Assembly (NCBI RefSeq): GCF_016765655.2
Contig: NZ_CP086106.1
Location: forward strand, 2,910,501-2,974,500
DNA length: 64,000 nt
Source of the DNA: Skermanella mucosa
GTDB lineage: Bacteria; Pseudomonadota; Alphaproteobacteria; Azospirillales; Azospirillaceae
Direction of reading: 5' to 3'
Shown: in pieces, positions 1-64,000 of the stretch
Layout of the letters: each line of letters starts with the position of its first letter
How positions within the stretch are numbered: position 1 is the first letter of the stretch
Made by a program: the position numbers and the translations under genes
The notes under the pieces: generated by a model
What the model saw: the letters and a program-made list of their open reading frames with translations, nothing else
Database searches by the model: none
What the model was told of the DNA's origin: nothing

Positions 1-718
1 CCGGGTCGCTGAGCCGGTCGGTCCAGGCCTTCGCCATGCCGTCGGCCAGGCCGGAGCCGCCGGTCACCAGCTTCATGCCGGCGACCGCCTTGCCGACCGT
101 CGCCACGTCGTCGGAGTTCAGCACGTCGAGGACGGCGTAGCGCATGCCCTGGGCGCGCAGGGATTCCAGGGCGGCCTTGACCGCCTCGGGCCCGCGGGCG
201 ACGTCGTCGCTGCGGACGTTGCCGCATTTCCCCCTGGATTGCGCTTCCATCAGGCGCATCAGGTTGCTGTCGGTCATGGGCGTCACCGGATGGTGGCGCA
301 TGCCGGATTCGGCCAGCGGCACGCCGTTGACGAACAGGTAGCCGTTGTAGATCGTCCGCCCGTTGACCGGCAGCGCCGGGCAGATGACCGTCAGGTCCTC
401 GCCCAGGGCGTCCAGCAGGGCGTCGGTCACCGGGCCGATATTGCCGCGCGCGGTGCTGTCGAAGGTCGAGCAGTATTTGAAGAAGAACTGCTCGCAGTCC
501 CGCTCGCGCAGCCAGTCCAGCGCCTGGAGGCTCATGGCGACCGCCTCGTCCGGCGGGTTGGAGCGCGACTTGAGGCTGATCACGACGGCGTCGGCCTGGA
601 CCTGGAGGTCCTTGTCCGGCACGCCGTTGAGCTGGATGGTGCTGAGCCCGTTGGCGACCAGGAAGCCCGCGATGTCGGTCGCTCCGGTGAAGTCGTCGGC
701 GATGATCCCGAGACGCAT
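1..718 (-). CDS. otnK: 3-oxo-tetronate kinase (four-carbon acid sugar kinase), 3' end outside window
   Basis: This is the N-terminal 239 residues of a DUF1537/OtnK-family kinase, open to the window edge. It starts with the family signature IIADDFTGATDIAG, where the Asp pair belongs to the substrate pocket of this family. Family knowledge: OtnK phosphorylates 3-oxo-tetronate in D-erythronate/L-threonate breakdown, ahead of decarboxylation to dihydroxyacetone phosphate. The start codon shares one base with the stop of the upstream ltnD gene (TGATG), so the two are translationally coupled. The pairing with an LtnD-type dehydrogenase supports the assignment over other DUF1537 kinases. The C-terminal nucleotide-binding half cannot be inspected. 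Exact four-carbon substrate is inferred. Confidence 0.85.
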   Translation of the reverse strand, partial: MRLGIIADDFTGATDIAGFLVANGLSTIQLNGVPDKDLQVQADAVVISLKSRSNPPDEAVAMSLQALDWLRERDCEQFFFKYCSTFDSTARGNIGPVTDALLDALGEDLTVICPALPVNGRTIYNGYLFVNGVPLAESGMRHHPVTPMTDSNLMRLMEAQSRGKCGNVRSDDVARGPEAVKAALESLRAQGMRYAVLDVLNSDDVATVGKAVAGMKLVTGGSGLADGMAKAWTDRLSDP

Positions 719-1629
719 CACTTGGTCTCCTTTTCCGGCAGGGTGATCCCGGCGAAGGTCTTGATCACGGCGCTGTCGTCGAGCTTGCCGTAGCCGGCGT
801 TGCTGGCGTTGGCGAACATGGTGAAAGCGGTGGAGGCCAGCGGCAGCGGGAACTTGAGCGAGCGGCCGGTCTCGGTCACGAGGCCGAGGTCCTTGACGAA
901 GATGTCCACCGACGAGGTCGGCGTATAGTCGCCGTCGACCACATGCTTCATCCGGTTCTCGAACATCCAGGAATTGCCGGCCGCGTTGGTCACCACGTCG
1001 TACATGAGGTCGAGCGGGATGCCGGCGCGGGCGGCCAGGGCCATCGCTTCCGCCCCGGCGGCGATGTGGACGCCGGCCAGGAGCTGGTGGATGATCTTGA
1101 CGGTGGCGCCCTGCCCGATCTCCGGCCCGATCTCGTAGACCTTGCCGGCCACGGCATCCAGCAGGGGCCGCAGCTTGGCGAAGGCCTCGGCGCCGCCGGA
1201 GGCCATCACGGTCATCTCGCCGGCCGCCGCCTTGGCCGCACCGCCGGAGACGGGCGCGTCCAGCATCAGCAGGCCGTGTTCGGCGAGCCCCGCTCCGATC
1301 GACCGGGCGTCGTCGGCGGAGATCGTCGCGGAGACCATCACGCCGGTTCCCGGCCGCAGCTTGCCGGCGAGGCCGTCGTCGCCGAACAGGACCGCCCGGC
1401 ATTGCGCGGCGTTGACCACCAGCAGGAGCACGGCGTCGAGCCGGTCGGCGAAGGCCGAGCCGTCCGCCGCGGCCTCGACGGCGCCGGCGGCCCTGAGATC
1501 GGCCCTGGCGGCCTCGTTCAGGTCGATGCCGTAGGTCTGGAGGCCGGCGCGAATGCAGGACTTCGCCGCCCCCATCCCCATGGAGCCGAGCCCGACTACG
1601 CAGACGTGGTACGCGTTGGCTGCCGCCAC
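718..1629 (-). CDS. ltnD: L-threonate dehydrogenase (3-hydroxyisobutyrate dehydrogenase family)
   Basis: The protein has 303 residues, normal for the beta-hydroxyacid dehydrogenase family. A Rossmann fold starts at residue 8 with VVGLGSMGMGAA (GxGxxG). The substrate-binding DAPVSGG motif lies near residue 124, and the catalytic-lysine helix VKIIHQLLAG near residue 178. LtnD oxidises L-threonate to 2-oxo-tetronate with NAD+; isomerisation then gives the substrate of OtnK, encoded immediately downstream with a one-base overlap. The upstream 270 bp separate it from the divergent DUF2218 gene and probably hold its promoter. D-erythronate or a related C4 acid is an alternative substrate; the neighbour kinase fixes the pathway class but not the stereochemistry. 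Confidence 0.85.
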   Translation of the reverse strand: MAAANAYHVCVVGLGSMGMGAAKSCIRAGLQTYGIDLNEAARADLRAAGAVEAAADGSAFADRLDAVLLLVVNAAQCRAVLFGDDGLAGKLRPGTGVMVSATISADDARSIGAGLAEHGLLMLDAPVSGGAAKAAAGEMTVMASGGAEAFAKLRPLLDAVAGKVYEIGPEIGQGATVKIIHQLLAGVHIAAGAEAMALAARAGIPLDLMYDVVTNAAGNSWMFENRMKHVVDGDYTPTSSVDIFVKDLGLVTETGRSLKFPLPLASTAFTMFANASNAGYGKLDDSAVIKTFAGITLPEKETK

Positions 1630-1900
1630 GACGATCCTCCGGATGTTATGTTTTGTGTCTAAATGCTTCCTGACCTACTAATTATCACAAATCTTAAAAC
1701 TGTAAAGCCGAAGTTCACAGATTTTCACATACACGGTCGGGCGCGAACGGGCTGCACCTTCCGCGACCGCGCGAGGGCATCCGCGGAATGGATTGCTATC
1801 GCGAGTCAGTCGCATTATCAAAGTGTCGGCCGGGCCTGCCCCAGAGGCCGGGTGCCAGCCGACAGTCCCAGGCAATCCGGAACCGGAGAAGGGTATTCCC

Positions 1901-2185
1901 ATGTTCACATCGGTCTCCCACGTCGCGACCGACAAGGCGGAGCGGTTCATGACCCAGCTCTGCAAGCACTTCGCTCACAAGATCCCCGCGTCGTCGGAGA
2001 ATGGCAGCGGCCGGATCCAGTTCGAGGCGGGCACGTGCCTGCTGGAAGCAGGGCCCGAGTTCCTGACGCTGCGGGTCGAGGCCGGCAGCGAGGACCAACG
2101 GAACACCGTCGAGGAAGTGGTCAAGAGCCACCTGGAACGCTTCATGTGGAAGGAGCCGGCGGAGATCACCTGGAACAGGGCTTAA
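1901..2185 (+). CDS. DUF2218 family small protein
   Basis: This is a 94-residue soluble protein matching the DUF2218 family: an N-terminal VATDKAERFMTQLCKHFAHKI segment followed by a short beta-rich body ending FMWKEPAEITWNRA. The family function is unknown. Members commonly lie beside siderophore or iron-uptake genes, and here the next element is a Fur-box-like site followed by DUF2325 and fur genes. The ATG at 1901 was chosen because it begins the conserved domain; longer reading frames upstream add no recognisable sequence. No signal peptide or membrane segment is seen. A role in iron homeostasis is inferred from context only. Confidence 0.8.
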   Translation: MFTSVSHVATDKAERFMTQLCKHFAHKIPASSENGSGRIQFEAGTCLLEAGPEFLTLRVEAGSEDQRNTVEEVVKSHLERFMWKEPAEITWNRA

Positions 2186-2205
2186 GGCCTCCCCTGCTTA
2201 GCAAG

Positions 2206-2220
2206 TGAGAATGATTTGCA
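2206..2220. promoter_or_regulatory. Fur-box-like operator
   Basis: The 15-mer TGAGAATGATTTGCA matches 11 of the 14 defined positions of the 7-1-7 Fur consensus TGATAAT-n-ATTATCA. It lies 21 bp after the DUF2218 stop and 46 bp before the DUF2325 gene that precedes fur, which is a plausible place for iron-responsive autoregulation. Binding is inferred. Confidence 0.55.
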
Positions 2221-2266
2221 TCCGCACTGTGAAGCTGTATCATGACCGGGCTTCCGGGATCGATTG

Positions 2267-3418
2267 ATGCGAGGACACATGTGCGAGCAGTGCGAAGCTG
2301 GACCGGTGGAACTGCCTGACGCGGCCAAGGGCCGGCGCAAGCTCTGGGATATCGCCCAACACCTGCACTGTTCGATCGTCGGCACCTGCCTGTCGATGGA
2401 CGACCTGCGCAAGCTTACCCGCAAGGGCGGCATGCGGGTTTCCGACGACGCGACGGATTATTGCATCCACAGCTACTTCGTCCGGGAAGCCGGGTCGAAC
2501 GGCAAGCTGGGACGCCTGCTGCACAAGATGCTGGACGACAGGCACGCGGTCGATATCCGCCGGTTCTCCGCCGCCGGCGGCGATGCCGGCCAGATCGAGG
2601 CGCTGTGGAACAAGGCGTTCGACAGCGGCCGGGTGGCGGGCGCCTACTGGGCCGTCATGAGCCTTCGGGCCGTGCCGCAGGAACTGGTGACGACCGCCTA
2701 CGGGCAGGTCCACATGCTCTCCCACGTCCTGGGCAGCTACAACCGCAACGCCATCCAGCGCGTCGCGGCGGCCGAGAAGCAGATCGTCGAGCTGACGCGG
2801 CAGCGGGACGCCGCCCAGGCGGCGAAGCTGGAGCTGGAACGCTCGAAGGAGAAGCAGATCCGCGACCTGGAGGCGGAATTGCTTCGGGCGCGCTGCAACG
2901 CCCCGGCGCAGCCGGCCTCGCCGGACGCGCGTGAAACACTGACCCTGAAGTCGCGCCTGGCCCGGGCGGAGCAGCGCCTTTCGGCCGAGCGGGAACGCCG
3001 CCGCGCGGCCGAGGCCCGGATCGCCCGGCTGGAGCTGCTGGACGACGCGGAAACGCCTCAGCAGGCCCCCGCCCCCGCCGCCCAGCCCGCCGACACGCCG
3101 GCCACGATCAACGTCGCGGGCCAATGCGTGCTCTATGTCGGCGGACGGCAGGCCCTGGTTCCCCATATCCGCTCCGCGGTCGAGCGGCGGCAGGGCCGCC
3201 TGCTGCACCACGACGGCGGGCTGGAGCAGGCGCCCAGGATCCTGGAGAACCTCGTGACCCAGGCGGACATGGTGTTCTGCCCGCTGGACTGCGTCAGCCA
3301 TGCCGCCTGCCTCCGGGTCAAGCGCCTGTGCCAGCGGCTGGACAAGCCCTTCCTCCTCCTGCGCAGCAGCGGGGCCAGTTCGCTGGTCCGGGCGTTGCGG
3401 TCGGATGCCCATCCCTGA
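2267..3418 (+). CDS. DUF2325 domain protein with long coiled coil
   Basis: The protein has about 383 residues. The N-terminal half (1-165) has three cysteines at its start and a helical body. Residues about 165-265 are a heptad-rich, charged coiled coil (RQRDAAQAAKLELERSKEKQ, RLSAERERRRAAEARIARLE). The C-terminal DUF2325 domain (about 285-375) contains VLYVGGRQALVPHIR and VFCPLDCVSHAACL. DUF2325 function is not established; the Cys/His pattern and position between a Fur box and fur suggest a metal- or redox-linked role (inference). The start at 2267 is the first ATG, with TTG at 2264 and ATG at 2279 as alternatives. The gene ends 19 bp before fur and is probably cotranscribed with it. Confidence 0.8.
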   Translation: MRGHMCEQCEAGPVELPDAAKGRRKLWDIAQHLHCSIVGTCLSMDDLRKLTRKGGMRVSDDATDYCIHSYFVREAGSNGKLGRLLHKMLDDRHAVDIRRFSAAGGDAGQIEALWNKAFDSGRVAGAYWAVMSLRAVPQELVTTAYGQVHMLSHVLGSYNRNAIQRVAAAEKQIVELTRQRDAAQAAKLELERSKEKQIRDLEAELLRARCNAPAQPASPDARETLTLKSRLARAEQRLSAERERRRAAEARIARLELLDDAETPQQAPAPAAQPADTPATINVAGQCVLYVGGRQALVPHIRSAVERRQGRLLHHDGGLEQAPRILENLVTQADMVFCPLDCVSHAACLRVKRLCQRLDKPFLLLRSSGASSLVRALRSDAHP

Positions 3419-3437
3419 ATTCCGGAGAGACGAGACG

Positions 3438-3863
3438 ATGACGTCCCATATCGAGCAGCTCTGCATCGAAAAAGGATTGAAGATGACCGACCAGCGCCGG
3501 GTCGTCGCCCGCGTGCTGTCGGAAGCCACCGACCATCCCGACGTGGAGCAGGTCCATCTCCGGGCGATGCGGATCGACCCGAACATCAGCATCGCCACCG
3601 TCTACCGGTCGCTCCGGCTCCTTGAGGAAGCCAGCATCATCGAGCGGCTGGATTTCGGCGACGGACGCGCCCGCTTCGAGGAGGCGTGCGAGCGCCATCA
3701 CCATCACCTGATCGACATCCAGACCGGCGAGGTGATCGAGTTCGTGAACGAGGAGATCGAGGAGCTGAAGAAGAAGATCGCCCAGGACCTGAACTACCGC
3801 CTGATCGGGCACCGGCTTGAACTGTACGGCATCAAGCGCCGCCCGGAGCCGGAGGAGTCCTGA
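3438..3863 (+). CDS. fur: Fur family transcriptional regulator (iron or manganese responsive)
   Basis: The protein has 141 residues, the usual Fur length. The winged-helix recognition region reads MTDQRRVVARVLSEA and ISIATVYRSLRLLEEASII. The metal site is ERHHHHLIDIQTGEVIEF, with a run of four histidines. The two C-terminal CxxC pairs that bind structural zinc in enterobacterial Fur are absent, as is usual in alphaproteobacterial Fur/Mur, so the effector could be Fe(II) or Mn(II). It follows the DUF2325 gene by 19 bp behind a candidate Fur box, which suggests autoregulation. Irr is less likely because no haem regulatory motif is seen. Confidence 0.9.
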   Translation: MTSHIEQLCIEKGLKMTDQRRVVARVLSEATDHPDVEQVHLRAMRIDPNISIATVYRSLRLLEEASIIERLDFGDGRARFEEACERHHHHLIDIQTGEVIEFVNEEIEELKKKIAQDLNYRLIGHRLELYGIKRRPEPEES

Positions 3864-3940
3864 GGGATCGTCCCGGCCAAAACGCCGGGCCGGTGAACCG
3901 GGAACCAGCCGGGCGCACGGATGCGCCCGGCCCCGTTCCG

Positions 3941-4366
3941 TCAGACGACGGTGGTCTTCACGTCGATGTTGCCGCGCGTCGCGTTCGAGTAGGGGCACAC
4001 CTGGTGGGCCTTCTCCACGATCGTCTCGGCCTGGGCATGGTCGAGACCCGGCAGGGATACCCGCAGCGCCACGGCGAGCCCGAAGCCGCCTTCCGACCGC
4101 GGGCCGATGCCGACCGACGCGGTCACCGAGGTGTCCGTTGGCATCTTCACCTTCTCCTGGCCGGCCACCACCTTCATGGCGCCGATGAAGCAGGCGGCGT
4201 AGCCGGCGGCGAACAGCTGCTCGGGGTTGTTGCCCTCGCCTCCGGCGCCGCCCAGTTCCTTCGGCGTCGCAAGCTTGACTTCGAACGTGCCATCCGTCGT
4301 CGCGGCCCGGCCGTCCCGGCCGCCGGTAGCGGTCGCCTCGGCGGTGTATTTCACATCAACTGGCAT
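3941..4366 (-). CDS. ohr: Organic hydroperoxide resistance protein (Ohr/OsmC family peroxidase)
   Basis: The protein has 141 residues, the usual Ohr length. The two catalytic cysteines lie in YAACFIGAM (near residue 59) and VCPYSNATRGNI (near residue 124), the Ohr rather than OsmC spacing. LFAAGYAACF and CPYSNATRGN are strongly conserved in the family. It reduces organic peroxides using a lipoylated partner. A GGGAGG ribosome-binding site lies just upstream of the ATG. No OhrR gene is adjacent, so the regulator must be elsewhere. It converges with fur, 77 bp away. Confidence 0.92.
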   Translation of the reverse strand: MPVDVKYTAEATATGGRDGRAATTDGTFEVKLATPKELGGAGGEGNNPEQLFAAGYAACFIGAMKVVAGQEKVKMPTDTSVTASVGIGPRSEGGFGLAVALRVSLPGLDHAQAETIVEKAHQVCPYSNATRGNIDVKTTVV

Positions 4367-4807
4367 GTTCTATCCTCCCATTCTTTCGGTAAATTGACTG
4401 TTCGGCGGGACCGGCATGCTAGCAGCCGTAGGCGCCCCTGTCTCGGCCCAGGTGGCATGCGGGACGCGAGAATGTTTTGATGAGTTGTTCTTGTAATATC
4501 CGCCAGGGAACACAGCGGCCGGCAAAACGAGGCCTTTGACGACCTGCCCCAAGTCGATGCAAATCCATGATCGACATGCCGCTGTTCATGACGCCATGCG
4601 GCGGGCGTGATTTTCCCTGGAGCTCCCTTCCGGAAACCATCCGGCGTAAGCCGACCGGACACCGCCGGGGCCGGCTTGACGCTGGCGGTATTTCGGCTTA
4701 GCGTTAGTTCGACACGCAAATTAATTAAATCAAGCACATGTCGCGGGCCTGGCGAACAGGTCGGCATTAAGCTGTCGGCAAGAAGAACAGCCTTGGAGGA
4801 AACGTTG
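4367..4807. other. Intergenic region between ohr and the sugar ABC operon
   Basis: There are 441 bp between divergent genes with no convincing open frame. It must contain the promoters of ohr (minus) and of the ABC operon (plus). An A/T-rich patch (AATTAATTAAATCAAG near 4719-4735) lies about 75 bp before the binding-protein gene, and a GGAGGAAACG ribosome-binding site just precedes its ATG. Confidence 0.5.
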
Positions 4808-5833
4808 ATGAAGACCAGGATCGCACTCGCCGCGGTGGTCGCGGCATCCTGCCTGTCCGCCACCTGCCTGACCGGGCCGGCTTTGGCCGAGACGTCATCG
4901 AAGAAAATCGCGCTTTCGAACAATTACGCCGGCAATTCCTGGCGGCAGGCCATGCTGAAGAGCTGGGCGACCGTGACCTCCAAGGCGGTCGCCGACGGGG
5001 TCGTGGCCGATGCGGCCGCCTTCACCACGGCGGAGAACCAGGCGACCGAGCAGGCGGCGCAGATCCAGAACCTCATCCTTCAGGGGTACGACGCCATCGT
5101 GGTCAACGCCGCCTCGCCCACCGCGCTGAACGGCGCGGTGAAGGAGGCCTGCGACGCGGGCGTGACGGTCGTCTCGTTCGACGGCATCGTGACCGAGCCG
5201 TGCGCCTGGCGGGTCGCCGTCGATTTCCGGAAGATGGGCGAGATCCAGGTCGATTACCTGGCCAAGCGCTTCCCGGAGGGCGGCAACCTGCTGGAGATCC
5301 GCGGCCTGGCCGGGGTTTTCGTCGACGACGAGATCCACAAGGGCATCGAGGACGGCGTCAAGAAGCACCCGCAGTTCAAGATCGTCTCCTCGGTCCATGG
5401 CGACTGGGCCCAGGAAGTGGCGCAGAAAGCCGTGGCGGGCGTCCTGCCCACCCTGCCGGAGATCAAGGCCGTGGTGACCCAGGGCGGCGACGGCTACGGG
5501 GCGGCCCAGGCCTTCAAGGGCGCCGGCCGCGAGGTCCCGACCATCATCATGGGCAACCGGCACGACGAGCTGCTGTGGTGGAAGGACCAGAAGGAAGCGA
5601 CGGGCTACGAGACCATGTCGGTATCGATCGCGCCCGGCGTCGGCACCCTCGCCTTCTGGGTCGCCCAGCAGATCCTCGACGGGAAGGAGGTTCCCAAGGA
5701 CCTGATCGTGCCCTTCCTGTCGGTCGAGCAGGACACCCTGGACGAGCGTCTGGCCCAGACCGAGAAGGGCGGCGTCACCAACGTTGAATACACGCTGACC
5801 GACGCGCAGGCGGTGATCTCTGGCGCGAAATAG
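4808..5833 (+). CDS. Sugar ABC transporter periplasmic binding protein (ribose/xylose type)
   Basis: The protein has 341 residues: an N-terminal signal peptide ([16 protein letters not shown]... cut after ALAE near residue 28) and a Peripla_BP_4 body. Type I sugar-binding features are visible: [15 protein letters not shown] near the N-terminus, [20 protein letters not shown], and [15 protein letters not shown]. It captures a sugar or polyol in the periplasm for the ATPase and two permeases encoded directly downstream. The gene opens the operon, with the ATPase start 28 bp beyond its stop. The ligand cannot be told from sequence; the nearby otnK-ltnD pair makes a C4 or C5 sugar acid or polyol worth testing. 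Confidence 0.88.
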
Positions 5834-5861
5834 GCTCGGGCCGCAAGTCTTGGACACGCTG

Positions 5862-7337
5862 ATGACGACCGGCACCGAAGCGGCCCTGCGGCTCGACGAC
5901 GTCCGCAAGAGCTTCGGCGCCGTCCGCGCGCTGGCGGGGGTAAGCCTCGCCATCGCGCGGGGCGAGCGCCTGGGGCTGGTGGGCCACAACGGGGCCGGCA
6001 AATCGACGCTGATGCATGTCCTGGCCGGGGTGCTGCGGCCCGATACGGGCACCGTCGGCGCCGACGGGCGGGAAATCGCCGACTATGGCACCGCCGTCGC
6101 CCACGGGATGGGCGTGCGCTGCGTCTTCCAGGAGCTTTCCCTCTGCCCCAACCTGACCGTCGCCGAGAATGTCCGGGTACTTCACCCGAAGCTCCGCGGC
6201 TGGGGTTGGCGCCGGCGGGCGGCCCGGCTGGTCCTGGACCGGCTCGACGCGATCTTTCCCGGCCATGGCGTCGATCCGGGGACGACCGTCGCCGACCTGA
6301 GCCTGGGCCGCCGGCAGATGGTGGAGATCGCGCGGGCCTTCACGGTCACCGACACGCCGCTGCGGCTGGTGATCCTGGACGAGCCGACCTCGTCGCTGGA
6401 CGCCACGGCGGCGGAACAGCTGCTGTCCTTCCTGCGCCATGCCGCCCAGCGGGACGTCGCCACCGTCTTCATCTCCCACATCCTGCCGGAGATACTGGTC
6501 GCCGCCGAGCGGGTGGTCGTGATGCGGGAAGGCCTGGTCGTGCTCGACCGTCCCGCCTCCGGCCTCAGCCGCAAGGCCATCGTCGAGAGCATGGGTGCTG
6601 AGGAACATCAACCCGGCGGGCCGGGGACCGCGCGCCCGCAGGGGGCGGCCGGCCGGCCGCGCGCCGTGCTGGCCAGGTCGGCCGTCCCCACCGGAATCGA
6701 CCTGATGGCCGACAGGGGCGACATCGTGGGTCTTGCCGGACTGGCGGGGCACGGGCAGACGGCCATGCTGCTCCGCCTGTTCGACGCCTGGGGGCGGCGG
6801 GACGCTTCGACCGTGGTGGAAAGCCCCGTGGCCCTGGTGCCGGGCGACCGGCAATCCGACGGCGTGTTCCCGCTCTGGTCGATCGCCCGAAACATCTCCG
6901 TCCGCTCGCTGGCGAACCTGCGCCGGGCCGGGCTGATCGACCCGGCGCGCGAAGCGGCCCTGGCCCGGACCTGGCGCGACCGGATCGGCATCCGGACGCC
7001 CGACCTGGACCTGGGCATCCTGTCGCTGTCCGGCGGAAACCAGCAGAAGGCGCTGTTCGCCCGCGCGCTGGCGTCGGACGCCGGGATCATTCTGATGGAC
7101 GATCCCATGCGCGGCGTCGACATCTCGACCAAGTCGGAGGTCTACCGCTTCATCCGGGCGGAGGCCGAGCGCGGCCGGACCTTCCTCTGGTACTCGACTG
7201 AAATGGAGGAGCTGTTCCAGTGCGACCGCGTCTATGTCTTCCACCAGGGCCGGATCGTCGCCCACCTGCCGCGTGACCGGATGACCGAAGCCTCGATCCT
7301 GCGCGCCTCCTACGCCGAGGGGGAGGACGCCGCGTGA
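5862..7337 (+). CDS. Sugar ABC transporter ATP-binding protein (two tandem ATPase domains)
   Basis: The protein has about 491 residues with the RbsA/XylG double-ATPase layout. Domain 1 has Walker [10 protein letters not shown], signature [14 protein letters not shown] and Walker [12 protein letters not shown]. Domain 2 has a degenerate P-loop ([10 protein letters not shown], no GKS/T), signature [15 protein letters not shown] and [12 protein letters not shown], where the usual catalytic Glu is Asp. Degeneracy of the second site is usual in this subfamily. ATG 5862 was preferred over an upstream TTG at 5850 because GGAC lies at better distance. The stop overlaps the permease GTG start by four bases, showing coupling. 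Confidence 0.9.
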
Positions 7338-8302
7338 GCGCCCTGACCGTTCCCGGTTCCCGTAGCGGCGCCCGGATCGATCCGGTCAGGCTGCTCCGCG
7401 CCCTGCTCCCCGCGATCGCGCTGGCGCTGATGCTGACGGTGATCTTCTCCCAGCAGCCGCGCGCCATGAGCTATATCGGCCTGACGCTGCTGCTCAACCT
7501 GGCCGTCCCGGTGATCCTGGCGACGCTGGCCCAGCTCTGCATCATCACGGTCGGCGACCTGGACCTGTCGATCGGCAGCTTCGTCGGCCTGTGCGCCTGC
7601 ATCGCGGCGACCCTGCTCAACCAGACGCCGCTGCTGGGGGTGCTGGCCCTGGCCGCCGCCGTCGCGGCCTACGGGCTGGTCGGCGCGCTGATCCACTGGC
7701 GCAACCTGCCCTCCATCGTGGTGACCCTGGGGCTGTCCTTCATCTGGACCGGCCTCGCCGTCCTGATCCTGCCGACGCCGGGGGGCCGCGCGCCGGAGTA
7801 CCTGACCGCCATCATGAAGTGGAAGCCCGACTTCGTGCCGCTGCCGATCCTCTACGCGGCGGTGCTGGGTATCGCCCTCCATCTGCTGATGCGGTCCTCC
7901 TTCGGGACGATCCTGCGCGGAGCCGGCGGCAATCCCAAGGCGCTGGCGAACGCGGGATGGTCGCTGCTGCGGGCGCGGGTGACGCTCTACCTGATCGCCG
8001 GCGGGCTGGGCGCCCTGTCGGGCCTCGCCCTTGTGGGGCTGACCACTTCCGGCGACGCCAACATGGCCCTGCGCTATACGCTGATCTCGATCGCCGGGGT
8101 GATCCTGGGAGGCGGCGAGTTCACCGGCGGCCGGGTCAACGCGGTCGGCGCCGTGCTGGGCGCCATGACCCTGACGCTGGCCGGATCGTTCCTGACCTTC
8201 ATGCATATCCCGCCGGACTGGCAGATCGGCGCCCAGGGGGCGATCCTCATCGTCGTGCTGGCGCTGCGCGCCGTGCTGAACCGGGCGGAGGAACGGTCAT
8301 GA
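7334..8302 (+). CDS. Sugar ABC transporter permease 1 (RbsC/AraH family)
   Basis: The protein has 322 residues and starts at a GTG that overlaps the ATPase stop (GTGA). It is strongly hydrophobic with about eight to ten membrane helices. BPD_transp_2 motifs include [27 protein letters not shown] and [22 protein letters not shown]. It forms half of the inner-membrane channel of the sugar transporter. Its stop overlaps the second permease by four bases (ATGA). The glycine-rich loop GGGEFTGG corresponds to the GGTSxxGG coupling region of the family. Confidence 0.9.
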
Positions 8303-9252
8303 CCGCCCTGTCGCCGAAACGGCGGATGGCGGTGCCGGTCTGGGTCTGGCCGCTGGCGGCCGCGGCGGCGATCCTGGCGGTGACCCTGGTCTATTCCGGC
8401 GGACGGGGCGCCGCCGAGATCGCCGCGGCGGCGGTGACCTTTTCGGCATTGTTCGTGATCGTCGGGCTGGGCCAGATGCTGGTGATCACGTCGGGTCCCG
8501 GCAACGTCGACCTGTCGATCCCGGCCGCGATCTCGCTGTCCGGCGCCATCGCCATGAAGGTGATGGACGGCGACGACGCCATGATCGCCGCCGGTCTCGC
8601 GGCGGCGCTCGGCGCCGCCATGCTGCTGGGCGTCGCGAACTACCTGCTGATCCGGCTGCTGCGAATCCCGCCGATCATCGCGACGCTGTCCAGCTCGCTG
8701 ATCGTCCAGTCCGTCGCGATCGCCTATGGCCGCGGACTGAAGATCAAGCCGCCGCCCCTGTTCGCCGATTTCTGCACCGGCCGCACCCTGGGCATCCCCA
8801 ACCTGGCTCTGGTCGCGGCGGTGCTGACCGCCCTGGTGCTGCTGGTGCTGTCGCGCACCGTCTACGGCCGCACGCTGCTCGCGCTGGGCCAGAACCCGCG
8901 GGCGGCACGGCTGGCCGGCACGCCGGTCGCGCGGACCCGGCTGACGACCTCCGTCGCGTCCGCCGTCCTGGCCGGGTTGTGCGGCGCCCTGCTGGCCGGG
9001 TTCTCCGGCGGGTCGTCGCTGAACATGGGGGAGGAATACCTGCTCGCCTCCATCGCCGTCACGGTGATCGGCGGCACCAGCGTAGCCGGCGGGCGCGCCG
9101 AACCGCTGGGAATCTGGGGAGCGGCGCTGCTGCTTTTCCTGATCGTGACGATGCTGAACACCTTCGGCTTGAGCGCGGGAGTCCGACTCGTCGCGACCGG
9201 GATCATCATCGTCAGCGTCATCGCGATCGGTGGAGGAGCGAAGCGGACCTGA
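8299..9252 (+). CDS. Sugar ABC transporter permease 2 (RbsC/AraH family)
   Basis: The protein has 317 residues and is hydrophobic throughout. Family motifs are GPGNVDLSIPAAISLSGAI, GQNPRAARLAGTPVARTR and VTVIGGTSVAGGRAEPLG. Together with the previous gene it makes a heterodimeric membrane channel; having two different permeases is common in alphaproteobacterial carbohydrate importers. It overlaps permease 1 by four bases and is the last gene of the operon. A strong stem-loop with a T-run lies 147 bp downstream. Confidence 0.9.
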   Translation: MTALSPKRRMAVPVWVWPLAAAAAILAVTLVYSGGRGAAEIAAAAVTFSALFVIVGLGQMLVITSGPGNVDLSIPAAISLSGAIAMKVMDGDDAMIAAGLAAALGAAMLLGVANYLLIRLLRIPPIIATLSSSLIVQSVAIAYGRGLKIKPPPLFADFCTGRTLGIPNLALVAAVLTALVLLVLSRTVYGRTLLALGQNPRAARLAGTPVARTRLTTSVASAVLAGLCGALLAGFSGGSSLNMGEEYLLASIAVTVIGGTSVAGGRAEPLGIWGAALLLFLIVTMLNTFGLSAGVRLVATGIIIVSVIAIGGGAKRT

Positions 9253-9347
9253 TCCCGGCGAAACCCAGGCATAAAAAAAAGCGCGGAAAAAAGATTGCCG
9301 TGCTTCATTTTTCAATGAACCAAATCCGCCTCGGCATGTTTTTGCAG

Positions 9348-9365
9348 TGCGGCAGCGATGCCGCA
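9348..9365. repeat. Short perfect hairpin before the operon terminator
   Basis: TGCGGCA-GCGA-TGCCGCA is a perfect 7-bp stem with a four-base loop. It lies 34 bp before the T-run terminator that ends the ABC operon. No T-run follows it, so it may be a 3'-end stabiliser or nothing. Confidence 0.4.
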
Positions 9366-9398
9366 TACGCCTTCTTGGGCGTTTCCTCCCTAAACTTC

Positions 9399-9426
9399 AG
9401 GCCGTCCACAAGGACGGCCTTTTTTT
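9399..9426 (+). terminator. Rho-independent terminator of the sugar ABC operon
   Basis: AGGCCGTCC-ACAA-GGACGGCCT forms a perfect 9-bp stem with a four-base loop, followed directly by six T residues. It has the classic intrinsic terminator form, placed after the last permease gene and 117 bp before the next coding sequence. Confidence 0.9.
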
Positions 9427-9542
9427 CGCATGTTTTGCGGGAAATTGACACATAGTCTTAAGCATATGCCCTTTGGGGGAGGGCGATGATTGGAGATCCG
9501 CCTATCTGACAGGAACAGGCCTGTCGGAGAAAGGAACTTTCC

Positions 9543-10511
9543 ATGCGGAAGACATTCATTGCCGGTACCGCCCTGTTGATGCTCATGGGCGTCGGACCCG
9601 CCTTCGCCGAACTTTCCATGCAGGAATACCAGGTTCCGTCGGGCTCCCGCCCGCACGACGTGGCTCCCGCTCCGGACGGTGCGGTCTGGTACACCGCGCA
9701 GCGGCACGGCGCCCTGGGCCGGCTCGACCCCGCGACCGGCGAGGTGGAGCAGATCCCGCTGGGCGACGGCTCTGCGCCGCATGGGGTCATCGTAGGGCCG
9801 GACGGTGCGCCCTGGATCACCGACGGCGGGCTCAACGCGATCGTCAGGGTCGATCCCGCCACCCGCGAGGTGACGCGCTTTCCCCTGCCCGCCGATGCGG
9901 AGAACGCCAACCTGAACACCGCCGCGTTCGACGGCAAAGGCGTGCTCTGGTTCACCGGCCAGAACGGCATTTATGGGCGCCTGAACCCGGCGACGCGCGA
10001 GATGGAGGTGTTCCAGGCGCCAGAGGGCCGCGGCCCCTACGGCATCACGGCGACGCCGGACGGCGGCATCTACTACGCCTCGCTCGCCGGCAGCCATATC
10101 GCGCGCATCGACACCGAGACCGGCAAGGCGACGGTGATCGAGCCGCCGACCGAGGACCAGGGCGCCCGGCGGGTCTGGTCCGACAGCAAAGGGCATATCT
10201 GGGTCAGCGAATGGAACAGCGGCCAGGTCAGCGTCTACGACCCCGCCGCCCGGACCTGGAAGAGCTGGAAGCTGCCCGGCGACGATCCGCTGGCCTATGC
10301 CGTCTATGTCGACGAGGACGACAAGGTCTGGCTCAGCGACTTCGGCGGCAACGCCCTGGTGCGGTTCGACCCGGAAACCGAACGGTTCGACGTCCAGCGG
10401 CACCCCCGGCCGGAAGCCAATGTCCGCCAGATCCTGGGCCGGAGCGGCGAGATATGGGCGCCGGAATCCGGTACCGACATGCTGGTCGTGGTCCGCACCG
10501 GCCAGGACTGA
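9543..10511 (+). CDS. Secreted Vgb-like (streptogramin lyase family) beta-propeller
   Basis: The protein has 322 residues. A signal peptide (MRKTFIAGTALLMLMGVGPAFA) is followed by repeated blades of the form PHDVAPAPDGAVWYT, PHGVIVGPDGAPWIT and GITATPDGGIYYA, each about 42 residues. This is the virginiamycin B lyase/SMP-30-like propeller. True Vgb enzymes linearise streptogramin B in the cytoplasm; an exported homologue is more likely a binding or lactonase-like protein, so drug resistance should not be assumed. An AGAAAGGAA ribosome-binding site precedes the ATG. The gene stands alone after the ABC operon terminator, and a decayed SDR fragment begins 13 bp after its stop. Confidence 0.8.
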   Translation: MRKTFIAGTALLMLMGVGPAFAELSMQEYQVPSGSRPHDVAPAPDGAVWYTAQRHGALGRLDPATGEVEQIPLGDGSAPHGVIVGPDGAPWITDGGLNAIVRVDPATREVTRFPLPADAENANLNTAAFDGKGVLWFTGQNGIYGRLNPATREMEVFQAPEGRGPYGITATPDGGIYYASLAGSHIARIDTETGKATVIEPPTEDQGARRVWSDSKGHIWVSEWNSGQVSVYDPAARTWKSWKLPGDDPLAYAVYVDEDDKVWLSDFGGNALVRFDPETERFDVQRHPRPEANVRQILGRSGEIWAPESGTDMLVVVRTGQD

Positions 10512-10523
10512 CGCAGGATGGGC

Positions 10524-10598
10524 CTACGGGGTCGGGTTTCTACCGGTCACGCCGTACACCTCGCCGGTGACGAAGCTCGACACCTGGGAGGCGCGCAG
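10524..10598 (-). pseudogene. 3'-terminal remnant of an SDR gene
   Basis: Read on the minus strand this encodes LRASQVSSFVTGEVYGVTGR followed by NPTP and a stop. It aligns with the last residues of the intact SDR at 13147-14175 ([20 protein letters not shown] then NPTP). At DNA level 63 of 74 bases match. No upstream SDR sequence remains. It is in the same orientation as the intact gene, so the two copies form imperfect direct repeats bracketing the A+T-rich island and IS66 element. Confidence 0.8.
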
Positions 10599-10646
10599 CC
10601 GAAATGCAGACGTATTGATATCGACTGCCGCGTAGCTCTCTCCGGT

Positions 10647-11159
10647 TTACGGCCCACAGGATACTTCATCAGAAATCGTTTTCGATATCGCTGATTTTAC
10701 TCTAATTACTTCAGAGTACATCAGAGTATCGACTCGAAATACAATATTCAAATCACCGAAATCGCATTGTTGTAGATACGTCTCGATTTGTTGAGCATGC
10801 TGTTCAGCTTCATCGCCAACAGAATCATCAAATTCAATTCCGAGAAACACAAGTCGATGAACAATTCGACCTTTAGCATAACTGCTGATTTGAGACCCAG
10901 CACATTTACATATATTTCTAATTTTTGCCAGCAGTTCTGCACTGACATTTGGATACCCACTGCCAACGGAAAAATCTTGACGCCTCTTTATTTCAGCATC
11001 CGATCTATTAACCCTCTTCGCCTCACATATAATCTCCTGTCCGTCTAAATAACCCATAATATCTGGAGTCTTGTGGCCATTCTCTCTCGATCGAGGTATA
11101 AACTTGATGTTTTGACATCCGATATCAGACAAATACCCATACGCGATTGCCTCGTTCCA
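10647..11159 (-). pseudogene. C-terminal part of a PD-(D/E)XK-like nuclease gene split by IS66
   Basis: After the 8-bp target site (WNE...) this encodes about 167 residues of A+T-rich sequence unlike its neighbours in base use. TPDIMGYLDGQEIICEAKRV has the PD...(D/E)xK spacing of the restriction-endonuclease fold: Asp in TPD and E-A-K in CEAK. It reads in frame with the fragment at 12617-12912 once the IS element and one target copy are removed, giving an ancestral protein of about 266 residues. The current reading frame starts inside the IS end, so no normal start remains. The family beyond the fold is not recognised; the nuclease call is an inference from a short motif. Confidence 0.65.
11152..11159. 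repeat. IS66 target-site duplication, left copy
   Basis: TCGTTCCA directly abuts the left inverted repeat and is repeated exactly at 12617-12624. Eight bases is the duplication length typical of IS66-family transposition. Confidence 0.9.
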
Positions 11160-12616
11160 GTAATTGCTCACGGGGTTGGCGGATCGCGAGCCGTCAGGTG
11201 ACGGCGAAGGTTCCACCGACGAGGTGGCGTACGGCGGTCCAGGCGGATTGACCTTGCCGACGCGCCGTTCCTGTCACGGATCGATACCCGGCGTGGATGC
11301 CGGGTCCCCAGTCGGATCGGAAGCCGTTGGTGACCTTGCGGAAGACCACGGACGGGCGAATTTCCTGCTCGCTGGCGTTGTTGGTCGGCGGCACGCGGCG
11401 GTCGGCGAGGAAGACGAAGAACTTGCCGCGCCATGCCTTGACCAGCCGCTGCAACTCGCGTCCGGCCGGATGGGCGGCGGGGGTACCGACCAGGGCATCG
11501 AGGCCGCGCTCGGCCTTTGCGGCGTAGGCGGCAAGCGTGCTGTCCTTCAGGCCCGGTCTTCGTTTGCCGACGCGGATGGCCCAGAGCAGGTGATCGCGGA
11601 TCCTGGGTGCGACCATGGTGTCGCCGCAGTCGATGGCGTACTGCACGTCCCTGAGAACGTGGGCCAGGCAGACCTGGTGGACCCGTCCCAGTTCCTGCTG
11701 CCCGGCGTAGCGGTCGGAGATCCAGACCTCGGGCCGATGCCCGCCCAGGATCCCGGCGGCCACCGCCCGGGCGCGGCTGGGGGCGATGGTGTGCAGCACG
11801 GCTTGCCCGGAATGGAACACCCATTGCCAGTGGATCACGCCGTTGACCCGCGTCGTGGTCTCGTCCGAGGCGATGACGGAAGCCCCCAGGAGTTTGGCCT
11901 TGATCGCCGCGCAGGCCGTGTCGAACGCCGTGCCCATGCGGCGCAACGCATTGGCGATGGCGCCCTCTGAGATCGTCAGTCCGAACAACTCCTCCAGCAT
12001 CCGCGACAGCCGCTCGAAGCCGACATGATGGCTGTGGTGCAGATAGGCCAGCAGTGCCCGGATGCCCGGTCCGAACGGGGTGCCCGGCGGCATGGCGGCG
12101 GGCGGGGCGGCCCGGTAGCGCCGCCCGCAATCGCCGCACCGGCCGCCGAACAGCTCGACCCGCGTCACCACCGGGCGGATCACCGGAAGGTCGATGTGGT
12201 CGTAGCGGTGCCGGCACCGCTGGGCGCTCTCGGGCACCGCCGTCCCGCAATGCGGGCAGCCCTCGACCAGGCGGCGCTCGGTCCGGTCCGGATCGTCGGC
12301 CAGCGGGCGCGATACTCCGGGGCGCGACGGCCGCGGCTTGCGCCGGCGCTTGGCGTCCGCCGTACGCGACGCACCGCCGGGGCCGTCCTGCGACGGCGGA
12401 ATGTGCGAATTGGCCGACGTCTTCCGCGGCTTCCCGATCAGCGCTTCCAGTTCGGCAACCCGCGCCGCCAGACGCTCGATCAGCGCCGCCTGCTCGACCA
12501 GCAGGGCGTCCTTCTCAGCCTCACTCAGACGGTAACGCGGCGGTTTCTCCATCCCATCCTTGACTCATATTCCAAGCCGCAGCGCAACCCTTTTCGCCAA
12601 CCCCGTGAGCAATCAC
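11160..12616 (-). mobile_element. IS66-family insertion sequence (tnpC only, 1457 bp)
   Basis: The ends are 22-bp inverted repeats: the left starts GTAATTGCTCACGGGG (11160-11181), and the right, read inward from 12616, starts GTGATTGCTCACGGGG (12595-12616), differing at one base. It is flanked by exact 8-bp direct repeats TCGTTCCA. It holds a single transposase gene and no tnpA/tnpB helpers, like the tnpC-only ISBst12-type branch of the IS66 family. Intact ends, duplication and frame suggest recent insertion. It interrupts a PD-(D/E)XK-like gene. Confidence 0.93.
11194..12552 (-). CDS. tnpC: IS66 family transposase TnpC
   Basis: The protein has 452 residues and appears intact. The N-terminus holds a leucine-zipper-like coiled coil (ALLVEQAALIERLAARVAELEALIG), then the TnpC zinc finger with CPHCG near residue 98 and CGDCG near 138. 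The catalytic core has Asp in VIASDETTTRVNG, Asp in VWISDRYAGQ and Glu in PPTNNASEQEIRPSVVFRKV, the DDE triad of IS66. It cuts and joins the IS ends. It lies wholly within the inverted repeats and is read in the same direction as the interrupted gene. Confidence 0.96.
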   Translation of the reverse strand: MEKPPRYRLSEAEKDALLVEQAALIERLAARVAELEALIGKPRKTSANSHIPPSQDGPGGASRTADAKRRRKPRPSRPGVSRPLADDPDRTERRLVEGCPHCGTAVPESAQRCRHRYDHIDLPVIRPVVTRVELFGGRCGDCGRRYRAAPPAAMPPGTPFGPGIRALLAYLHHSHHVGFERLSRMLEELFGLTISEGAIANALRRMGTAFDTACAAIKAKLLGASVIASDETTTRVNGVIHWQWVFHSGQAVLHTIAPSRARAVAAGILGGHRPEVWISDRYAGQQELGRVHQVCLAHVLRDVQYAIDCGDTMVAPRIRDHLLWAIRVGKRRPGLKDSTLAAYAAKAERGLDALVGTPAAHPAGRELQRLVKAWRGKFFVFLADRRVPPTNNASEQEIRPSVVFRKVTNGFRSDWGPGIHAGYRSVTGTARRQGQSAWTAVRHLVGGTFAVT

Positions 12617-12624
12617 TCGTTCCA
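12617..12624. repeat. IS66 target-site duplication, right copy
   Basis: TCGTTCCA lies immediately outside the right inverted repeat, identical to 11152-11159. Confidence 0.9.
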
Positions 12625-12912
12625 CGTATCAAACAAGGCTTGCCAACCCCTTTTTTCGTCTCTTTTAAGCGCACGTCTCGCTAATTCTTTCTGCAATTCT
12701 GTCCATGATTCATTATCTAATCGCTGAAGATATGACTCATGCCTAAGCATGTAATTCTTTTTGTCAGGATTCGAATTGATAGTTTCCTGAAATTTCTTGA
12801 AGTAACAAAATTCAATTTCCACGTTGTTAATCGTGTATATAAGATCATTGATTCGTGGAAATTCCAATTCCAGCGCGGTGGTAGATGCAGATTTCCTATG
12901 ATGATCGATCAT
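12617..12912 (-). pseudogene. N-terminal part of the gene split by IS66
   Basis: This is 98-99 residues starting MIDHHRKSASTTALELEFP and ending ...QALFDTWNE at the IS target site, where a TGA made by the IS end stops translation. Sequence is A+T-rich and lysine/asparagine-rich, unlike the surrounding high-G+C genes. Joined across the IS it continues in frame (WNE-AIAYGYL) into the PD-(D/E)XK-like half at 10647-11159. No family is recognised for this half. It may be an island-borne defence or nuclease gene (inference). Confidence 0.65.
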
Positions 12913-13053
12913 AATATCCCCACAATGTTAATGCCGATAAAGCATCTGATAGTTGTAAAAATCGCTCATAAGCCACCATTTTTAATTATCAAATCGAGGC
13001 GCAAAACCATAACATGACAGTAAGGCTCTAAACTAAATCGATTCGAGCACTAG

Positions 13054-13099
13054 TACGCGCAAAGTGAGTGATATAAATGTATCACACACTTTGCGCGTA
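13054..13099. repeat. 46-bp near-perfect inverted repeat
   Basis: The left arm TACGCGCAAAGTGAGTGATA and right arm TATCACACACTTTGCGCGTA pair at 19 of 20 positions around a six-base spacer TAAATG. It lies about 140 bp upstream of the interrupted island gene and 48 bp from the SDR stop codon. No T-run follows, so an operator or recombination site is as likely as a terminator. Confidence 0.75.
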
Positions 13100-13146
13100 A
13101 CTCAACGGGACAAGGAATCCAGGTGAACGAGTGAGCAAATCTCTTG

Positions 13147-14175
13147 CTACGGAGTCGGGTTTCCGCCGGTTATGCCATAGACCTCCCCGGTGACGTAGCT
13201 CGACTCCTGGGAGGCGAGCAGGACATAGGTCGGCGCCACCTCGGCCGGCTGTCCGGGCCGGCCGAAGGGCACCCCCTCGCCGAAGCTCGTGATCTTCTCG
13301 GGAGGCTGCCCGCCGCTCGGCTGGAGCGGCGTCCAGAACGGACCGGGAGCCACCGCGTTCACCCGGATCCCCTTCTGGGCGAGTTGCTTCGCCATGGACT
13401 TCGTGAAGGAGACGATGCAGGCCTTGGTCTGCGCATAGTCGAGCAGGTTCGCCGAGGGTTCGTACGCCTGGATCGACGACGTGTTGATGATCGTCGCCCC
13501 TTCGGCCAGGTGCGGCAGGGCCGCCTTGGTGATCCAGAACATCGCGTAGACGTTGGTCTTGAACGTCGCGTCGAACTGCTCTGTGGTGATGTCCAGGATC
13601 GACTGCTGCGACGCCTGCTTGGCCGCGTTGTTCACCAGGATGTCCAGCCCGCCGAGGCCCTCGACCGCCCTGGCGACGAGCTGGTTGCAGAAGCCCTCGT
13701 CCCGGATATCGCCCGGGATCGCGACGGCCTTACGGCCTTCCGCCTCGATCAGCTGGACGACTTCGCGGGCGTCGGGCTCCTCCACCGGCAGATAGTTGAT
13801 CGCGACGTCGGCCCCCTCGCGGGCGAAGGCGATCGCGGCGGCGCGGCCGATGCCGCTGTCCCCGCCGGTGATCAGCGCCTTGCGGCCGATCAGCTTGCCG
13901 GCGCCCCGGTAGCTCGTCTCGCCATGGTCGGGCCGCGGTTCCATCTTCGAGGCGAGGCCCGGCGGCTCCTGCTGCTGCCGCGGAAAGGGCGGCTTCGGAT
14001 ATTGGGCCAGCGGGTTCTGCTTGGCTGCCTGGGGCGGAACCGCGGCGGCGCCCCCCGCCTGCTGGGCGGACGCCGGGGACGTTCCCGGCAAGGTGGCTGC
14101 CGCAACCATCCCGGCGCTCATTCCTCCGAGAACGGCGCGGCGGGACGGCGAGCTGGTGGTGTCTTTCGGATCCAT
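13147..14175 (-). CDS. SDR family oxidoreductase with Tat-type signal
   Basis: The protein has 342 residues. The N-terminus has a twin-arginine signal ([21 protein letters not shown], about residues 12-32, cut near ASAQ) and a proline-rich spacer. An SDR domain follows: cofactor site [15 protein letters not shown] (TGxxxGIG), NNAA near residue 190, catalytic Ser in NTSSIQAY and Tyr-Lys in YAQTKA (YxxxK). The YghA-like SDR branch has a similar spacer; NAD(P)H-dependent carbonyl reduction is expected but the substrate is unknown. The ATG at 14175 was chosen because it begins the Tat signal. Its last 74 bp are duplicated as a remnant at 10525-10598. Confidence 0.85.
13148..13221. repeat. Direct repeat partner of the SDR remnant
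   Basis: This 74-bp stretch at the 3' end of the intact SDR gene matches 10525-10598 at 63 of 74 bases in the same orientation. The two copies bracket the island that carries the IS66 element. Confidence 0.75.
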
Positions 14176-14400
14176 GGCCTTGCTTCTACGACTGTTGGAA
14201 TGGGTGGACGTGACGCGCCCACCTGCTCTCCAACAACGGACCCGTACCTCCATGCGCGACTTCGATCGTGGTATCCCGCCTGCCCGGAAGATTCGAAATC
14301 GCACGCGAATGCACCTCGCGGCCGGTTCGGGTGTTCAAGGAAGGACATGCCGCCCCGAGACGGCCCCGCACGACGACCCGGCACAGGAGATCGAAGCCAG

Positions 14401-14952
14401 ATGACAGCCAATCCTCACCGCGAACGTCCCAGCGACGAGGCCAATGCCAAGCAGCTCGCCATCGCCCGGCGCGAGGGCGCTGCGTACCAGGAAGGCCTGA
14501 AGGTCATGGCGACCGAGGTCGCCGATACCGGCGGCACCCAGCAGGCCGGCGACTATATCGTCGGCTTCGCCCAGGAGCGCGCGGAGGGCATGTACCACCT
14601 GCGCGGCGAGGGCAAGCTGGAATGGATGGAGCCCGGGGAGGAGAACTGCCACCTGGAAGTCTCCGTTTCCGACGCGGGCGACGGACGATTCATCCCCTAC
14701 CTGACGATCCAGGCGACCTTGACCAAGGACAGCGGCGAAGTGGTGGGACCGATCCGGATGCCGTTCGTCTGGCATCCGGGCCTGTATCACTACGGTGCCA
14801 ACATCAAGGTACCCGGCGACGGCACCTACGACCTCGCCGTCAGGATCGAACCGCCCGACTTCATGCGGCACGACGAGGTCAACGGGAAGCGTTACGCCGA
14901 GACCGTCGAGGTTTCCTTCCCCGGGGTGCGGATCACGACCGGGCGCGAATAG
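14401..14952 (+). CDS. P19/Tp34 family iron-transport-like protein lacking a signal peptide
   Basis: The protein has 183 residues. Residues about 35-180 match the P19/Tp34 (FetP) periplasmic metal-binding family: DYIVGFAQERAEGMYHL, a central ENCHLEVSVSDAGDGRFIPYLTIQATL strand pair (shortened here) and PFVWHPGLYHYGANIKVPG. Family members bind Cu and Fe beside the FTR1/EfeU-type iron permease. Here the N-terminus MTANPHRERPSDEANAKQLA is charged, with no signal peptide and no permease gene adjacent. The HPGLYHYG motif is intact. A cytosolic role or a missed upstream start is possible; no signal-like sequence was seen in frame upstream. Confidence 0.7.
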   Translation: MTANPHRERPSDEANAKQLAIARREGAAYQEGLKVMATEVADTGGTQQAGDYIVGFAQERAEGMYHLRGEGKLEWMEPGEENCHLEVSVSDAGDGRFIPYLTIQATLTKDSGEVVGPIRMPFVWHPGLYHYGANIKVPGDGTYDLAVRIEPPDFMRHDEVNGKRYAETVEVSFPGVRITTGRE

Positions 14953-14981
14953 CGCCCGGCCGGTTCCCGGGGACTTCCGCG

Positions 14982-16112
14982 TCAGAGGAAGAAATAATCC
15001 ACATCTCTTAACAGGCCGGCCACGTCGACCGTCAGCACCGCGTCCGTGTCGTCGTCCAGGAAGTCGAAGGTCGTGAAATCCGCGCCTTCCGTGACCTTGA
15101 TCCTGTCCGGGGTGGCCGGCAGCAGCAGTTCGAGCGTGTCTCCGCCCTCCCCGCCGGCCCCCTGGAACCCGGTGATGGTCTCCCCGAACATGTCGGGCAG
15201 GTAATCGCTGAACACGTCTTCGCCGGACCCGCCGACCATCCAGTCCACGCCGGCGCCCCCGCTGATCAGGTCCTTGCCGGCACCGCCATACAGCTCGTCG
15301 TTGCCGTCGCCGCCGCTCAGCACGTCGTCGCCGCCCTTGCCGTACAGCACCTGGTCGCCGGCCCCGGCCACCAGGAAATCGTCGTTCCGGGTCGCGAGGA
15401 CGGTGTAGTCGATCCGTTCCTCGCCCCGCGTCTCGATCACCACCGGACCCAGGCTGGAGACTTCGAACCGCTCGATGCCGTCGACCGGGGCGAAGATGCT
15501 CGGCGGATCCTCCGGCGTGGAATTGCCGACAAGCAGGCTCAAGGTGCCCCCTTCGGCGAGGATGCCGACCTCGCCGGGAAACGGGCCATCCCAGCCCCCG
15601 TCGAAATCATCGACGTAATAGAACACTTCGCTGTCGATGCGCAGCGTGTCCCGGCCGCCGCCGCCATCCAGCACGGGACCGGTAACGACCTGGTCCCGCA
15701 GCTCGATCGGTCCGATCTTCCATACCAGGGTGTCGTTCCCATCGCCGCCGTAAAGCCTGTCGGCACCGGTGCCGCCGTCGAGATAGTCGTTGCCGGACCC
15801 GCCGAAGAGCCTGTCGGCCCCGCTTTCCCCGTAAAGGCTGTCGCGCCCGGCCCCTCCCCGGACGGCGTCGTTGCCGGCTCCCGCCCTGACCGTGTCGTCG
15901 CCCGAGTCACCGAACACCGAGTCGTTGCCGCCGCCCGCCAGGATGTAGTCGTTTCCGGGGCCTCCCCGTATCTGGTCCCTGCCGCTTCCCCCGCTCAGTC
16001 GGTCCGACCCGCCCAGCCCCTTGATGGTATCGTCGCCTGCCAGCCCGTCGAGGGCATCCCCGTCGGGCGTCCCGACCAGCGTGTCCGGACCGTTCGTTCC
16101 AACTTTCCGCAT
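14982..16112 (-). CDS. RTX-type calcium-binding repeat protein
   Basis: The protein has 376 residues with two blocks of GGxGxDxLx nonapeptides. About residues 8-125 hold roughly a dozen units (GNDYILAGG, GNDSVFGDSG, GRDSLYGES, GADRLFGGSG) and about 262-300 hold three or four more (GDDVLSGGDGNDELYGGAG). Each pair of turns forms a Ca2+-binding parallel beta-roll. No N-terminal signal is seen, consistent with type I secretion through a C-terminal signal; the C-terminus ends hydrophobic (VDVAGLLRDVDYFFL). No ABC exporter or HlyD gene is nearby. A GGGAG ribosome-binding site precedes the ATG. No enzymatic domain is visible, so adhesin or surface-layer roles are open. Confidence 0.85.
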   Translation of the reverse strand: MRKVGTNGPDTLVGTPDGDALDGLAGDDTIKGLGGSDRLSGGSGRDQIRGGPGNDYILAGGGNDSVFGDSGDDTVRAGAGNDAVRGGAGRDSLYGESGADRLFGGSGNDYLDGGTGADRLYGGDGNDTLVWKIGPIELRDQVVTGPVLDGGGGRDTLRIDSEVFYYVDDFDGGWDGPFPGEVGILAEGGTLSLLVGNSTPEDPPSIFAPVDGIERFEVSSLGPVVIETRGEERIDYTVLATRNDDFLVAGAGDQVLYGKGGDDVLSGGDGNDELYGGAGKDLISGGAGVDWMVGGSGEDVFSDYLPDMFGETITGFQGAGGEGGDTLELLLPATPDRIKVTEGADFTTFDFLDDDTDAVLTVDVAGLLRDVDYFFL

Positions 16113-16523
16113 CGTCGGCTCCCATCTGTTTCTTGTTGATGTGGCCTTGGATCCCCACGTCGGCCCAAGCCAGGCGACCGATCAAATATACAAATCAAAC
16201 ATTGCAGTACGGTGTTCCAGGCGAACACAAATCGTCAACTCCATCATTGGAGGCTGATGACCGTGCCCCTTGTGAGTACCTATTTGCATTGAAAATAGGC
16301 GATTGCGCGTAGGACTGCGAAAGCATGGGTATATGATTTACGCAAACTGGATTTCGACATTTCCGGAACTTTGCGCAGATCCGCGAAGGGGCGGCGGCAT
16401 GGTGTGAATTCCGGCGCAAGGATCGGAATGCGGCCGGCGCAGACTTGGCATAAACCTGGCGCAGTCACTTCCGCATCGCCGGCTCCCGGTGCTTGTCGTT
16501 CCGGTCCGGAAAAGGAGATCAGC
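16113..16523. other. Intergenic region between RTX and Ada-like genes
   Basis: There are 411 bp with no supported gene. The first 200 bp are relatively A+T-rich. It must carry the divergent promoters. AAAGGAG at its right end is the ribosome-binding site of the Ada-like frame. Confidence 0.4.
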
Positions 16524-16772
16524 ATGTCCATTCCCGAAGCCGACCCGCGGTGGACGAAACTGCTCGCGCGCGACAAGTCCGCCGACGGCGCCTTCGTCTA
16601 TGCCGTGAGGACGACGGGCGTGTTCTGCCGCCCTTCCTGTCCGGCTCGCCTGCCGAAGCGGGAGAACATCGAGTTCTTCGCCAACGGCGCCGAAGCGGAA
16701 GCGGCAGGCTATCGCGCTTGCCTGCGCTGCCGCCCGCCGGTGGCGGGAGGCGCCGGGACCCGCACACGCTGA
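16524..16772 (+). pseudogene. Ada N-terminal zinc domain only (truncated DNA-repair regulator)
   Basis: The protein has 82 residues matching the Ada methylphosphotriester-repair domain: WTKLLARDKSADGAFVYAVR, then TTGVFCRPSCPAR, RENIEFFANGAEAEAAGYRA and CLRCRPP. The four zinc cysteines (CxxxC and CxxC) are intact. In Ada these repair DNA methylphosphotriesters by transfer to the first Cys. A full Ada has an AraC-like HTH and often a methyltransferase domain; here a stop follows directly, and the next bases show only a faint, frameshifted continuation (VGEIAAFI in another frame). A strong ribosome-binding site means a single-domain protein could still be made, so it may be functional rather than dead. 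Confidence 0.65.
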
Positions 16773-16963
16773 AAAGTCGGGGAGATCGCCGCCTTCATCC
16801 GCCCACCGGCTGACCGGACGGCCCTCCGTCGAGCATGGAACCCACCGCTCCTTCCGGCGTTGTCCAGCCGCGTCCTAGTCCAAAGGGCCAACCAGGGGAG
16901 GAGAGACAATGCCTGTGAACTGTCATTCGGATACCCGTCGCCTGCTTCGGCGAAGGTGACGGG

Positions 16964-18307
16964 ATGTCGGGAACTTATCTGATCCTGGTCGCCATGGCGG
17001 GCATTTCCGCCCTGCTGTACCTCGTCATCAAGGTGCGGCTCCACGCGTTCGTCACGCTGCTGCTGGTCAGCCTTCTGGTCGGCGTCGCGGCCGGAATGCC
17101 GCTCGGTGACGTGATCAAGTCGGTCGAACGGGGCATGGGCGGCACGCTCGGCTTCGTCGCGGTGGTGGTCGGTCTGGGCGCCATGTTCGGCCAGATGCTC
17201 GAAGTGTCCGGCGGCGCCGAAAGGCTGGCCCGTACCCTGGTGCAGCGCTTCGGCGACGACAAGGTCCAATGGGCGCTCGGCCTGACCGGCTTCATCGTCT
17301 CGATCCCGGTGTTCCTGGACGTGGCGATCGTCATCCTCGTGCCGATCCTATACAGGCTGGCCCGGGACAGCGGCAAGCCCCTGCTCTACTACGGCATTCC
17401 GCTGGTGGCCGGCGGTGCCGTGACCCATGCCTTCATCCCGCCGACGCCGGGCCCGATCGCGGTGGCGGACCTGCTGGGCGCCGACCTGGGATGGGTGATC
17501 CTGTTCGGCACCATCTGCGGCCTGCCCGCCATGGTCCTGGCCGGGCCGATCTGGGGCAGCTACATCTCCAAACGGATCACCAAGGGCGTGCCCGACTACG
17601 TCATCCTGAAGGATATCGACGAAAGCCGCGAGCTTCCCAGCTTCGGCGAGGTGCTGTCGATCATCCTGACGCCGCTGCTCCTGATCCTGGTAAGCACCAC
17701 GTCGGCCATCCTGCTGGAGGAAGGGAACGCCGTGCGCTCGTTCCTGGGCTTCATCGGCCATCCTTATTCGGCGCTGCTCATCGCGACGCTGCTGGCGATG
17801 GTTCTTCTCGGCTCCCGCCGCGGCTACGACAAGGAGGAGATCCAGGACATCGTCAACAAGGCGCTGGAGCCGGCCGGCATCATCATCCTCGTGACGGGAG
17901 CCGGCGGCGTGTTCAAGCAGGTCCTGATCGACAGCGGCGTCGGCCAGGTGCTCGGCGACATGATGTCGGCGTCCGGCCTGCCCTTCCTGGTCCTGGCCTT
18001 CGTGGTGTCCGCGCTGATCCGGGTCGCCCAGGGTTCCGCGACGGTCGCCATGGTGACGGCGGCCGGCCTGGTCGGGCCGATCCTGCAGCAGAACAACGTC
18101 GAGGGACCGCAGCTCGCGCTTGCCACCATCGCCATCGCGGCGGGGGGCACGATCCTCAGCCATGTCAACGACAGCGGCTTCTGGCTGGTCAACCGCTTCT
18201 TCGGCCTGACGGAGAAGGAAACCCTCCAGTCCTGGACCGTCGCGGTGACCATCGTGTCGCTGGTCGGCTTCGCCATGGTCCTGCTGCTCGGCGTCATCGT
18301 CGGCTGA
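16964..18307 (+). CDS. GntP family gluconate/acid-sugar:H+ symporter
   Basis: The protein has 447 residues, the normal GntP length, with about 12 membrane helices. Motifs include GGTLGFVAVVVGLGAMFGQML, VFLDVAIVILVPI, THAFIPPTPGPIAVADLLGAD, GAGGVFKQVLIDSGVG and ILSHVNDSGFWLVNRFFGLTEKETLQSW, all diagnostic of GntP/GntT/DsdX. It imports gluconate or related hydroxy acids. AAGGTGA precedes the ATG. A long stem-loop lies 114 bp after the stop. It sits upstream of the carnitine operon but has no obvious role in it; the acid-sugar genes at the left edge of the window are possible functional partners. Confidence 0.9.
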   Translation: MSGTYLILVAMAGISALLYLVIKVRLHAFVTLLLVSLLVGVAAGMPLGDVIKSVERGMGGTLGFVAVVVGLGAMFGQMLEVSGGAERLARTLVQRFGDDKVQWALGLTGFIVSIPVFLDVAIVILVPILYRLARDSGKPLLYYGIPLVAGGAVTHAFIPPTPGPIAVADLLGADLGWVILFGTICGLPAMVLAGPIWGSYISKRITKGVPDYVILKDIDESRELPSFGEVLSIILTPLLLILVSTTSAILLEEGNAVRSFLGFIGHPYSALLIATLLAMVLLGSRRGYDKEEIQDIVNKALEPAGIIILVTGAGGVFKQVLIDSGVGQVLGDMMSASGLPFLVLAFVVSALIRVAQGSATVAMVTAAGLVGPILQQNNVEGPQLALATIAIAAGGTILSHVNDSGFWLVNRFFGLTEKETLQSWTVAVTIVSLVGFAMVLLLGVIVG

Positions 18308-18420
18308 CCCCAAAGCCGGATGACCTGAAGCCGGCCGACGGCGTTTTCCATCCGTCATGTCGCCTGCGGTCAGGCGCATGACGGTTCCGGTCAAGCGAAC
18401 CATCGCCTATTCCGCAGACT

Positions 18421-18460
18421 GAAGCTCCGGGCCGGAACCGTTTCCCCGGTCCGGAGCTTC
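18421..18460. terminator. Long stem-loop between gntP-type gene and carnitine operon
   Basis: GAAGCTCCGG (18421-18430) pairs with CCGGAGCTTC (18451-18460), and the inner bases extend the stem to about 15 bp with one G-U pair. No T-run follows. It may end the permease transcript or act as a leader or operator element for cdhC, which starts 27 bp later. Confidence 0.5.
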
Positions 18461-18486
18461 AGCAACGCCGAGCAGCGGTACCCGCC

Positions 18487-19398
18487 ATGGCCAATTCGAC
18501 AGAGATCAACCGCCGGGTCGTCATCACCTGCGCCGTCACCGGTGCCGGTGACACGGTCGGCAAACATCCCGCCATCCCGGTCACCCCGGAGCAGATCGCG
18601 GCCGCCGCGATCGAGGCCGCATCGGCAGGCGCCGCGGTCGCCCATATCCATGTCCGCGATCCTGGAACCGGGAAACCCAGCCGCGACCCGGCCCTGTACA
18701 GGGAAGTCATGGAGCGGATCCGGGCCAGCGGAACCGATGTCATCGTCAACCTGACCGCCGGCATGGGCGGCGACTTGATGATCGGACCCGACGACGACCC
18801 GGTGCGCTTCGGCCCCGGCACCGACTTCGTCGGGGCCGAGGCACGGGCGGCCCATGTGGCGGAACTGCTGCCAGAGATCTGCACGCTGGACTGCGGCTCG
18901 CTGAACTTCGGCGACGGCTCGCTGGTCTATGTCTCGACTCCCGACATGCTGCGCCGGCAGGCGTCGATCATCCAGCGCCTGGGCGTGAAGCCGGAGCTGG
19001 AGATCTTCGATACCGGGAACCTGTGGTTCGCCAGGCAAATGCTCGACGAGGGGCTGCTCGACGCGCCGCCCCTGTTCCAGTTCTGCATGGGCATTCCGTG
19101 GGGTCTGCCGCCCGAGCCGAGAATGATGCTGGCGCTCCGCGACATGCTGCCGGACGGCAGCGTCTGGGCCGGTTTCGGTATCGGCAGGATGCAGATGCCC
19201 ATGGCGGCGCAGGCCATCCTGCTCGGCGGCAATATCCGCGTCGGGCTGGAGGACAACCTCTACCTGGACCGGGGCGTGCATGCCAGCAACGGCAGCCTGG
19301 TCGAACGTGCCGTGACGATCGTGGAGGCCCTGGGCTCGCACGTGGCCGGCCCGGCCGAAGCCCGCGAAATCCTCGGCCTCCCCGCTTCCCGTCCATAA
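18487..19398 (+). CDS. cdhC: 3-dehydrocarnitine cleavage enzyme (BKACE/DUF849)
   Basis: The protein has 303 residues in the beta-keto acid cleavage enzyme family. Visible signatures are [11 protein letters not shown] at the N-terminus, [19 protein letters not shown] (zinc-binding His pair), [33 protein letters not shown] and [11 protein letters not shown] (as [11 protein letters not shown]). BKACEs condense a beta-keto acid with acetyl-CoA to give acetoacetate and a CoA ester; for 3-dehydrocarnitine the ester is betainyl-CoA. The substrate is set by neighbours: L-carnitine dehydrogenase, betainyl-CoA thioesterase and a carnitine-binding protein follow directly, as in the Pseudomonas cdh cluster. 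First gene of the operon. Confidence 0.92.
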
Positions 19399-19423
19399 GC
19401 GATTTCACAGGAAGAGATCCGAT

Positions 19424-20401
19424 ATGACCGAATCCCTCCCCATCCGCACGCTCGGCCTGGTCGGCGGCGGCGTCATCGGCAGCGGCTGGGCGGCGCGCGC
19501 CCTCGCCCACGGGCTGGACGTGGTCGCCTTCGACCCGGCCCCGGGAGCCGAAGACGCCCTCCGGGCAGCGGTGGACAATGCCTGGCCGGCACTGGAACGG
19601 ACGGGTCTCGCGGAAGGCGCCGACCGGGACCGGCTGCGCTTCGTCGGGTCGATCCCGGAGGTCGCGGCAGAGGCCGACTTCATCCAGGAGAACGCGCCGG
19701 AGCGCGAGGACCTGAAGCGCGGGCTCCTGGCGGAAATCGACGCGGGCTGCGGCCCCGGTATCGTCATCGCCTCCAGTTCGTCCGGCCTGCTCCCCTCGCG
19801 GATCCAGGCGGATTGCCGCCGTCCCGAGCGGGTGGTGATCGGCCACCCCTTCAACCCTGTCTATCTGCTGCCGCTGGTCGAGATCGTGCCCGGCGAGCTT
19901 ACGTCTGCCGATACCGTGGAGCGGGCAGCCGCCTTCTATCGCTCCATCGGCATGCGACCGCTGAGAATCCGCAAGGAGATCGAGGGCTACCTGTCCGACC
20001 GCCTCCAGGAGGCGATGTGGCGCGAGGCGCTCCACCTGGTCGACCAGGGCATCGCCACCACCGAGGACATCGACGACGCCATCGTCTACGGCCCCGGCCT
20101 GCGCTACGCTTTCATGGGAACCTGCCTGACCTTCCACCTGGCCGGCGGCCAGGGCGGCATGGCCCACATGCTGGACCAGTTCGGCCCGGCCCTGAAGCTG
20201 CCCTGGACCAAGCTGGTGGCTCCCGAGCTGACGCGGGAACTGCGCGACCGCATGGTGGACGGAACGGCGGCCCAGGCCGACGGCAGGACCGTCAAGGAAC
20301 TGGAGCGCTGGCGCGACGACTGCCTGATCCGCCTGATCGAAGCGCTGGCCCCGGTGCGGCACGAGCGGCGGGCGGAACCCGCCGATCCCGTCGCGCCATG
20401 A
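19424..20401 (+). CDS. cdhA: L-carnitine dehydrogenase
   Basis: The protein has 325 residues in the 3-hydroxyacyl-CoA dehydrogenase superfamily, of the length of stand-alone carnitine dehydrogenases. The Rossmann motif is [40 protein letters not shown] and [19 protein letters not shown] supply the catalytic Ser/His region. It oxidises L-carnitine to 3-dehydrocarnitine with NAD+. Context (cdhC 25 bp upstream, thioesterase overlapping downstream by four bases) supports carnitine over a general hydroxyacyl-CoA substrate. In some species this enzyme is fused to the thioesterase; here they are separate. Confidence 0.93.
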
Positions 20402-20874
20402 ACGGCGAAGGCCCCTTGCGCCTCCACCGCACCCGCGTGGTACCGGAATGGATCGACTATAACGGGCACCTCAGCGAAGCCTACTATGTGCTGATCTTCG
20501 GCCATGCGACCGACGCGCTGCTGGACGCCATCGGCATGGACGGGGATTTCCGGGCCCGGACCGGGCGCTCCGTCTACACGGTGGACGCCCGCATCCTCTA
20601 TCTCGGCGAGATCGCCTGCGGCGAGGAGGTGGAGATCCGCACCTGGATCGCCGGTGTCGATCCGAAGCGCATGCTGGTCCACCACGCGATGCATCGGACC
20701 GGATGCGACCGGCCGGCGGCGCGGACTGAACTGGTGCTGCTCTCGGTGGCGCAGCCCGGCCCGCGCGCGAGCCCGTTCGACCCCGCCGTGTTCCGCACCA
20801 TCCGGTCGCTCGCCGAAGCAGGACGGGCCTGCCGCCCGGTCCTGCCGGACCGCTGGGTTCCGCCCCCACCTTAA
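20398..20874 (+). CDS. cdhB: Betainyl-CoA thioesterase (hot-dog fold)
   Basis: The protein has 158 residues with a 4-hydroxybenzoyl-CoA thioesterase-like hot-dog domain. [30 protein letters not shown] carries the family DxNGH motif (here written across about residues 14-43). It would release glycine betaine from betainyl-CoA made by CdhC. It overlaps cdhA by four bases (ATGA). The last 25 residues are proline/arginine-rich and poorly conserved. Confidence 0.88.
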
Positions 20875-20900
20875 CCAAACCGCGAACAGGGAGATTGAAC

Positions 20901-21866
20901 ATGACTCTGAGAACCGCCCGCCTGATGGCCGCCGCCGGTATGGCATTGTGTGGCGTGTCGCTGTGGCCAGTCCCGGCCCCGGCGGCCGAACCCGACGAAT
21001 GCAGGACGGTCAGGATGTCCGATCCGGGCTGGACCGATATCACGTCCACGACCACGACGGCCTCGGTCATCCTGTCGGCCCTGGGATATCAGCCGAAGGT
21101 CGTCAATCTCTCGGTCGCAGTCTCGATCGAAGGACTTCGCTCCAAGAACATCGACGCCTTCCTCGGCAACTGGATGCCGGCTCAGGAGGAGATGACACGG
21201 AAATACATCGACGGCAGCCAGATCGATGTCGCGGCCGTCAACCTCGAAGGCGCCACCACGACGCTGGCGGTCAACAAGGCTGCGGCCGACGCCGGCGTCA
21301 AGACCTTCGCCGACCTCGCGAAGCATGCGGAAAAGTTCGACCGCACCATCAACAGCATCGAGCCGGGATCGTCGGCCAACGCGAAGATCCAGAAGATGAT
21401 CGATGATGGCGCCTATGGGCTGGGCGACTGGAAACTGGTCGAATCCAGCGAGGCGGCGATGCTTGCCGCGGTCGAACGTGCGGCCCGGCGCGACGAGTGG
21501 GCGGTGTTCCTGGGCTGGGCGCCCCACCCGATGAACGTGAAGCTGCCGATGGGATACCTGGACGGCGGGGAGGAGTATTTCGGCCCCAACCGCGGCAGCG
21601 CCACGGTCCGAACCCTGACCAGGGCCGGGCTGGCGGAGACCTGCCCCAACCTCGGAACGTTCCTGGAGCAGCTGGTGTTCTCCATCCCGATGGAAAACGA
21701 GATGATGGTCATGATCCTGAGCGACAGGATGGATCCCGCGGAGGCGGTCGAGAAGTGGATGCGTGACAACCCACAGGTGCTGGATGCCTGGCTCGCCGGC
21801 GTCACCAGCTTCGACGGAAAGCCCGGCCTGCCCGCCGTCAAGTCGGCTCTCGGCATTGCCTCCTGA
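20901..21866 (+). CDS. caiX: Carnitine/betaine ABC transporter substrate-binding protein
   Basis: The protein has 321 residues: signal peptide (cut near PAPAAEP, about residue 31) then an OpuAC/ChoX-type domain. VRMSDPGWTDITSTTTTASV, NIDAFLGNWMPAQEE, INSIEPGSSAN and VFLGWAPHPMN hold the aromatic and acidic residues that cage quaternary ammonium groups in ChoX. In pseudomonads CaiX delivers carnitine to a shared CbcWV transporter; likewise no permease or ATPase gene is present here. It starts 26 bp after cdhB behind AGGGAG. Choline or betaine binding cannot be ruled out by sequence. Confidence 0.88.
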   Translation: MTLRTARLMAAAGMALCGVSLWPVPAPAAEPDECRTVRMSDPGWTDITSTTTTASVILSALGYQPKVVNLSVAVSIEGLRSKNIDAFLGNWMPAQEEMTRKYIDGSQIDVAAVNLEGATTTLAVNKAAADAGVKTFADLAKHAEKFDRTINSIEPGSSANAKIQKMIDDGAYGLGDWKLVESSEAAMLAAVERAARRDEWAVFLGWAPHPMNVKLPMGYLDGGEEYFGPNRGSATVRTLTRAGLAETCPNLGTFLEQLVFSIPMENEMMVMILSDRMDPAEAVEKWMRDNPQVLDAWLAGVTSFDGKPGLPAVKSALGIAS

Positions 21867-22800
21867 GCGCTTCGCTCCCGGGGTCGCCGAAGCGCAGCGC
21901 ATCGCCGCGGAGTGCGCACCTCCCGCGGGCGACGGGATCGCGGGGATGCGCAGCGCCTATGAGACGGAACGGTCCTGGTGGAACCGGCCGGTCATCGACC
22001 TGCATTCGGTGACCGACATGGTGCTGGAACTGGAGGACGGCCCGGTGGGAATCCGGGTGTACCGTCCCGAGGCCGGAGCTTCCCTGCCGGCTTTGATGTT
22101 CCTACACGGCGGCGGCTTCGTCGTCGGCTCCCTGGACTCCCACGACCGGATCATGCGGCAGCTCTGCCGCCGGTCCGGCGCGGTGGTCGTCGGGGTGGAT
22201 TACCCGCTCTCCCCCGAAAACCCGCACCCGGCGGCGCTCGACAGGATCGAACAGGCCCTCGTCGCCTTGGCGGACGGTGCGGATGCCCACGGCATCGACC
22301 CCGGCCGGCTGGGGATCGGCGGCGACTCCTCCGGTGCCCATCTGGCGCTCGCCGCGGCGCTCCGCCTGCGCGACAGTCGGCCGGACGTCCTCAGGTTCCT
22401 GCTGCTCTATTACGGGCTCTACGGGGTGGAGGAGTCGGAGTCCCACCGGCGCTTCACCGACCCGGCCTACGGGCTCACCCCCGACGAACTGCAATTCTAC
22501 CGGTCCAGCTACCTGGGCTCGGAGCCGGCTCCCGGCGGGAAAGCCCTGGACCTGCTGACATCCGATCTGGCCGGACTGCCGCCCGCCTTCGTCGGGGCCG
22601 CGGCGCTCGATCCCCTGCTGGACGACAGCCTCGCCCTTTCCGACGCCCTGCGGAATGCCGGCGGACAGGCCGACCTGCGCGTCTACGACGGCGTCCCCCA
22701 CGGTTTCCTTCATTGGAGCCGGCTGGTGCCGACCGCCGTCCAGGCGCTGGAGGACGGCGCGCGCGCCGTCGCGGCCGGCCTGCTCAGGCCCCCATCCTGA
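21856..22800 (+). CDS. Alpha/beta hydrolase (HSL-type esterase) of the carnitine operon
   Basis: The protein has about 314 residues. The HGGGFVVGS oxyanion motif, nucleophile GGDSSGAHLA, Asp in DPLLDDS and His in GVPHGFLHW define the hormone-sensitive-lipase type esterase family. The cluster position suggests it hydrolyses O-acylcarnitines to free carnitine (inference; equivalent hydrolases occur in Pseudomonas carnitine loci). The start is uncertain: a TTG at 21856 overlapping the caiX stop gives the HGGG motif at the usual depth (about residue 83), whereas ATG 21946 gives a shorter cap. Its end overlaps the convergent cdhR end by 17 bp. Confidence 0.82.
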   Translation: MPPERFAPGVAEAQRIAAECAPPAGDGIAGMRSAYETERSWWNRPVIDLHSVTDMVLELEDGPVGIRVYRPEAGASLPALMFLHGGGFVVGSLDSHDRIMRQLCRRSGAVVVGVDYPLSPENPHPAALDRIEQALVALADGADAHGIDPGRLGIGGDSSGAHLALAAALRLRDSRPDVLRFLLLYYGLYGVEESESHRRFTDPAYGLTPDELQFYRSSYLGSEPAPGGKALDLLTSDLAGLPPAFVGAAALDPLLDDSLALSDALRNAGGQADLRVYDGVPHGFLHWSRLVPTAVQALEDGARAVAAGLLRPPS

Positions 22801-23806
22801 CCGTGGTGGCGGCGGGAGTCGGCTGGAGCCGTGCCGAGGCCCTGTCCCGGCTGGGGCTGGCCCCGGCATGGCGCCGGTATGTCCTGGAGAAGCCCTCGTA
22901 GCTGCCGAAGCCGCAGGCGACCGCGATCTCCGCCAGGGAATGGCCAGAATACAGCACCAGCGACCGTGCCCGCTCGACTCTCAACCAAAGATAATAGCTG
23001 GTCGGAGACTGGCCGAGCGCCGCGTGGAACAGCCGCTCCATCTGCCGCAGCGACAGACCCGCCCGCTCCGCCAGTTCCTGGAGCGCCAGGGGTTCCTCCA
23101 GATTCCGCTCCATGATCCGGACCGCGGCGGCCAGCCTGGGATGGCAGACGCCGAGCCGCTGGGGCATGTCGGCCCGCTGGCTGGAACCGGCGTCCCGGAT
23201 GGCGGGATGGATGAACTGCTCCGAGACGGCGACGGCGATTCGATGGCCGCAGTCGATGCGGATCAGGTGGAGCATCATGTCCAGCGCCGCCGTGCCGCCG
23301 GCGCAGGTCAGCCGCCTGCGGTCGATGACGAAGATCGACGGCTGGACCTCCACCTGCGGATACTGCTCGGCAAGGCTGTCCAGGCATTCCCAATGGGTGG
23401 TGGCGGCATGCCCGTCGAGCAGGCCGGTGCGGGCCAGCAGGAGGCTTCCGCTGTCGATGGCGCCCAGGATGGTGCCCTGCCGGTCGAGGCGGCGAAGCGG
23501 AGAGGCCAGGGTATCGCTGAAGGAGTCCTGAGGATCGAAGCCGGCGCACAGGATCAGCATGTTGGGCGTCCCGACCTCTTCGAGCCGCCGGTCCGGTACC
23601 AGCGTCATGCCGTTGCTCGCCATGACCGTACCACCTGCCGCCGAAGCGGTGGACCAGCGGTAGCAGGTCCGTCCCAGCAACTGGTTGGCGACCCTCAGCG
23701 GCTCCACCGCGCAGGTGAACGCCAGCATCGAGAACTTGGGAAACAGCAGGAAGGCGATGTCCCGGCCGGTCTGTTCCAGGGGTGGCGCACTCTTGGCGAA
23801 CGGCAT
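22784..23806 (-). CDS. cdhR: GlxA-type AraC regulator, probable carnitine-responsive activator
   Basis: The protein has 340 residues. An N-terminal DJ-1/PfpI-like GATase domain (IAFLLFPKFSMLAFTCAVEPLR, ILCAGFDPQDS, GAIDSGSLLLARTGLLDG) joins a C-terminal AraC double HTH (ALQELAERAGLSLRQMERLF and SLAEIAVACGFGSYEGFSRTYRRHAG). The usual nucleophile Cys of the GATase is Ser in this subclass. CdhR and GbdR of Pseudomonas share this architecture and sense carnitine or betaine. It is convergent to the operon it probably controls, with overlapping 3' ends. Confidence 0.87.
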   Translation of the reverse strand: MPFAKSAPPLEQTGRDIAFLLFPKFSMLAFTCAVEPLRVANQLLGRTCYRWSTASAAGGTVMASNGMTLVPDRRLEEVGTPNMLILCAGFDPQDSFSDTLASPLRRLDRQGTILGAIDSGSLLLARTGLLDGHAATTHWECLDSLAEQYPQVEVQPSIFVIDRRRLTCAGGTAALDMMLHLIRIDCGHRIAVAVSEQFIHPAIRDAGSSQRADMPQRLGVCHPRLAAAVRIMERNLEEPLALQELAERAGLSLRQMERLFHAALGQSPTSYYLWLRVERARSLVLYSGHSLAEIAVACGFGSYEGFSRTYRRHAGASPSRDRASARLQPTPAATTVRMGA

Positions 23807-24031
23807 CGCGGTCAGGCCCGGAACCGGGGTGATAGTCGAAACATCGCCTATTCTGGCGGCAAGCCGGGGCGGTCACGCAAGGGATCTTCAGGGTATCCGA
23901 TACCCGACCCGCCTTCCCGGCCCCGGCGCCGCCTGATCCGTCCTCAGCGGCAGGCAGGCGGAAAACAGGACATTGCCCCGCCGTCCAACCATGGATTACC
24001 GTCCCTTCGACTCGCGACTGTGGAGACGAGC

Positions 24032-24430
24032 ATGCGGATAATCCGAACCCACATCGTCGCCGTCGCCGTGGCGATGGCTTCGGCCGCCTTCGCCCAGGAT
24101 GTCCGAGAGGAAATCGTGCGCTTCGCGCCGGGCACATCCGGCACGACCATACGGGAAACGATCAAGGGCGATCAGAGCGTGCGCTACTCGGCGCAGGTCC
24201 GGGCCGGGCAGACGATGAAGGTCCAGCTCGACACCGGCAACGCCAGCAACTACTTCAACATCACCGCGCCGGGCGCCGCCGAGGCGCTTTTCATCGGCTC
24301 CACGCAGGGCAACGACGCCTCCTTCGTTGTGCCGTCGACCGGTGATTACGTGATCGACGTCTACCTGATGCGCAACGCCGCGCGGCGGGGCGAGACGGCC
24401 AGATACGCGCTGACCATCCACGTCGAGTGA
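24032..24430 (+). CDS. Periplasmic PliG-like (g-type lysozyme inhibitor) protein
   Basis: The protein has 132 residues. A signal peptide (cut after SAAFA near residue 21) precedes a small beta-sandwich. Features shared with PliG are the repeated strand RYSAQVRAGQTMKVQLD, the loop FVVPSTGDYVIDVYLMRNAARRGETARYALTI (shown at about residues 97-128) with the NxARxxxxxxY signature, and total length. PliG proteins protect peptidoglycan by binding goose-type lysozyme. Many homologues carry an uninformative label, so the functional call is moderate. It is divergent from cdhR and 31 bp upstream of a CPBP gene on the same strand. Confidence 0.6.
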   Translation: MRIIRTHIVAVAVAMASAAFAQDVREEIVRFAPGTSGTTIRETIKGDQSVRYSAQVRAGQTMKVQLDTGNASNYFNITAPGAAEALFIGSTQGNDASFVVPSTGDYVIDVYLMRNAARRGETARYALTIHVE

Positions 24431-24461
24431 GGCCCCGACGGCGCCCCGGATCGGAGGAACC

Positions 24462-25193
24462 ATGCCCGCCCGCGCCGACTTCCCTTATTACGACGGCCGC
24501 CCGGTTCCGATCACGGGCCGAGGCTGGATCCTGCTCATGCTCAGCGTGGCCGGGGCCTTCGCGGCCCTGATCACCATCCCGGCAGAGACCTTCCCGGCCA
24601 CGCTCGTCCCGGCCTCGCTGTTCGCCGGCATTCCACTGCTGGCGCTGGCCCATCTGACCAAGCGGCATTGGACGGCGCTGTTCGGACCGGTCGGCCTCAA
24701 GCAGGTCGGGCAGATGTTCCTGTTCGGCATACTCGCCATCATCGCCTCCCTGGCGGCGGGTGTGACCGTCTACCTGCTTGGTTCGGTGGCGCCCAATCCC
24801 GCCGTCGCCGGCATGGGCGCGATGTCCGGAACCGCGTTCGTCCTGCGGCTCATCCCGACGATCCCGCAACTGCTCGGGGAGGAAATTCTGTCCATCCTGC
24901 CGTTCCTGGCCTTCCTGTGGCTCGCCACCACTCACCTGCGGTTGGGCCGCACAACCGGGATCGGCGTCGCCATCGTGAGCTCCTCGCTTCTCTTCGCAGC
25001 GGCGCACCTGCCGACCTACGACTGGCATTGGGTCCAGTCCTTCGGCGTCATCGGAACCGCCCGCGTCGTCCTGACCCTGGCCTATATCTGGACCCGGAAC
25101 CTCTGGGTCTCCACGGGTGCGCATGTCATCAACGACTGGTCCGAGTTCTCCTTCACCTTCGCCGCGAGCCACGTCCCGATCGGCACGCGGTGA
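24462..25193 (+). CDS. CPBP-family intramembrane protein
   Basis: The protein has 243 residues with about six membrane helices. The CPBP (Rce1-like) motifs are LLGEEILSILPFLAFL (glutamate pair), FAAAHLPTYDW and TGAHVINDW (histidines). The usual EExxxR arginine is replaced (EEILSI), as in a subset of CPBP proteins; whether this form is proteolytic is unclear. It follows the PliG-like gene by 31 bp with a GGAGGAACC ribosome-binding site. Family members process prenylated or bacteriocin peptides or anchor partners in the membrane; the target here is unknown. Confidence 0.78.
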   Translation: MPARADFPYYDGRPVPITGRGWILLMLSVAGAFAALITIPAETFPATLVPASLFAGIPLLALAHLTKRHWTALFGPVGLKQVGQMFLFGILAIIASLAAGVTVYLLGSVAPNPAVAGMGAMSGTAFVLRLIPTIPQLLGEEILSILPFLAFLWLATTHLRLGRTTGIGVAIVSSSLLFAAAHLPTYDWHWVQSFGVIGTARVVLTLAYIWTRNLWVSTGAHVINDWSEFSFTFAASHVPIGTR

Positions 25194-25276
25194 CGGTCGG
25201 GCTCGCCATGATCACGGATATACGCATCTCACCGCCGCGCCGGGACGATCCATGACCCTCGCCTGTTGCATCGGAA

Positions 25277-25942
25277 ATGGAAGAAACCATGCTCGATCCC
25301 TGGCCGACCGACGAGGCCGAGGCGCGCGTCGTGCAGGAGGACCTGTGCCACCGCGTCGTGACCCGCGACGATTTCCCTCCGCTCCGCCGCATCGCCGCCG
25401 TCGATGCGCACTACAGCGACTCCGACGGCCTGACCTGGGCGGCGGTGGCCGAACTCGACCCGGAGACGCTGGAATTGACGAGGTCCGTCCTGCTGGCCCG
25501 GCCGACCGTCTTCCCCTACGTGTCCGGATTCCTGTCGTTCCGCGAGGTCCCGGCCATGGCGGCGGCGATCGGCCTGCTGCCTCAGCCCCCGGACCTCCTG
25601 GTCGTCGACGGACAGGGCCTTGCGCATCCGCGCCGTTTCGGACTCGCCTGCCATCTGGGCGTCGTGACGGGACTGCCGGCCATCGGGGTCGCCAAGTCGC
25701 GGCTGGTCGGCCGCTACGAGGAGCCGGGACCTCGGCGCGGCTCCTCCTCGCCGATGTTCCACCGGCGGGAACTCGTCGGGGTGGCACTCCGAACCCGCGA
25801 CGGCACCAATCCGCTTTTCGTCTCCATCGGCCATCGGGTAAGCCTGCCCACGGCCGTGGACCTGGTGCTCCGCTTCACGCCGAAATGGCGCCTGCCGGAG
25901 CCGATCCGCCTCGCCGACGCCATCTCGCGCATGCACCGCTGA
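25277..25942 (+). CDS. nfi: Endonuclease V (deoxyinosine 3'-endonuclease)
   Basis: The protein has about 221 residues. Nfi motifs: IAAVDAHYSD (first metal Asp), PYVSGFLSFREVPA (the PYxPGxLxFRE motif with substitutions), LLVVDGQGLAHPRRFGLACHLGV (second Asp, His) and AIGVAKSRLVG (catalytic Lys). It nicks DNA one base 3' of hypoxanthine from deaminated adenine. Two starts are possible: ATG 25277, or ATG 25289 which has GGAAG at better spacing. Stand-alone gene on the same strand as the CPBP gene, 83 bp downstream. Confidence 0.9.
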   Translation: MEETMLDPWPTDEAEARVVQEDLCHRVVTRDDFPPLRRIAAVDAHYSDSDGLTWAAVAELDPETLELTRSVLLARPTVFPYVSGFLSFREVPAMAAAIGLLPQPPDLLVVDGQGLAHPRRFGLACHLGVVTGLPAIGVAKSRLVGRYEEPGPRRGSSSPMFHRRELVGVALRTRDGTNPLFVSIGHRVSLPTAVDLVLRFTPKWRLPEPIRLADAISRMHR

Positions 25943-26113
25943 GCCGGGCCGGCCGTCCACCGACTCATACGACATTGAATAATAATGGGAATATCTCCAC
26001 AATGAGCGCTTGCGGCGGAGGGGCGATACTCTATCCTGCCACCGGATTGCCGGCACGGTGCGCGTCAAGGGCACGGTGATCCAGAACAGACTTGCCGACC
26101 GAGGGGCTCTCCG

Positions 26114-28054
26114 ATGGCGCTGATCAAGAAGTCGACATACGATAACCGGCGCCCCGCCGACCAGGCGGAGAACGCGACCCCCCAGGCCGGAGCGGCCCAG
26201 CCTCTTCCCCACGCGACGCCGCAACGGGCGCGTGCCCGGACCTATGCACGGCAGCAGAAGATCGCGGAACGGATCGCGGCCGCCAGCACGGAGATCGCCG
26301 CCTCCACGTCGGAGGCCGCCTCCGCGGCGGAAGAGCTTCGCCGCAGCATGGAGCAGATCGCAAGCGGCGCGCAGCAGGCCTCCAGTGCCGCCCAGGAGTC
26401 GCTTTCAGCGGTCAGCAACATCGCGGCGCTCCTGGCCAACGCCCGCACCCTGGCGACCGCCTCGCGCCAGAAGACGGAATCCCTGCAGGTCCTGCTGGGA
26501 GAAACGGGCGTCCAGATAATCGCCTCGGTCGGAGGCATCTCGGCGGCGGCCCGGCGCCAGACGGCCACAGTGACGCTGATCGAGGGCTTGAAGGAGCTGG
26601 CGTCCAGCATCGGCTCGATCGTCCGGACCGTCGGCTACATCGCCGACCAGACCGATCTGCTGGCGCTCAACGCGGCGATCGAGGCGGCCCGTGCCGGTCA
26701 GGCGGGCAACGGCTTCGCCGTCGTCGCCGACGAGGTCCGGGCCCTTGCCGAAGTCGCGGAGAAGAGCGCCAGGGACATCGCCGATCTGGTCGGGGAGATC
26801 CAGGGGGAGATCGGGTCGCTGGCGGCGGCGATCACCGCGACGGCCGACATGTCGATGCGCGAGGTCGAGAACGGCACCAGGGTCGTCGCCACGATCGAGC
26901 AGGTCCGGGCGGACATGAGCGAACTGGCCGCGGCGAGCCTCGACATGGTGGCGGCATCCCAGGAGGCGGAACGGGCGTCGGTGGAAGTCCAGCGCGGTAC
27001 CGAACTGATCGCGGCGGCGGCCGAGGAGCAGGCGGCGGCCACGGAGGAATCCCTGCGCAGCCTTGCCGAGCAGAGCCTTGCCCTGGAGCAGGCCCAGTTG
27101 GCGGCTCAGGAGCTTTCCCTGCTGTCCGACGAGTTGCGCCAGACCAGCGACCTGATCCGAAGCGCCGAGCAGGTCGCCTCCGCGTCGGAGGAACTGTCCG
27201 CGACCGTCCAGGAACTGTCGGGAGCCGCCGCCCAGATCATGACCGCGGTCGACCAGATCAGCCGGGGCTCGGGGCAGCAAGCCGCCGCGACCCATCAGTC
27301 CGGCACGGCGCTCCGGCAGATCGAGGCCGCGGCGCGCCGTACCCAAGCCAGCACCGGCGGCGCGGTGGAACGGGCCACGGCCATGTCGGCGCTCCTGGCA
27401 GAGGGGCGGCAGAACATCACCTCCCTGATCGGCGGGGTCGAACAGGCGGTCGTCGATACCCGCGGCAGCCTGACCCGCATCGGATCGCTCGAGCAGATGG
27501 TGCGGCGGATCGAAAAGATCGTGGACGGTATCAATTCCGTGTCGATCCAGACCAACATGCTTGCGATCAGCGGCTCGGTGGAAGCCGCGCGCAGCGGCGA
27601 CGCGGGACGGGGTTTCGCCCTGGTCTCCTCGGACATCCGGAGCCTGGCGCGGGACTCGGCCGAAAACGGCGACCGGATCAAGGATACGGTCCGCGCGATC
27701 CAGGACCAGGTCCAGGCGGTCAGGCGCGAACTCGAACTGACCCTGGCGGCCAACGAGATCGAGGTTCAGAAGAACCGCGACGTCGTCGCGACCTTCGCCT
27801 CGGTGGAGGCCGACATGGCGACGGTCCGGAAGAGCAACGAAGCGATATTGCGGGATTCCGACGTCATCCTGCAGGCGGCGCAGCAGGCCGCGGTCGGCAC
27901 GCAGGAGGTGGCCGCCGCGGCGGAGCAGGCCAGCCGGGCGACCGCCCAGGCGGCGATCGCGTCCCGGCAGCAGGCGCGCGGAGCCGAGGACCTGGCCGCG
28001 GCGATCGAGGAAGTGGCGTCCCTGGCGGACGAACTCCAGAACTCCGCCGGCTGA
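26114..28054 (+). CDS. Soluble methyl-accepting chemotaxis protein with two signalling tips
   Basis: The protein has 646 residues, alanine/glutamate-rich helices throughout, no membrane segment and no ligand-binding domain. Two MCP hairpin tips are present: about residues 176-214 ([34 protein letters not shown]) and about 473-513 ([33 protein letters not shown]). The first is canonical; the second is diverged but keeps E-AAR-G and the GFA-V---IR-LA pattern. Ordinary MCPs have one tip. It is the first gene of the che operon and probably signals to the triple-CheW protein encoded 20 bp downstream. Input is probably cytoplasmic or through protein partners (inference). Confidence 0.9.
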
Positions 28055-28074
28055 CGTCGGGCCGGAAGAATCCC

Positions 28075-29652
28075 ATGTCCCCGCTCCCCTCCGTACAGGC
28101 GCCCGCGCCCGCCCCGGCGGTTCCGGAATCCCCGGACCGCCGGCCGCACTTGGTGTTTCGCATCGGCGACATGCGCGCCGCCCTGCCGCTCCGGGAGGTT
28201 CGGGAGATCGTCCGCCGCCCGGACGTGCTGGACGTCCCCTTGAGCCCCCCGACCGTCGAAGGGTTGATCAACCTGCGCGGAACCGTCACCGTCCTGCTCA
28301 ACATGCAGCGCATGCTGGGACAGCCGGTCAACCTTCCGGACGACGGAGGGCGGGTCGTGGTGCTTGATGCCGGCACGCGCGTCGGTCTCCAGGTCGATCA
28401 GGTCGCCGGCATCCTCGACCTGGCTCATGGGCAGATGGAGCGGGCCGACATCGCCGAAGAGCGCGACCTTTTTTCCGGGACGGTTCCCGGGGATGGGGAA
28501 GAGCCGGCGATCTCGGTGCTGGCGCTCGACCGGGTCCTGCGGCGGGTCTCGGCGTCGGTCGGCCGTCCCGCTCCGCCGCTGGCCGGCAGGACCGCGCCGG
28601 CCGGTACCGCGGCGGCGGCGCGGCCCATGCCCGAACCGGCATCCGGGACGGCGGCCGCCACCCGCATGCTGGTCAGCTTCGAATCCGGCGGCGAGGAGTA
28701 TGCCCTGCCCGTTTCCGCGGTGGACGAGGTGGTCCGCACCCAGGCCAGGACGATGCGCATGCCCCATGCCGACGACACCCTGCTGGGCGTCGTCACGGTG
28801 CGCGGGCGGCTGATCCCGCTGTTCGACCTGGCGACGCTCCTGGAGCTCGGGCCGGCGCGTCCGGGGATCGGAGAAGCCGATGCGGCCCGGATCATCGTCC
28901 TGTCGTTCGGCGGGCTTCGGGCCGGATTGCTGGTGGACAGGGCCCGCGAGATCCTGCGCGTACCGGCCGGCCAGATCGACCCGGTGCCGCCGCTGTTCCG
29001 CCGGGATGGCGGAGAGATCGAAGGGATCTGCCGGCTCGACAGGGGCCGCAGGCTCGTTTCCGTCCTCGATCCCGAGCGGCTGTTCCGGTCGGAGGAAGCG
29101 CGGCGCGGCCTCGCCGCGCAGTCCGATCATCCAGACGCCGACACCCCGGAGGAAGGCATGGCCGACCGCGGCGCCGACACGGAATCCTTCGTGATCTTCA
29201 GGCTGGGCACCGTCGAATACGGTCTCCCCTCGTCCTGCGTCGAGCAGGTCGCGGCCGTGCCGGATCAGCTGACCCCGGTTCCCAAGGCTCCGGACTTCAT
29301 CGAGGGGGTCATCAATCACAGGGGCAGCGTCCTGCCGGTGATCGACCAGCGGCGGCGTTTCGCCTTGTCCGGCGCGGCCCCGGCGCGCAGCCGGCGCATC
29401 ATCGTCACCCGGATGGGTGCGAACCGCGCCGGGATCCTGGTGGATGCGGTGACCGGCTTGCTCAGGATACCCATCGCTGCGATCGAGCCGGCACCCGACC
29501 TGTCCGCGGAGCAGATCACCCTCATCTCCCGCGTGGCCAATCTCGGCGATCGGATGATCCTCCTGCTGGAGCCGGGGCACCTGCTGGCCCGCGACGAGGC
29601 GGACCTGCTCTCCGACCTCGACGGCACGGCACCCGTTCGGGCTGCGGTCTGA
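28075..29652 (+). CDS. Triple CheW-domain adaptor protein
   Basis: The protein has 525 residues and is built of three CheW domains: about 22-165 (LVFRIGDMRAALPLREVREI, GLINLRGTVTVLL), about 195-345 (MLVSFESGGEEYALPVSAVD, GVVTVRGRLIPLFDL) and about 370-520 (FVIFRLGTVEYGLPSSCVEQ, GVINHRGSVLPVIDQ). Proline/alanine linkers separate them. CheW couples receptors to CheA; three linked copies could bridge several receptors or kinases in the array. It lies between the double-tip MCP and CheB, in line with array scaffolding. No kinase or receiver domain is present. Confidence 0.92.
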   Translation: MSPLPSVQAPAPAPAVPESPDRRPHLVFRIGDMRAALPLREVREIVRRPDVLDVPLSPPTVEGLINLRGTVTVLLNMQRMLGQPVNLPDDGGRVVVLDAGTRVGLQVDQVAGILDLAHGQMERADIAEERDLFSGTVPGDGEEPAISVLALDRVLRRVSASVGRPAPPLAGRTAPAGTAAAARPMPEPASGTAAATRMLVSFESGGEEYALPVSAVDEVVRTQARTMRMPHADDTLLGVVTVRGRLIPLFDLATLLELGPARPGIGEADAARIIVLSFGGLRAGLLVDRAREILRVPAGQIDPVPPLFRRDGGEIEGICRLDRGRRLVSVLDPERLFRSEEARRGLAAQSDHPDADTPEEGMADRGADTESFVIFRLGTVEYGLPSSCVEQVAAVPDQLTPVPKAPDFIEGVINHRGSVLPVIDQRRRFALSGAAPARSRRIIVTRMGANRAGILVDAVTGLLRIPIAAIEPAPDLSAEQITLISRVANLGDRMILLLEPGHLLARDEADLLSDLDGTAPVRAAV

Positions 29653-29661
29653 CGCGCCGCC

Positions 29662-30801
29662 ATGATTCGTCTGCTCATCATCGACGATTCGGCGCTGATG
29701 CGGAAACTGCTGGCCGGCATCTTCGAGCTGGAAGGCGATTTCGAGATCCGGACGGCCCGCAACGGCGCCGAGGCGCTGGATCTCGCCGCGAGTTTCGCCC
29801 CCCAGGTGGCGACGCTCGACATCAACATGCCGGTCATGGACGGACTGACCTGCCTGAGCCGCCTCATGGTCGAGACGCCGCTTCCGGTCGTGGTCGTGTC
29901 GTCCCAGACGCCCGAAGGCGCGGAAACCACGCTGGAGGCGCTGGCGCTCGGCGCGGTGGACGTGATCGCCAAGCCGGAGGGCACCGTCTCGCTGAACATC
30001 GACCGCATCCGTCCGATGCTGGTCGAGACGGTTCGGGCCGCGGCCGGCGCCCGCCTGAGGCCGACGCTGCGGCTTGCCGACCGTATCCGCCACCGGATGA
30101 GCCGGACCGCCGCGCCGGACCAGCCTCCCCCGTCCCTGGCGCCGCCATCGCCCGCGACGCCGTCCGGGCGCCGTGCCGGACAACCGGAACCGGCGGCCGG
30201 TCTCGTCCTGATCGGTGCCTCGACCGGCGGGCCGCAGGCGCTCGAGACGATCCTGACCGGCCTTCCCGAGGACCTCCCCTGGCCGGTCCTGGTGGCCCAG
30301 CACATGCCGGCCAGTTTCACGGGGGCCTTTGCCCGGCGGCTGGACCGGATTTGCCCCTTGCCGGTCGACGAGGTCCGGCAATCCACGGTCCTGCTGCCCG
30401 GCCGCGTCCACGTCGCGCGGGGGGACGCCGACCTGATCGTCGCCCGGCGGCCCGCCGGACTGATCGCCACGCCGGTGCCCTCCTCGCCGACCCACCGTTG
30501 GCATCCGTCGGTCGACCGGATGGTGACCAGCGCGCTCAACCACGTGCCGGCCGGCCTGCTGGTCGGCGTGCTGGTCACCGGCATGGGCGACGACGGTGCC
30601 GCCGCCATGGCGCGGCTGAGCGCGGAGGGCGGCCACGCCATCGCCCAGGACGAGGATACGGCAGTGGTCTGGGGAATGCCGGGCGCCCTGGTCAGGCGTG
30701 GAGGCGCCGACACCGTCGCCCCGCTGGCGGATATCGCGCGGGCCGTCGCCGGGGCGGTCGCCCGGGCCGGTTCGCACCGAAGCGAGGCGACATGCCGCTG
30801 A
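29662..30801 (+). CDS. cheB: Chemotaxis response regulator protein-glutamate methylesterase
   Basis: The protein has 379 residues. Receiver domain: acidic pair in LLIIDDSALMRKLL, phospho-acceptor Asp in ATLDINMPVMDGL, Lys in VIAKPEG. A proline-rich linker leads to the CheB catalytic domain with Ser in LIGASTGGPQALE, His in AQHMPASFTGAF and Asp in TGMGDDGAAAM. It demethylates or deamidates MCP glutamates. Its stop overlaps the HEAT gene start by 10 bp. Confidence 0.95.
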   Translation: MIRLLIIDDSALMRKLLAGIFELEGDFEIRTARNGAEALDLAASFAPQVATLDINMPVMDGLTCLSRLMVETPLPVVVVSSQTPEGAETTLEALALGAVDVIAKPEGTVSLNIDRIRPMLVETVRAAAGARLRPTLRLADRIRHRMSRTAAPDQPPPSLAPPSPATPSGRRAGQPEPAAGLVLIGASTGGPQALETILTGLPEDLPWPVLVAQHMPASFTGAFARRLDRICPLPVDEVRQSTVLLPGRVHVARGDADLIVARRPAGLIATPVPSSPTHRWHPSVDRMVTSALNHVPAGLLVGVLVTGMGDDGAAAMARLSAEGGHAIAQDEDTAVVWGMPGALVRRGGADTVAPLADIARAVAGAVARAGSHRSEATCR

Positions 30802-31403
30802 TCCGCCGCGATCCGCCCAGCCCCTCCGGGGAAATCCCGACATCGCCCGAGGCGGCCCGCCAAGATATGCTGAGTGGCGATCCGCTGGTCCGCAGGCGCG
30901 CCGTCCGCCATCTTGGCGACGGTCCGCAGGCCGTGCCGTCGCTGATGGAGGCGCTGCGGCGCGAAGGGGAACCCGCCGTCCGCGAGGCGATCTTCACGGC
31001 CCTCGCCGCCCTTCCGGACGCCGCGGAACCGCTGGCCTCGCTGCTTCGGTCGCAGGATGCCGGCCTGCGCAACGGCGCGATCGAGGCGCTGCAGGCCATG
31101 CCCGGGCCGGCTCGCCTCCTGCTGCCGGGCCTGCTCGCCGACAGCGACGCGGACGTGCGCCTGCTGTCCGCGGAGATCGCCCGCGGCCTTCCGGCCGGCG
31201 AGGCCACGGCGCTGCTGTGCGGGGTGCTGGAACGGGAAAGCGACGTGAACGTCTGCATGACCGCCATCGAGATCCTGGCCGAGATCGGCACTCCGGAGGC
31301 CGTGCCGATCCTGCGCGGGCTGCCCCGGCGGTTCCCGGCGGCGCCGGTCGTGGGCTTCGCGGTGGATATCGCGGCCAAGCGCATCACGGGCGCGCAGAAC
31401 TGA
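30792..31403 (+). CDS. HEAT-repeat protein of the chemosensory operon
   Basis: The protein has 203 residues made of about five HEAT-like helical repeats (DPLVRRRAVRHLGDG, EPAVREAIFTALAALPD, DAGLRNGAIEALQAMPG, DADVRLLSAEIARGL, DVNVCMTAIEILAEIGT). No signal or membrane segment. Sandwiched between cheB and cheR with 10 bp overlap and 5 bp gap, it is very likely cotranslated with them and may tether methylation enzymes or the array. The function is not established in any family member known to me. Confidence 0.8.
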   Translation: MPLIRRDPPSPSGEIPTSPEAARQDMLSGDPLVRRRAVRHLGDGPQAVPSLMEALRREGEPAVREAIFTALAALPDAAEPLASLLRSQDAGLRNGAIEALQAMPGPARLLLPGLLADSDADVRLLSAEIARGLPAGEATALLCGVLERESDVNVCMTAIEILAEIGTPEAVPILRGLPRRFPAAPVVGFAVDIAAKRITGAQN

Positions 31404-31408
31404 CACCC

Positions 31409-32284
31409 ATGCGCGCCGAAAAGCCGGATCAGCCGGACAGCCCCGACATACGGATCGCCGATCATGAGTTCCGGCGGTTTTGCGACTTCCTTTACCGCCG
31501 CACGGGCATCGTCTTCGGCGATGGCCAGCGGGCCTATGTGGAACGCCGTCTGGCCGACCGGATCCTCGCCGCCGGCTCGCGCGGCTTCTCCGATCTCTTC
31601 GCCCGCCTGCTGGTCGAACCGGACGAGCTGGAGCACCTGATCTCCGCCTTCACGGTTAACGAGACCTATTTCTTCCGGGAGGACTATCAGCTCCGTTGCC
31701 TGACCTCCACGCTGCTCGACCGGATCACGGCGCGGAAGCGCCGCAGCCAGCCGATCCGCCTGTGGTCGGTCCCGTGCTCGACCGGGGAGGAACCCTATTC
31801 GATCGCCATCTGGCTGCTGGAGAACTGGCCTCATGTCGATTCCTGGGATATCGAGATCGTCGGCTCCGATATCGATGTCCAGGCCCTGAAGGCTGCGCGG
31901 GACGGCATCTATTCGGAACGGTCGTTGATGCGCCTGCCCCGCCCGTTGGTCGCCAAGTATTTCACGGCCCTGACCGACGGGCGGTACCGCATCGACGACG
32001 CGTTGCGGGGATCGGTCCAGTTCAGCCAGGTCAACATCATCGACCAGGGCGACACGGGACCGTGGCGCGACATGGACGTGATATTCTGCCGCAACGTGCT
32101 GATCTATTTCGACGACATGGCCCGCCGCACCGCCGCCAACAATCTTTACGACTGCCTGGCGCCGGGGGGATATATCTGCCTGGGCCATACCGAGTCCATG
32201 AGCCGGATATCGCCCCTGTTCCATGTCTGCCGGTTTCCGGAGGCCATCGTGTACCAGAAGCCCGGGGAGGGCGGCCATGCCTGA
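31409..32284 (+). CDS. cheR: Chemotaxis protein methyltransferase
   Basis: The protein has 291 residues. N-terminal CheR helical domain (FRRFCDFLYRRTGIVFGDGQ, VNETYFFRE) and SAM-binding domain with SVPCSTGEEPYSIAIWLLE, IVGSDIDVQALKAARDG, VIFCRNVLIYFD and GGYICLGHTES. It methylates glutamates of the MCP. No C-terminal TPR is present. It overlaps the following response regulator by eight bases. Confidence 0.95.
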   Translation: MRAEKPDQPDSPDIRIADHEFRRFCDFLYRRTGIVFGDGQRAYVERRLADRILAAGSRGFSDLFARLLVEPDELEHLISAFTVNETYFFREDYQLRCLTSTLLDRITARKRRSQPIRLWSVPCSTGEEPYSIAIWLLENWPHVDSWDIEIVGSDIDVQALKAARDGIYSERSLMRLPRPLVAKYFTALTDGRYRIDDALRGSVQFSQVNIIDQGDTGPWRDMDVIFCRNVLIYFDDMARRTAANNLYDCLAPGGYICLGHTESMSRISPLFHVCRFPEAIVYQKPGEGGHA

Positions 32285-32669
32285 TCGGCCCGCGCGACCG
32301 CGCGTCCTCGTCGTCGACGACGGCGCCCTGATCCGTCTCTATTACCGCGAGACCCTGGAGGCCGCCGGCTTCGAGGTGGCCGAGGCTCTCAACGGGATCG
32401 AGGCGCTGGAGAAGGTGCTGTCGGAATCCTTCGACCTGCTGGTCGTGGACATCAACATGCCGAAGATGGACGGCATGTCGTTCCTGCGGAACCTGCGCGG
32501 CGAGACCGCCTGCGCGGCAGCCGTCCCCGCCCTGGTGATCTCCAGCGAAACGGGCGAGCAGGACGCGGACGACGCGCGGGCGGCGGGGGCGAACTATTAC
32601 CTGGTCAAGCCGGTCGCCGCGGCCGACCTCGTCCGCCACGTCGCCGTGCTGACCGGGGTGACGGCATGA
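32277..32669 (+). CDS. Single-domain response regulator (CheY-like)
   Basis: The protein has 130 residues: acidic pocket VLVVDDGALIRLYYRE, phospho-acceptor Asp in LLVVDINMPKMDG, Ser-Ser in ALVISSETG and Lys in YYLVKPVAAADL. It overlaps cheR and cheA, so it is expected to be phosphorylated by that CheA. There is no output domain. The serine-rich switch position (ISSE) and tyrosine-rich end differ from flagellar CheY, in line with a non-flagellar output (inference). Confidence 0.9.
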   Translation: MPDRPARPRVLVVDDGALIRLYYRETLEAAGFEVAEALNGIEALEKVLSESFDLLVVDINMPKMDGMSFLRNLRGETACAAAVPALVISSETGEQDADDARAAGANYYLVKPVAAADLVRHVAVLTGVTA

Positions 32670-34915
32670 ACCCCCTGCTCGACCAGTTCCTGTCGGAAGG
32701 CCGCGAGCTGATCCAGGAGGCGACCCACGGGCTGATCGCGCTGGAGCGGACGCCTACCGGCGACGGGGTCGCCCTCGTGTTCCGCGCCTTCCATACCCTG
32801 AAAGGCTCGTCCGGCCTCTTCGACGTCCCGCCGATGACCCGGATGCTTCACGCGGCGGAGGATGCCCTGTCCGCCGTCCGCGCGGGCCGTGCCGCGATCA
32901 ATGCGTCGCTCATCGACCTGCTGCTGGAAAGCCTGGACCGGACAGCCGCGTGGCTGGATGCCCTGGAAGCGCAGGGCGGGCTGCCTGCGGACGCGGACGC
33001 GGCGGCCTCGGACCTGATCGACCGTCTTCGCGGAGCCGTCATGGGAGACGGCGGCCCGGCGGAAGCACCGGCAACTCCGACCTCGAACGACCTGGCTGCC
33101 TTCACCGCGACCGAGCGGGCCGCCGCCCTCGACCTGCTGCGGCAAGGGGCTGCCGATGCCAGCGTGTTCAGGATCGTCTACGACCCCGATCCCGGCTGCT
33201 TCTTCACCGGCGAGGACCCGCTGAAGCTGGTCAGCCGCCTGCCGGGCCTGGCAGCCCTGCGGATATCTCCGCGGGAGGACTGGCCGGCGCCGGAGATCCT
33301 CGACCCCTTCCTGTGCAATCTGCGGATCGACCTGCTGGCCGTCGGCGAGGAGGAGGCGGTACGCCACCCGTTCCGCCTGGTCGCCGACCAGGTCCGTGTT
33401 TCCGCGGTCGATGCCGAAATCCTCGGCCCTGAACCCGCTCGTCCCCGCCCGCCGGCCGACCTCGTGAGCGCGGTGCTGGCCGAGCAGCGGCGCCTGCTCG
33501 CCGGCGCGACGCCGGAGGGCGAGGTTGCAGGACGCTGGGGATCGGCGGCGGCCGCCGCGGCCAACGCGCTGCGCCATGGGGGCCGGGCGGACCTGGCGGA
33601 CGACGTCGGCGCGGCGCTCGTCCGGTCGGTGGAACTGCGCGACCCCGCTCCTCTGGCCGAGGCCCTGGATCTTGCCGTCCGCGCCCGGCAGTCCGCCGCC
33701 CGGGAACGGGATGTTGACTCCTCTCCGGCGCCGCTCCCCCCGTCGCGCCAGCTGAGGGTGGACGAAGCGCGCATCGACCGCCTTTTCGCCCTGGTCGGGG
33801 AGATGATCGTGGCCAAGAATTCGCTGGGCTGGCTGGCCGGACAGGCCGCACTGCCGGTCGGATCGGGAGACATCGTCCGGCCGCTCCGGGACCTGCACGC
33901 CGCGATGGACCGGCTGGTGCGCGACATGCACGATGCCATGGTGCGGATCAGGATGGTGCCGGTCGGCCAGGTCTTCGACCGTTTCCCGCGGTACGTCCGC
34001 GACCAGTCCATCCGCCTCGGAAAGCCGGTCGATCTGGTGATCGAAGGGGAGGAGACCAGCGCCGACAAGACGGTGGTCGACACGCTTTACGAACCGCTGC
34101 TGCACCTCGTCCGCAACAGCCTGGACCACGGGATCGAGCTGCCGGAGGAACGCCGCCGCCACTCCAAGCCGGACCGCGCCACCCTGACGCTGCGCGCCTT
34201 CCACTCCAACGACCGCATCGTGGTCGAGGTCGGGGACGATGGCCGCGGCATCGATATCGCCAACGTCGGGCGCCAGGCCGTCCAGGCCGACGTGATTGAC
34301 GAGGCGCAGCTTGCCGCGCTGGGGGATGCCGAGACCTCCCGCCTGATCTTCACGCCGGGCCTCTCGACGGCGGAGGAGACGTCCGACCTGTCGGGTCGCG
34401 GCATGGGCATGTTCGCGGTACGCTTGGCGGTCGAGCGGCTCGGCGGCGGCATCGCGGTGGAAACCGCCCGCCATCGCGGGACGAACATCCGGCTGGAACT
34501 GCCGCTGACCCTGGCGCTGCTGCGGATCGTCACGGTCGAGGCGGGCGGAAGGCGGTTCGGCGTTCCGCTCGACGACGTCGCGGAAATGATGAGGCTGCCG
34601 GAGGACCGGGTCGGGCGTATCAAGGCGCAATGGGCCTTCGCATGGCGCGACCAGGTGGTCCCGCTGCATTCCCTCGCCGGCCTGCTGGACCTGGGCGATG
34701 ACCTGCCCGCCCCCTCGGAGGCGCGGATGGTGTTGGTCGTCAGGACCAAGGACGGAGTCTTCGGCCTCGCGATCGACGGGATCGGCGAACGGCTGGAGGT
34801 GGTTCTCCGCCCGATGGACGGCGTGCTGGCCGACATTCCGGCCTATCTCGGGACGACCCTGCAAGGTGACGGGCGGGTGCTGCTCGTCCTTAACCTGAAG
34901 GAGATCCTGCCATGA
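32666..34915 (+). CDS. cheA: Chemotaxis histidine kinase CheA
   Basis: The protein has 749 residues. The Hpt domain has phospho-acceptor His43 in FRAFHTLKGSSGLF. A second module (about 145-255) resembles a CheA P2-like regulatory segment. Dimerisation starts at DEARIDRLFALVGEMIVAKNSL. The kinase has N-box LHLVRNSLDHGIELPEE, G1 VGDDGRGID, and GLSTAEETSDLSGRGMGMFAV. The C-terminal CheW-like P5 domain includes GVPLDDVAEMMRLP and VVLRPMDGVLADIPAYLG. It overlaps the preceding regulator and the following STAS gene by four bases each. Confidence 0.95.
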   Translation: MNPLLDQFLSEGRELIQEATHGLIALERTPTGDGVALVFRAFHTLKGSSGLFDVPPMTRMLHAAEDALSAVRAGRAAINASLIDLLLESLDRTAAWLDALEAQGGLPADADAAASDLIDRLRGAVMGDGGPAEAPATPTSNDLAAFTATERAAALDLLRQGAADASVFRIVYDPDPGCFFTGEDPLKLVSRLPGLAALRISPREDWPAPEILDPFLCNLRIDLLAVGEEEAVRHPFRLVADQVRVSAVDAEILGPEPARPRPPADLVSAVLAEQRRLLAGATPEGEVAGRWGSAAAAAANALRHGGRADLADDVGAALVRSVELRDPAPLAEALDLAVRARQSAARERDVDSSPAPLPPSRQLRVDEARIDRLFALVGEMIVAKNSLGWLAGQAALPVGSGDIVRPLRDLHAAMDRLVRDMHDAMVRIRMVPVGQVFDRFPRYVRDQSIRLGKPVDLVIEGEETSADKTVVDTLYEPLLHLVRNSLDHGIELPEERRRHSKPDRATLTLRAFHSNDRIVVEVGDDGRGIDIANVGRQAVQADVIDEAQLAALGDAETSRLIFTPGLSTAEETSDLSGRGMGMFAVRLAVERLGGGIAVETARHRGTNIRLELPLTLALLRIVTVEAGGRRFGVPLDDVAEMMRLPEDRVGRIKAQWAFAWRDQVVPLHSLAGLLDLGDDLPAPSEARMVLVVRTKDGVFGLAIDGIGERLEVVLRPMDGVLADIPAYLGTTLQGDGRVLLVLNLKEILP

Positions 34916-35151
34916 GCGTCCGGCTCGCCGACGGGATCATCATCCTTGAAGGGGAATGCCAGGTCGACGAGGCCGAACCGCTGCTCGAATTGCTGCTGGC
35001 GGATCCGGGCGCCGCGGTCGATTGGTCCGGCTGCACCCATCTCCATACTTCGTTGGTCCAGGTGCTTCTCGCCCTTCGGCCGGGAATGGCCGGTTCCCCC
35101 GGGTCGGAATTCCTTCGAAAGTGGATACTCCCGACATTAAATTGCGGTTGA
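34912..35151 (+). CDS. Small STAS-domain-like protein
   Basis: The protein has 79 residues: EGECQVDEAEPLLELLLAD, AAVDWSGCTHLHTSLVQVLLAL. The pattern matches short STAS (anti-sigma-antagonist-like) domains found beside CheA in some alternative che operons, with a Thr/Ser in the THLHTSL loop where a phosphorylatable Ser would sit. It overlaps cheA by four bases. A partner-switch or array role is inferred. 218 bp of A/T-richer sequence follow before the next gene. Confidence 0.65.
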   Translation: MSVRLADGIIILEGECQVDEAEPLLELLLADPGAAVDWSGCTHLHTSLVQVLLALRPGMAGSPGSEFLRKWILPTLNCG

Positions 35152-35369
35152 CCGGGAATATCCCTTCGTCTCGCGATGAATGTGGCAACCATTCCGCTGC
35201 ACCGCCATATTCATCTGGAATCCCGGCGGGCGCGGTTGCATTCTTCGGCATCAAAGTGGCGCTCTGGTCACGCCAAGCTCTAAGATCGAATTGGACGGCA
35301 CCATCCGTCCCTCAAGGAGCGTATTGTCGGAGAGGCGGGTCGGAGTGCCCATTCTGGAGAAATTATAAT

Positions 35370-35753
35370 ATGGCTCGAACCGTGTTGGTTGTGGATGACA
35401 GCAAGCTGGCCCGTATGGTCGTCAAGCGTATCCTTGAGAAGACCCGATCGGACTGGCAGATCGCGGAGGCCGCCAACGCGCAGGAAGCCCTCGGCCTTCT
35501 GGCCGAAACGAGCGTCGACATCGCCCTGATCGACTTCAACATGCCGGACCGCGACGGCCTGTCGCTGGCCGAGGAGATGCGCGCCGCCAATCCCGACATG
35601 CCCATGGCGATCATCTCGGCCAACGCGCAGGACGCGATCCTCGCCCGCGCGCGGGAGCTGGATACCGCCTTCGTCGAAAAGCCGCTGACCGAGGACACGC
35701 TGACCAGCTTCCTTTCCGGAGCCGCGCTCAAGCTCAGGCGCGCCGGCAAATGA
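35370..35753 (+). CDS. Response regulator receiver protein paired with CheC
   Basis: The protein has 127 residues: VLVVDDSKLARMVVKRIL, phospho-Asp in IALIDFNMPDRDGLS, AIISANAQ and Lys in FVEKPLTEDTL. Single receiver domain with no output domain. Its stop overlaps the CheC start by four bases, the usual regulator/phosphatase pairing. Second stand-alone regulator of the cluster, so CheA may phosphorylate two competing regulators. Confidence 0.9.
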   Translation: MARTVLVVDDSKLARMVVKRILEKTRSDWQIAEAANAQEALGLLAETSVDIALIDFNMPDRDGLSLAEEMRAANPDMPMAIISANAQDAILARARELDTAFVEKPLTEDTLTSFLSGAALKLRRAGK

Positions 35754-36397
35754 CGCTGGATTTCGATGGCGACCGGATCGCGCTGACCGACCTGGAGCGC
35801 GACGCGCTGACGGAGATCATCAATATCGGCGTCAGCCGGGCCGCCAAGAACCTGGGCCGGATGGTCAAGGACCAGGTCCACCTGTCGGTCCCCCGCACCG
35901 AGATCATGAGCCGCGACCAGGCCGTCGGCTGGCTTTCCCACCGGGAAAACAGCAGCCTTGTCGCCGTCGGGCAGAACTTCCGCGGTTCCTTCTCCGGCCA
36001 GGCCCTGCTCATCTTTCCCGAAGCGAAGAGCCTGGAACTGGTCCGCACCATCCTGGACGACGGATTGTCGCTGGAAGAGATCGTGGACCTGGAGCAGGAG
36101 GCGCTTGCCGAAGTCGGCAACGTGGTGCTTAACGGATGCCTGGTCGTCATGGCCAACATGCTCAAGCAGGCGCTCGACATGTCGCTTCCCCGCGTGATGC
36201 GCGGCAGCAGCCAGGTCGTGCTCCTGGGAGGCAATGCGGACGACCCGGGCGAGCTGGTCCTTTTCCTGACGATCGATTTCGCTGTCCGCGCCCGAAACAT
36301 CAACGGCTACATCGCCCTTTTCATGGATTTCCCGTCGCTCAGCGCGATCAAGTCGCTGATCAGCGACTATATCGACGGGTTCGAAGACAAAGAATGA
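35750..36397 (+). CDS. cheC: CheC-family CheY-P phosphatase
   Basis: The protein has 215 residues with two pseudo-symmetric CheC active-site motifs E-x2-N: ALTEIINIGVSRAAKNLG and ALAEVGNVVLNGCLVVMAN. The intact E and N pairs in both suggest real phosphatase activity. It would dephosphorylate the receiver protein encoded just upstream. CheC is uncommon in alphaproteobacteria, which normally use a phosphate sink, and here there is no CheD. It overlaps the downstream kinase gene by four bases. Confidence 0.88.
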   Translation: MTLDFDGDRIALTDLERDALTEIINIGVSRAAKNLGRMVKDQVHLSVPRTEIMSRDQAVGWLSHRENSSLVAVGQNFRGSFSGQALLIFPEAKSLELVRTILDDGLSLEEIVDLEQEALAEVGNVVLNGCLVVMANMLKQALDMSLPRVMRGSSQVVLLGGNADDPGELVLFLTIDFAVRARNINGYIALFMDFPSLSAIKSLISDYIDGFEDKE

Positions 36398-37821
36398 GCC
36401 CCTCGTCCGACTCCATCCAGCACAAGAACCATGTCATGGATGCGCTCGACTCTGGAATCGTCATCCTGGGCGGAGACCACCGGGTCTTGACCTGGAACGT
36501 CTGGATGGAGCGCGCCACCGACGTGGCGCAGACGACCCTGATCGGGCGATCCATCTGGGACGTGTTCCCGGCGCTGCTCGACACCCGGTTCAGCGACGCG
36601 ATCGGCGACGCGCTCCACGCCGGGGCGTCCAGCATCCTCACCCACTCGCTGCACTCCAGGCTGCTTCCCCTGCACCTTCCGGACGGGCGGCCGCTGCTTC
36701 ACGACCTGATCATACGGCCCCTGCCCTCCCAATCCGGCCGGCAATGCCTCATCCAGGTCAAGGACGTGACGGTGACCGTCGAGCGCGAACGCCTGCTGCG
36801 CGAACGGCGCGATGCGAAATACAGGGCGGTCGTCGACACCGCGCAGGACGCCATCGTCACGACCGATGCCGGGGGCACGGTGCAATGGATGAACTCGGCC
36901 GCGGAGCGCACCTTCGCCATGGCCTCCCAGGACGCGGTCGGGCGGGACATCACCCATCTGCTCTCGCCCGGCGGGGATGTCCCGTGGCCGCGCAACCTGG
37001 AGGCCCTGGCGCTGCGGGAATCGTCCGCGCAACCGGTCGAGCTGACGGTTGAGCGCCATGACGGCACGGTGCTGAACCTGGAGCTCTCGCTTGCCCGCTG
37101 GCAGAGCGAGAACCGCAACTTCTTGACCGGCATCCTGCGGGACGTTACGGAGCGGAGACGGGTTCGGGACGCGCTGGAACAGGCCGTGGCCGACAAGACG
37201 GTGCTCCTCCGGGAGATCAACCACCGGGTCAAGAACAGCCTGCAACTTGTCTCGGGACTGCTGAACCTCCAGATGGCGAGCCTCGTCGACAAGTCGGCCC
37301 GCTCGCTGCTCAAGGAAGCCTCCGACCGGATTGCCGCGGTGGCACGGGTGCATCATCGTCTTTACCAGACCGACAGGTTCCGCACCCTCGACTTCGCGGC
37401 GTTCCTTGATGAAATGTGCGACGACCTGATCAAGGCATCGGGCGAGCGCGTCTGCGATATCCATCTCGCGACCGAACCGCTGGAAGTCAGCATCGACCAC
37501 GCCGCCCCGCTCGGCCTGATCACCAACGAGCTGATCACCAACGCGATCAAGCATCGGGGTGCCGATCCCGCCGTCATAAAGGTCACTCTGGAGTGCTGGC
37601 CTGACGGCTACGCCCTGACGGTGAGCGACCAGGGGCCGGGACTTCCCCCCGGCTTCGACGCCGCCAAGTCCAGGACCCTCGGCATGCGCATCGTCACGGC
37701 CCTGACCCGCCAGATCGGAGGCACGCTGGAGATCCCGCCGGTAGCCCGCGGAACCACCTTCCGCATCACCGTGTCCGGTCACCAGCACTCCTGCACCGAT
37801 CCGGAGGACGGCGCTCCCTGA
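36394..37821 (+). CDS. PAS-PAS-HisKA_2 sensor histidine kinase
   Basis: The protein has 475 residues and is cytoplasmic, with no membrane segment. PAS domain 1 about residues 14-125 (GIVILGGDHRVLTWNVWMER) and PAS 2 about 146-260 (VDTAQDAIVTTDAGGTVQWMN). The HisKA_2 phospho-acceptor His lies in LLREINHRVKNSLQLVSGLL. The ATPase domain has GLITNELITNAIKH and VSDQGPGLPPGF. HisKA_2 kinases in alphaproteobacteria often feed response regulators of stress pathways. Its overlap with cheC ties it to the cluster and suggests a second phospho-input to one of the two receivers (inference). Confidence 0.88.
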   Translation: MSPSSDSIQHKNHVMDALDSGIVILGGDHRVLTWNVWMERATDVAQTTLIGRSIWDVFPALLDTRFSDAIGDALHAGASSILTHSLHSRLLPLHLPDGRPLLHDLIIRPLPSQSGRQCLIQVKDVTVTVERERLLRERRDAKYRAVVDTAQDAIVTTDAGGTVQWMNSAAERTFAMASQDAVGRDITHLLSPGGDVPWPRNLEALALRESSAQPVELTVERHDGTVLNLELSLARWQSENRNFLTGILRDVTERRRVRDALEQAVADKTVLLREINHRVKNSLQLVSGLLNLQMASLVDKSARSLLKEASDRIAAVARVHHRLYQTDRFRTLDFAAFLDEMCDDLIKASGERVCDIHLATEPLEVSIDHAAPLGLITNELITNAIKHRGADPAVIKVTLECWPDGYALTVSDQGPGLPPGFDAAKSRTLGMRIVTALTRQIGGTLEIPPVARGTTFRITVSGHQHSCTDPEDGAP

Positions 37822-38011
37822 GCGATCGTTGATCGGCAATAGGTCATCGTCAGCTGGCCGGCAAGCGGTATAATATGTGGTAAAAGCCGGCTCCGCCAAG
37901 CCTCGACTGAAGCCGCAGCAGGAAAATCGGCCAAGTTTTCCAGCATAAGGAAAATGCAGTTTCAGTGCTGGAGCCGTTCATCCTGCCAGCCGAATCTCTG
38001 TCCGCATTATC

Positions 38012-38428
38012 TTGCCCAAAACCACATGGGCGTTACGTTTTCACGGACCTGAACATTGTCCAATCCCCTTGACGAGCTACTTCATCCACGACCGTGAAAC
38101 ACCGGACCTGTGCGATGAGGCAGCAGTGAAAAAATCCGTATATAACTCGACGCCGAGGCAGGTCCGCGAAGAATTGGACGCGCTGCCTGCCGACGAGCGG
38201 CTGGTCATCATGCTGGTTTGCGTCGAAGGCTTGAGCTACCAGGAAGCGGCGTCGAAGCTCTTCACGTCCGTGGAAGCGATCAAGACGCGCCTGCTTCGCG
38301 GCCGCCTTACATTGATGACGAAGCTGGCCGGCAAAGAGCAATGCCTTGCGCGATCCGACATCGTCCGCCATCGCGGAGATGGGCGAAAGCAGGAAATCTT
38401 CGACAGCCCCGCTCCGGACGGAACCTGA
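38012..38428 (+). pseudogene. Truncated ECF sigma factor (region 4 only)
   Basis: Residues about 45-105 match sigma-70 region 4 (ELDALPADERLVIMLVCVEG, LSYQEAASKLFTSVEAIKTR, LLRGRLTLMTKL). They resemble the intact ECF sigma at 39886-40401 (LPADQRAALMLVCVDGLSYQ). Region 2, needed for -10 recognition and core binding, is absent; the sequence before residue 45 is not sigma-like. The only start codons are weak (TTG 38012 or internal GTG). It is probably the decayed remnant of a duplicated sigma gene, though a region-4-only decoy cannot be excluded. Confidence 0.7.
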
Positions 38429-39008
38429 AAGCGATCGTACCTTTGGACAGGGCTCTTTCACGATCGTAGGATGTCCGCTATCGTTCTGGAGTGCGGACTG
38501 GGATTTGACATGCCGGATCATTTCGATCCGGCATGTCAAAAAAGGATAGCCGGGAATACCCAGTTCTCCGAGTCGTCATATATATGGGCGATAGGTCAAG
38601 AGGGGGATGAACTGAAACGAAGGCCCGGCGGCTACATGGATGAAGCTGGAATTTGATCGCCAACCCGGTCCAGGCGTTTCCCTGGCGGTTCAATGCGAAA
38701 TTCGGCGATGACAAATTTTTGTACCATGGGGGAAACAGTTGCATTCTGAATCGTCATAAGTCTAGCTTCCGATAATCCGGACCAATTTCGCTGAGAGGCC
38801 CTACTTCATGGTATGCCCCACCGCGCTTCAAACTTCCGGTACTGACAGAGCTCCCCAACCGAAGCAATGGTTGCCCGGAGCCATGTCAGCCAATTACCGG
38901 AACATTGATCCAGACCACATGTTGAACTGATTTCAGAGAGATGATTGCGGCGCCATCCATCCGGTTATCCGTAGTATTTGGCAACGCCCGATCCGCAGGA
39001 GAAGTTTT
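38429..39008. other. Intergenic region between decayed sigma and anti-sigma fragments
   Basis: There are 580 bp without a supported gene. It holds a perfect 16-bp-stem hairpin (38504-38540). A GGAAAC-N15-CGTC pattern at 38731-38755 resembles an ECF-type promoter (weak evidence). GCAGGAG precedes the next frame as a ribosome-binding site. Confidence 0.45.
38504..38540. repeat. Perfect 16-bp inverted repeat hairpin
   Basis: TTTGACATGCCGGATC and GATCCGGCATGTCAAA are exact reverse complements around the five-base loop ATTTC. No T-run follows on either strand, arguing against a simple terminator. It stands in an otherwise gene-free region. Confidence 0.85.
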
Positions 39009-39317
39009 ATGCACGATCTGCTTGTCGCGGGACAGCTCTACAGCACCGTTGAGGGCAGCCTGGATGAAGGCCTGATCATGGCTTATGTCGATGGTGAGCT
39101 GGACCAGGATGGGCGAAGCTATGTGGAGGGCTTGCTCGCCGGCAACGCCGAGGCGAGGGAATTGGCGGAACTCCTGCGTTTGAGCTCAACCCTGGTAAGG
39201 TCCGCCTTCGTCGAGGCACCCGAGATGCCCATGGCCCGCCTTTCGGTCGTTCCGTCGCAGACCTCCGGCCCCTCAAGGCCGACGATGCGGAGCAGACGCA
39301 TGCAAAGGAACGCTTGA
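39009..39317 (+). pseudogene. Truncated anti-sigma factor (N-terminal domain only)
   Basis: The protein has 102 residues. DEGLIMAYVDGELDQDGRSY and ELAELLRLSSTLVRSAFVEAP parallel the N-terminus of the intact anti-sigma at 40555-41316 (DEILVAYVDEELP, RETAALLRSAFPEEEP). The paralogue continues with a membrane helix and periplasmic domain; here a stop follows the arginine-rich SRRMQRNA. A soluble anti-sigma is possible, but its neighbour is a broken sigma gene, so decay of a duplicated sigma/anti-sigma pair is the better reading. Confidence 0.7.
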
Positions 39318-39885
39318 TCGAAGCCGGCGGCCGACTGTTCCGCATTTTCCGTCTCCTCGACGGGGCCGGATGGGCATGCATAGGCCGGAGCTTGCATCTT
39401 GATGGCGTATGTATGAGCAGCCATCAAGCCTTATGAAGTTTTCGCATAAGTGTATTTTTGTTTAAATCGGTCTGGTTGGCTTTGCCGCGAACAAGTCGAC
39501 TCAACCGGCTCATGTGCCCGGCGCAATCTCCTAGAACTTACCGACTTCCACCGTTGGTAATAGATAAAGCGGAGAACAGTCTTATTTATCTAGCCTTCGT
39601 ATATGATCTATAGCAACCCACCCACTGCCAGCAGGGCACTTGATTCAGTAACGCTGAATGTGTTTTCCATTTTATAGATTTTTTTCTAGAATGGCTGGAT
39701 GGTGCCGTGTCACAAGGAAATTCGTCCTCCTGCAAAAAGTGGGTAGCTCTGAAGTCCCTCCAGGCGAATCCCCAAATTTATCATAACATTTCCCCATTAA
39801 GCATCTGCCAGGATCGAAACGGCCGAGGCGCCGCCGCGATCTCACTTAATAATTCCGAGTGGTACTGGAACTGGGTGGCGGGGCC
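39318..39885. other. A/T-richer intergenic region upstream of the ECF sigma gene
   Basis: There are 568 bp with no supported gene. Base composition is lower in G+C than the flanks (for example 39420-39480 and 39570-39680). It presumably contains the sigma operon promoter; no consensus could be picked with confidence. Confidence 0.4.
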
Positions 39886-40401
39886 GTGAGAGACAAGATT
39901 GTTGCCATTCTGCCGAAGTTGCAACGCTTTGCACGGGTCCTGACGGGGTCGCGGGATGCCGGGGACGAGTTGGTGCAGCGGGCCTGCGAACGCCTCCTGC
40001 GCAAGCCGGAGGCATACGACGGCATACTTTGCCTGGAAAGCTGGATGTACCGGGTGATCAACAATGCCTGGATCGACGAGAAGCGCAGCGCGCGCAACAA
40101 GCTGTCCGATCCGATCGAAGCCGGCATGGAGATCGTCGGCGAGAACGGCGAGAACACGATCGACGTTCGATCCACCCTGGCCCGGGTACGCCTGGAAATG
40201 GCGCGGCTGCCGGCGGACCAGCGGGCTGCCTTGATGCTCGTCTGCGTCGACGGGCTGAGCTACCAGGAAGCGGCGAGCGTCCTTGGAATACCGATCGGCA
40301 CGCTGATGAGCCGGCTTGCCCGCGCCCGCCTCGCCCTCGCGGAAAGGATGCGGCAGGCCCATTCCGGCACCGCCTGCACTCCCGTGGGCAAAGTTGGCTG
40401 A
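39886..40401 (+). CDS. ECF-family RNA polymerase sigma factor
   Basis: The protein has about 171 residues. Region 2: ILPKLQRFARVLTGSRDAGDELVQRACERLL and SWMYRVINNAWIDEKRSARN. Region 4: EMARLPADQRAALMLVCVDG, LSYQEAASVLGIPIGTLMSR. A GTG start at 39886 was chosen because GGCGGGG precedes it; GTG 39859 is an alternative. It is followed, after 153 bp, by a membrane anti-sigma gene. The stress sensed is unknown. The T2SS genes start 126 bp after the anti-sigma on the same strand, so control of secretion is conceivable (inference). Confidence 0.88.
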   Translation: MRDKIVAILPKLQRFARVLTGSRDAGDELVQRACERLLRKPEAYDGILCLESWMYRVINNAWIDEKRSARNKLSDPIEAGMEIVGENGENTIDVRSTLARVRLEMARLPADQRAALMLVCVDGLSYQEAASVLGIPIGTLMSRLARARLALAERMRQAHSGTACTPVGKVG

Positions 40402-40554
40402 GCCTCTAAAGAATTCGACACTCTTCCAGAGTGGATGAGCGAAGATCAAGATCGAGTAACGCCGGAATCGGCGACCATGGAGGGGTGATCGGCTGGCCGC
40501 CAGGACCCGGCTGCTTCAACGGAGAAGGCTCCCGGCGATGCCCCTGCGTACGGA

Positions 40555-41316
40555 ATGTCCATGATAGAACTGACAGATGAAATCCTCGTCGCCTATGTCG
40601 ACGAGGAATTGCCCCTAGAGACAAGGTTGGCCGTAGAGGCCGGCATTGCCCGTGATCCCGTCGCGCAGTCCAAGGTCAGGGACATGCGCGAGACCGCCGC
40701 CCTGCTGCGGTCCGCCTTTCCGGAAGAAGAGCCCAGGGACGGCAGGGACAATATCGTCCTGCTCAAGCCCAGGCCGAGGTCCGGCTTCGCCAAGAACCCC
40801 ATCCTCCTGGCGGGCCTCGGGGCGGCCGCCATGGTCGCCCTGGTCGTCGGCACCGGTCTCTCCTCGCTTCCGTCGCACGGCGGGCGCGCCGACTTCATGG
40901 CCGACGTCGCGGCCTATCATTCGGTATACGCAGCGGAAACGGAACATCTGGCCGAAGTCCCGGCATCGCGGAAGGACCATATCGAGGAATGGCTGGGTGC
41001 CCGCATCGGACTCCAGTTCACGGTTCCCGACCTCTCGTCCGAGGGTTGGATCTTCGAAGGCGGCAGGTTGCTCGCGGAAGCCGATCAGCCGATCGCGCAG
41101 CTGCTCTATTCCGCCCCGCACCGGCAACCGATCGCGCTGTGCATCACCAAGTCCGACCGGACGGAGAGCGATCCGGCCCGGTACGATCCGGGGAAAGGAC
41201 TGAAGGTTGCCGCATGGGATGATAGCGGGTACCTATACATCGTAGTGGGCGCCCTTGCTCCGACCGAACTCGATCGACTTACGCAGGAGGTCAGGGATCA
41301 CTTCCAGCATGCCTGA
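40555..41316 (+). CDS. Membrane-anchored anti-sigma factor
   Basis: The protein has 253 residues. Cytoplasmic N-terminus (about 1-75) of the anti-sigma type (TDEILVAYVDEELPLETRLA) without the His-Cys zinc motif. One membrane helix lies at about 80-102 (NPILLAGLGAAAMVALVVGTGL). A periplasmic domain of about 150 residues with RKDHIEEWLGARIGLQFTVPDL and FEGGRLLAEADQPIAQLLY resembles the sensor part of RpoE-type anti-sigma proteins in Azospirillum-like bacteria. It would hold the upstream ECF sigma inactive until an envelope signal. ATG 40561 is an alternative start. Confidence 0.82.
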   Translation: MSMIELTDEILVAYVDEELPLETRLAVEAGIARDPVAQSKVRDMRETAALLRSAFPEEEPRDGRDNIVLLKPRPRSGFAKNPILLAGLGAAAMVALVVGTGLSSLPSHGGRADFMADVAAYHSVYAAETEHLAEVPASRKDHIEEWLGARIGLQFTVPDLSSEGWIFEGGRLLAEADQPIAQLLYSAPHRQPIALCITKSDRTESDPARYDPGKGLKVAAWDDSGYLYIVVGALAPTELDRLTQEVRDHFQHA

Positions 41317-41442
41317 TAAGCGAATTCGAGTGTCCGGTCTCTTTGGTGGCATCACGGCGGAAACGGCCCGTCCGCCGGAATACGCCACCGACCAGATCGT
41401 CATCGCATCGAGGGCACTGCCTAGTCAAAGCTGGAGGAAGTC

Positions 41443-41964
41443 ATGGGGAATCCCCGCCAAGAGGCTCAAAGCCTGAAAGCAATCCGTCCGATGGCCGGAC
41501 GCCGGATACCCGACCGCCGGATACCCGACCGCCTGACGGGTAACCGGAAGCGTCCGTCAGCGGCTGACGGCTTTACCCTCCTGGAACTGCTGGTCGTGCT
41601 CGTCATCCTCGGGCTTCTGGCGTCGGTCACCGCCCCGGCCGTCGCGCGTTACCTCAGCGGAGCCAAGGTGGACGCTGCGAAGTTGCAGATCCAGAACCTG
41701 TCGACCACTCTCGACATGTACCGGCTGGATACGGGAAGCTATCCGTCCCAGCAGGACGGATTGAAGGCCCTGGTCGAGCGCCCGTCGGGCGCGCAGCGCT
41801 GGAACGGCCCCTATCTCCGGAAGGCCGACATGATCAAGGACCCCTGGGGTCAGGAGTACAGATACCGGACCCCGGGAGAGCGGGCCGAGGTCGAAGTGTT
41901 CACGCTGGGCGCGGACAAGGCGGTCGGCGGCACCGGGGAGAACCAGGATCTGGGCAGCTGGTGA
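41443..41964 (+). CDS. gspG: Type II secretion major pseudopilin GspG
   Basis: The protein has 173 residues. The prepilin cleavage site is G-FTLLELLVVLVILGLLA at residues 43/44, followed by the GspG fold with YRLDTGSYPSQQDGLKALVERP, the DPWGQEYRYRTPG calcium-loop region and SW at the end. The start at 41443 has a strong GGAGGAAG ribosome-binding site, giving a 43-residue leader, far longer than the usual 6-10. The leader contains a duplicated RRIPD unit from a 15-bp tandem repeat. GspG builds the pseudopilus. First of a gspGHIJ block. Confidence 0.95.
   Translation: MGNPRQEAQSLKAIRPMAGRRIPDRRIPDRLTGNRKRPSAADGFTLLELLVVLVILGLLASVTAPAVARYLSGAKVDAAKLQIQNLSTTLDMYRLDTGSYPSQQDGLKALVERPSGAQRWNGPYLRKADMIKDPWGQEYRYRTPGERAEVEVFTLGADKAVGGTGENQDLGSW
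41501..41530. repeat. Two perfect tandem 15-bp repeats in gspG leader
   Basis: GCCGGATACCCGACC occurs twice back to back inside the pre-cleavage leader of gspG, encoding the repeated RRIPD. Slippage here would change leader length by five residues without a frameshift. Confidence 0.9.
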
Positions 41965-41995
41965 TCCGGTCACCGATTCCCGTTCCGATCAGATC

Positions 41996-42445
41996 ATGAA
42001 ACGTTCCGCCGGCTTCACCCTGCTCGAACTGCTCGTCGTCATGACGATAGCCGGGCTGGCGATGCTGGCGGCCCCGCGCCTGGGAGGGTCGTGGGCCGAG
42101 GGCGCGAAGGAGAGAGCCGCCGTCCGGGAGCTGGGGGCGGCGATGTCCCGCGCCCGCTACATGGCGACGGCGACGCGAAGCCCGGTCGAAGTGCAGTTCG
42201 ACCTGACGGCCCGCGAATGGCGGATCCAGCCCGGCGGGAAGGGGGGGCGCCTGCCCGGCTCGGATGTCCGGGTCCTCGGAATCGACGGCGGCGCGCCGGG
42301 CGACGCCGCCACGCCCGCGATCCGATTCTATCCCGACGGGGGCTCTTCGGGCGGGACCGTCCTCCTGGATCTGCCCGCCGCCAGCCGCGGGCAGGCACGG
42401 ATCGCGGCTGACTGGCTGAGCGGCAGGATCCAGGTCGATGATTGA
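41996..42445 (+). CDS. gspH: Type II secretion minor pseudopilin GspH
   Basis: The protein has 149 residues. Short leader then prepilin site G-FTLLELLVVMTIAGLAML at residues 6/7. The GspH/FimT beta domain has AMSRARYMATATRSPVEVQFD and AIRFYPDGGSSGGTVLL. Minor pseudopilin near the tip of the pseudopilus. It begins 31 bp after gspG and overlaps gspI by eight bases. Confidence 0.9.
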   Translation: MKRSAGFTLLELLVVMTIAGLAMLAAPRLGGSWAEGAKERAAVRELGAAMSRARYMATATRSPVEVQFDLTAREWRIQPGGKGGRLPGSDVRVLGIDGGAPGDAATPAIRFYPDGGSSGGTVLLDLPAASRGQARIAADWLSGRIQVDD

Positions 42446-42872
42446 TGCCCCGCCTGCCCGCGGGCAGCCCCGACCCGCCGGCCGCCGTCCCGGCTTCAGC
42501 CTGATCGAGGTCCTCGTCGCGCTTGCGATCCTGGGCATCGCGCTGGGTGCCATGCTGCCGCGCCTTTCCTTCGGAAGCCTGGCGTCCGAGCGCGCCGAGC
42601 GCACCGAGGAAGCCGTGATGCTGGCGGAAAGGCTTCTGGCCGAGGTGGGGCGGACAATTCCGACGCCGTCCGGATCGCCCGTCGACGGCACCGGCCCCGA
42701 CGGGTTCTCCTGGCGCATCGAGACCTGCTGCCTGCGCACGTTGAAAGACGCCACTGCGCAGAGCACCGCCGGCATCGCCGATATCCGGGTGGAAGTGTCG
42801 TGGCTGTCCATGCGGGGCATCAGGAACATCTCGATGGTGACCCGCCGGATCGTGCCTGGGGAAGCGAGATGA
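42438..42872 (+). CDS. gspI: Type II secretion minor pseudopilin GspI
   Basis: The protein has 144 residues. A prepilin site G-FSLIEVLVALAILGIALGA follows a 19-residue leader. AVMLAERLLAEVG and DGFSWRIET match the GspI body. It forms the tip complex with GspJ and GspK. It overlaps gspH (8 bp) and gspJ (4 bp). Confidence 0.9.
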   Translation: MIDAPPARGQPRPAGRRPGFSLIEVLVALAILGIALGAMLPRLSFGSLASERAERTEEAVMLAERLLAEVGRTIPTPSGSPVDGTGPDGFSWRIETCCLRTLKDATAQSTAGIADIRVEVSWLSMRGIRNISMVTRRIVPGEAR

Positions 42873-43420
42873 CTCGCCGGCCCGGGTTCACGCTCCTGGA
42901 AATGCTGGTGGCGATGACGCTGATCTCCTTCGTCATGGTTGCCGGCCAGCAGGTGATCGCCCTTGCGGCTCGCGCCGCGGCGCCTCGGGGCGACGGCGGC
43001 CATATGTTCCTGACGCAACGCCAGATCGCCGATTGGCTGGAAACAGCCCTGCCCGTCCGGTCGGACCGGCGCGACCGCGCACCGCTGATCTTCTCCGGAG
43101 ACCAGACCTCGCTCCGCTTCGTCACGGTCCTTCCGCAACGCTTCGGCGTCGGCGGACCGAACGTCGTCACCCTGGGCGGAACGCCCGGCGGCCTGCTCGC
43201 CAGATGGCAGCCGCTTCGCCTCAGCGGCGAGCAGCGGATCGATGAACGGCTGATCCTGGAAGGCGTAGAGCGGGTCTCGTTCCGCTACTGGGACACTGTC
43301 GGCGGTTGGCGGAACGCCTGGCCCGCCGGCCAGCGCCTGCCCGACCTGGTCGAGTTGACCGTGAGCGGCGGTCCCGCCGAGGAATGGCCGCCGATCGTCG
43401 TGGCCCCGCGCAATCGCTGA
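42869..43420 (+). CDS. gspJ: Type II secretion minor pseudopilin GspJ
   Basis: The protein has 183 residues. A prepilin site G-FTLLEMLVAMTLISFVMVA follows a six-residue leader; the body has VERVSFRYWDTVGGWRNAWPAGQRLPDLVEL (about residues 129-160), typical of GspJ. Its stop lies 3 bp from the stop of the convergent gspK. Confidence 0.9.
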   Translation: MTRRPGFTLLEMLVAMTLISFVMVAGQQVIALAARAAAPRGDGGHMFLTQRQIADWLETALPVRSDRRDRAPLIFSGDQTSLRFVTVLPQRFGVGGPNVVTLGGTPGGLLARWQPLRLSGEQRIDERLILEGVERVSFRYWDTVGGWRNAWPAGQRLPDLVELTVSGGPAEEWPPIVVAPRNR

Positions 43421-43423
43421 CGG

Positions 43424-44251
43424 TTAACCGTCGATCGAGCGCCAGCCGGACCAGGCGACGGGCTGGCGCATGTCGCCGGTTATCCTGAAGGATGCCGCGC
43501 GCGTCAGCCTGATCCCGCTTGGCAGCACCGCCTCGGCCGTCACCGAGAAGATGCGCCGTCGGGAGGGCGCCACCCCGCTCAGCAGCCCGGCAGCCTCGAC
43601 CGCGCTGCCCAGACGCTGCAACCCGGGCGGTCCCACGACCGGGTCGAACTGCGCCCGGCCACTTTGGACCGTAAGGAACGGCGCCGCCGCGGCAACCAGT
43701 TCCGGGGTCATGCCAAGGACCTGCTGCAGTTCTCCCACGGTGTCGAACACCCCGTCCTTGGCACCCGCCGCCAGTCCGGCCGCGGCATACTCCGGATCCT
43801 CGGCGCCGTTCGGCCGGCGCAGATTGTCGATGTCGCGGAAATCGGCGATGCGCTCGGACAGCGCCATCGGATCCTCCGCGGTAAGGGCCGGAATGTCCCG
43901 CATCAGGTTTTCGAAAAGCAGCGCAAGCAGTTCCGGCTGGGCGCCGTTGAGGTCGATCCTGCCGTCCTCGTCCTGGATCGTCACGTGGACCGGGATGTCG
44001 TCGATGAGAAGGTCCAACTCCTGCACGCCGGCGAGGCCGGTCGCCGGCTGCACCGAACCGAGGCGCTCGACCGTCTGGAACGCCGCCTCCTCCACGGCCC
44101 CGTCGGCCGCTGCCCGGACCCGGCCCATGTCCAGGGCCCATGTGCTGCGATCTATGTCGAAGCCGGTACGCGACGCCACGATCGCGGTGAACAACCCCAC
44201 CACCATGACGATCCAGAATACCGCGATCAGGGCGAAACCGGGTCTGCGCAT
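43424..44251 (-). CDS. gspK: Type II secretion minor pseudopilin GspK
   Basis: The protein has 275 residues from the ATG that starts MRRPGFALIAVFWIVMVVGL, a GspK-type prepilin leader and helix. IQDEDGRIDLNGAQPELLALLF and RPNGAEDPEYAAAG plus GELQQVLGMTPELVAAAAPFLTVQSG are conserved GspK (T2SK helical and HhH-like) segments. It caps the pseudopilus. It is on the opposite strand to gspGHIJ and downstream of gspD with a 358-bp gap, an unusual order. Confidence 0.9.
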   Translation of the reverse strand: MRRPGFALIAVFWIVMVVGLFTAIVASRTGFDIDRSTWALDMGRVRAAADGAVEEAAFQTVERLGSVQPATGLAGVQELDLLIDDIPVHVTIQDEDGRIDLNGAQPELLALLFENLMRDIPALTAEDPMALSERIADFRDIDNLRRPNGAEDPEYAAAGLAAGAKDGVFDTVGELQQVLGMTPELVAAAAPFLTVQSGRAQFDPVVGPPGLQRLGSAVEAAGLLSGVAPSRRRIFSVTAEAVLPSGIRLTRAASFRITGDMRQPVAWSGWRSIDG

Positions 44252-44609
44252 AACGTTGCCTCGACGATGCCGACGGGATCCTGACTTGCCGGCCGCCGCT
44301 CGGCCATGGCCAGGCGGAAACCGACGAGCGGACGCGCCGATGTGGGTTTGCGCCTGGCTTATCCCACTGGCGGATGGCGGAACTTTGACAGGGCGGTGCC
44401 GGACGCCGCCCGCATCATTCCCGATCCGCTTTTCTTCCGGCGGAATTCGCCTTGGCGACCGCCGACACAAACTTGCGAAGGGTGCGGCTGCCCGTTTCAA
44501 ACCTGGTCGATACCATCTTCCCTGCGTCGAACCATTCCCGGGACGATCGTCCCGGGGCGATTCATCCGACGGCAGGCGTGATGATCCGTCGTGGAGACAG
44601 GACCCCGCT
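44252..44609. other. Gap between gspD and gspK
   Basis: There are 358 bp between two minus-strand T2SS genes with no supported coding sequence. It contains a perfect 20-bp palindrome (44537-44556) 54 bp downstream of the gspD stop and could hold a separate promoter for gspK. Confidence 0.45.
44537..44556. repeat. Perfect 20-bp palindrome downstream of gspD
   Basis: CCCGGGACGATCGTCCCGGG equals its own reverse complement with no spacer. No T-run follows. It is consistent with a dimeric regulator site or a transcript-end hairpin. Confidence 0.8.
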
Positions 44610-46913
44610 TCACTGGACCGGAAGCCCCTGCCCAGTGCCCTGGATCGGCTCCCTGTAGACGACCGGCAGCAGCGCCTGCATGCGAGACCGCAGTTCGTTG
44701 GTCATGTCGCGGGCATCCTGGGTAGATTGCACGATCCGGGGCCGCAGCAGGATAAGCAGCTCGGTGCGCCGAACGTCGGTCGACCTGGTACCGAACAGCG
44801 GCCCGACGACCGGCAGCCTCGACAAGTAGGGGACGCCGTCCATGCCGGCGGTGGCACCGTCGCGGATCAGGCCGCCCAGGCCGATCGTCTCGCCGCTCCT
44901 GACGGCCACCGTGCTGGCGATCCGGCGCTGGGCGATCGTCGGGGCATCGATCTCGGATGTGGTCGTCACCGTCGCCTCGGAGACGTTCTGCTCGATCTCC
45001 ATCCGGACCATGCCGCCCTCGTTGACCCGCGGGACCACCTGGAGGGTGACGCCGGTATCGACGTACTGGACCGAGTTGACGATCGGCGCGTCGGGATTGA
45101 CGACGCTGACCGCCTGCTGGACGGGGATCGGCACGCTGTCGCCGACCTGGAGAAGCGCCGTCTGGTTGGTCAGCGCCAGGACCTGGGGCGACGAGATCAC
45201 CCGCACGTCCGTGACCGATTCCAGCGCGCGCAGGACGACCCGCGCGTCCGGCGTGTTGAAGGCGACGGCGAAGCCCGGCAGCGCCGGCTGGGGCGTCGCA
45301 CTGGCGCTTTGGCTCAGCAGGGCCTGGAAATTGCCGCTGTTGAAGAACCACTGCAACCCGTACTGGAGCGTATCGTTGAGGGTCACCTCGGCGATGGTCG
45401 CCTCGATCAGCACCTGGAGCGGCTGGGTGTCGAGCTGGCGGAGCGCGTTCTCGATGCGCCGGTACTGCTGCCGGGTGCCCTGGACGATCAGTGCGTTCCG
45501 GCTGTCGTCGGCGATGATCCGCAGGCCCGGTGCCGCCACGGCCGTGAAGCCGCTGCCCTGCCCCTGCCCGCTCCCGTCGAACCCGCCGCCGAACCCGGAG
45601 CCGCCCTGGCCGCCGAAACCGCCGCCGCCCAGGGGATCGCCGCCGAGTCCCCCCTGTCCGCCCTGCCCCAGTCCGCCCTGGCCAAGACCTCCTTGACCCA
45701 GACCGCCCTGGCCCAAGCCGCCCTGCCCCAGCCCTCCCTGGCCGGACGATCCGCCCTGCCCACGGCGGGTCAGGCTGGACTGGGCGAGCTGGCGCGACTG
45801 GAGCCCGGGGGCCAATCCCCCGATCTGCTGGCCGGTCTGCTCGGCGCCGAAGATCTGGCCCAGCGCCGTGGCGAGGTCGGCCGCCCTGCCGTTCTGGACG
45901 GGATAGACGAACAGCTCCGGATCGGACCCGCCGCCCTCCTGGTCCAGGCGCTCGGCCCAGTTGAGCATGCGGTCGATCATGTCGGCGTTGCGCGTCACGA
46001 TCACCAGGGCGCTCATGCGCTCGACCGGCACGAAGCGAACCTCCTCGTTCCCCTCCTCCGATCCGAAGATCGCCGTCAATTCCTCGGCCATCGCTGCGGG
46101 AGCCGCGTAGCGGAGCGGCTTCAGCGCGAAGGACATGCCCTGCAGCTGGTCAAGGTCGATCGCCTGCACGGTCGCTTCCATCAGGTCCAGCTGCGGCTGC
46201 GATCCGGCCAGCACCATGATGTTGCGCTTGGGATCGACCGAGACCACGGCACCCCGGGGCGTCAGCGGGGCCAGCAGCTCGGACGCCTTGGCGGCCTCGA
46301 TGTGCCGCAACGGAAGGACCCGGACCCCCATTCCCGGTCCGCCGCCAAGGGCCGGGCCGTTGGTAAGGCCGGATTCCGCCGGAACCACCTGGTAACCGTT
46401 GGGGAAAGGAACCAGCGACACGCCATGCATCTGGAGCACGCGCTCGACCAGCGGCAGGACGTCGGCCCGCGGGATCGCCCCGCGCGTGTCGACGCTCACG
46501 GTTCCCTCGATCCGCGGATCGACCGCATAGGTCAGTCCGAGAATGTCGCCGAGCACGGCGCGCGCGAACTCCCTGATGTCGGTGTCCGGGAAGTTCAGCT
46601 CCACGCTCTCGCCGGACGGCGACGGCCGGGTGGAGGTCGCGGGCATCTGGATGCGCAGGCCGCCCCGCTCGACATAGGTCGGTCGCCTCGGCGGTTCTTC
46701 CCGGCCGCCGGCGGCAGGCCCGAGCCCCCCGGGTGGAACGAGCGACGTCGGCTGACCCGATGTTCCGCCGTCCGGGCGCATCAGCTCGGACATCCGTTCG
46801 TCCAGGTTGTTCCGCGCCGTACCTTGCGCGCATCCCGCCAGAAGGGCCAGGACGGCACAGGCAGAAATTCCCAGTCTGAAACCGGATGGAGCGGGTCTTT
46901 GCTGTGTCGTCAT
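44610..46913 (-). CDS. gspD: Type II secretion secretin GspD (lipoprotein)
   Basis: The protein has 767 residues. Lipoprotein signal with lipobox LLAGC near residue 28. N0 domain (VELNFPDTDIREFARAVLGDILGLTYAVDP), N1-N3 modules and secretin core (VISSPQVLALTNQTALLQVGDSVPIP at about 510-535; IGLGGLIRDGAT and GVPYLSRLPVVGPLFG near the C-terminus). A glycine/glutamine-rich insert with GQGGL repeats lies in the N3 region. It forms the outer-membrane channel. The lipobox means it can reach the outer membrane with or without a pilotin; no gspS is seen. The ATG at 46913 was chosen because it starts the lipoprotein signal. Confidence 0.95.
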   Translation of the reverse strand: MTTQQRPAPSGFRLGISACAVLALLAGCAQGTARNNLDERMSELMRPDGGTSGQPTSLVPPGGLGPAAGGREEPPRRPTYVERGGLRIQMPATSTRPSPSGESVELNFPDTDIREFARAVLGDILGLTYAVDPRIEGTVSVDTRGAIPRADVLPLVERVLQMHGVSLVPFPNGYQVVPAESGLTNGPALGGGPGMGVRVLPLRHIEAAKASELLAPLTPRGAVVSVDPKRNIMVLAGSQPQLDLMEATVQAIDLDQLQGMSFALKPLRYAAPAAMAEELTAIFGSEEGNEEVRFVPVERMSALVIVTRNADMIDRMLNWAERLDQEGGGSDPELFVYPVQNGRAADLATALGQIFGAEQTGQQIGGLAPGLQSRQLAQSSLTRRGQGGSSGQGGLGQGGLGQGGLGQGGLGQGGLGQGGQGGLGGDPLGGGGFGGQGGSGFGGGFDGSGQGQGSGFTAVAAPGLRIIADDSRNALIVQGTRQQYRRIENALRQLDTQPLQVLIEATIAEVTLNDTLQYGLQWFFNSGNFQALLSQSASATPQPALPGFAVAFNTPDARVVLRALESVTDVRVISSPQVLALTNQTALLQVGDSVPIPVQQAVSVVNPDAPIVNSVQYVDTGVTLQVVPRVNEGGMVRMEIEQNVSEATVTTTSEIDAPTIAQRRIASTVAVRSGETIGLGGLIRDGATAGMDGVPYLSRLPVVGPLFGTRSTDVRRTELLILLRPRIVQSTQDARDMTNELRSRMQALLPVVYREPIQGTGQGLPVQ
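45655..45760. repeat. Imperfect 15-bp tandem repeats in gspD (GQGGL units)
   Basis: About six consecutive 15-bp units encode GQGGL/GLGQG in the secretin N3 region, with synonymous and minor changes. The repeat lengthens a flexible loop facing the periplasmic vestibule. Confidence 0.8.
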
Positions 46914-47480
46914 CGATCGTTCACCGACTAAAAGCAACCAGGGTTCAAGGGAAGACCTGTGTCGGAAACCGAAACTTCCGTCGGTCACCGAGGCTTGCAC
47001 TCACCGATGGTACCGGTTCATTTGTTCTATCACTCATGATCCGGTCACAAGGAAAACTCATCGGAAGGGTAGTGGAGGTAGGTTCCGTCACTCTTGCTGG
47101 GAACCCCTAAGCGTCGGTCGAAAACCAAAGATGTCCATCGCAGGAGTGAATGGGAAAAAGGAGTAGCTCCAGACTGGTCTCCCGGGCTCAACGTCTTGCA
47201 CGGCTTGGTTCACCAGTGGCGCGTACTTCATCGGCTCCTCCGCCTCAGCAATGTTTTCCCATTGCGTTCGGCCGGAAGTATCCTGGACAGTGCCGCCCCG
47301 AATCGGCACGGCGACTCCCCGGACGCTGGAAAATGCATGCCGGCGTCCGACGTGACCAGTACATCTTTAGGCACAATTTGTAAGATCCGGTCCGGAAGAC
47401 CCGCCGGGAAGCGCAGACCCGGCAAGGCGGAACGGCATAAGGCGGGAATAAATTCGACCATTGACCGTCAGCACACGGGT
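46914..47480. other. Divergent promoter region between gspD and prepilin peptidase
   Basis: There are 567 bp with open frames but no recognisable protein; frames continue upstream of the peptidase but lack family similarity. Promoters for gspD-gspK (minus) and the peptidase-gspE-gspF operon (plus) must lie here. No operator could be identified. Confidence 0.4.
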
Positions 47481-48202
47481 ATGATCGCGCCCATGAAGCG
47501 CATATGCGCGTCCACGACAAGGGGGCCGGACAGGCAGGTGGAAGGGTTGGAATTGCTCCTGATCGCATCGGCACCGCTGTTCGGCGGCATCGTCGGCATC
47601 CTGGTGGACCGCTACCCCGCTTCGCCGGATGAGGATGACGCGTGCCCGGCCGCCGCCGGCCGGCCGGCCGCCCTGCGCAGCCTCCATCCCGCCCTGGAGG
47701 CCGCCTGCACCTTGGCGGCCATCCTGGCCGCCGTGCTCTTGCCGATGCCGCTGTCGGCCTTCGCCGCCGTCCTGGGCTGGACCCTGCTCGGCTTGGCGCT
47801 GATCGACCTGCGCCACCTCGAAGTTCCGGACGCCGTTTCCCTTCCGTTGATCCCCGCCGGCCTCGCGGCGACCTGGTGGGTCGAGCCGCAGGCCGTCCCG
47901 GCCCATGCCGCCGCCGCCGCCCTGGGCGCCGGCGCCATCTGGCTGCTGGGAGCGGCCTACCGCCGGGTCCGCGGGCATGAGGGCATCGGCGGCGGCGACG
48001 TCCGGCTGTTCGCCGTGGCCGGTGCCTGGGTCGGGCTGGCGGCCCTGCCGAGCGTCCTGTTCCTGTCCGGCGTCTTCGGCCTGCTCGCCGCGGCATTCCT
48101 CGTCCGCGGCGGCTGGGTAGAACGGGACGGCCGCATTCCCTTCGTCCCTGCATTGTCCGCCGCATTGTGGGTGGTTTTCCTCGTTCCCGAACTGGTGCAG
48201 CC

Positions 48203-48206
<4 letters not shown>
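47481..48206 (+). CDS. gspO: Prepilin peptidase (A24 aspartyl protease), no methylase domain
   Basis: The protein has about 241 residues with about six membrane helices. Catalytic Asp motifs are LIDLRHLEVPDAVSLP and the GxGD motif GIGGGDVRLFAVAG. The N-terminal CxxC zinc/methyltransferase domain of full PilD/GspO is missing, leaving a short APLFGGIVGILVDRYP remnant of the first helix. It cleaves GspG/H/I/J/K leaders. The start is uncertain among ATG 47481, ATG 47493 and GTG near 47538. It overlaps gspE by four bases. Confidence 0.88.
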
Positions 48207-49926
<1,720 letters not shown>

Positions 49927-49927
<1 letters not shown>

Positions 49928-51132
49928 TGCCGCTCTTCCAGTTCGAGGCGGTCGAGCGCGACGGCAAGATCGCCGTCGGCACCCTCAGCGCCGCGGACAG
50001 CGAGGCGGTTGCGCGCCAGCTCCAGGAGCGCGGCGCCGTGCCGCTCCGGATCGAGACCGGCCAGGCCGCTGCCGGTGGATTCGCAGGCAGCCGCAAGTCG
50101 CTGCCGGCCGCCAAGCTTTCGCGTTTCGCCCGCGAACTGGCGCTCCTGCTGGATGCCGGCCTCCGGCTGGACCAGGCGCTGGCGTCGGTCGCCCGGTCGC
50201 GCGACCTGAAGTCGATGGCGCCGGCGCTGACCGTGGTGCTGGAGCAGGTCCGCGCCGGCATCCCCTTCAGCGAGGCGCTGGAGCAGCGACCGGAACTGGC
50301 GCCGCCCTACGCGATCGGTATGATCCGCGCCGGGGAGGCGGCCGGCGCGCTCGCCACCATCCTGCGCAGCCTCGCCGAACTGGCCGACCGGCGGGCAAGG
50401 TCCGCCAAGGCGGTCCGCGCCGCACTGACCTATCCCGCGATCCTGGCGGTCACGGCCGCCGTTTCGATCGGTACCCTGTTCACCGTCGTCCTGCCCCAGC
50501 TCGAACCGCTGTTCGACGGCGCCGGGGACCGGCTGCCGACCATGACCGTCGTGGTGCTGGAGGCCAGCCGCCTGTTCCGGGAATACGGGCTCTACGCGCT
50601 GGCCGCCCTGGTCGCAGCCGCCATCGCCGTCCGCGTCTCGGTCAACGCTCCGGAGACGCGCCGCGCCCTGCACGGGCTGCTGCTGCGGGCTCCCGTGGCC
50701 GGCGGCCTGATCCGCCGGATCGAGGGCGGCCGGTTCGCCCGCCTGTTCTCCACCCTGATCGGCGCCGGCCTGCCGGCCGCGAACGCGCTGGAGCTGGCCC
50801 GGGGCGGCGCCACCAACATGGCGTTCGCCGATGCCCTGAAGGATGTCCGGGGAGCCCTGGTCGAAGGCCGCGGCATCGCCGAGCCGCTGGCCGCCACCCG
50901 TATCTTTCCGGCCGTCCTGCTGGACCTGGCCCGCGTCGGCGAGGAGAGCGGGCGACTGGGCGAAGTCCTGGGCCACGCCGCCAACATCCTGGAGGAGGAG
51001 GTCGAGAGCGAGATCCAGCGCGGCATCGCCCTGCTGGCGCCGCTCCTGACCATCGGCCTGGGCGGCGTGATCGCCTTCATCATCGCGTCCGTCGTCATGG
51101 CGATCCTCAGCATGAACTCGATAGCCATGTAA
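49927..51132 (+). CDS. gspF: Type II secretion inner-membrane platform protein GspF
   Basis: The protein has 401 residues. Two GspF domains, each with a cytoplasmic helical bundle and membrane helix: KLSRFARELALLLDAGLRLDQAL with AIGMIRAGEAAGALATIL, and FARLFSTLIGAGLPAANALELA with DLARVGEESGRLGEVLG. Three membrane segments (about 175, 225 and 375). It is the platform around which GspE works. Last gene of this block; a stem-loop follows at once. Confidence 0.95.
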
Positions 51133-51158
51133 AAGGGCGCTCCGGAAGGGGCGCCCTT
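51133..51158. terminator. Stem-loop between convergent gspF and PepSY genes
   Basis: AAGGGCGC pairs with GCGCCCTT around a 10-base loop, 1 bp after the gspF stop and 11 bp before the stop of the convergent PepSY gene. No strong T-run, so a weak bidirectional terminator. Confidence 0.6.
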
Positions 51159-51168
51159 CGGCGCGGGA

Positions 51169-52533
51169 TCACGCCGTCGCCGGCCGGCGCCGCGCGGCGA
51201 CCAGCAGGTAGTCGAGGACGGCCATGACGACCAAGGAGATCCCGACCAGCGGGAACAAGACCCCGCCGATCATCAGGATCGCCAGCACGCCGCGCAGGGC
51301 ACCCCGGTCCGCCGGCATGGGCGGCACGCCGAGCGAGCCGCCCGGGCGGCGCTTCCACCACATGACCCCGGCGGAGACCGACAGCAGGACGATCGCCAGG
51401 CAGACCACGAGCATGACGATCTGGTTCGCGACGCCGAACTCCTGGCCCATGTGGACATTGATGCCCCATTCCAGCGCCCGGCCGAGCGGGCCGTAGTCGG
51501 CATAGCTCATGTCGATCAGCGGCTTGCCCGTGTACTGGTCCAGGTGGACCACCCGCTGCTGCGACAGGTCGTCCGGATAGGCCGAGGCGCTGTAGACGCC
51601 CTTCGGCCCGCCGGGCAGGCCGACCGCGTAGCCGGGCGCCATGCCCAGCCGGTCGAACGCCGCGACCGCACCATCCAGCCCGATGGAGCCGCCACCGGCC
51701 GGGGCGGATTCGGGCATGCGCGCCTGCTCCAGCGACCAGCTCGTCGGTCCCGACACATGCGCCAGATGCTCGTCCGACATCGGCACGTCGACCCGGACTC
51801 CTGCCGGATAGCCGAAGTTGGAGCCGTTGGCCCATCGGTTGACATAGTCGCCCCAATAGGCGGACCACGGCATTCCGGTGACGGCCAGGAACACGATGAA
51901 GGCGCCGACGAAGATCCCGGTCACGGCGTGCAGGTCGCGCCAGAACACTCGCTGGCGCCGGTTTCCCCGGACTGTCACGACGCCGCCCTCCCGGCCGCGT
52001 GGCCACCAGAGATAGATCCCGGTGCCGACCAGCAGGATCGTCCAGCCGCCGACGATCTCGATGACGCCGTTGGCCACCGGCCCGAACCAGGCGAGGCTGT
52101 GCAGCTGGCGGACCACCCACATGACCGAACCCTTGTCGGGGATATCGCCGAGCACCCGTCCGGAATAGGGATCGACGAACACCGATACCTTGCCGGCCGC
52201 GGTCTTCACGCCGACCTCCGCGGACGAAAGCGGACCCGCCGGAGGCGTGTACTTCACCGCGGTGCCGGGATAAGCCGCGAGCGCCGCATCGACCAGGGTC
52301 GAAGGCGCCGCCCGCTCTCCGGCGCTTGTCTCGACGTATTTCAGATCGTGATAGACGAAGTTGTCGATCTCGTCCCGGAACAGATATGCGGCTCCCGTCA
52401 CCGCCAGGAGGATGAGGAACGGCAGGGCCAGCAGGCCGGCATAGAAGTGCCAGCGCCAGACCGCCCGGTAGACGCTGGTGGACGAGACCGCCGCTGCCCG
52501 CGACGGGACGGGTCCGAGGGAAGTTTCTGTCAT
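51169..52533 (-). CDS. PepSY-associated membrane protein (PiuB-like)
   Basis: The protein has 454 residues with about four to five membrane helices: RWHFYAGLLALPFLILLAVTGAAYLF, VVRQLHSLAWFGPVANGVIEIVGGWTILLVGTGIYLWW (as two segments), DLHAVTGIFVGAFIVFLAVTGMPW and MLVVCLAIVLLSVSAGVMWW. PepSY segments include VFVDPYSGRVLGDIPDKG and RVVHLDQYTGKPLIDM. Conserved His in the helices could bind haem, as in iron-regulated membrane reductases. Such proteins are linked to siderophore or metal reduction. Here it pairs with a DUF2946 gene 73 bp upstream and lies amid copper-enzyme genes, so a copper or iron redox role is inferred. Confidence 0.82.
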   Translation of the reverse strand: MTETSLGPVPSRAAAVSSTSVYRAVWRWHFYAGLLALPFLILLAVTGAAYLFRDEIDNFVYHDLKYVETSAGERAAPSTLVDAALAAYPGTAVKYTPPAGPLSSAEVGVKTAAGKVSVFVDPYSGRVLGDIPDKGSVMWVVRQLHSLAWFGPVANGVIEIVGGWTILLVGTGIYLWWPRGREGGVVTVRGNRRQRVFWRDLHAVTGIFVGAFIVFLAVTGMPWSAYWGDYVNRWANGSNFGYPAGVRVDVPMSDEHLAHVSGPTSWSLEQARMPESAPAGGGSIGLDGAVAAFDRLGMAPGYAVGLPGGPKGVYSASAYPDDLSQQRVVHLDQYTGKPLIDMSYADYGPLGRALEWGINVHMGQEFGVANQIVMLVVCLAIVLLSVSAGVMWWKRRPGGSLGVPPMPADRGALRGVLAILMIGGVLFPLVGISLVVMAVLDYLLVAARRRPATA

Positions 52534-52606
52534 GACTCGATTCCGATGGCATGAGGCACGCGCGCGGGCTGGCTGCCGGGCGCGGCGTCCTCAGTGAATT
52601 TCAGAC

Positions 52607-53101
52607 TCAGCAGGATTGGGGTAGAACCATCGGAGGGGGAGCACGCGGGCGTACCGCCGTCAGGAAATGCCTCGCCGCGGGCGCCTCGGCGCGCCGGGCA
52701 TGGTCCAACCTCGCGGGCTGCGGGCAAGGCTCTACCGCGTGGCCGTCGGCTGCGGGAACCGGCGGAGCCGTTCCAGAGCAGACGGCGCAGAGGTTGCAAG
52801 TCTGCCCGGGCGAACCCTGTCCGGGCTTCTCCTTCGAAACCGGCTGCCGGTCGTGTCCCGCGTGCTGATGTGCCGATGGCGCGTGCACCGGCAGGGCGGC
52901 GGCAAGATGATCGCCGGACGCTGCCGCCGGCGCCGGATGCCGCGCTCCGATGGGCACATGGCCGGCCATGACCAGCTGGGAGAATGCGGCGAACAGCGCC
53001 AGCAGGATTACCGCGGCGTGCAAGCCGTTCCGGCCGGTGGCGGAACGAACTCCGCCCCGCCGCAGGGTAGTGCCGGGAACGTCTCTGCGGGGTTTCGCCA
53101 T
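52607..53101 (-). CDS. DUF2946 family Cys/His-rich membrane-anchored protein
   Basis: The protein has about 164 residues. An N-terminal helix (LHAAVILLALFAAFSQLVMAGHVPIGARHP) is followed by a His-rich linker (APSAHQHAGHDRQ) and TCNLCAVCSG (CxxC-xxC), then a Pro/Ala-rich end. The DUF2946 family is found with copper and TonB-receptor genes and is thought to be metal-linked; no activity is known. It precedes the PepSY gene on the same strand and is divergent from the multicopper oxidase operon. ATG 53128 upstream is an alternative start. Confidence 0.75.
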   Translation of the reverse strand: MAKPRRDVPGTTLRRGGVRSATGRNGLHAAVILLALFAAFSQLVMAGHVPIGARHPAPAAASGDHLAAALPVHAPSAHQHAGHDRQPVSKEKPGQGSPGQTCNLCAVCSGTAPPVPAADGHAVEPCPQPARLDHARRAEAPAARHFLTAVRPRAPPPMVLPQSC

Positions 53102-53649
53102 CGATCGGTTTGCCTGACGATCCGCCAATAAAGTCGGTGGGATAGGTCCAGGACGAGTGGTCTACCGGAATTATTCCGCCTCCACGACCAGAATCAGGGA
53201 GCGATCCTTCCCGATCCGTGCCCGCTGGGCCGCGCCCGCCGGATGTCCAGGACCCGAAAGGTGGAGACCCAACCACATGAAGGGACAACTCACTATAACC
53301 GTCGGAAAGAAATCTCCCCTGGAGCGGTACTCCCTGGAATTACGGGAATATGGATTCATCCGGTACGTCATCTTCACGAACACGACGCAGAGATGCCGAG
53401 GTCGATGTGTCCGGAAGTCGGATAGACAACGGTCCCATCAACACTCTAGTCCGGAGGCACGAAAAAGTTTGAATCTCGACTTTGTTTTTTCACCGTAAAG
53501 TATAAATCGCTTCTTCTGACGTGCTCGCAAGTTAACAGCGACCGGTCAAAGAAAAATTTACCAATTCGATCCAGACGGAACAGAGGAATTCCTTTGTCCG
53601 ATCGTCCGAACGCGTGCCGTTCTGAGCAGAATTCAAGGAGTAAGAACTA
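53102..53649. other. Divergent promoter region before the multicopper oxidase operon
   Basis: There are 548 bp without a supported gene. The right half (about 53455-53520) is A/T-rich, with TATAAATC at 53501, and is a likely promoter for the oxidase operon. AAGGAGTAAGA just before 53650 is its ribosome-binding site. No copper-operator consensus was recognised. Confidence 0.45.
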
Positions 53650-54828
53650 ATGCGCAGGCGCGAATTCCTCAAGTACGGCAGTGCCATGGCGGCGTTTGCC
53701 ACGGTTTCGACCTCCCTTCCGGCGATCCTTTCAGCGCAGACCTCCGAGGATGCGCCGACCGGCGAAGAGGCCGATTTCGACCTGGAGATCGTCGATGTCG
53801 ATGTCGAGCTGATCGACGGCAGCATCGTCCCGATGTACGCCTTCGCCCCCACCGGCAAGGAGCCATCCATTCCCGGCCCCATTCTCCGGGTGACCCAGGG
53901 CGATACCGTCCGCATCGATATCCGAAACTCCAGCACCCGACCGCACGGCTTCCAGATCGTCGGCCAGACCAACGCGGTCGTCTCCGGGCTGGCTCCCGCC
54001 GACGGCGACGGCGAAGACAAGATGCGGATCGAGTTCGTCGCGACGAAGCCGGGAACCTACTTCTACGTCGATGGCGACAATTCCCCGATCAACCGGGTGC
54101 TCGGCCTGCACGGGGCGCTGATCGTGGAGCCGAAGAACGGCTATGCCGACGGCAAGAACCGAAAGAAGCCGATGCCCTACGCGCCGGGCGCCGCGACACC
54201 CGCCATGAAGTCGCTGTTCACGGCGCTCGGCGAGTCGACGATCGACGGCGAACCCGCCCGCTTCCCGGGCAAGCCATGGCAGAAGGGACGGGAGTATGTC
54301 TGGATCTTCAACCAGATAGACCCGGCCATGTGCCGTCGGATCGGCGGCGGGGAGCTTGTCACCCCAGCCGAGTTCGAGAGCCAGTTCCATCCTCGGTACT
54401 TCACGATCAACGGCCTGTGCGGGCTCGACTCCGCCCATGACAAGGCGACCTGCCCGACCGGGCACGCCGGCGAGCCGGCGCTGATCCGCTGCATGAATGC
54501 CGGACTGGCGACCCACAGCCCGCATATCCACGGCAACCATGTCTTCGTGCTGACCGAGAGCAACAAGAACGGTCTGCCGATCTACCAGACCAGCCTGAAC
54601 GAGCACGATGTCTGGACCATGCCGCCGATGATGATCAAGGACGTCCTGCTCCCCTACACGGCGCCGCCGGACGTGCCGCCGGCTCCCTGGAAGATGGTCC
54701 AGGAGAAGTACCCGTTGCGCTACCCGATGCACTGCCACAACGAGATCTCCCAGACCTCCGCCGGCGGCTCCTATCCGATGGGGTTGGTCACGGACTGGCA
54801 TATCGACGGACCGGTGGCCACCAGCTGA
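53650..54828 (+). CDS. Multicopper-oxidase-like protein A (Tat-exported; C-terminal copper motifs only)
   Basis: The protein has 392 residues. A Tat signal (MRRREFLKYGSAMAAFATVS) is cut near AQTS at about 31. Cupredoxin domain 1 (about 40-165) has only RPHGFQIVG (His99) where HxHG is expected, and FYVDGDNSP where HCH or HSH would be, so it lacks a full copper set. Domain 2 has motif 3, HSPHIHGNH (His289, 292, 294, 297), and motif 4, MHCHNEISQ (His361-Cys362-His363). The downstream neighbour (protein B) has the opposite pattern. Alone, A could not build a standard trinuclear site. It is first in a run with protein B, SCO and gspL/M/C, suggesting folded export by Tat and then T2SS (inference). 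Confidence 0.85.
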   Translation: MRRREFLKYGSAMAAFATVSTSLPAILSAQTSEDAPTGEEADFDLEIVDVDVELIDGSIVPMYAFAPTGKEPSIPGPILRVTQGDTVRIDIRNSSTRPHGFQIVGQTNAVVSGLAPADGDGEDKMRIEFVATKPGTYFYVDGDNSPINRVLGLHGALIVEPKNGYADGKNRKKPMPYAPGAATPAMKSLFTALGESTIDGEPARFPGKPWQKGREYVWIFNQIDPAMCRRIGGGELVTPAEFESQFHPRYFTINGLCGLDSAHDKATCPTGHAGEPALIRCMNAGLATHSPHIHGNHVFVLTESNKNGLPIYQTSLNEHDVWTMPPMMIKDVLLPYTAPPDVPPAPWKMVQEKYPLRYPMHCHNEISQTSAGGSYPMGLVTDWHIDGPVATS

Positions 54829-54936
54829 GTCACCGTCCCCGCCGATACGCAAAACCCTGGTTCAACCGACAGCACGGCTGCACGGACATTCCGACACGCC
54901 GAGCGGCGAAGTCCCGAGCGCCCTGGAGAGCTGAGA

Positions 54937-55998
54937 ATGACGACCATCTACCGCCCCATATCCGATCCCCTGGAATTCGATACCTTCGGCTGCCACCCGT
55001 TCGAGAACGATCCCGCGACGCCTGACCGGACCAACCGGCAAGTCTTCCTTCGCCGCCAGGTCGCCGACTGGAACGTGGACATGAAGGATGGCTCCCAGCT
55101 TCAGTTCTGGGGCTTCAAGGACCCGGACGTTTCCGGAAGCGACTCCCCCTGGCCGTCCAAGCTCATCCGGGTGAAGCAGGGCCAGGTCTTCCATTGCGAG
55201 TTCAAGCCGACCAAGGGTGCCCACACCATCCATTGGCACGGCATCGAGCCCACGCCCATGAACGACGGCGTCGGCCACACCTCGTTCGAGGTCAAGAGCA
55301 GCTACGTCTACCAGTGGTGCGCCCACCAGGCCGGGACCTATCTGTACCACTGCCACAAGAACACGGTCCTTCATTTCGAGATGGGCATGTACGGCGTGCT
55401 CATCGTCGATCCGCTGACCAAGAGCCCGGACACCAACAACCCCAACTATCTCTACGATCCCTTGCCGCGGGACGAGGTCTCCGACATCACGCCCGGCGCG
55501 CCCTACTCGGCCGAATCGATCCTGGTGTTCGACGACGTCGATCCGGTGTGGCACAAGCTCGACCACAATGCCGGCATGTGCGGCGACGATGTCGGACTGG
55601 ACAAGTTCAACCCGACCTACTTCCTGATCAACGGCGTCCACAACGGCAGGACCCAGACGGACTCGCGGACGGTCACCCGGATGACCGCCGGGCGCAACCT
55701 GATGCTCCGCGTCGCCAACGCCTCCTACAGCCGGCTGCATATCACCCTGCCGTTCAACTGCTACATCGTCGAGGTGGACGGCCGTCCCCTGCGGACCAAT
55801 CGTGCCAAGGGCTGGTTCTCGGCTCCGGAATTCAAGGCGGCCGGCAGCAGGCTCGAGGTCGCCGTGGCCCAGCGCTACGGCATCTGGGTCCCGGAAGTGC
55901 CGCGCGGCGACCATCGGATCATCGGCAACTTCCATCACTGGATCACGAACAAGCGGCACTTCGACGGCACCGCCATCGCCAAGATCGTGGCTCTCTGA
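54937..55998 (+). CDS. Multicopper-oxidase-like protein B (no signal peptide; N-terminal copper motifs only)
   Basis: The protein has 353 residues. Domain 1 has motif 1, HTIHWHGIEP (His96, 99, 101), and a combined trinuclear/type-1 motif, YHCHKNTVLHFEMGMYG (His138-Cys139-His140, His146, Met149). Domain 2 (about 200-350) has a cupredoxin-like pattern (NLMLRVANASYSRLHI) but no HxH or HCH ligands. It complements protein A, encoded 108 bp upstream, which has motifs 3 and 4 only. No signal peptide is visible (MTTIYRPISDPLEFDTFG), so export may rely on piggy-backing on the Tat substrate A (inference). It ends 18 bp before the SCO gene. Confidence 0.85.
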   Translation: MTTIYRPISDPLEFDTFGCHPFENDPATPDRTNRQVFLRRQVADWNVDMKDGSQLQFWGFKDPDVSGSDSPWPSKLIRVKQGQVFHCEFKPTKGAHTIHWHGIEPTPMNDGVGHTSFEVKSSYVYQWCAHQAGTYLYHCHKNTVLHFEMGMYGVLIVDPLTKSPDTNNPNYLYDPLPRDEVSDITPGAPYSAESILVFDDVDPVWHKLDHNAGMCGDDVGLDKFNPTYFLINGVHNGRTQTDSRTVTRMTAGRNLMLRVANASYSRLHITLPFNCYIVEVDGRPLRTNRAKGWFSAPEFKAAGSRLEVAVAQRYGIWVPEVPRGDHRIIGNFHHWITNKRHFDGTAIAKIVAL

Positions 55999-56016
55999 GC
56001 GGAAGGAATCTCGACC

Positions 56017-56988
56017 ATGCGGACCATCACTTTGCCGAGGGGTGCCGGACGCGCGGCGGTCCTCGCCGGGCTCCTGATGGGCGGTGCCGCCCTCCTGCTC
56101 GGCACGGCCCCGCTCTCCGCCCGGGCGGAGGGCGGCCACGCTGGCCATTCGGAACGGGGCCATTCGGAACGGGGCCATTCGGAACCGGGCCATTCGGAAC
56201 CGGCCCAAACGGAGCCGGCAAAGGCCGATGCCGCCCCGGCCGCCGCGGGCCATGGCGGTTACGGCGCCCACAGCGGCTGGCCGGAGCCGAAGAAGCTGGG
56301 CGGCGACTTCAGCCTGACCGACCATACCGGACGCAAGGTGACGCTGGCCGACTTCAAGGGCAGGGCTACCGCCTTCTACTTCGGCTATACCCAGTGCGAC
56401 GATATCTGCCCGATCATCGGCACCAAGCTTGGCATGGCGGTCGACCTGATGGGGGAGATGGGGGATCAGGTCAACATCGCCATGATCAGCGTCGATGACC
56501 GCAACGACGGGCCGGAGCAGCTCGCGACCTTCGTCGCCAAGCAGCACCCGCGCCTGATCGGCCTGTCCGGCAACCGCCGCGAAATCTACGAGGTCGCGGC
56601 CAAGTACCGGGTCCGCCGCGACTACGTGATGCAGAACCAGGTGGCCAAGGAAGGCGACGAGCCCGCCGGGGAGCATGCCGGCGGCCACGGCGCCCACGGC
56701 AACGGGGATCACGGCAACGGGGATCACGGCCAGGAGCAGCACGAGGCCACTCCGATCTCCGCCGAGGCGACCTCCGAGGAAACGACCGAAGGACCTCGGA
56801 CGCCGGGACAGCGGATCAGGATCCGGTCGGCTTCCGACGATGCGACGCGGCTGCACAACATGGCGATGGCGCATACCACGCACATCTACCTCCTGAACAA
56901 GGAAGGCCAAGTTGTCCGATATATTTACCCAAGTATGTCGCCAGAACAGCTTGCCAAGCGGCTCACCGACCTGATCAATGAAGGCTGA
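56017..56988 (+). CDS. SCO1/SenC family copper chaperone with His-rich insertions
   Basis: The protein has 323 residues. Signal or anchor helix (about 8-36), then a GHSER/GHSEP repeat stretch. The thioredoxin-like SCO domain has FYFGYTQCDDICPIIG (CxxxC copper site), ISVDDRNDGPEQL and the distal His in AHTTHIYLLNKEG. A second His-rich insert (AGGHGAHGNGDHGNGDHGQEQ) of about 60 residues interrupts the domain before the distal His; ordinary SCO proteins lack it. It probably loads copper into the oxidase pair encoded 18 bp upstream rather than cytochrome oxidase, whose genes are absent here. Confidence 0.92.
   Translation: MRTITLPRGAGRAAVLAGLLMGGAALLLGTAPLSARAEGGHAGHSERGHSERGHSEPGHSEPAQTEPAKADAAPAAAGHGGYGAHSGWPEPKKLGGDFSLTDHTGRKVTLADFKGRATAFYFGYTQCDDICPIIGTKLGMAVDLMGEMGDQVNIAMISVDDRNDGPEQLATFVAKQHPRLIGLSGNRREIYEVAAKYRVRRDYVMQNQVAKEGDEPAGEHAGGHGAHGNGDHGNGDHGQEQHEATPISAEATSEETTEGPRTPGQRIRIRSASDDATRLHNMAMAHTTHIYLLNKEGQVVRYIYPSMSPEQLAKRLTDLINEG
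56143..56202. repeat. Four 15-bp tandem repeats in the SCO gene
   Basis: Four near-identical 15-bp units (GGCCATTCGGAACGG type) encode GHSER-GHSER-GHSEP-GHSEP, a His-rich periplasmic linker next to the signal sequence. Copy number could vary in frame. Confidence 0.9.
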
Positions 56989-57036
56989 TCGCCGCCGGCG
57001 GGAAACGGCGGGTGATCGCGATTGGAGATGCTGTTC

Positions 57037-58080
57037 ATGGCCGCGACGGGCACGCTTACCGAAAACGCACTGAAGGGCTGGCGCTGGTGGACCGGCGAGC
57101 TGAGCTCCTGCGTGCCGCGCCGGCTGCGCACGCTGGTCCAGCCCAAGGACCTGCGCGTCGAACTGGCGGCCGACGCGATCACCGTCCGCCGGTCGGCCCG
57201 CTCGTCCTCGACCTTTCCGCTGCCGCTCGGCGCCGCCGACCGCGAGTCCCTGAAGCGGCTGCTTAAGCGTCGCCGCATAGCGGTCGTGTTCGCGGCGGGC
57301 CGCGCCGTCACCAGCACGGTCGAACTTCCGCTCGCTGCGGAGCGCTCGGCCCTCCAGGCCCTTCGCTTCGAGGTCGACCGGCGCACCCCGTTCAAGGCGG
57401 ACCAGGTCCATCTCGGGTATCGCGTCCGGCAGCGCGACAGCGCCGGACGCCGCCTCGTGGTCGACATGATCTGCGTTCCGAAGCGCCTGCTCGTGCCGAT
57501 CCGCGATGTCCTGGCCGACGCGGAGGGATCCATCGGATCGCTGTCCGTGGACCTTCCCGACGGCAGCGTCGATCTCGGTTTCGGCGCCGCCCGCCCCGCC
57601 GTCGGCGGTGCGGGACGGATCGTGGCGTTGGGCTGGGCGATCGGCCTGGGCGCCGCGCTGGCTGGTGTCCTGGTTCCCCTGGTCCGCCTCGAGACGACGG
57701 CCGAAAGCCTGGAGGCCGAGGTTGCAGACCTGCGCCTGAGGGCCGGAAAGGCGGGTGAACTCGAACGCCAGATCACCGAGATCGCCGACCGCGAGAAGGC
57801 GCTCGATGCGTTCCTGGCCGACAAGGTTCCCCTGGTCCTGCTGGCGGAACTGGCCCGCATCACCGGTGACGACACCTACCTGACGGGCTTCCGGTTCGAT
57901 GGCCGCTCCGTCCAGATCGACGGCTCGGCCAGATCGGCCGCCGGCGTCGCCGAGGTGATCGAGGGATCGCCCCATTTCCGGAACCCCGTCTTCCGCACGG
58001 CCGTCGTTCCCTCGACCGATGCGGGCGAGGATTTCTCCCTCAGCTTCGAGCTGGAGCGCGCGGCACCGGAGGTCCGATGA
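57037..58080 (+). CDS. gspL: Type II secretion protein GspL-like (PilN-domain)
   Basis: The protein has about 347 residues. The N-terminal cytoplasmic part (about 1-190) is a reduced PilM/GspL-like domain (LRVELAADAITVRRSARS, LRFEVDRRTPFKADQVHLGY). One membrane helix lies at about 200-222 (RIVALGWAIGLGAALAGVLVPLV), then a periplasmic coiled coil and PilN-like ferredoxin fold (VLLAELARITGDDTYLTGFRFDG). GspL links GspE to the periplasmic assembly. ATG 57037 has GGAG at good spacing; ATG 57028 and TTG 57022 are alternatives. It follows SCO by 48 bp and overlaps gspM by four bases. Confidence 0.85.
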   Translation: MAATGTLTENALKGWRWWTGELSSCVPRRLRTLVQPKDLRVELAADAITVRRSARSSSTFPLPLGAADRESLKRLLKRRRIAVVFAAGRAVTSTVELPLAAERSALQALRFEVDRRTPFKADQVHLGYRVRQRDSAGRRLVVDMICVPKRLLVPIRDVLADAEGSIGSLSVDLPDGSVDLGFGAARPAVGGAGRIVALGWAIGLGAALAGVLVPLVRLETTAESLEAEVADLRLRAGKAGELERQITEIADREKALDAFLADKVPLVLLAELARITGDDTYLTGFRFDGRSVQIDGSARSAAGVAEVIEGSPHFRNPVFRTAVVPSTDAGEDFSLSFELERAAPEVR

Positions 58081-58655
58081 ACACCCTGACCATTTCACCC
58101 CGTCTCTCGAAGCTGCTGGCGCTGACGATCCTCGTCACGCTGGTCATGGGATCGGTCAACCTCGTCGTCCTTCCCCTGCTGGACCGCTTCGAGGCGGCCC
58201 AGGCCAGGCTGGCCGACGCGGCGGCCTGGCGTGCGCGCCTGACGGCGGCGGTGCAGCGCATACCCGCGCTCGAACAGACGCTGCAGGAAACCAAGGAGGC
58301 CGCCGGCAGCCGGAAGGGCATCCTGCGCATCGAGAACGAGGCGCTCGGGTCCGCCGAATTCCAGAAGCTCATCCAGAAGCTCGTGGCGGAATCCGGCATC
58401 CAGCAGCGCAGCATCCAGCCGGTGCCGGCACGGCGGGAGCATGATGCGGTCCAGCTCGGGATCCGCGTCAGGGCCACCGGCGACGAAGCGTCCCTGGCAA
58501 GGCTTCTCGGCGCCGTCCAGCAGCATGATCCGTCGCTTGCCGTGCGCAGCCTTCATATCGCCGCCGACTCCGTCCGCGGAGACCCGTCGGCACAGGCCCC
58601 CCAGATCGACCTGCAGGCGGATTTCGACATCCTGGCCATCGAGGACCGTAAGTAA
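58077..58655 (+). CDS. gspM: Type II secretion protein GspM-like (PilO-type)
   Basis: The protein has 192 residues. A membrane helix (about 14-36, LALTILVTLVMGSVNLVVLPLL), a coiled coil (ALEQTLQETKEAAGSR) and a ferredoxin-like domain (FQKLIQKLVAESGIQQRSIQPV) match GspM/PilO. It partners GspL in the inner-membrane platform. It overlaps gspL by four bases and shares one base with the next gene. Confidence 0.85.
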   Translation: MNTLTISPRLSKLLALTILVTLVMGSVNLVVLPLLDRFEAAQARLADAAAWRARLTAAVQRIPALEQTLQETKEAAGSRKGILRIENEALGSAEFQKLIQKLVAESGIQQRSIQPVPARREHDAVQLGIRVRATGDEASLARLLGAVQQHDPSLAVRSLHIAADSVRGDPSAQAPQIDLQADFDILAIEDRK

Positions 58656-59233
58656 TGAGCCCTTCGTCCCCCCTTCTCATGTCGTTGTTCGCCATGGCAG
58701 CCGGCGGCATGGTGCTGGCCCAGGGACTGGGCTGGCAGCCGGAAGAGCCGGCGACGGACATCCCGGCGGCGTCCTTCGAGGTGGAACGGGTGCAGCCCCA
58801 CGACACGGGCGACCAGGTCGCGGCCGATATCGACGTGCTGCTGCAAAGGCCCGCCTTCACGCCCGGCCGACGTCCTTCCGTCCCGGCGGTCGCCGGGACC
58901 GCCACCACGGAGGAGGAACTGGCGCAGGCCGACGTTCCGGTGCCGAAGGTTCTCGGGGTTGCCGTCTCGTCGGTCCGGGCGGTGGCGGTGGTGACGGAGG
59001 CCGACGGCGGCCCGACCCGCCGGGTCGCGACCGGGGATGAGCTCGCCGGTTGGCACGTCGTCGCGATCGACCGCGAGAGGGTGACCTTCGGATCGAATGC
59101 GGTGCAAGCCGTCGTTTATCTGAAGCGATCGGGGGACCGGCAGCGGGTGGAGGTCACTCCCCTGGTCTCCGAGGTTGCGGAACGGGATGCGCGGGAACAG
59201 TCGCAGAAGCCCGAACCCGATCCCCTTTTCTGA
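58655..59233 (+). CDS. GspC/GspN-like type II secretion protein
   Basis: The protein has 192 residues. An N-terminal membrane helix (LLMSLFAMAAGGMVLAQGLG) precedes a periplasmic segment LQRPAFTPGRRPSVP and an HR-like beta domain (VPKVLGVAVSSVRAVAVVTEADGG, RRVATGDELAGWHVVAIDRERVTF). That is the arrangement of the GspC HR domain that contacts secretin N0, or of short alphaproteobacterial GspN-labelled proteins. No PDZ domain. It would supply the otherwise missing inner-to-outer membrane link of this T2SS (inference). Confidence 0.7.
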   Translation: MSPSSPLLMSLFAMAAGGMVLAQGLGWQPEEPATDIPAASFEVERVQPHDTGDQVAADIDVLLQRPAFTPGRRPSVPAVAGTATTEEELAQADVPVPKVLGVAVSSVRAVAVVTEADGGPTRRVATGDELAGWHVVAIDRERVTFGSNAVQAVVYLKRSGDRQRVEVTPLVSEVAERDAREQSQKPEPDPLF

Positions 59234-59436
59234 CGTTCGGACAAAGCAGCACCGGAATCGCGAAGAATAGGCGTATCTCCAAAGCGTGCTCGACGCTCCC
59301 GGTTAGGGATAAGCCGAATAAAAGGAAAAGTGCCGGGAATTTATCCGCAGTGGAATCGTCATCCCCCTGAACGCGTCCCCGGTTCGAAAGCCGTCGCGGA
59401 CGCACCCGATGAACAGGCTTCAGGGAACGTCATCCA

Positions 59437-61602
59437 ATGCGGCTCGGTCCACGCCAATGGCTCTTGTCAGCCTCGACTTGTCTCCTTACCGCTGCGACGG
59501 TGACCAGCCTCTGGTCGTCCCTGGCAGTCGCCCAGACCACGCCGGAACAGGAGCCGACCACCGAACTCGAGATCATCGAGGATATCGAAGATACCGAGCC
59601 CGAAGACGAAGTCATCGACGTCACCGAACCCGATGACCGTCCCCTGGAATCCCTCAAAGGCAAGGCGCCGCCGCTGCCCGACCTGACCGGCATCGTCAAG
59701 AATGCCGCCTGGGCCAAGGCCGCCGGCAAGGCGCTGTTCTGGGACCAGCAGATCGGAAGCGACACGGTGGCATGCGCCAGCTGCCATTTCCGGGCCGGGG
59801 CCGATCCGCGCGTGACCAACCAGCTCAACCCCGGGCTCAATGCCGGCGACAAGATGTTCGGCTCCACGGCGGGCACCGGCCTGATGGCGTCCGGCCAGGC
59901 CGCCGGCCCCAACATCACGCTGAAGCCGGAAGATTTCCCGTTCCGCAAACTGCAGAATCCGAACAACGCGAAGAGCAAGGTGCTGTTCGACACCAACGAC
60001 GTGGCGGCTTCGGCGGGCACCTTCGCCGGCGACTATGTCGGCACGATCGAACGCCCCAAGCAGCGGCCGCGGGCCACCAACACCGACCGTTGCAGGATGT
60101 CCACCCACGAGGTCTTCAACGTCCTTGGCCACGGCACGCGCAAGGTCGAGCCCCGCAATAGCCCGACCGTCATCAACGCCGTGTTCTACCACCGGAACTT
60201 CTGGGACGGCCGGGCGAACAACCTGTTCAGCGGCGTCGGCGTGTTCGGCCGCCGGGATATCCGCAACGACCCCGCGGCGCGTCTTCTGGTGATGAAGCCC
60301 GACGGCTCCGTTGCCTTGCAGAACGTCCGCCTGGAGAACGCGAGCGCCGCTTCCCAGGCGGTGGGACCGCTGCTCAGCGATTTCGAAATGTCCTGCACCG
60401 CGCGCACCTTCGCCGACATCGGCCGCAAGATGATGGCCCAGCAGGCACTCAAATTGCAGACGGTCCATACGGAAGACAGCCTTTTCGGCACCGGCGGACC
60501 GGTGGGCGACATCATCACCGCTTCCAAGATCGGCCTGAAGCATACCTACGGGGAAATGATCCAGAGGGCGTTCGCCAAGCGCTTCTGGGGGTCTCCCGAC
60601 CGCTTCAGGTTCGAGACCGGCGCCGACGGCACCGTCAGCGTGGTGCAGGACCCCAACGGCTACACCCAGATGGAGCTGAACTTCCCGCTCTTCTTCGGCC
60701 TCTCCGTCATGCTGTACGAGGCCACCCTCATCTCCGACGACAGCCCGTTCGACCGCAACCAGCTTACGGCACAGCAGAAGCGCGGCAAGGAGATCTTCGA
60801 GGGCAAGGGCAAGTGCATCGCCTGCCACGACGGCCCGCTGATGTCGAAGGCCGCCCATGTGTCGGACCAGGGAAAGCAGCCCAAGCTGGTGGAGCGCATG
60901 CCCATGAGCGACGGCAATCCCTCGCTCTATGACAACGGCTTCTACAATATCGGCGTCCGGCCTGTGCAGGAGGACCTGGGCGTGGGCGGCACCGATCCCT
61001 GGGGCAAGCCGCTCTCCTTCTCCCGCCAGTGGGTCCAGGGGCGCAAGCTCGACTCCTTCCTGATCAACGCCTGCGATTTCGAAGTTCCTTTCCCCGGCCA
61101 GGAAGCAGTCGGGTGCGATGGGGACGTCGTTCCTCCGGGCATCAACCTGAGGGACGAGCGCCTGGCGGTGAACGGCGCCTTCAAGACCCCCACGCTGCGG
61201 AACGTGGCGCTGACCCCGCCCTACTTCCATAACGGCGGGCAGGCCACCCTGCAGCAGGTCATGGCCTTCTACAACCGCGGCGGCGACTTCAGCAGCGCGA
61301 CCAAGTCCCCCGACGTGACCCCGCTGGGCCTGACCCTCGCCGAGCAGGATGCGCTGGTGGCCTTCATGCAGTCGCTGACCGACGAAAGGGTTCGCTGCTC
61401 GCGCGCGCCCTTCGACCACCCCGAACTCCTGATCCCCGACGGCCACAAGCCGGACACCGTGAAGGCCGACGGTCGCCTGGCCGACCGGCTGCGGGTCCTG
61501 AACGCCACCGGCGCCGCCGGTTACCCCTCCGACAGGTGTCCGTCCAACACCGGCAATCTTTTCGACATGGCGCGCAACATCAACGGCATGCCTATCCGGT
61601 AA
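59437..61602 (+). CDS. Large di-haem cytochrome c peroxidase/MauG-like protein
   Basis: The protein has 721 residues. A signal peptide (cut near AVAQTT, about 33) precedes an acidic stretch (about 38-70). Two haem c sites: CASCH at residues 113-117 and CIACH at 460-464. Conserved CCP/MauG segments include ALFWDQQIGSD, PTVINAVFYHRNFWDGRA, GFYNIGVRP and AFKTPTLRNVALTPPYFHNG with TLQQVMAFYNRGGDF. Standard bacterial CCPs are about 320-470 residues; the roughly 345-residue spacing between haem sites here is long. It would act in the periplasm or outside on peroxide or as a protein-modifying oxidase. It lies 203 bp after the T2SS/oxidase run on the same strand. Confidence 0.9.
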   Translation: MRLGPRQWLLSASTCLLTAATVTSLWSSLAVAQTTPEQEPTTELEIIEDIEDTEPEDEVIDVTEPDDRPLESLKGKAPPLPDLTGIVKNAAWAKAAGKALFWDQQIGSDTVACASCHFRAGADPRVTNQLNPGLNAGDKMFGSTAGTGLMASGQAAGPNITLKPEDFPFRKLQNPNNAKSKVLFDTNDVAASAGTFAGDYVGTIERPKQRPRATNTDRCRMSTHEVFNVLGHGTRKVEPRNSPTVINAVFYHRNFWDGRANNLFSGVGVFGRRDIRNDPAARLLVMKPDGSVALQNVRLENASAASQAVGPLLSDFEMSCTARTFADIGRKMMAQQALKLQTVHTEDSLFGTGGPVGDIITASKIGLKHTYGEMIQRAFAKRFWGSPDRFRFETGADGTVSVVQDPNGYTQMELNFPLFFGLSVMLYEATLISDDSPFDRNQLTAQQKRGKEIFEGKGKCIACHDGPLMSKAAHVSDQGKQPKLVERMPMSDGNPSLYDNGFYNIGVRPVQEDLGVGGTDPWGKPLSFSRQWVQGRKLDSFLINACDFEVPFPGQEAVGCDGDVVPPGINLRDERLAVNGAFKTPTLRNVALTPPYFHNGGQATLQQVMAFYNRGGDFSSATKSPDVTPLGLTLAEQDALVAFMQSLTDERVRCSRAPFDHPELLIPDGHKPDTVKADGRLADRLRVLNATGAAGYPSDRCPSNTGNLFDMARNINGMPIR

Positions 61603-61630
61603 ACTGTCCGTGGCGGATCACTCCGGCAAT

Positions 61631-61673
61631 GGCCCGGGCCAGGCGGCAACGCCCGGCCCGGGCCTTTCGTTTT
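61631..61673 (+). terminator. Rho-independent terminator of the peroxidase gene
   Basis: GGCCCGGGC (61631-61639) pairs with GCCCGGGCC (61656-61664), followed by TTTCGTTTT. It begins 29 bp after the peroxidase stop. Confidence 0.85.
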
Positions 61674-61960
61674 GATGTGAGGGGATGGCCGAGGCCGTCT
61701 CGCGCGCGGATCGCCTCCGCTCGATCGCGGCCGCGGCCGAGCCCTGGCCTTGGGCCTTCTACCCTGACGCCGCCGCCGGCGACGACAGTGCCTGTCGCAG
61801 GACACCATCTTGAGCCATGCTTGAGCCATGCCGTAGCCGCCCGATGGATCGCCGCTGTCGTCCGGCGCCGCCGTGAGGAACCTGGCCCGGAGTGCATCCC
61901 TCCAATCCCGCCGGAACAATGCACCATGTGACCCCGGGACCGGACTAGAGCAGACACACG
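61674..61960. other. Spacer between two terminators
   Basis: About 290 bp of high-G+C sequence lie between the peroxidase terminator and the terminator of the opposing gene. No coding sequence was supported on either strand. Confidence 0.4.
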
Positions 61961-62002
61961 AAAAAGGGGGTGCAGCCGTAAAGGCCGCACCCCCGTCTTT
62001 TC
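61961..62002 (-). terminator. Intrinsic terminator of the secreted-protein gene (possibly bidirectional)
   Basis: GGGGGTGC (61966-61973) pairs with GCACCCCC (61987-61994), with GCC/GGC extending the stem. On the minus strand the stem is followed by TTTTT; on the plus strand by GTCTTTT. It lies about 56 bp downstream of the minus-strand gene ending at 62051. Confidence 0.85.
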
Positions 62003-62050
62003 TACTTCACCGATACGAAGCCGCCGGTTTTCCCGAGACAGCCTTGAGCA

Positions 62051-63094
62051 TCAGTCGATGCGGATCTCCACCTCGACCAGGGGAGAGTTGGCGCCTGCAT
62101 ACTGCGCGCGGACCTTCGCGGGGCATCCCAGCGTCGTCGTGATGCGGGCGTCGAAGTCATACACGCCGAATGTCCCGACGTCCGCGACAGCGGGAGTCGT
62201 ACCGTATTCGGCGCGCGCGATCCCGTTCAAGGCGGGCTTGAAGATGTTGACGTTGCCCGTCGCATTGCCGGACGGGTTGTGGACGCCTCCCCGGACTTCC
62301 AGGTCGATCGTATTGGCGTCACGTTCCCGGCACTGTGCCCTCTGGATGCTGACGGCAGGATTTGCCGCCACCGCGTCGACCAGTTCGCCGCCCGTGGCTT
62401 CGACGACGAATGCGAACAGAACCTTCTCGTCGTTGGGCGGCGTGCCGATTTTGCCGTAGTGCCCCTCCGCCGCGACGAGCGTACCCGGCAGAAGCGTCGT
62501 CGGCTTGATCCGGAAACCGTACTCGTTGAGCATCGGCGAGCCCTTGTAGCGGGCATCGTAGAGAGGGTGAGTGCCGTCCAGGTTTTTCTTCATGGCGGGA
62601 TAGGACTGGCCGGTCGGAGTGCTGGGCAGGAGGATGACCTTGCTGCCTTCGATGTCAAACCAACGCTCACCTGCCGTGTTCACGTTTTTCCGGACCGTCC
62701 CAAGAAGGACGTTTTCAGCCGTGTCGGCGTAGAAGGTGTCGGCCGTGACATTACCGAATTGGTCGCTCGTGCCGGTGACGATCGAGGTGCCGCCGATGAA
62801 CCCCCGTTCGCTGCCCGTAAAGCCGGGAATGGCCTTCGTGCTCCACAGATCCTCGGCACTGATCGTGCCCGAGGCAGTCGTGATGATCGTTCCAGGAACT
62901 ATATCGACCCAGACCCCCATCACCTTCGCTCGGCTGTTGTCCTTGTCCAACTCCTCGAGCTTGCCTTCGATCTCGACTTCCTGCGTTGTTACCTGGGCCA
63001 CGGCAGGCGCAGGAGCCATCACGACGGTCGCTGCCAACATCGGCTGGGTCAGCAGGGCTGTAGACATAAGAATAGTGCGAGTGAGATTGCGCAT
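62051..63094 (-). CDS. Secreted protein of unknown function
   Basis: The protein has 347 residues. The signal peptide (MRNLTRTILMSTALLTQPMLAATVVMAPAPAVAQ, cut near residue 34) is clear. The mature part is beta-rich: EVEIEGKLEELDKDNSRAKVMGVWVDIVPGT resembles an OB-like or DUF5666-type strand set, then GFIGGTSIVTGTSDQFGNVTA and a C-terminal immunoglobulin-like stretch (ARAEYGTTPAVADVGTFGVYDFD). Two cysteines (QCRERD, LGCPAK) could form a disulfide. No family was recognised with confidence. It faces the oxidase/T2SS run and could be a T2SS cargo (inference). ATG 63094 was preferred to GTG 63100. Confidence 0.75.
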   Translation of the reverse strand: MRNLTRTILMSTALLTQPMLAATVVMAPAPAVAQVTTQEVEIEGKLEELDKDNSRAKVMGVWVDIVPGTIITTASGTISAEDLWSTKAIPGFTGSERGFIGGTSIVTGTSDQFGNVTADTFYADTAENVLLGTVRKNVNTAGERWFDIEGSKVILLPSTPTGQSYPAMKKNLDGTHPLYDARYKGSPMLNEYGFRIKPTTLLPGTLVAAEGHYGKIGTPPNDEKVLFAFVVEATGGELVDAVAANPAVSIQRAQCRERDANTIDLEVRGGVHNPSGNATGNVNIFKPALNGIARAEYGTTPAVADVGTFGVYDFDARITTTLGCPAKVRAQYAGANSPLVEVEIRID

Positions 63095-63683
63095 GAGCAC
63101 GTCCTCGGTGCCGCTCTCCTATTAAGAGCGTTATGTTACAGATGCAGGCTTTCGGGAAACCCTCAAGGTAACTGTCTTCAACTATCGTATCGGACAGGCA
63201 TGGGTTATTATTACTTGAAAGTCAGCAAAGCGCTCTTCGGCATATGGCATGGACTTTGGTCATATATTGAATGAACCAGCCTCTCCAGCCACTACGGACT
63301 CTTGTTATTTTCTTCTCCGGGCCGACGGAACGACGAATTAGCACCTCCCCTATCACTGCTTTCACTGCGATGACGGTTGGGAGAAGCCGATATTCCTCAG
63401 AAAATAGCATCTTGAAGGAGTAAACCTTTTCTGCAGGGGCGGGGGCTGGAATACCCGGCCTGCAGGTACTCCGCCCGGCTTCCGACAGCATCTTCGGCAG
63501 ATCGCGGAAGTAGACAGGTGCGGTGGAGAAGACCATGGAGTGACGAGTCCGGAAAACTCCATGCATATCTCGGATTCGTCGACAATGTTTACCTGGATCA
63601 AGGCGCACCCTCCCCCGGTCGGCCAGGATTTTCCGAAATGCGCCTGCGGACGGCTCCGCGGGTTCCGAGGGAGGAAGACGGCG
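63095..63683. other. Divergent intergenic region
   Basis: There are 589 bp between the secreted-protein gene and the stress-protein gene. Minus-strand frames present here have no recognisable domain and irregular composition. The left part is A/T-richer and should hold both promoters. GGGAGGAAGACGGCG precedes the next gene as its ribosome-binding site. Confidence 0.45.
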
Positions 63684-64000
63684 ATGACTTTTCAGGACAT
63701 TCTTGTTCATGTGCGCCCCTACGGATCGATCGAACCCGTGGAGGTGGCCCTGCGGCTCGGCGGGCGGTTCGACGCCCGGGTAACGTGCCTTTATCCGTTG
63801 GAGGACGTTGCGCGCATGAGGGCGATCCTGACGGAGAACTCGGCGCCCTTGCAGACGCTGATCGATCGCGACTACGCCGCGGCCACGGAGGCGGAGCTGC
63901 GGATACGCTCCCTGGCGGAGCGCGAAGGCGTCGATCTGGCCTGGTGCGCGTACGAGGGCGAGGCCGCCGACCTGATCGCGATCGTCAGCCGCCTGCAGGA
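63684..64000 (+). CDS. Universal stress protein family (UspA), 3' end outside window
   Basis: This is the first 105 residues of a Usp-type protein: MTFQDILVHVRPYGSIEPVE, ALRLGGRFDARVTCLYPLED and a helical stretch ending in EGEAADLIAIVSRLQ. The fold pattern (strand-helix with a conserved Asp/His region near the start) suits UspA, probably a tandem-Usp protein of about 280 residues as often seen in alphaproteobacteria. The ATP-binding GxxG motif lies beyond the window, so nucleotide binding cannot be judged. Confidence 0.8.
   Translation, partial: MTFQDILVHVRPYGSIEPVEVALRLGGRFDARVTCLYPLEDVARMRAILTENSAPLQTLIDRDYAAATEAELRIRSLAEREGVDLAWCAYEGEAADLIAIVSRLQ

Follow-up and report, generated by a model that had tools for sequence, protein, structure and literature searches.

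Copper ligands of a two-domain multicopper oxidase divided between two adjacent genes: a candidate hetero-oligomeric enzyme

Multicopper oxidases belong to textbook enzymology, and their two-domain members known so far are, to our knowledge, homomers. The window analyzed here, a 64,000-nucleotide stretch from the 7.84 Mb genome of Skermanella mucosa, carries on its forward strand two neighboring cupredoxin genes, A and B, whose products each hold only half of the histidines of a trinuclear copper site (TNC). This raises the question whether the two proteins are remnants of an oxidase, proteins with separate functions, or the two parts of one enzyme. Based on sequence comparison, we propose, with a probability of roughly 0.8, that A and B together form a hetero-oligomeric multicopper oxidase of the two-domain kind, in which both would be obligate subunits and which would have originated by gene duplication and complementary loss of ligands.

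Two genes and their divided copper ligands

Gene A (53650..54828, + strand) encodes a two-domain cupredoxin protein of 392 aa whose domain 2 carries motifs 3 and 4. The product of gene B (54937..55998, + strand), also a two-domain cupredoxin protein, has 353 aa, and its domain 1 carries motifs 1 and 2 as well as a type-1 copper site. The genes are separated by 108 bases. The presence of two cupredoxin domains per chain in both A and B is based on Pfam and on the homology between the two proteins, which spans domain 1 and continues through the linker (hhalign 99.3%). Matches of A to Cu-oxidase_3 and Cu-oxidase_2 exceed the Pfam cut-off, as does domain 1 of B, and domain 2 of B is a weak Cu-oxidase match below cut-off (E 0.074). 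A and B also share a reading frame, the interval between them (window 54826-54936) holding one in-frame TGA and no further stop; the four A-B pairs of Skermanella aerolata, judged from their coordinates, are not in one frame. Database records name genes of this kind hypothetical protein or multicopper oxidase domain-containing protein, and the class is therefore easily missed.

Among the structures in the PDB, both proteins are related to two-domain oxidases and to nitrite reductases, the latter being at the top of the list for A. The best PDB matches of the B profile are 2zwn and 3g5w, which we take to be type C two-domain multicopper oxidases. Domain 1 of type C enzymes, like that of B, bears motifs 1 and 2 along with the type-1 site; these enzymes likewise have two cupredoxin domains per chain, and their TNC is expected between domain 1 and domain 2 of different chains. 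An assignment as copper-containing nitrite reductase, which has a two-domain fold, was rejected (NCBIfam TIGR02376: 46.7 bits for A and 38.6 bits for B, versus a cut-off of 296.3); B has the HWHG and HCH motifs of multicopper oxidases, which typical nitrite reductases lack. The copper resistance oxidase CopA/PcoA was rejected as well (NCBIfam TIGR01480: 36.2 bits for A and 53 bits for B, versus a cut-off of 478.95). Nor was the pair firmly assigned as an Mn(II) oxidase; passages of PMC8218464 searched for wording such as two-domain or split yielded three, all unrelated.

An earlier note on this DNA had described the eight TNC histidines as divided four and four between A and B. Each of the 19 A and 17 B sequences tabulated shows this division, although several of them are near-copies, so these counts are not independent events; the four histidines of each protein were found where the note had placed them. 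In B, motif 1 (55222..55239, + strand) comprises the expected TNC ligands His99 and His101, as well as His96, which the note had left unnamed and which is the likely other type-1 histidine. Motif 2 and the remainder of the type-1 site (55348..55389, + strand) comprise His138-Cys139-His140, His146, Met149 and Met151, and every residue listed here for B is invariant in 17/17 sequences. The proposed type-1 ligands His146 and Met149 are thus both present, but the axial methionine is, judged by spacing, more likely Met151 than Met149, the axial residue presumably lying at His+5 as in other oxidases. In A, motif 3 (His292-Ile-His294, within THSPHIHGNH; 54523..54531, + strand) provides expected TNC ligands, and motif 4 (54730..54738, + strand) consists of His361-Cys362-His363. 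His289, His292, His294, His297, His361 and His363 are invariant in 19/19 A, and the TNC histidines remain so where local identity to the A of the window drops to approximately 26%; Cys362 is Cys in 17/19 and Ser in the two A proteins of the Burkholderiales.

The complementary positions are lost, as had also been claimed. In domain 1 of A, PHGFQI replaces the HTIHWHG of B and YVDGDN replaces its YHCHKN, and the lost positions vary (Q, T, R or A at position 102; V, L, I, Q, T, Y or S at position 140). Domain 2 of B has no HxH pair matching motif 3 or 4 of A, and its position 268 (H, D, Y, G, K, R or Q; gapped in Arthrobacter) and position 333 (H, K, R, L or Y) vary; the profile alignment ends just short of motif 3, which makes the register of this domain relative to that motif uncertain. 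A type-1 site in the N-terminal domain is found in B (His96, Cys139, His146 and Met151 in 17/17). In A the place of the second type-1 histidine, located by the spacing known from other oxidases, is Ser in 17/19 and Glu in 2/19 sequences, leaving A without a type-1 site of its own. Neither A nor B holds all eight TNC histidines within one chain, and together they carry all eight in 17/17 tabulated pairs. Another histidine of B, His206 (window 55552-55554), lies in the linker, outside the standard ligands, and is invariant in 17/17 B; it could be a structural residue or an additional metal ligand.

Conservation is distributed asymmetrically over the domains. Domain 2 of A has a mean identity of 71.5% versus 58.0% for domain 1, and is the more conserved domain in 89/91 comparisons, while domain 1 of B has a mean identity of 77.5% versus 52.8% for domain 2, and is the more conserved in 91/91; the 91 comparisons were made among 14 alphaproteobacterial pairs and are not independent, and the domain limits were drawn by eye. 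The constrained domains of both proteins are those that would build a shared site.

Linkage, recurrence and history of the split

Among 82 genomes of the family, five match the A profile, and the B profile, run on the identical 82 genomes, matches the same five. The A-B adjacency, whose conservation the earlier note had proposed to check, is found throughout, with 15 of 15 B places adjoining an A: fourteen adjoin a full-length A, and at the remaining one (G363 C225), on a short contig, the neighbor is the latter half of an A, the first half of an A being found on a separate contig (G363 C255). Full-length A genes number 15 in the five genomes, and one of them, at C1:177202-178383 of the genome containing the window, is without B. 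An integrase gene (rve, HTH_21) is located just downstream of this lone A, and a search of the locus for a remnant of B found none. The corresponding locus (L006 5971-11879, C1 near 177 kb) shows the lone A as a paralogue, about 80% identical, beside the integrase gene and a gene for a CopA-like multicopper oxidase. Close relatives of the pair are held by Skermanella aerolata and Indioceanicola profundi, and searches with the A and B profiles found neither gene in G366, the fifth genome of the genus Skermanella. A marked amplification of the pair is seen in G363, with seven B copies in a single genome. The identity matrices of A and B across the 14 full pairs are correlated (Pearson 0.96, Spearman 0.69; 0/5000 permutations reach the Pearson value), a correlation that would also be expected from close linkage alone.

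These observations bear on the possibility that A and B are decaying duplicates of a two-domain oxidase that form no active enzyme. Each protein does lack half of the ligands, and one A stands alone beside an integrase gene; the pairs are nevertheless kept in five genomes, with B present in as many as seven copies, and decay predicts neither invariant ligands nor conservation focused on the ligand-bearing domains. We therefore regard this explanation as very improbable.

In samples of higher rank, the A profiles match 1/289 genomes of the class (the own genome) and 2/398 genomes of the phylum (the own genome and G718), and the B profile matches the same 2/398. The G718 match is one chain of 669 aa with a complete ligand set, and is therefore not a split pair. 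A profile of the Burkholderiales A matches 1/398 genomes of the phylum (G591). In the sampled genomes the split pair is rare and patchy; phyla beyond the Pseudomonadota were reached through the plasmid collection only. A scan of the viral contigs for relatives to deepen the alignments found none.

The earlier note had also proposed to look for co-loss of the same motifs in other genomes, and the loss does recur. The gene order is reversed in Cupriavidus metallidurans CH34 and in Paraburkholderia, where the B-like gene comes ahead of the A-like one and the ligands are divided four and four, and the division is found again in G591, where B is followed by A with a 4-base overlap (by eye). A one-off artefact was ruled out, since the split recurs in independent records. 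In Paraburkholderia the gene after the pair encodes a large protein with cadherin-like domains. Arthrobacter sp. FW305-BF8 has a fusion-like locus (L020 4719-7066), where the frame of A runs into a B-like N-terminal part and the rest of B is in another frame; this break could reflect a genuine shift of frame, a pseudogene or an error in sequencing, but the locus does bring A and B together in a single arrangement. On a plasmid of Paenarthrobacter TC1 an A was found and no B was detected; a second place in Paenarthrobacter reported by the search was left out of the analysis.

The two A genes without adjacent B (C1:177202-178383 and Paenarthrobacter TC1) speak against obligate pairing. They would suit an arrangement in which A and B act apart, B serving as a type-1 copper electron carrier or resembling a reductase, its half site unused, and A as a copper-binding or chaperone-like neighbor, and so would the complete type-1 site owned by B and the nitrite reductases among the PDB relatives of both proteins, which head the list for A. 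Such separate action leaves without a role the four domain-1 TNC histidines kept by B (17/17) and the four domain-2 TNC histidines kept by A (19/19), which has no type-1 site to serve, and it is further countered by the complementary split recurring in either gene order and in the fusion-like locus. We consider it unlikely, and favor the two proteins as subunits of one oxidase.

In a tree of 27 rows, the A proteins all fall together (support 58/19), as do the B proteins (72/82), in each case with weak support and with long branches flagged. The alphaproteobacterial and actinobacterial A group together (100/99), and the same grouping is seen in B (100/99). A single origin of the split across lineages is plausible from these sequences. 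The earlier note had regarded close homologues that are active alone and have a complete internal ligand set as evidence against its claim. Such sets were found, but in distant relatives only, which resemble the ancestral kind: single-chain relatives with all eight TNC histidines occur in Halorussus (L072), Salarchaeum (L074), Deinococcus (L073) and G718 (L078). Their motif spelling is near that of B (HTxHxHG ... YHCH ... H..MG[ML]), that of the haloarchaeal relatives is also near that of A (MHCH ... YPGGM), and they differ from A and B in holding the eight histidines in one chain. The tree left out two Sulfitobacter oxidases, which are complete in one chain and have ordinary multicopper oxidase spelling. 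The simplest history suggested by these comparisons would be that an ancestral one-chain, two-domain oxidase gene was duplicated and that the copies shed opposite halves of the ligands.

Export and gene neighborhood

The N terminus of A (53650..53739, + strand) displays RRREFLK followed by a hydrophobic stretch, and is Tat-like by comparison with the Tat consensus; its Pfam TAT_signal score is 12.3 bits, below the cut-off of 22.7. By eye, RR is present near the N terminus in 15/15 alphaproteobacterial A listed, and no signal-like stretch was seen in the 14 alphaproteobacterial B inspected. A Tat-like signal in A alone, as the earlier note had described, is thus seen in the alphaproteobacterial pairs. 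In the Burkholderiales Cupriavidus and Paraburkholderia and in G591, both partners begin with a Sec-like stretch (by eye). Since each of these partners seems to be exported by its own signal, Tat piggy-backing is no defining feature of the pair. In the Alphaproteobacteria, where only A has a Tat-like signal, that signal probably serves to export B as well, in folded form and together with A.

Directly downstream of B lies a gene for a SCO1/SenC-type copper chaperone (56017..56988, + strand), which is found near 10/14 alphaproteobacterial pairs, the window included, and which probably supplies the copper; locus L038 ends about 340 bases past B, so that neighboring genes could not show there. 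The SCO1 protein has a short His-rich repeat, GHSERGHSERGHSEPGHSEP, near its N terminus (window 56143-56202). The SCO1 gene is followed by type II secretion genes (57022..59233, + strand), which encode a PilN/GspL-like protein, GspM and a third protein whose GspN-like label is based on position only, and which are located near 6/14 pairs, the window included. Next is a gene for a MauG-like di-haem protein with two CXXCH (59437..61602, + strand), near 5/14 pairs, again including the window. In the wider neighborhood (window 41443-59233), genes for GspG, GspD, a prepilin peptidase, GspE and L- and M-like proteins, recognized by Pfam or comparison, surround A, B and SCO1, and the window also contains an ECF sigma factor gene. 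On the opposite strand, positions 62051-63100 (-) encode a secreted-looking protein of 349 aa with no Pfam match at E 0.1; its relatives are present near 6/11 other pair loci searched, including L059 and L067, which are without SCO1, and it is a possible functional partner of the pair. The function of the pair is likely extracytoplasmic, and perhaps secreted.

A proposed joint active site

In six-domain oxidases such as ceruloplasmin and MnxG, the TNC is built by the first and last domains, with empty domains between them; these are single polypeptides of six domains, compared with two chains of two domains each for A and B. The fungal heterodimeric laccase has two different subunits, one of which holds the whole active site. 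A search of titles and abstract openings, with subscription journals mostly outside its scope, found no description of a split or heteromeric bacterial multicopper oxidase among the papers listed. In two-domain oxidases, according to passages of PMC13151041, the TNC is bound where domain 1 of a monomer meets domain 2 of its neighbor. A joint site of A and B fits this inter-chain arrangement. The known enzymes, whose trimers and types those passages describe, differ in being homotrimers. Their eight TNC histidines are all present in one chain, each site drawing four from domain 1 of a subunit and four from domain 2 of the adjoining one, in contrast to the division between two proteins in A and B.

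A joint active site, as the earlier note had proposed, is supported by the co-occurrence of A and B, the recurrence of the split in either gene order, the fusion-like locus in Arthrobacter, the invariance of the ligands and the conservation of the domains that bear them. Because each protein holds half of the site, the enzyme probably works only when A and B join. B would contribute the domain-1 ligands together with the type-1 copper, the entry point of electrons in the type C layout, and A would contribute the domain-2 half only, completing the oxygen-reducing site. A trinuclear site, which would be impossible for A or B alone, would be formed at the contact between domain 2 of A and domain 1 of B, and electrons would pass from the type-1 copper of B via His138-Cys139-His140 to the shared site, where O2 would be reduced. 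The substrate, as a guess, would be a metal ion or a phenol. AlphaFold2 gave unusable models both for a read-through chain from A across the TGA into B (mean pLDDT 35.5; 782 aa, 9 rows) and for B by itself (mean pLDDT 39.6; 5 rows), and the claim of A-B pairing therefore rests on comparison, not on structure.

Strict alternation of A and B is impossible in a ring of three two-domain subunits, so that not all three of its interfaces could work; the actual quaternary structure would be non-classic or include inactive interfaces. The spare interfaces of a mixed ring leave room for a reading in which the sites completed by A and B belong to a third, full multicopper oxidase or to another subunit rather than to each other, and the genome does have other multicopper oxidase matches. 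However, no third cupredoxin was found beside the pairs in searches with A, B and nine window neighbors as queries, which one unlike these could escape, and the fusion-like Arthrobacter locus favors direct A-B pairing; a third partner of this kind is accordingly improbable. Returning to A and B as each other's partners, we lean, with somewhat less confidence than for the pairing itself, towards a class of obligate hetero-oligomeric oxidases spread over several lineages of the Pseudomonadota and probably the Actinomycetota, in which a homotrimer would have given way to two interdependent subunits in a non-classical arrangement, and in one lineage of which Tat piggy-backing would release only assembled enzyme.

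If true, the A-B pair would represent a clean example of gene duplication followed by complementary degeneration that affects the metal ligands themselves, and would show a route from a homomer to an obligate heteromer. It would also offer a natural system in which to study Tat hitchhiking and the assembly of an inter-chain trinuclear copper site.
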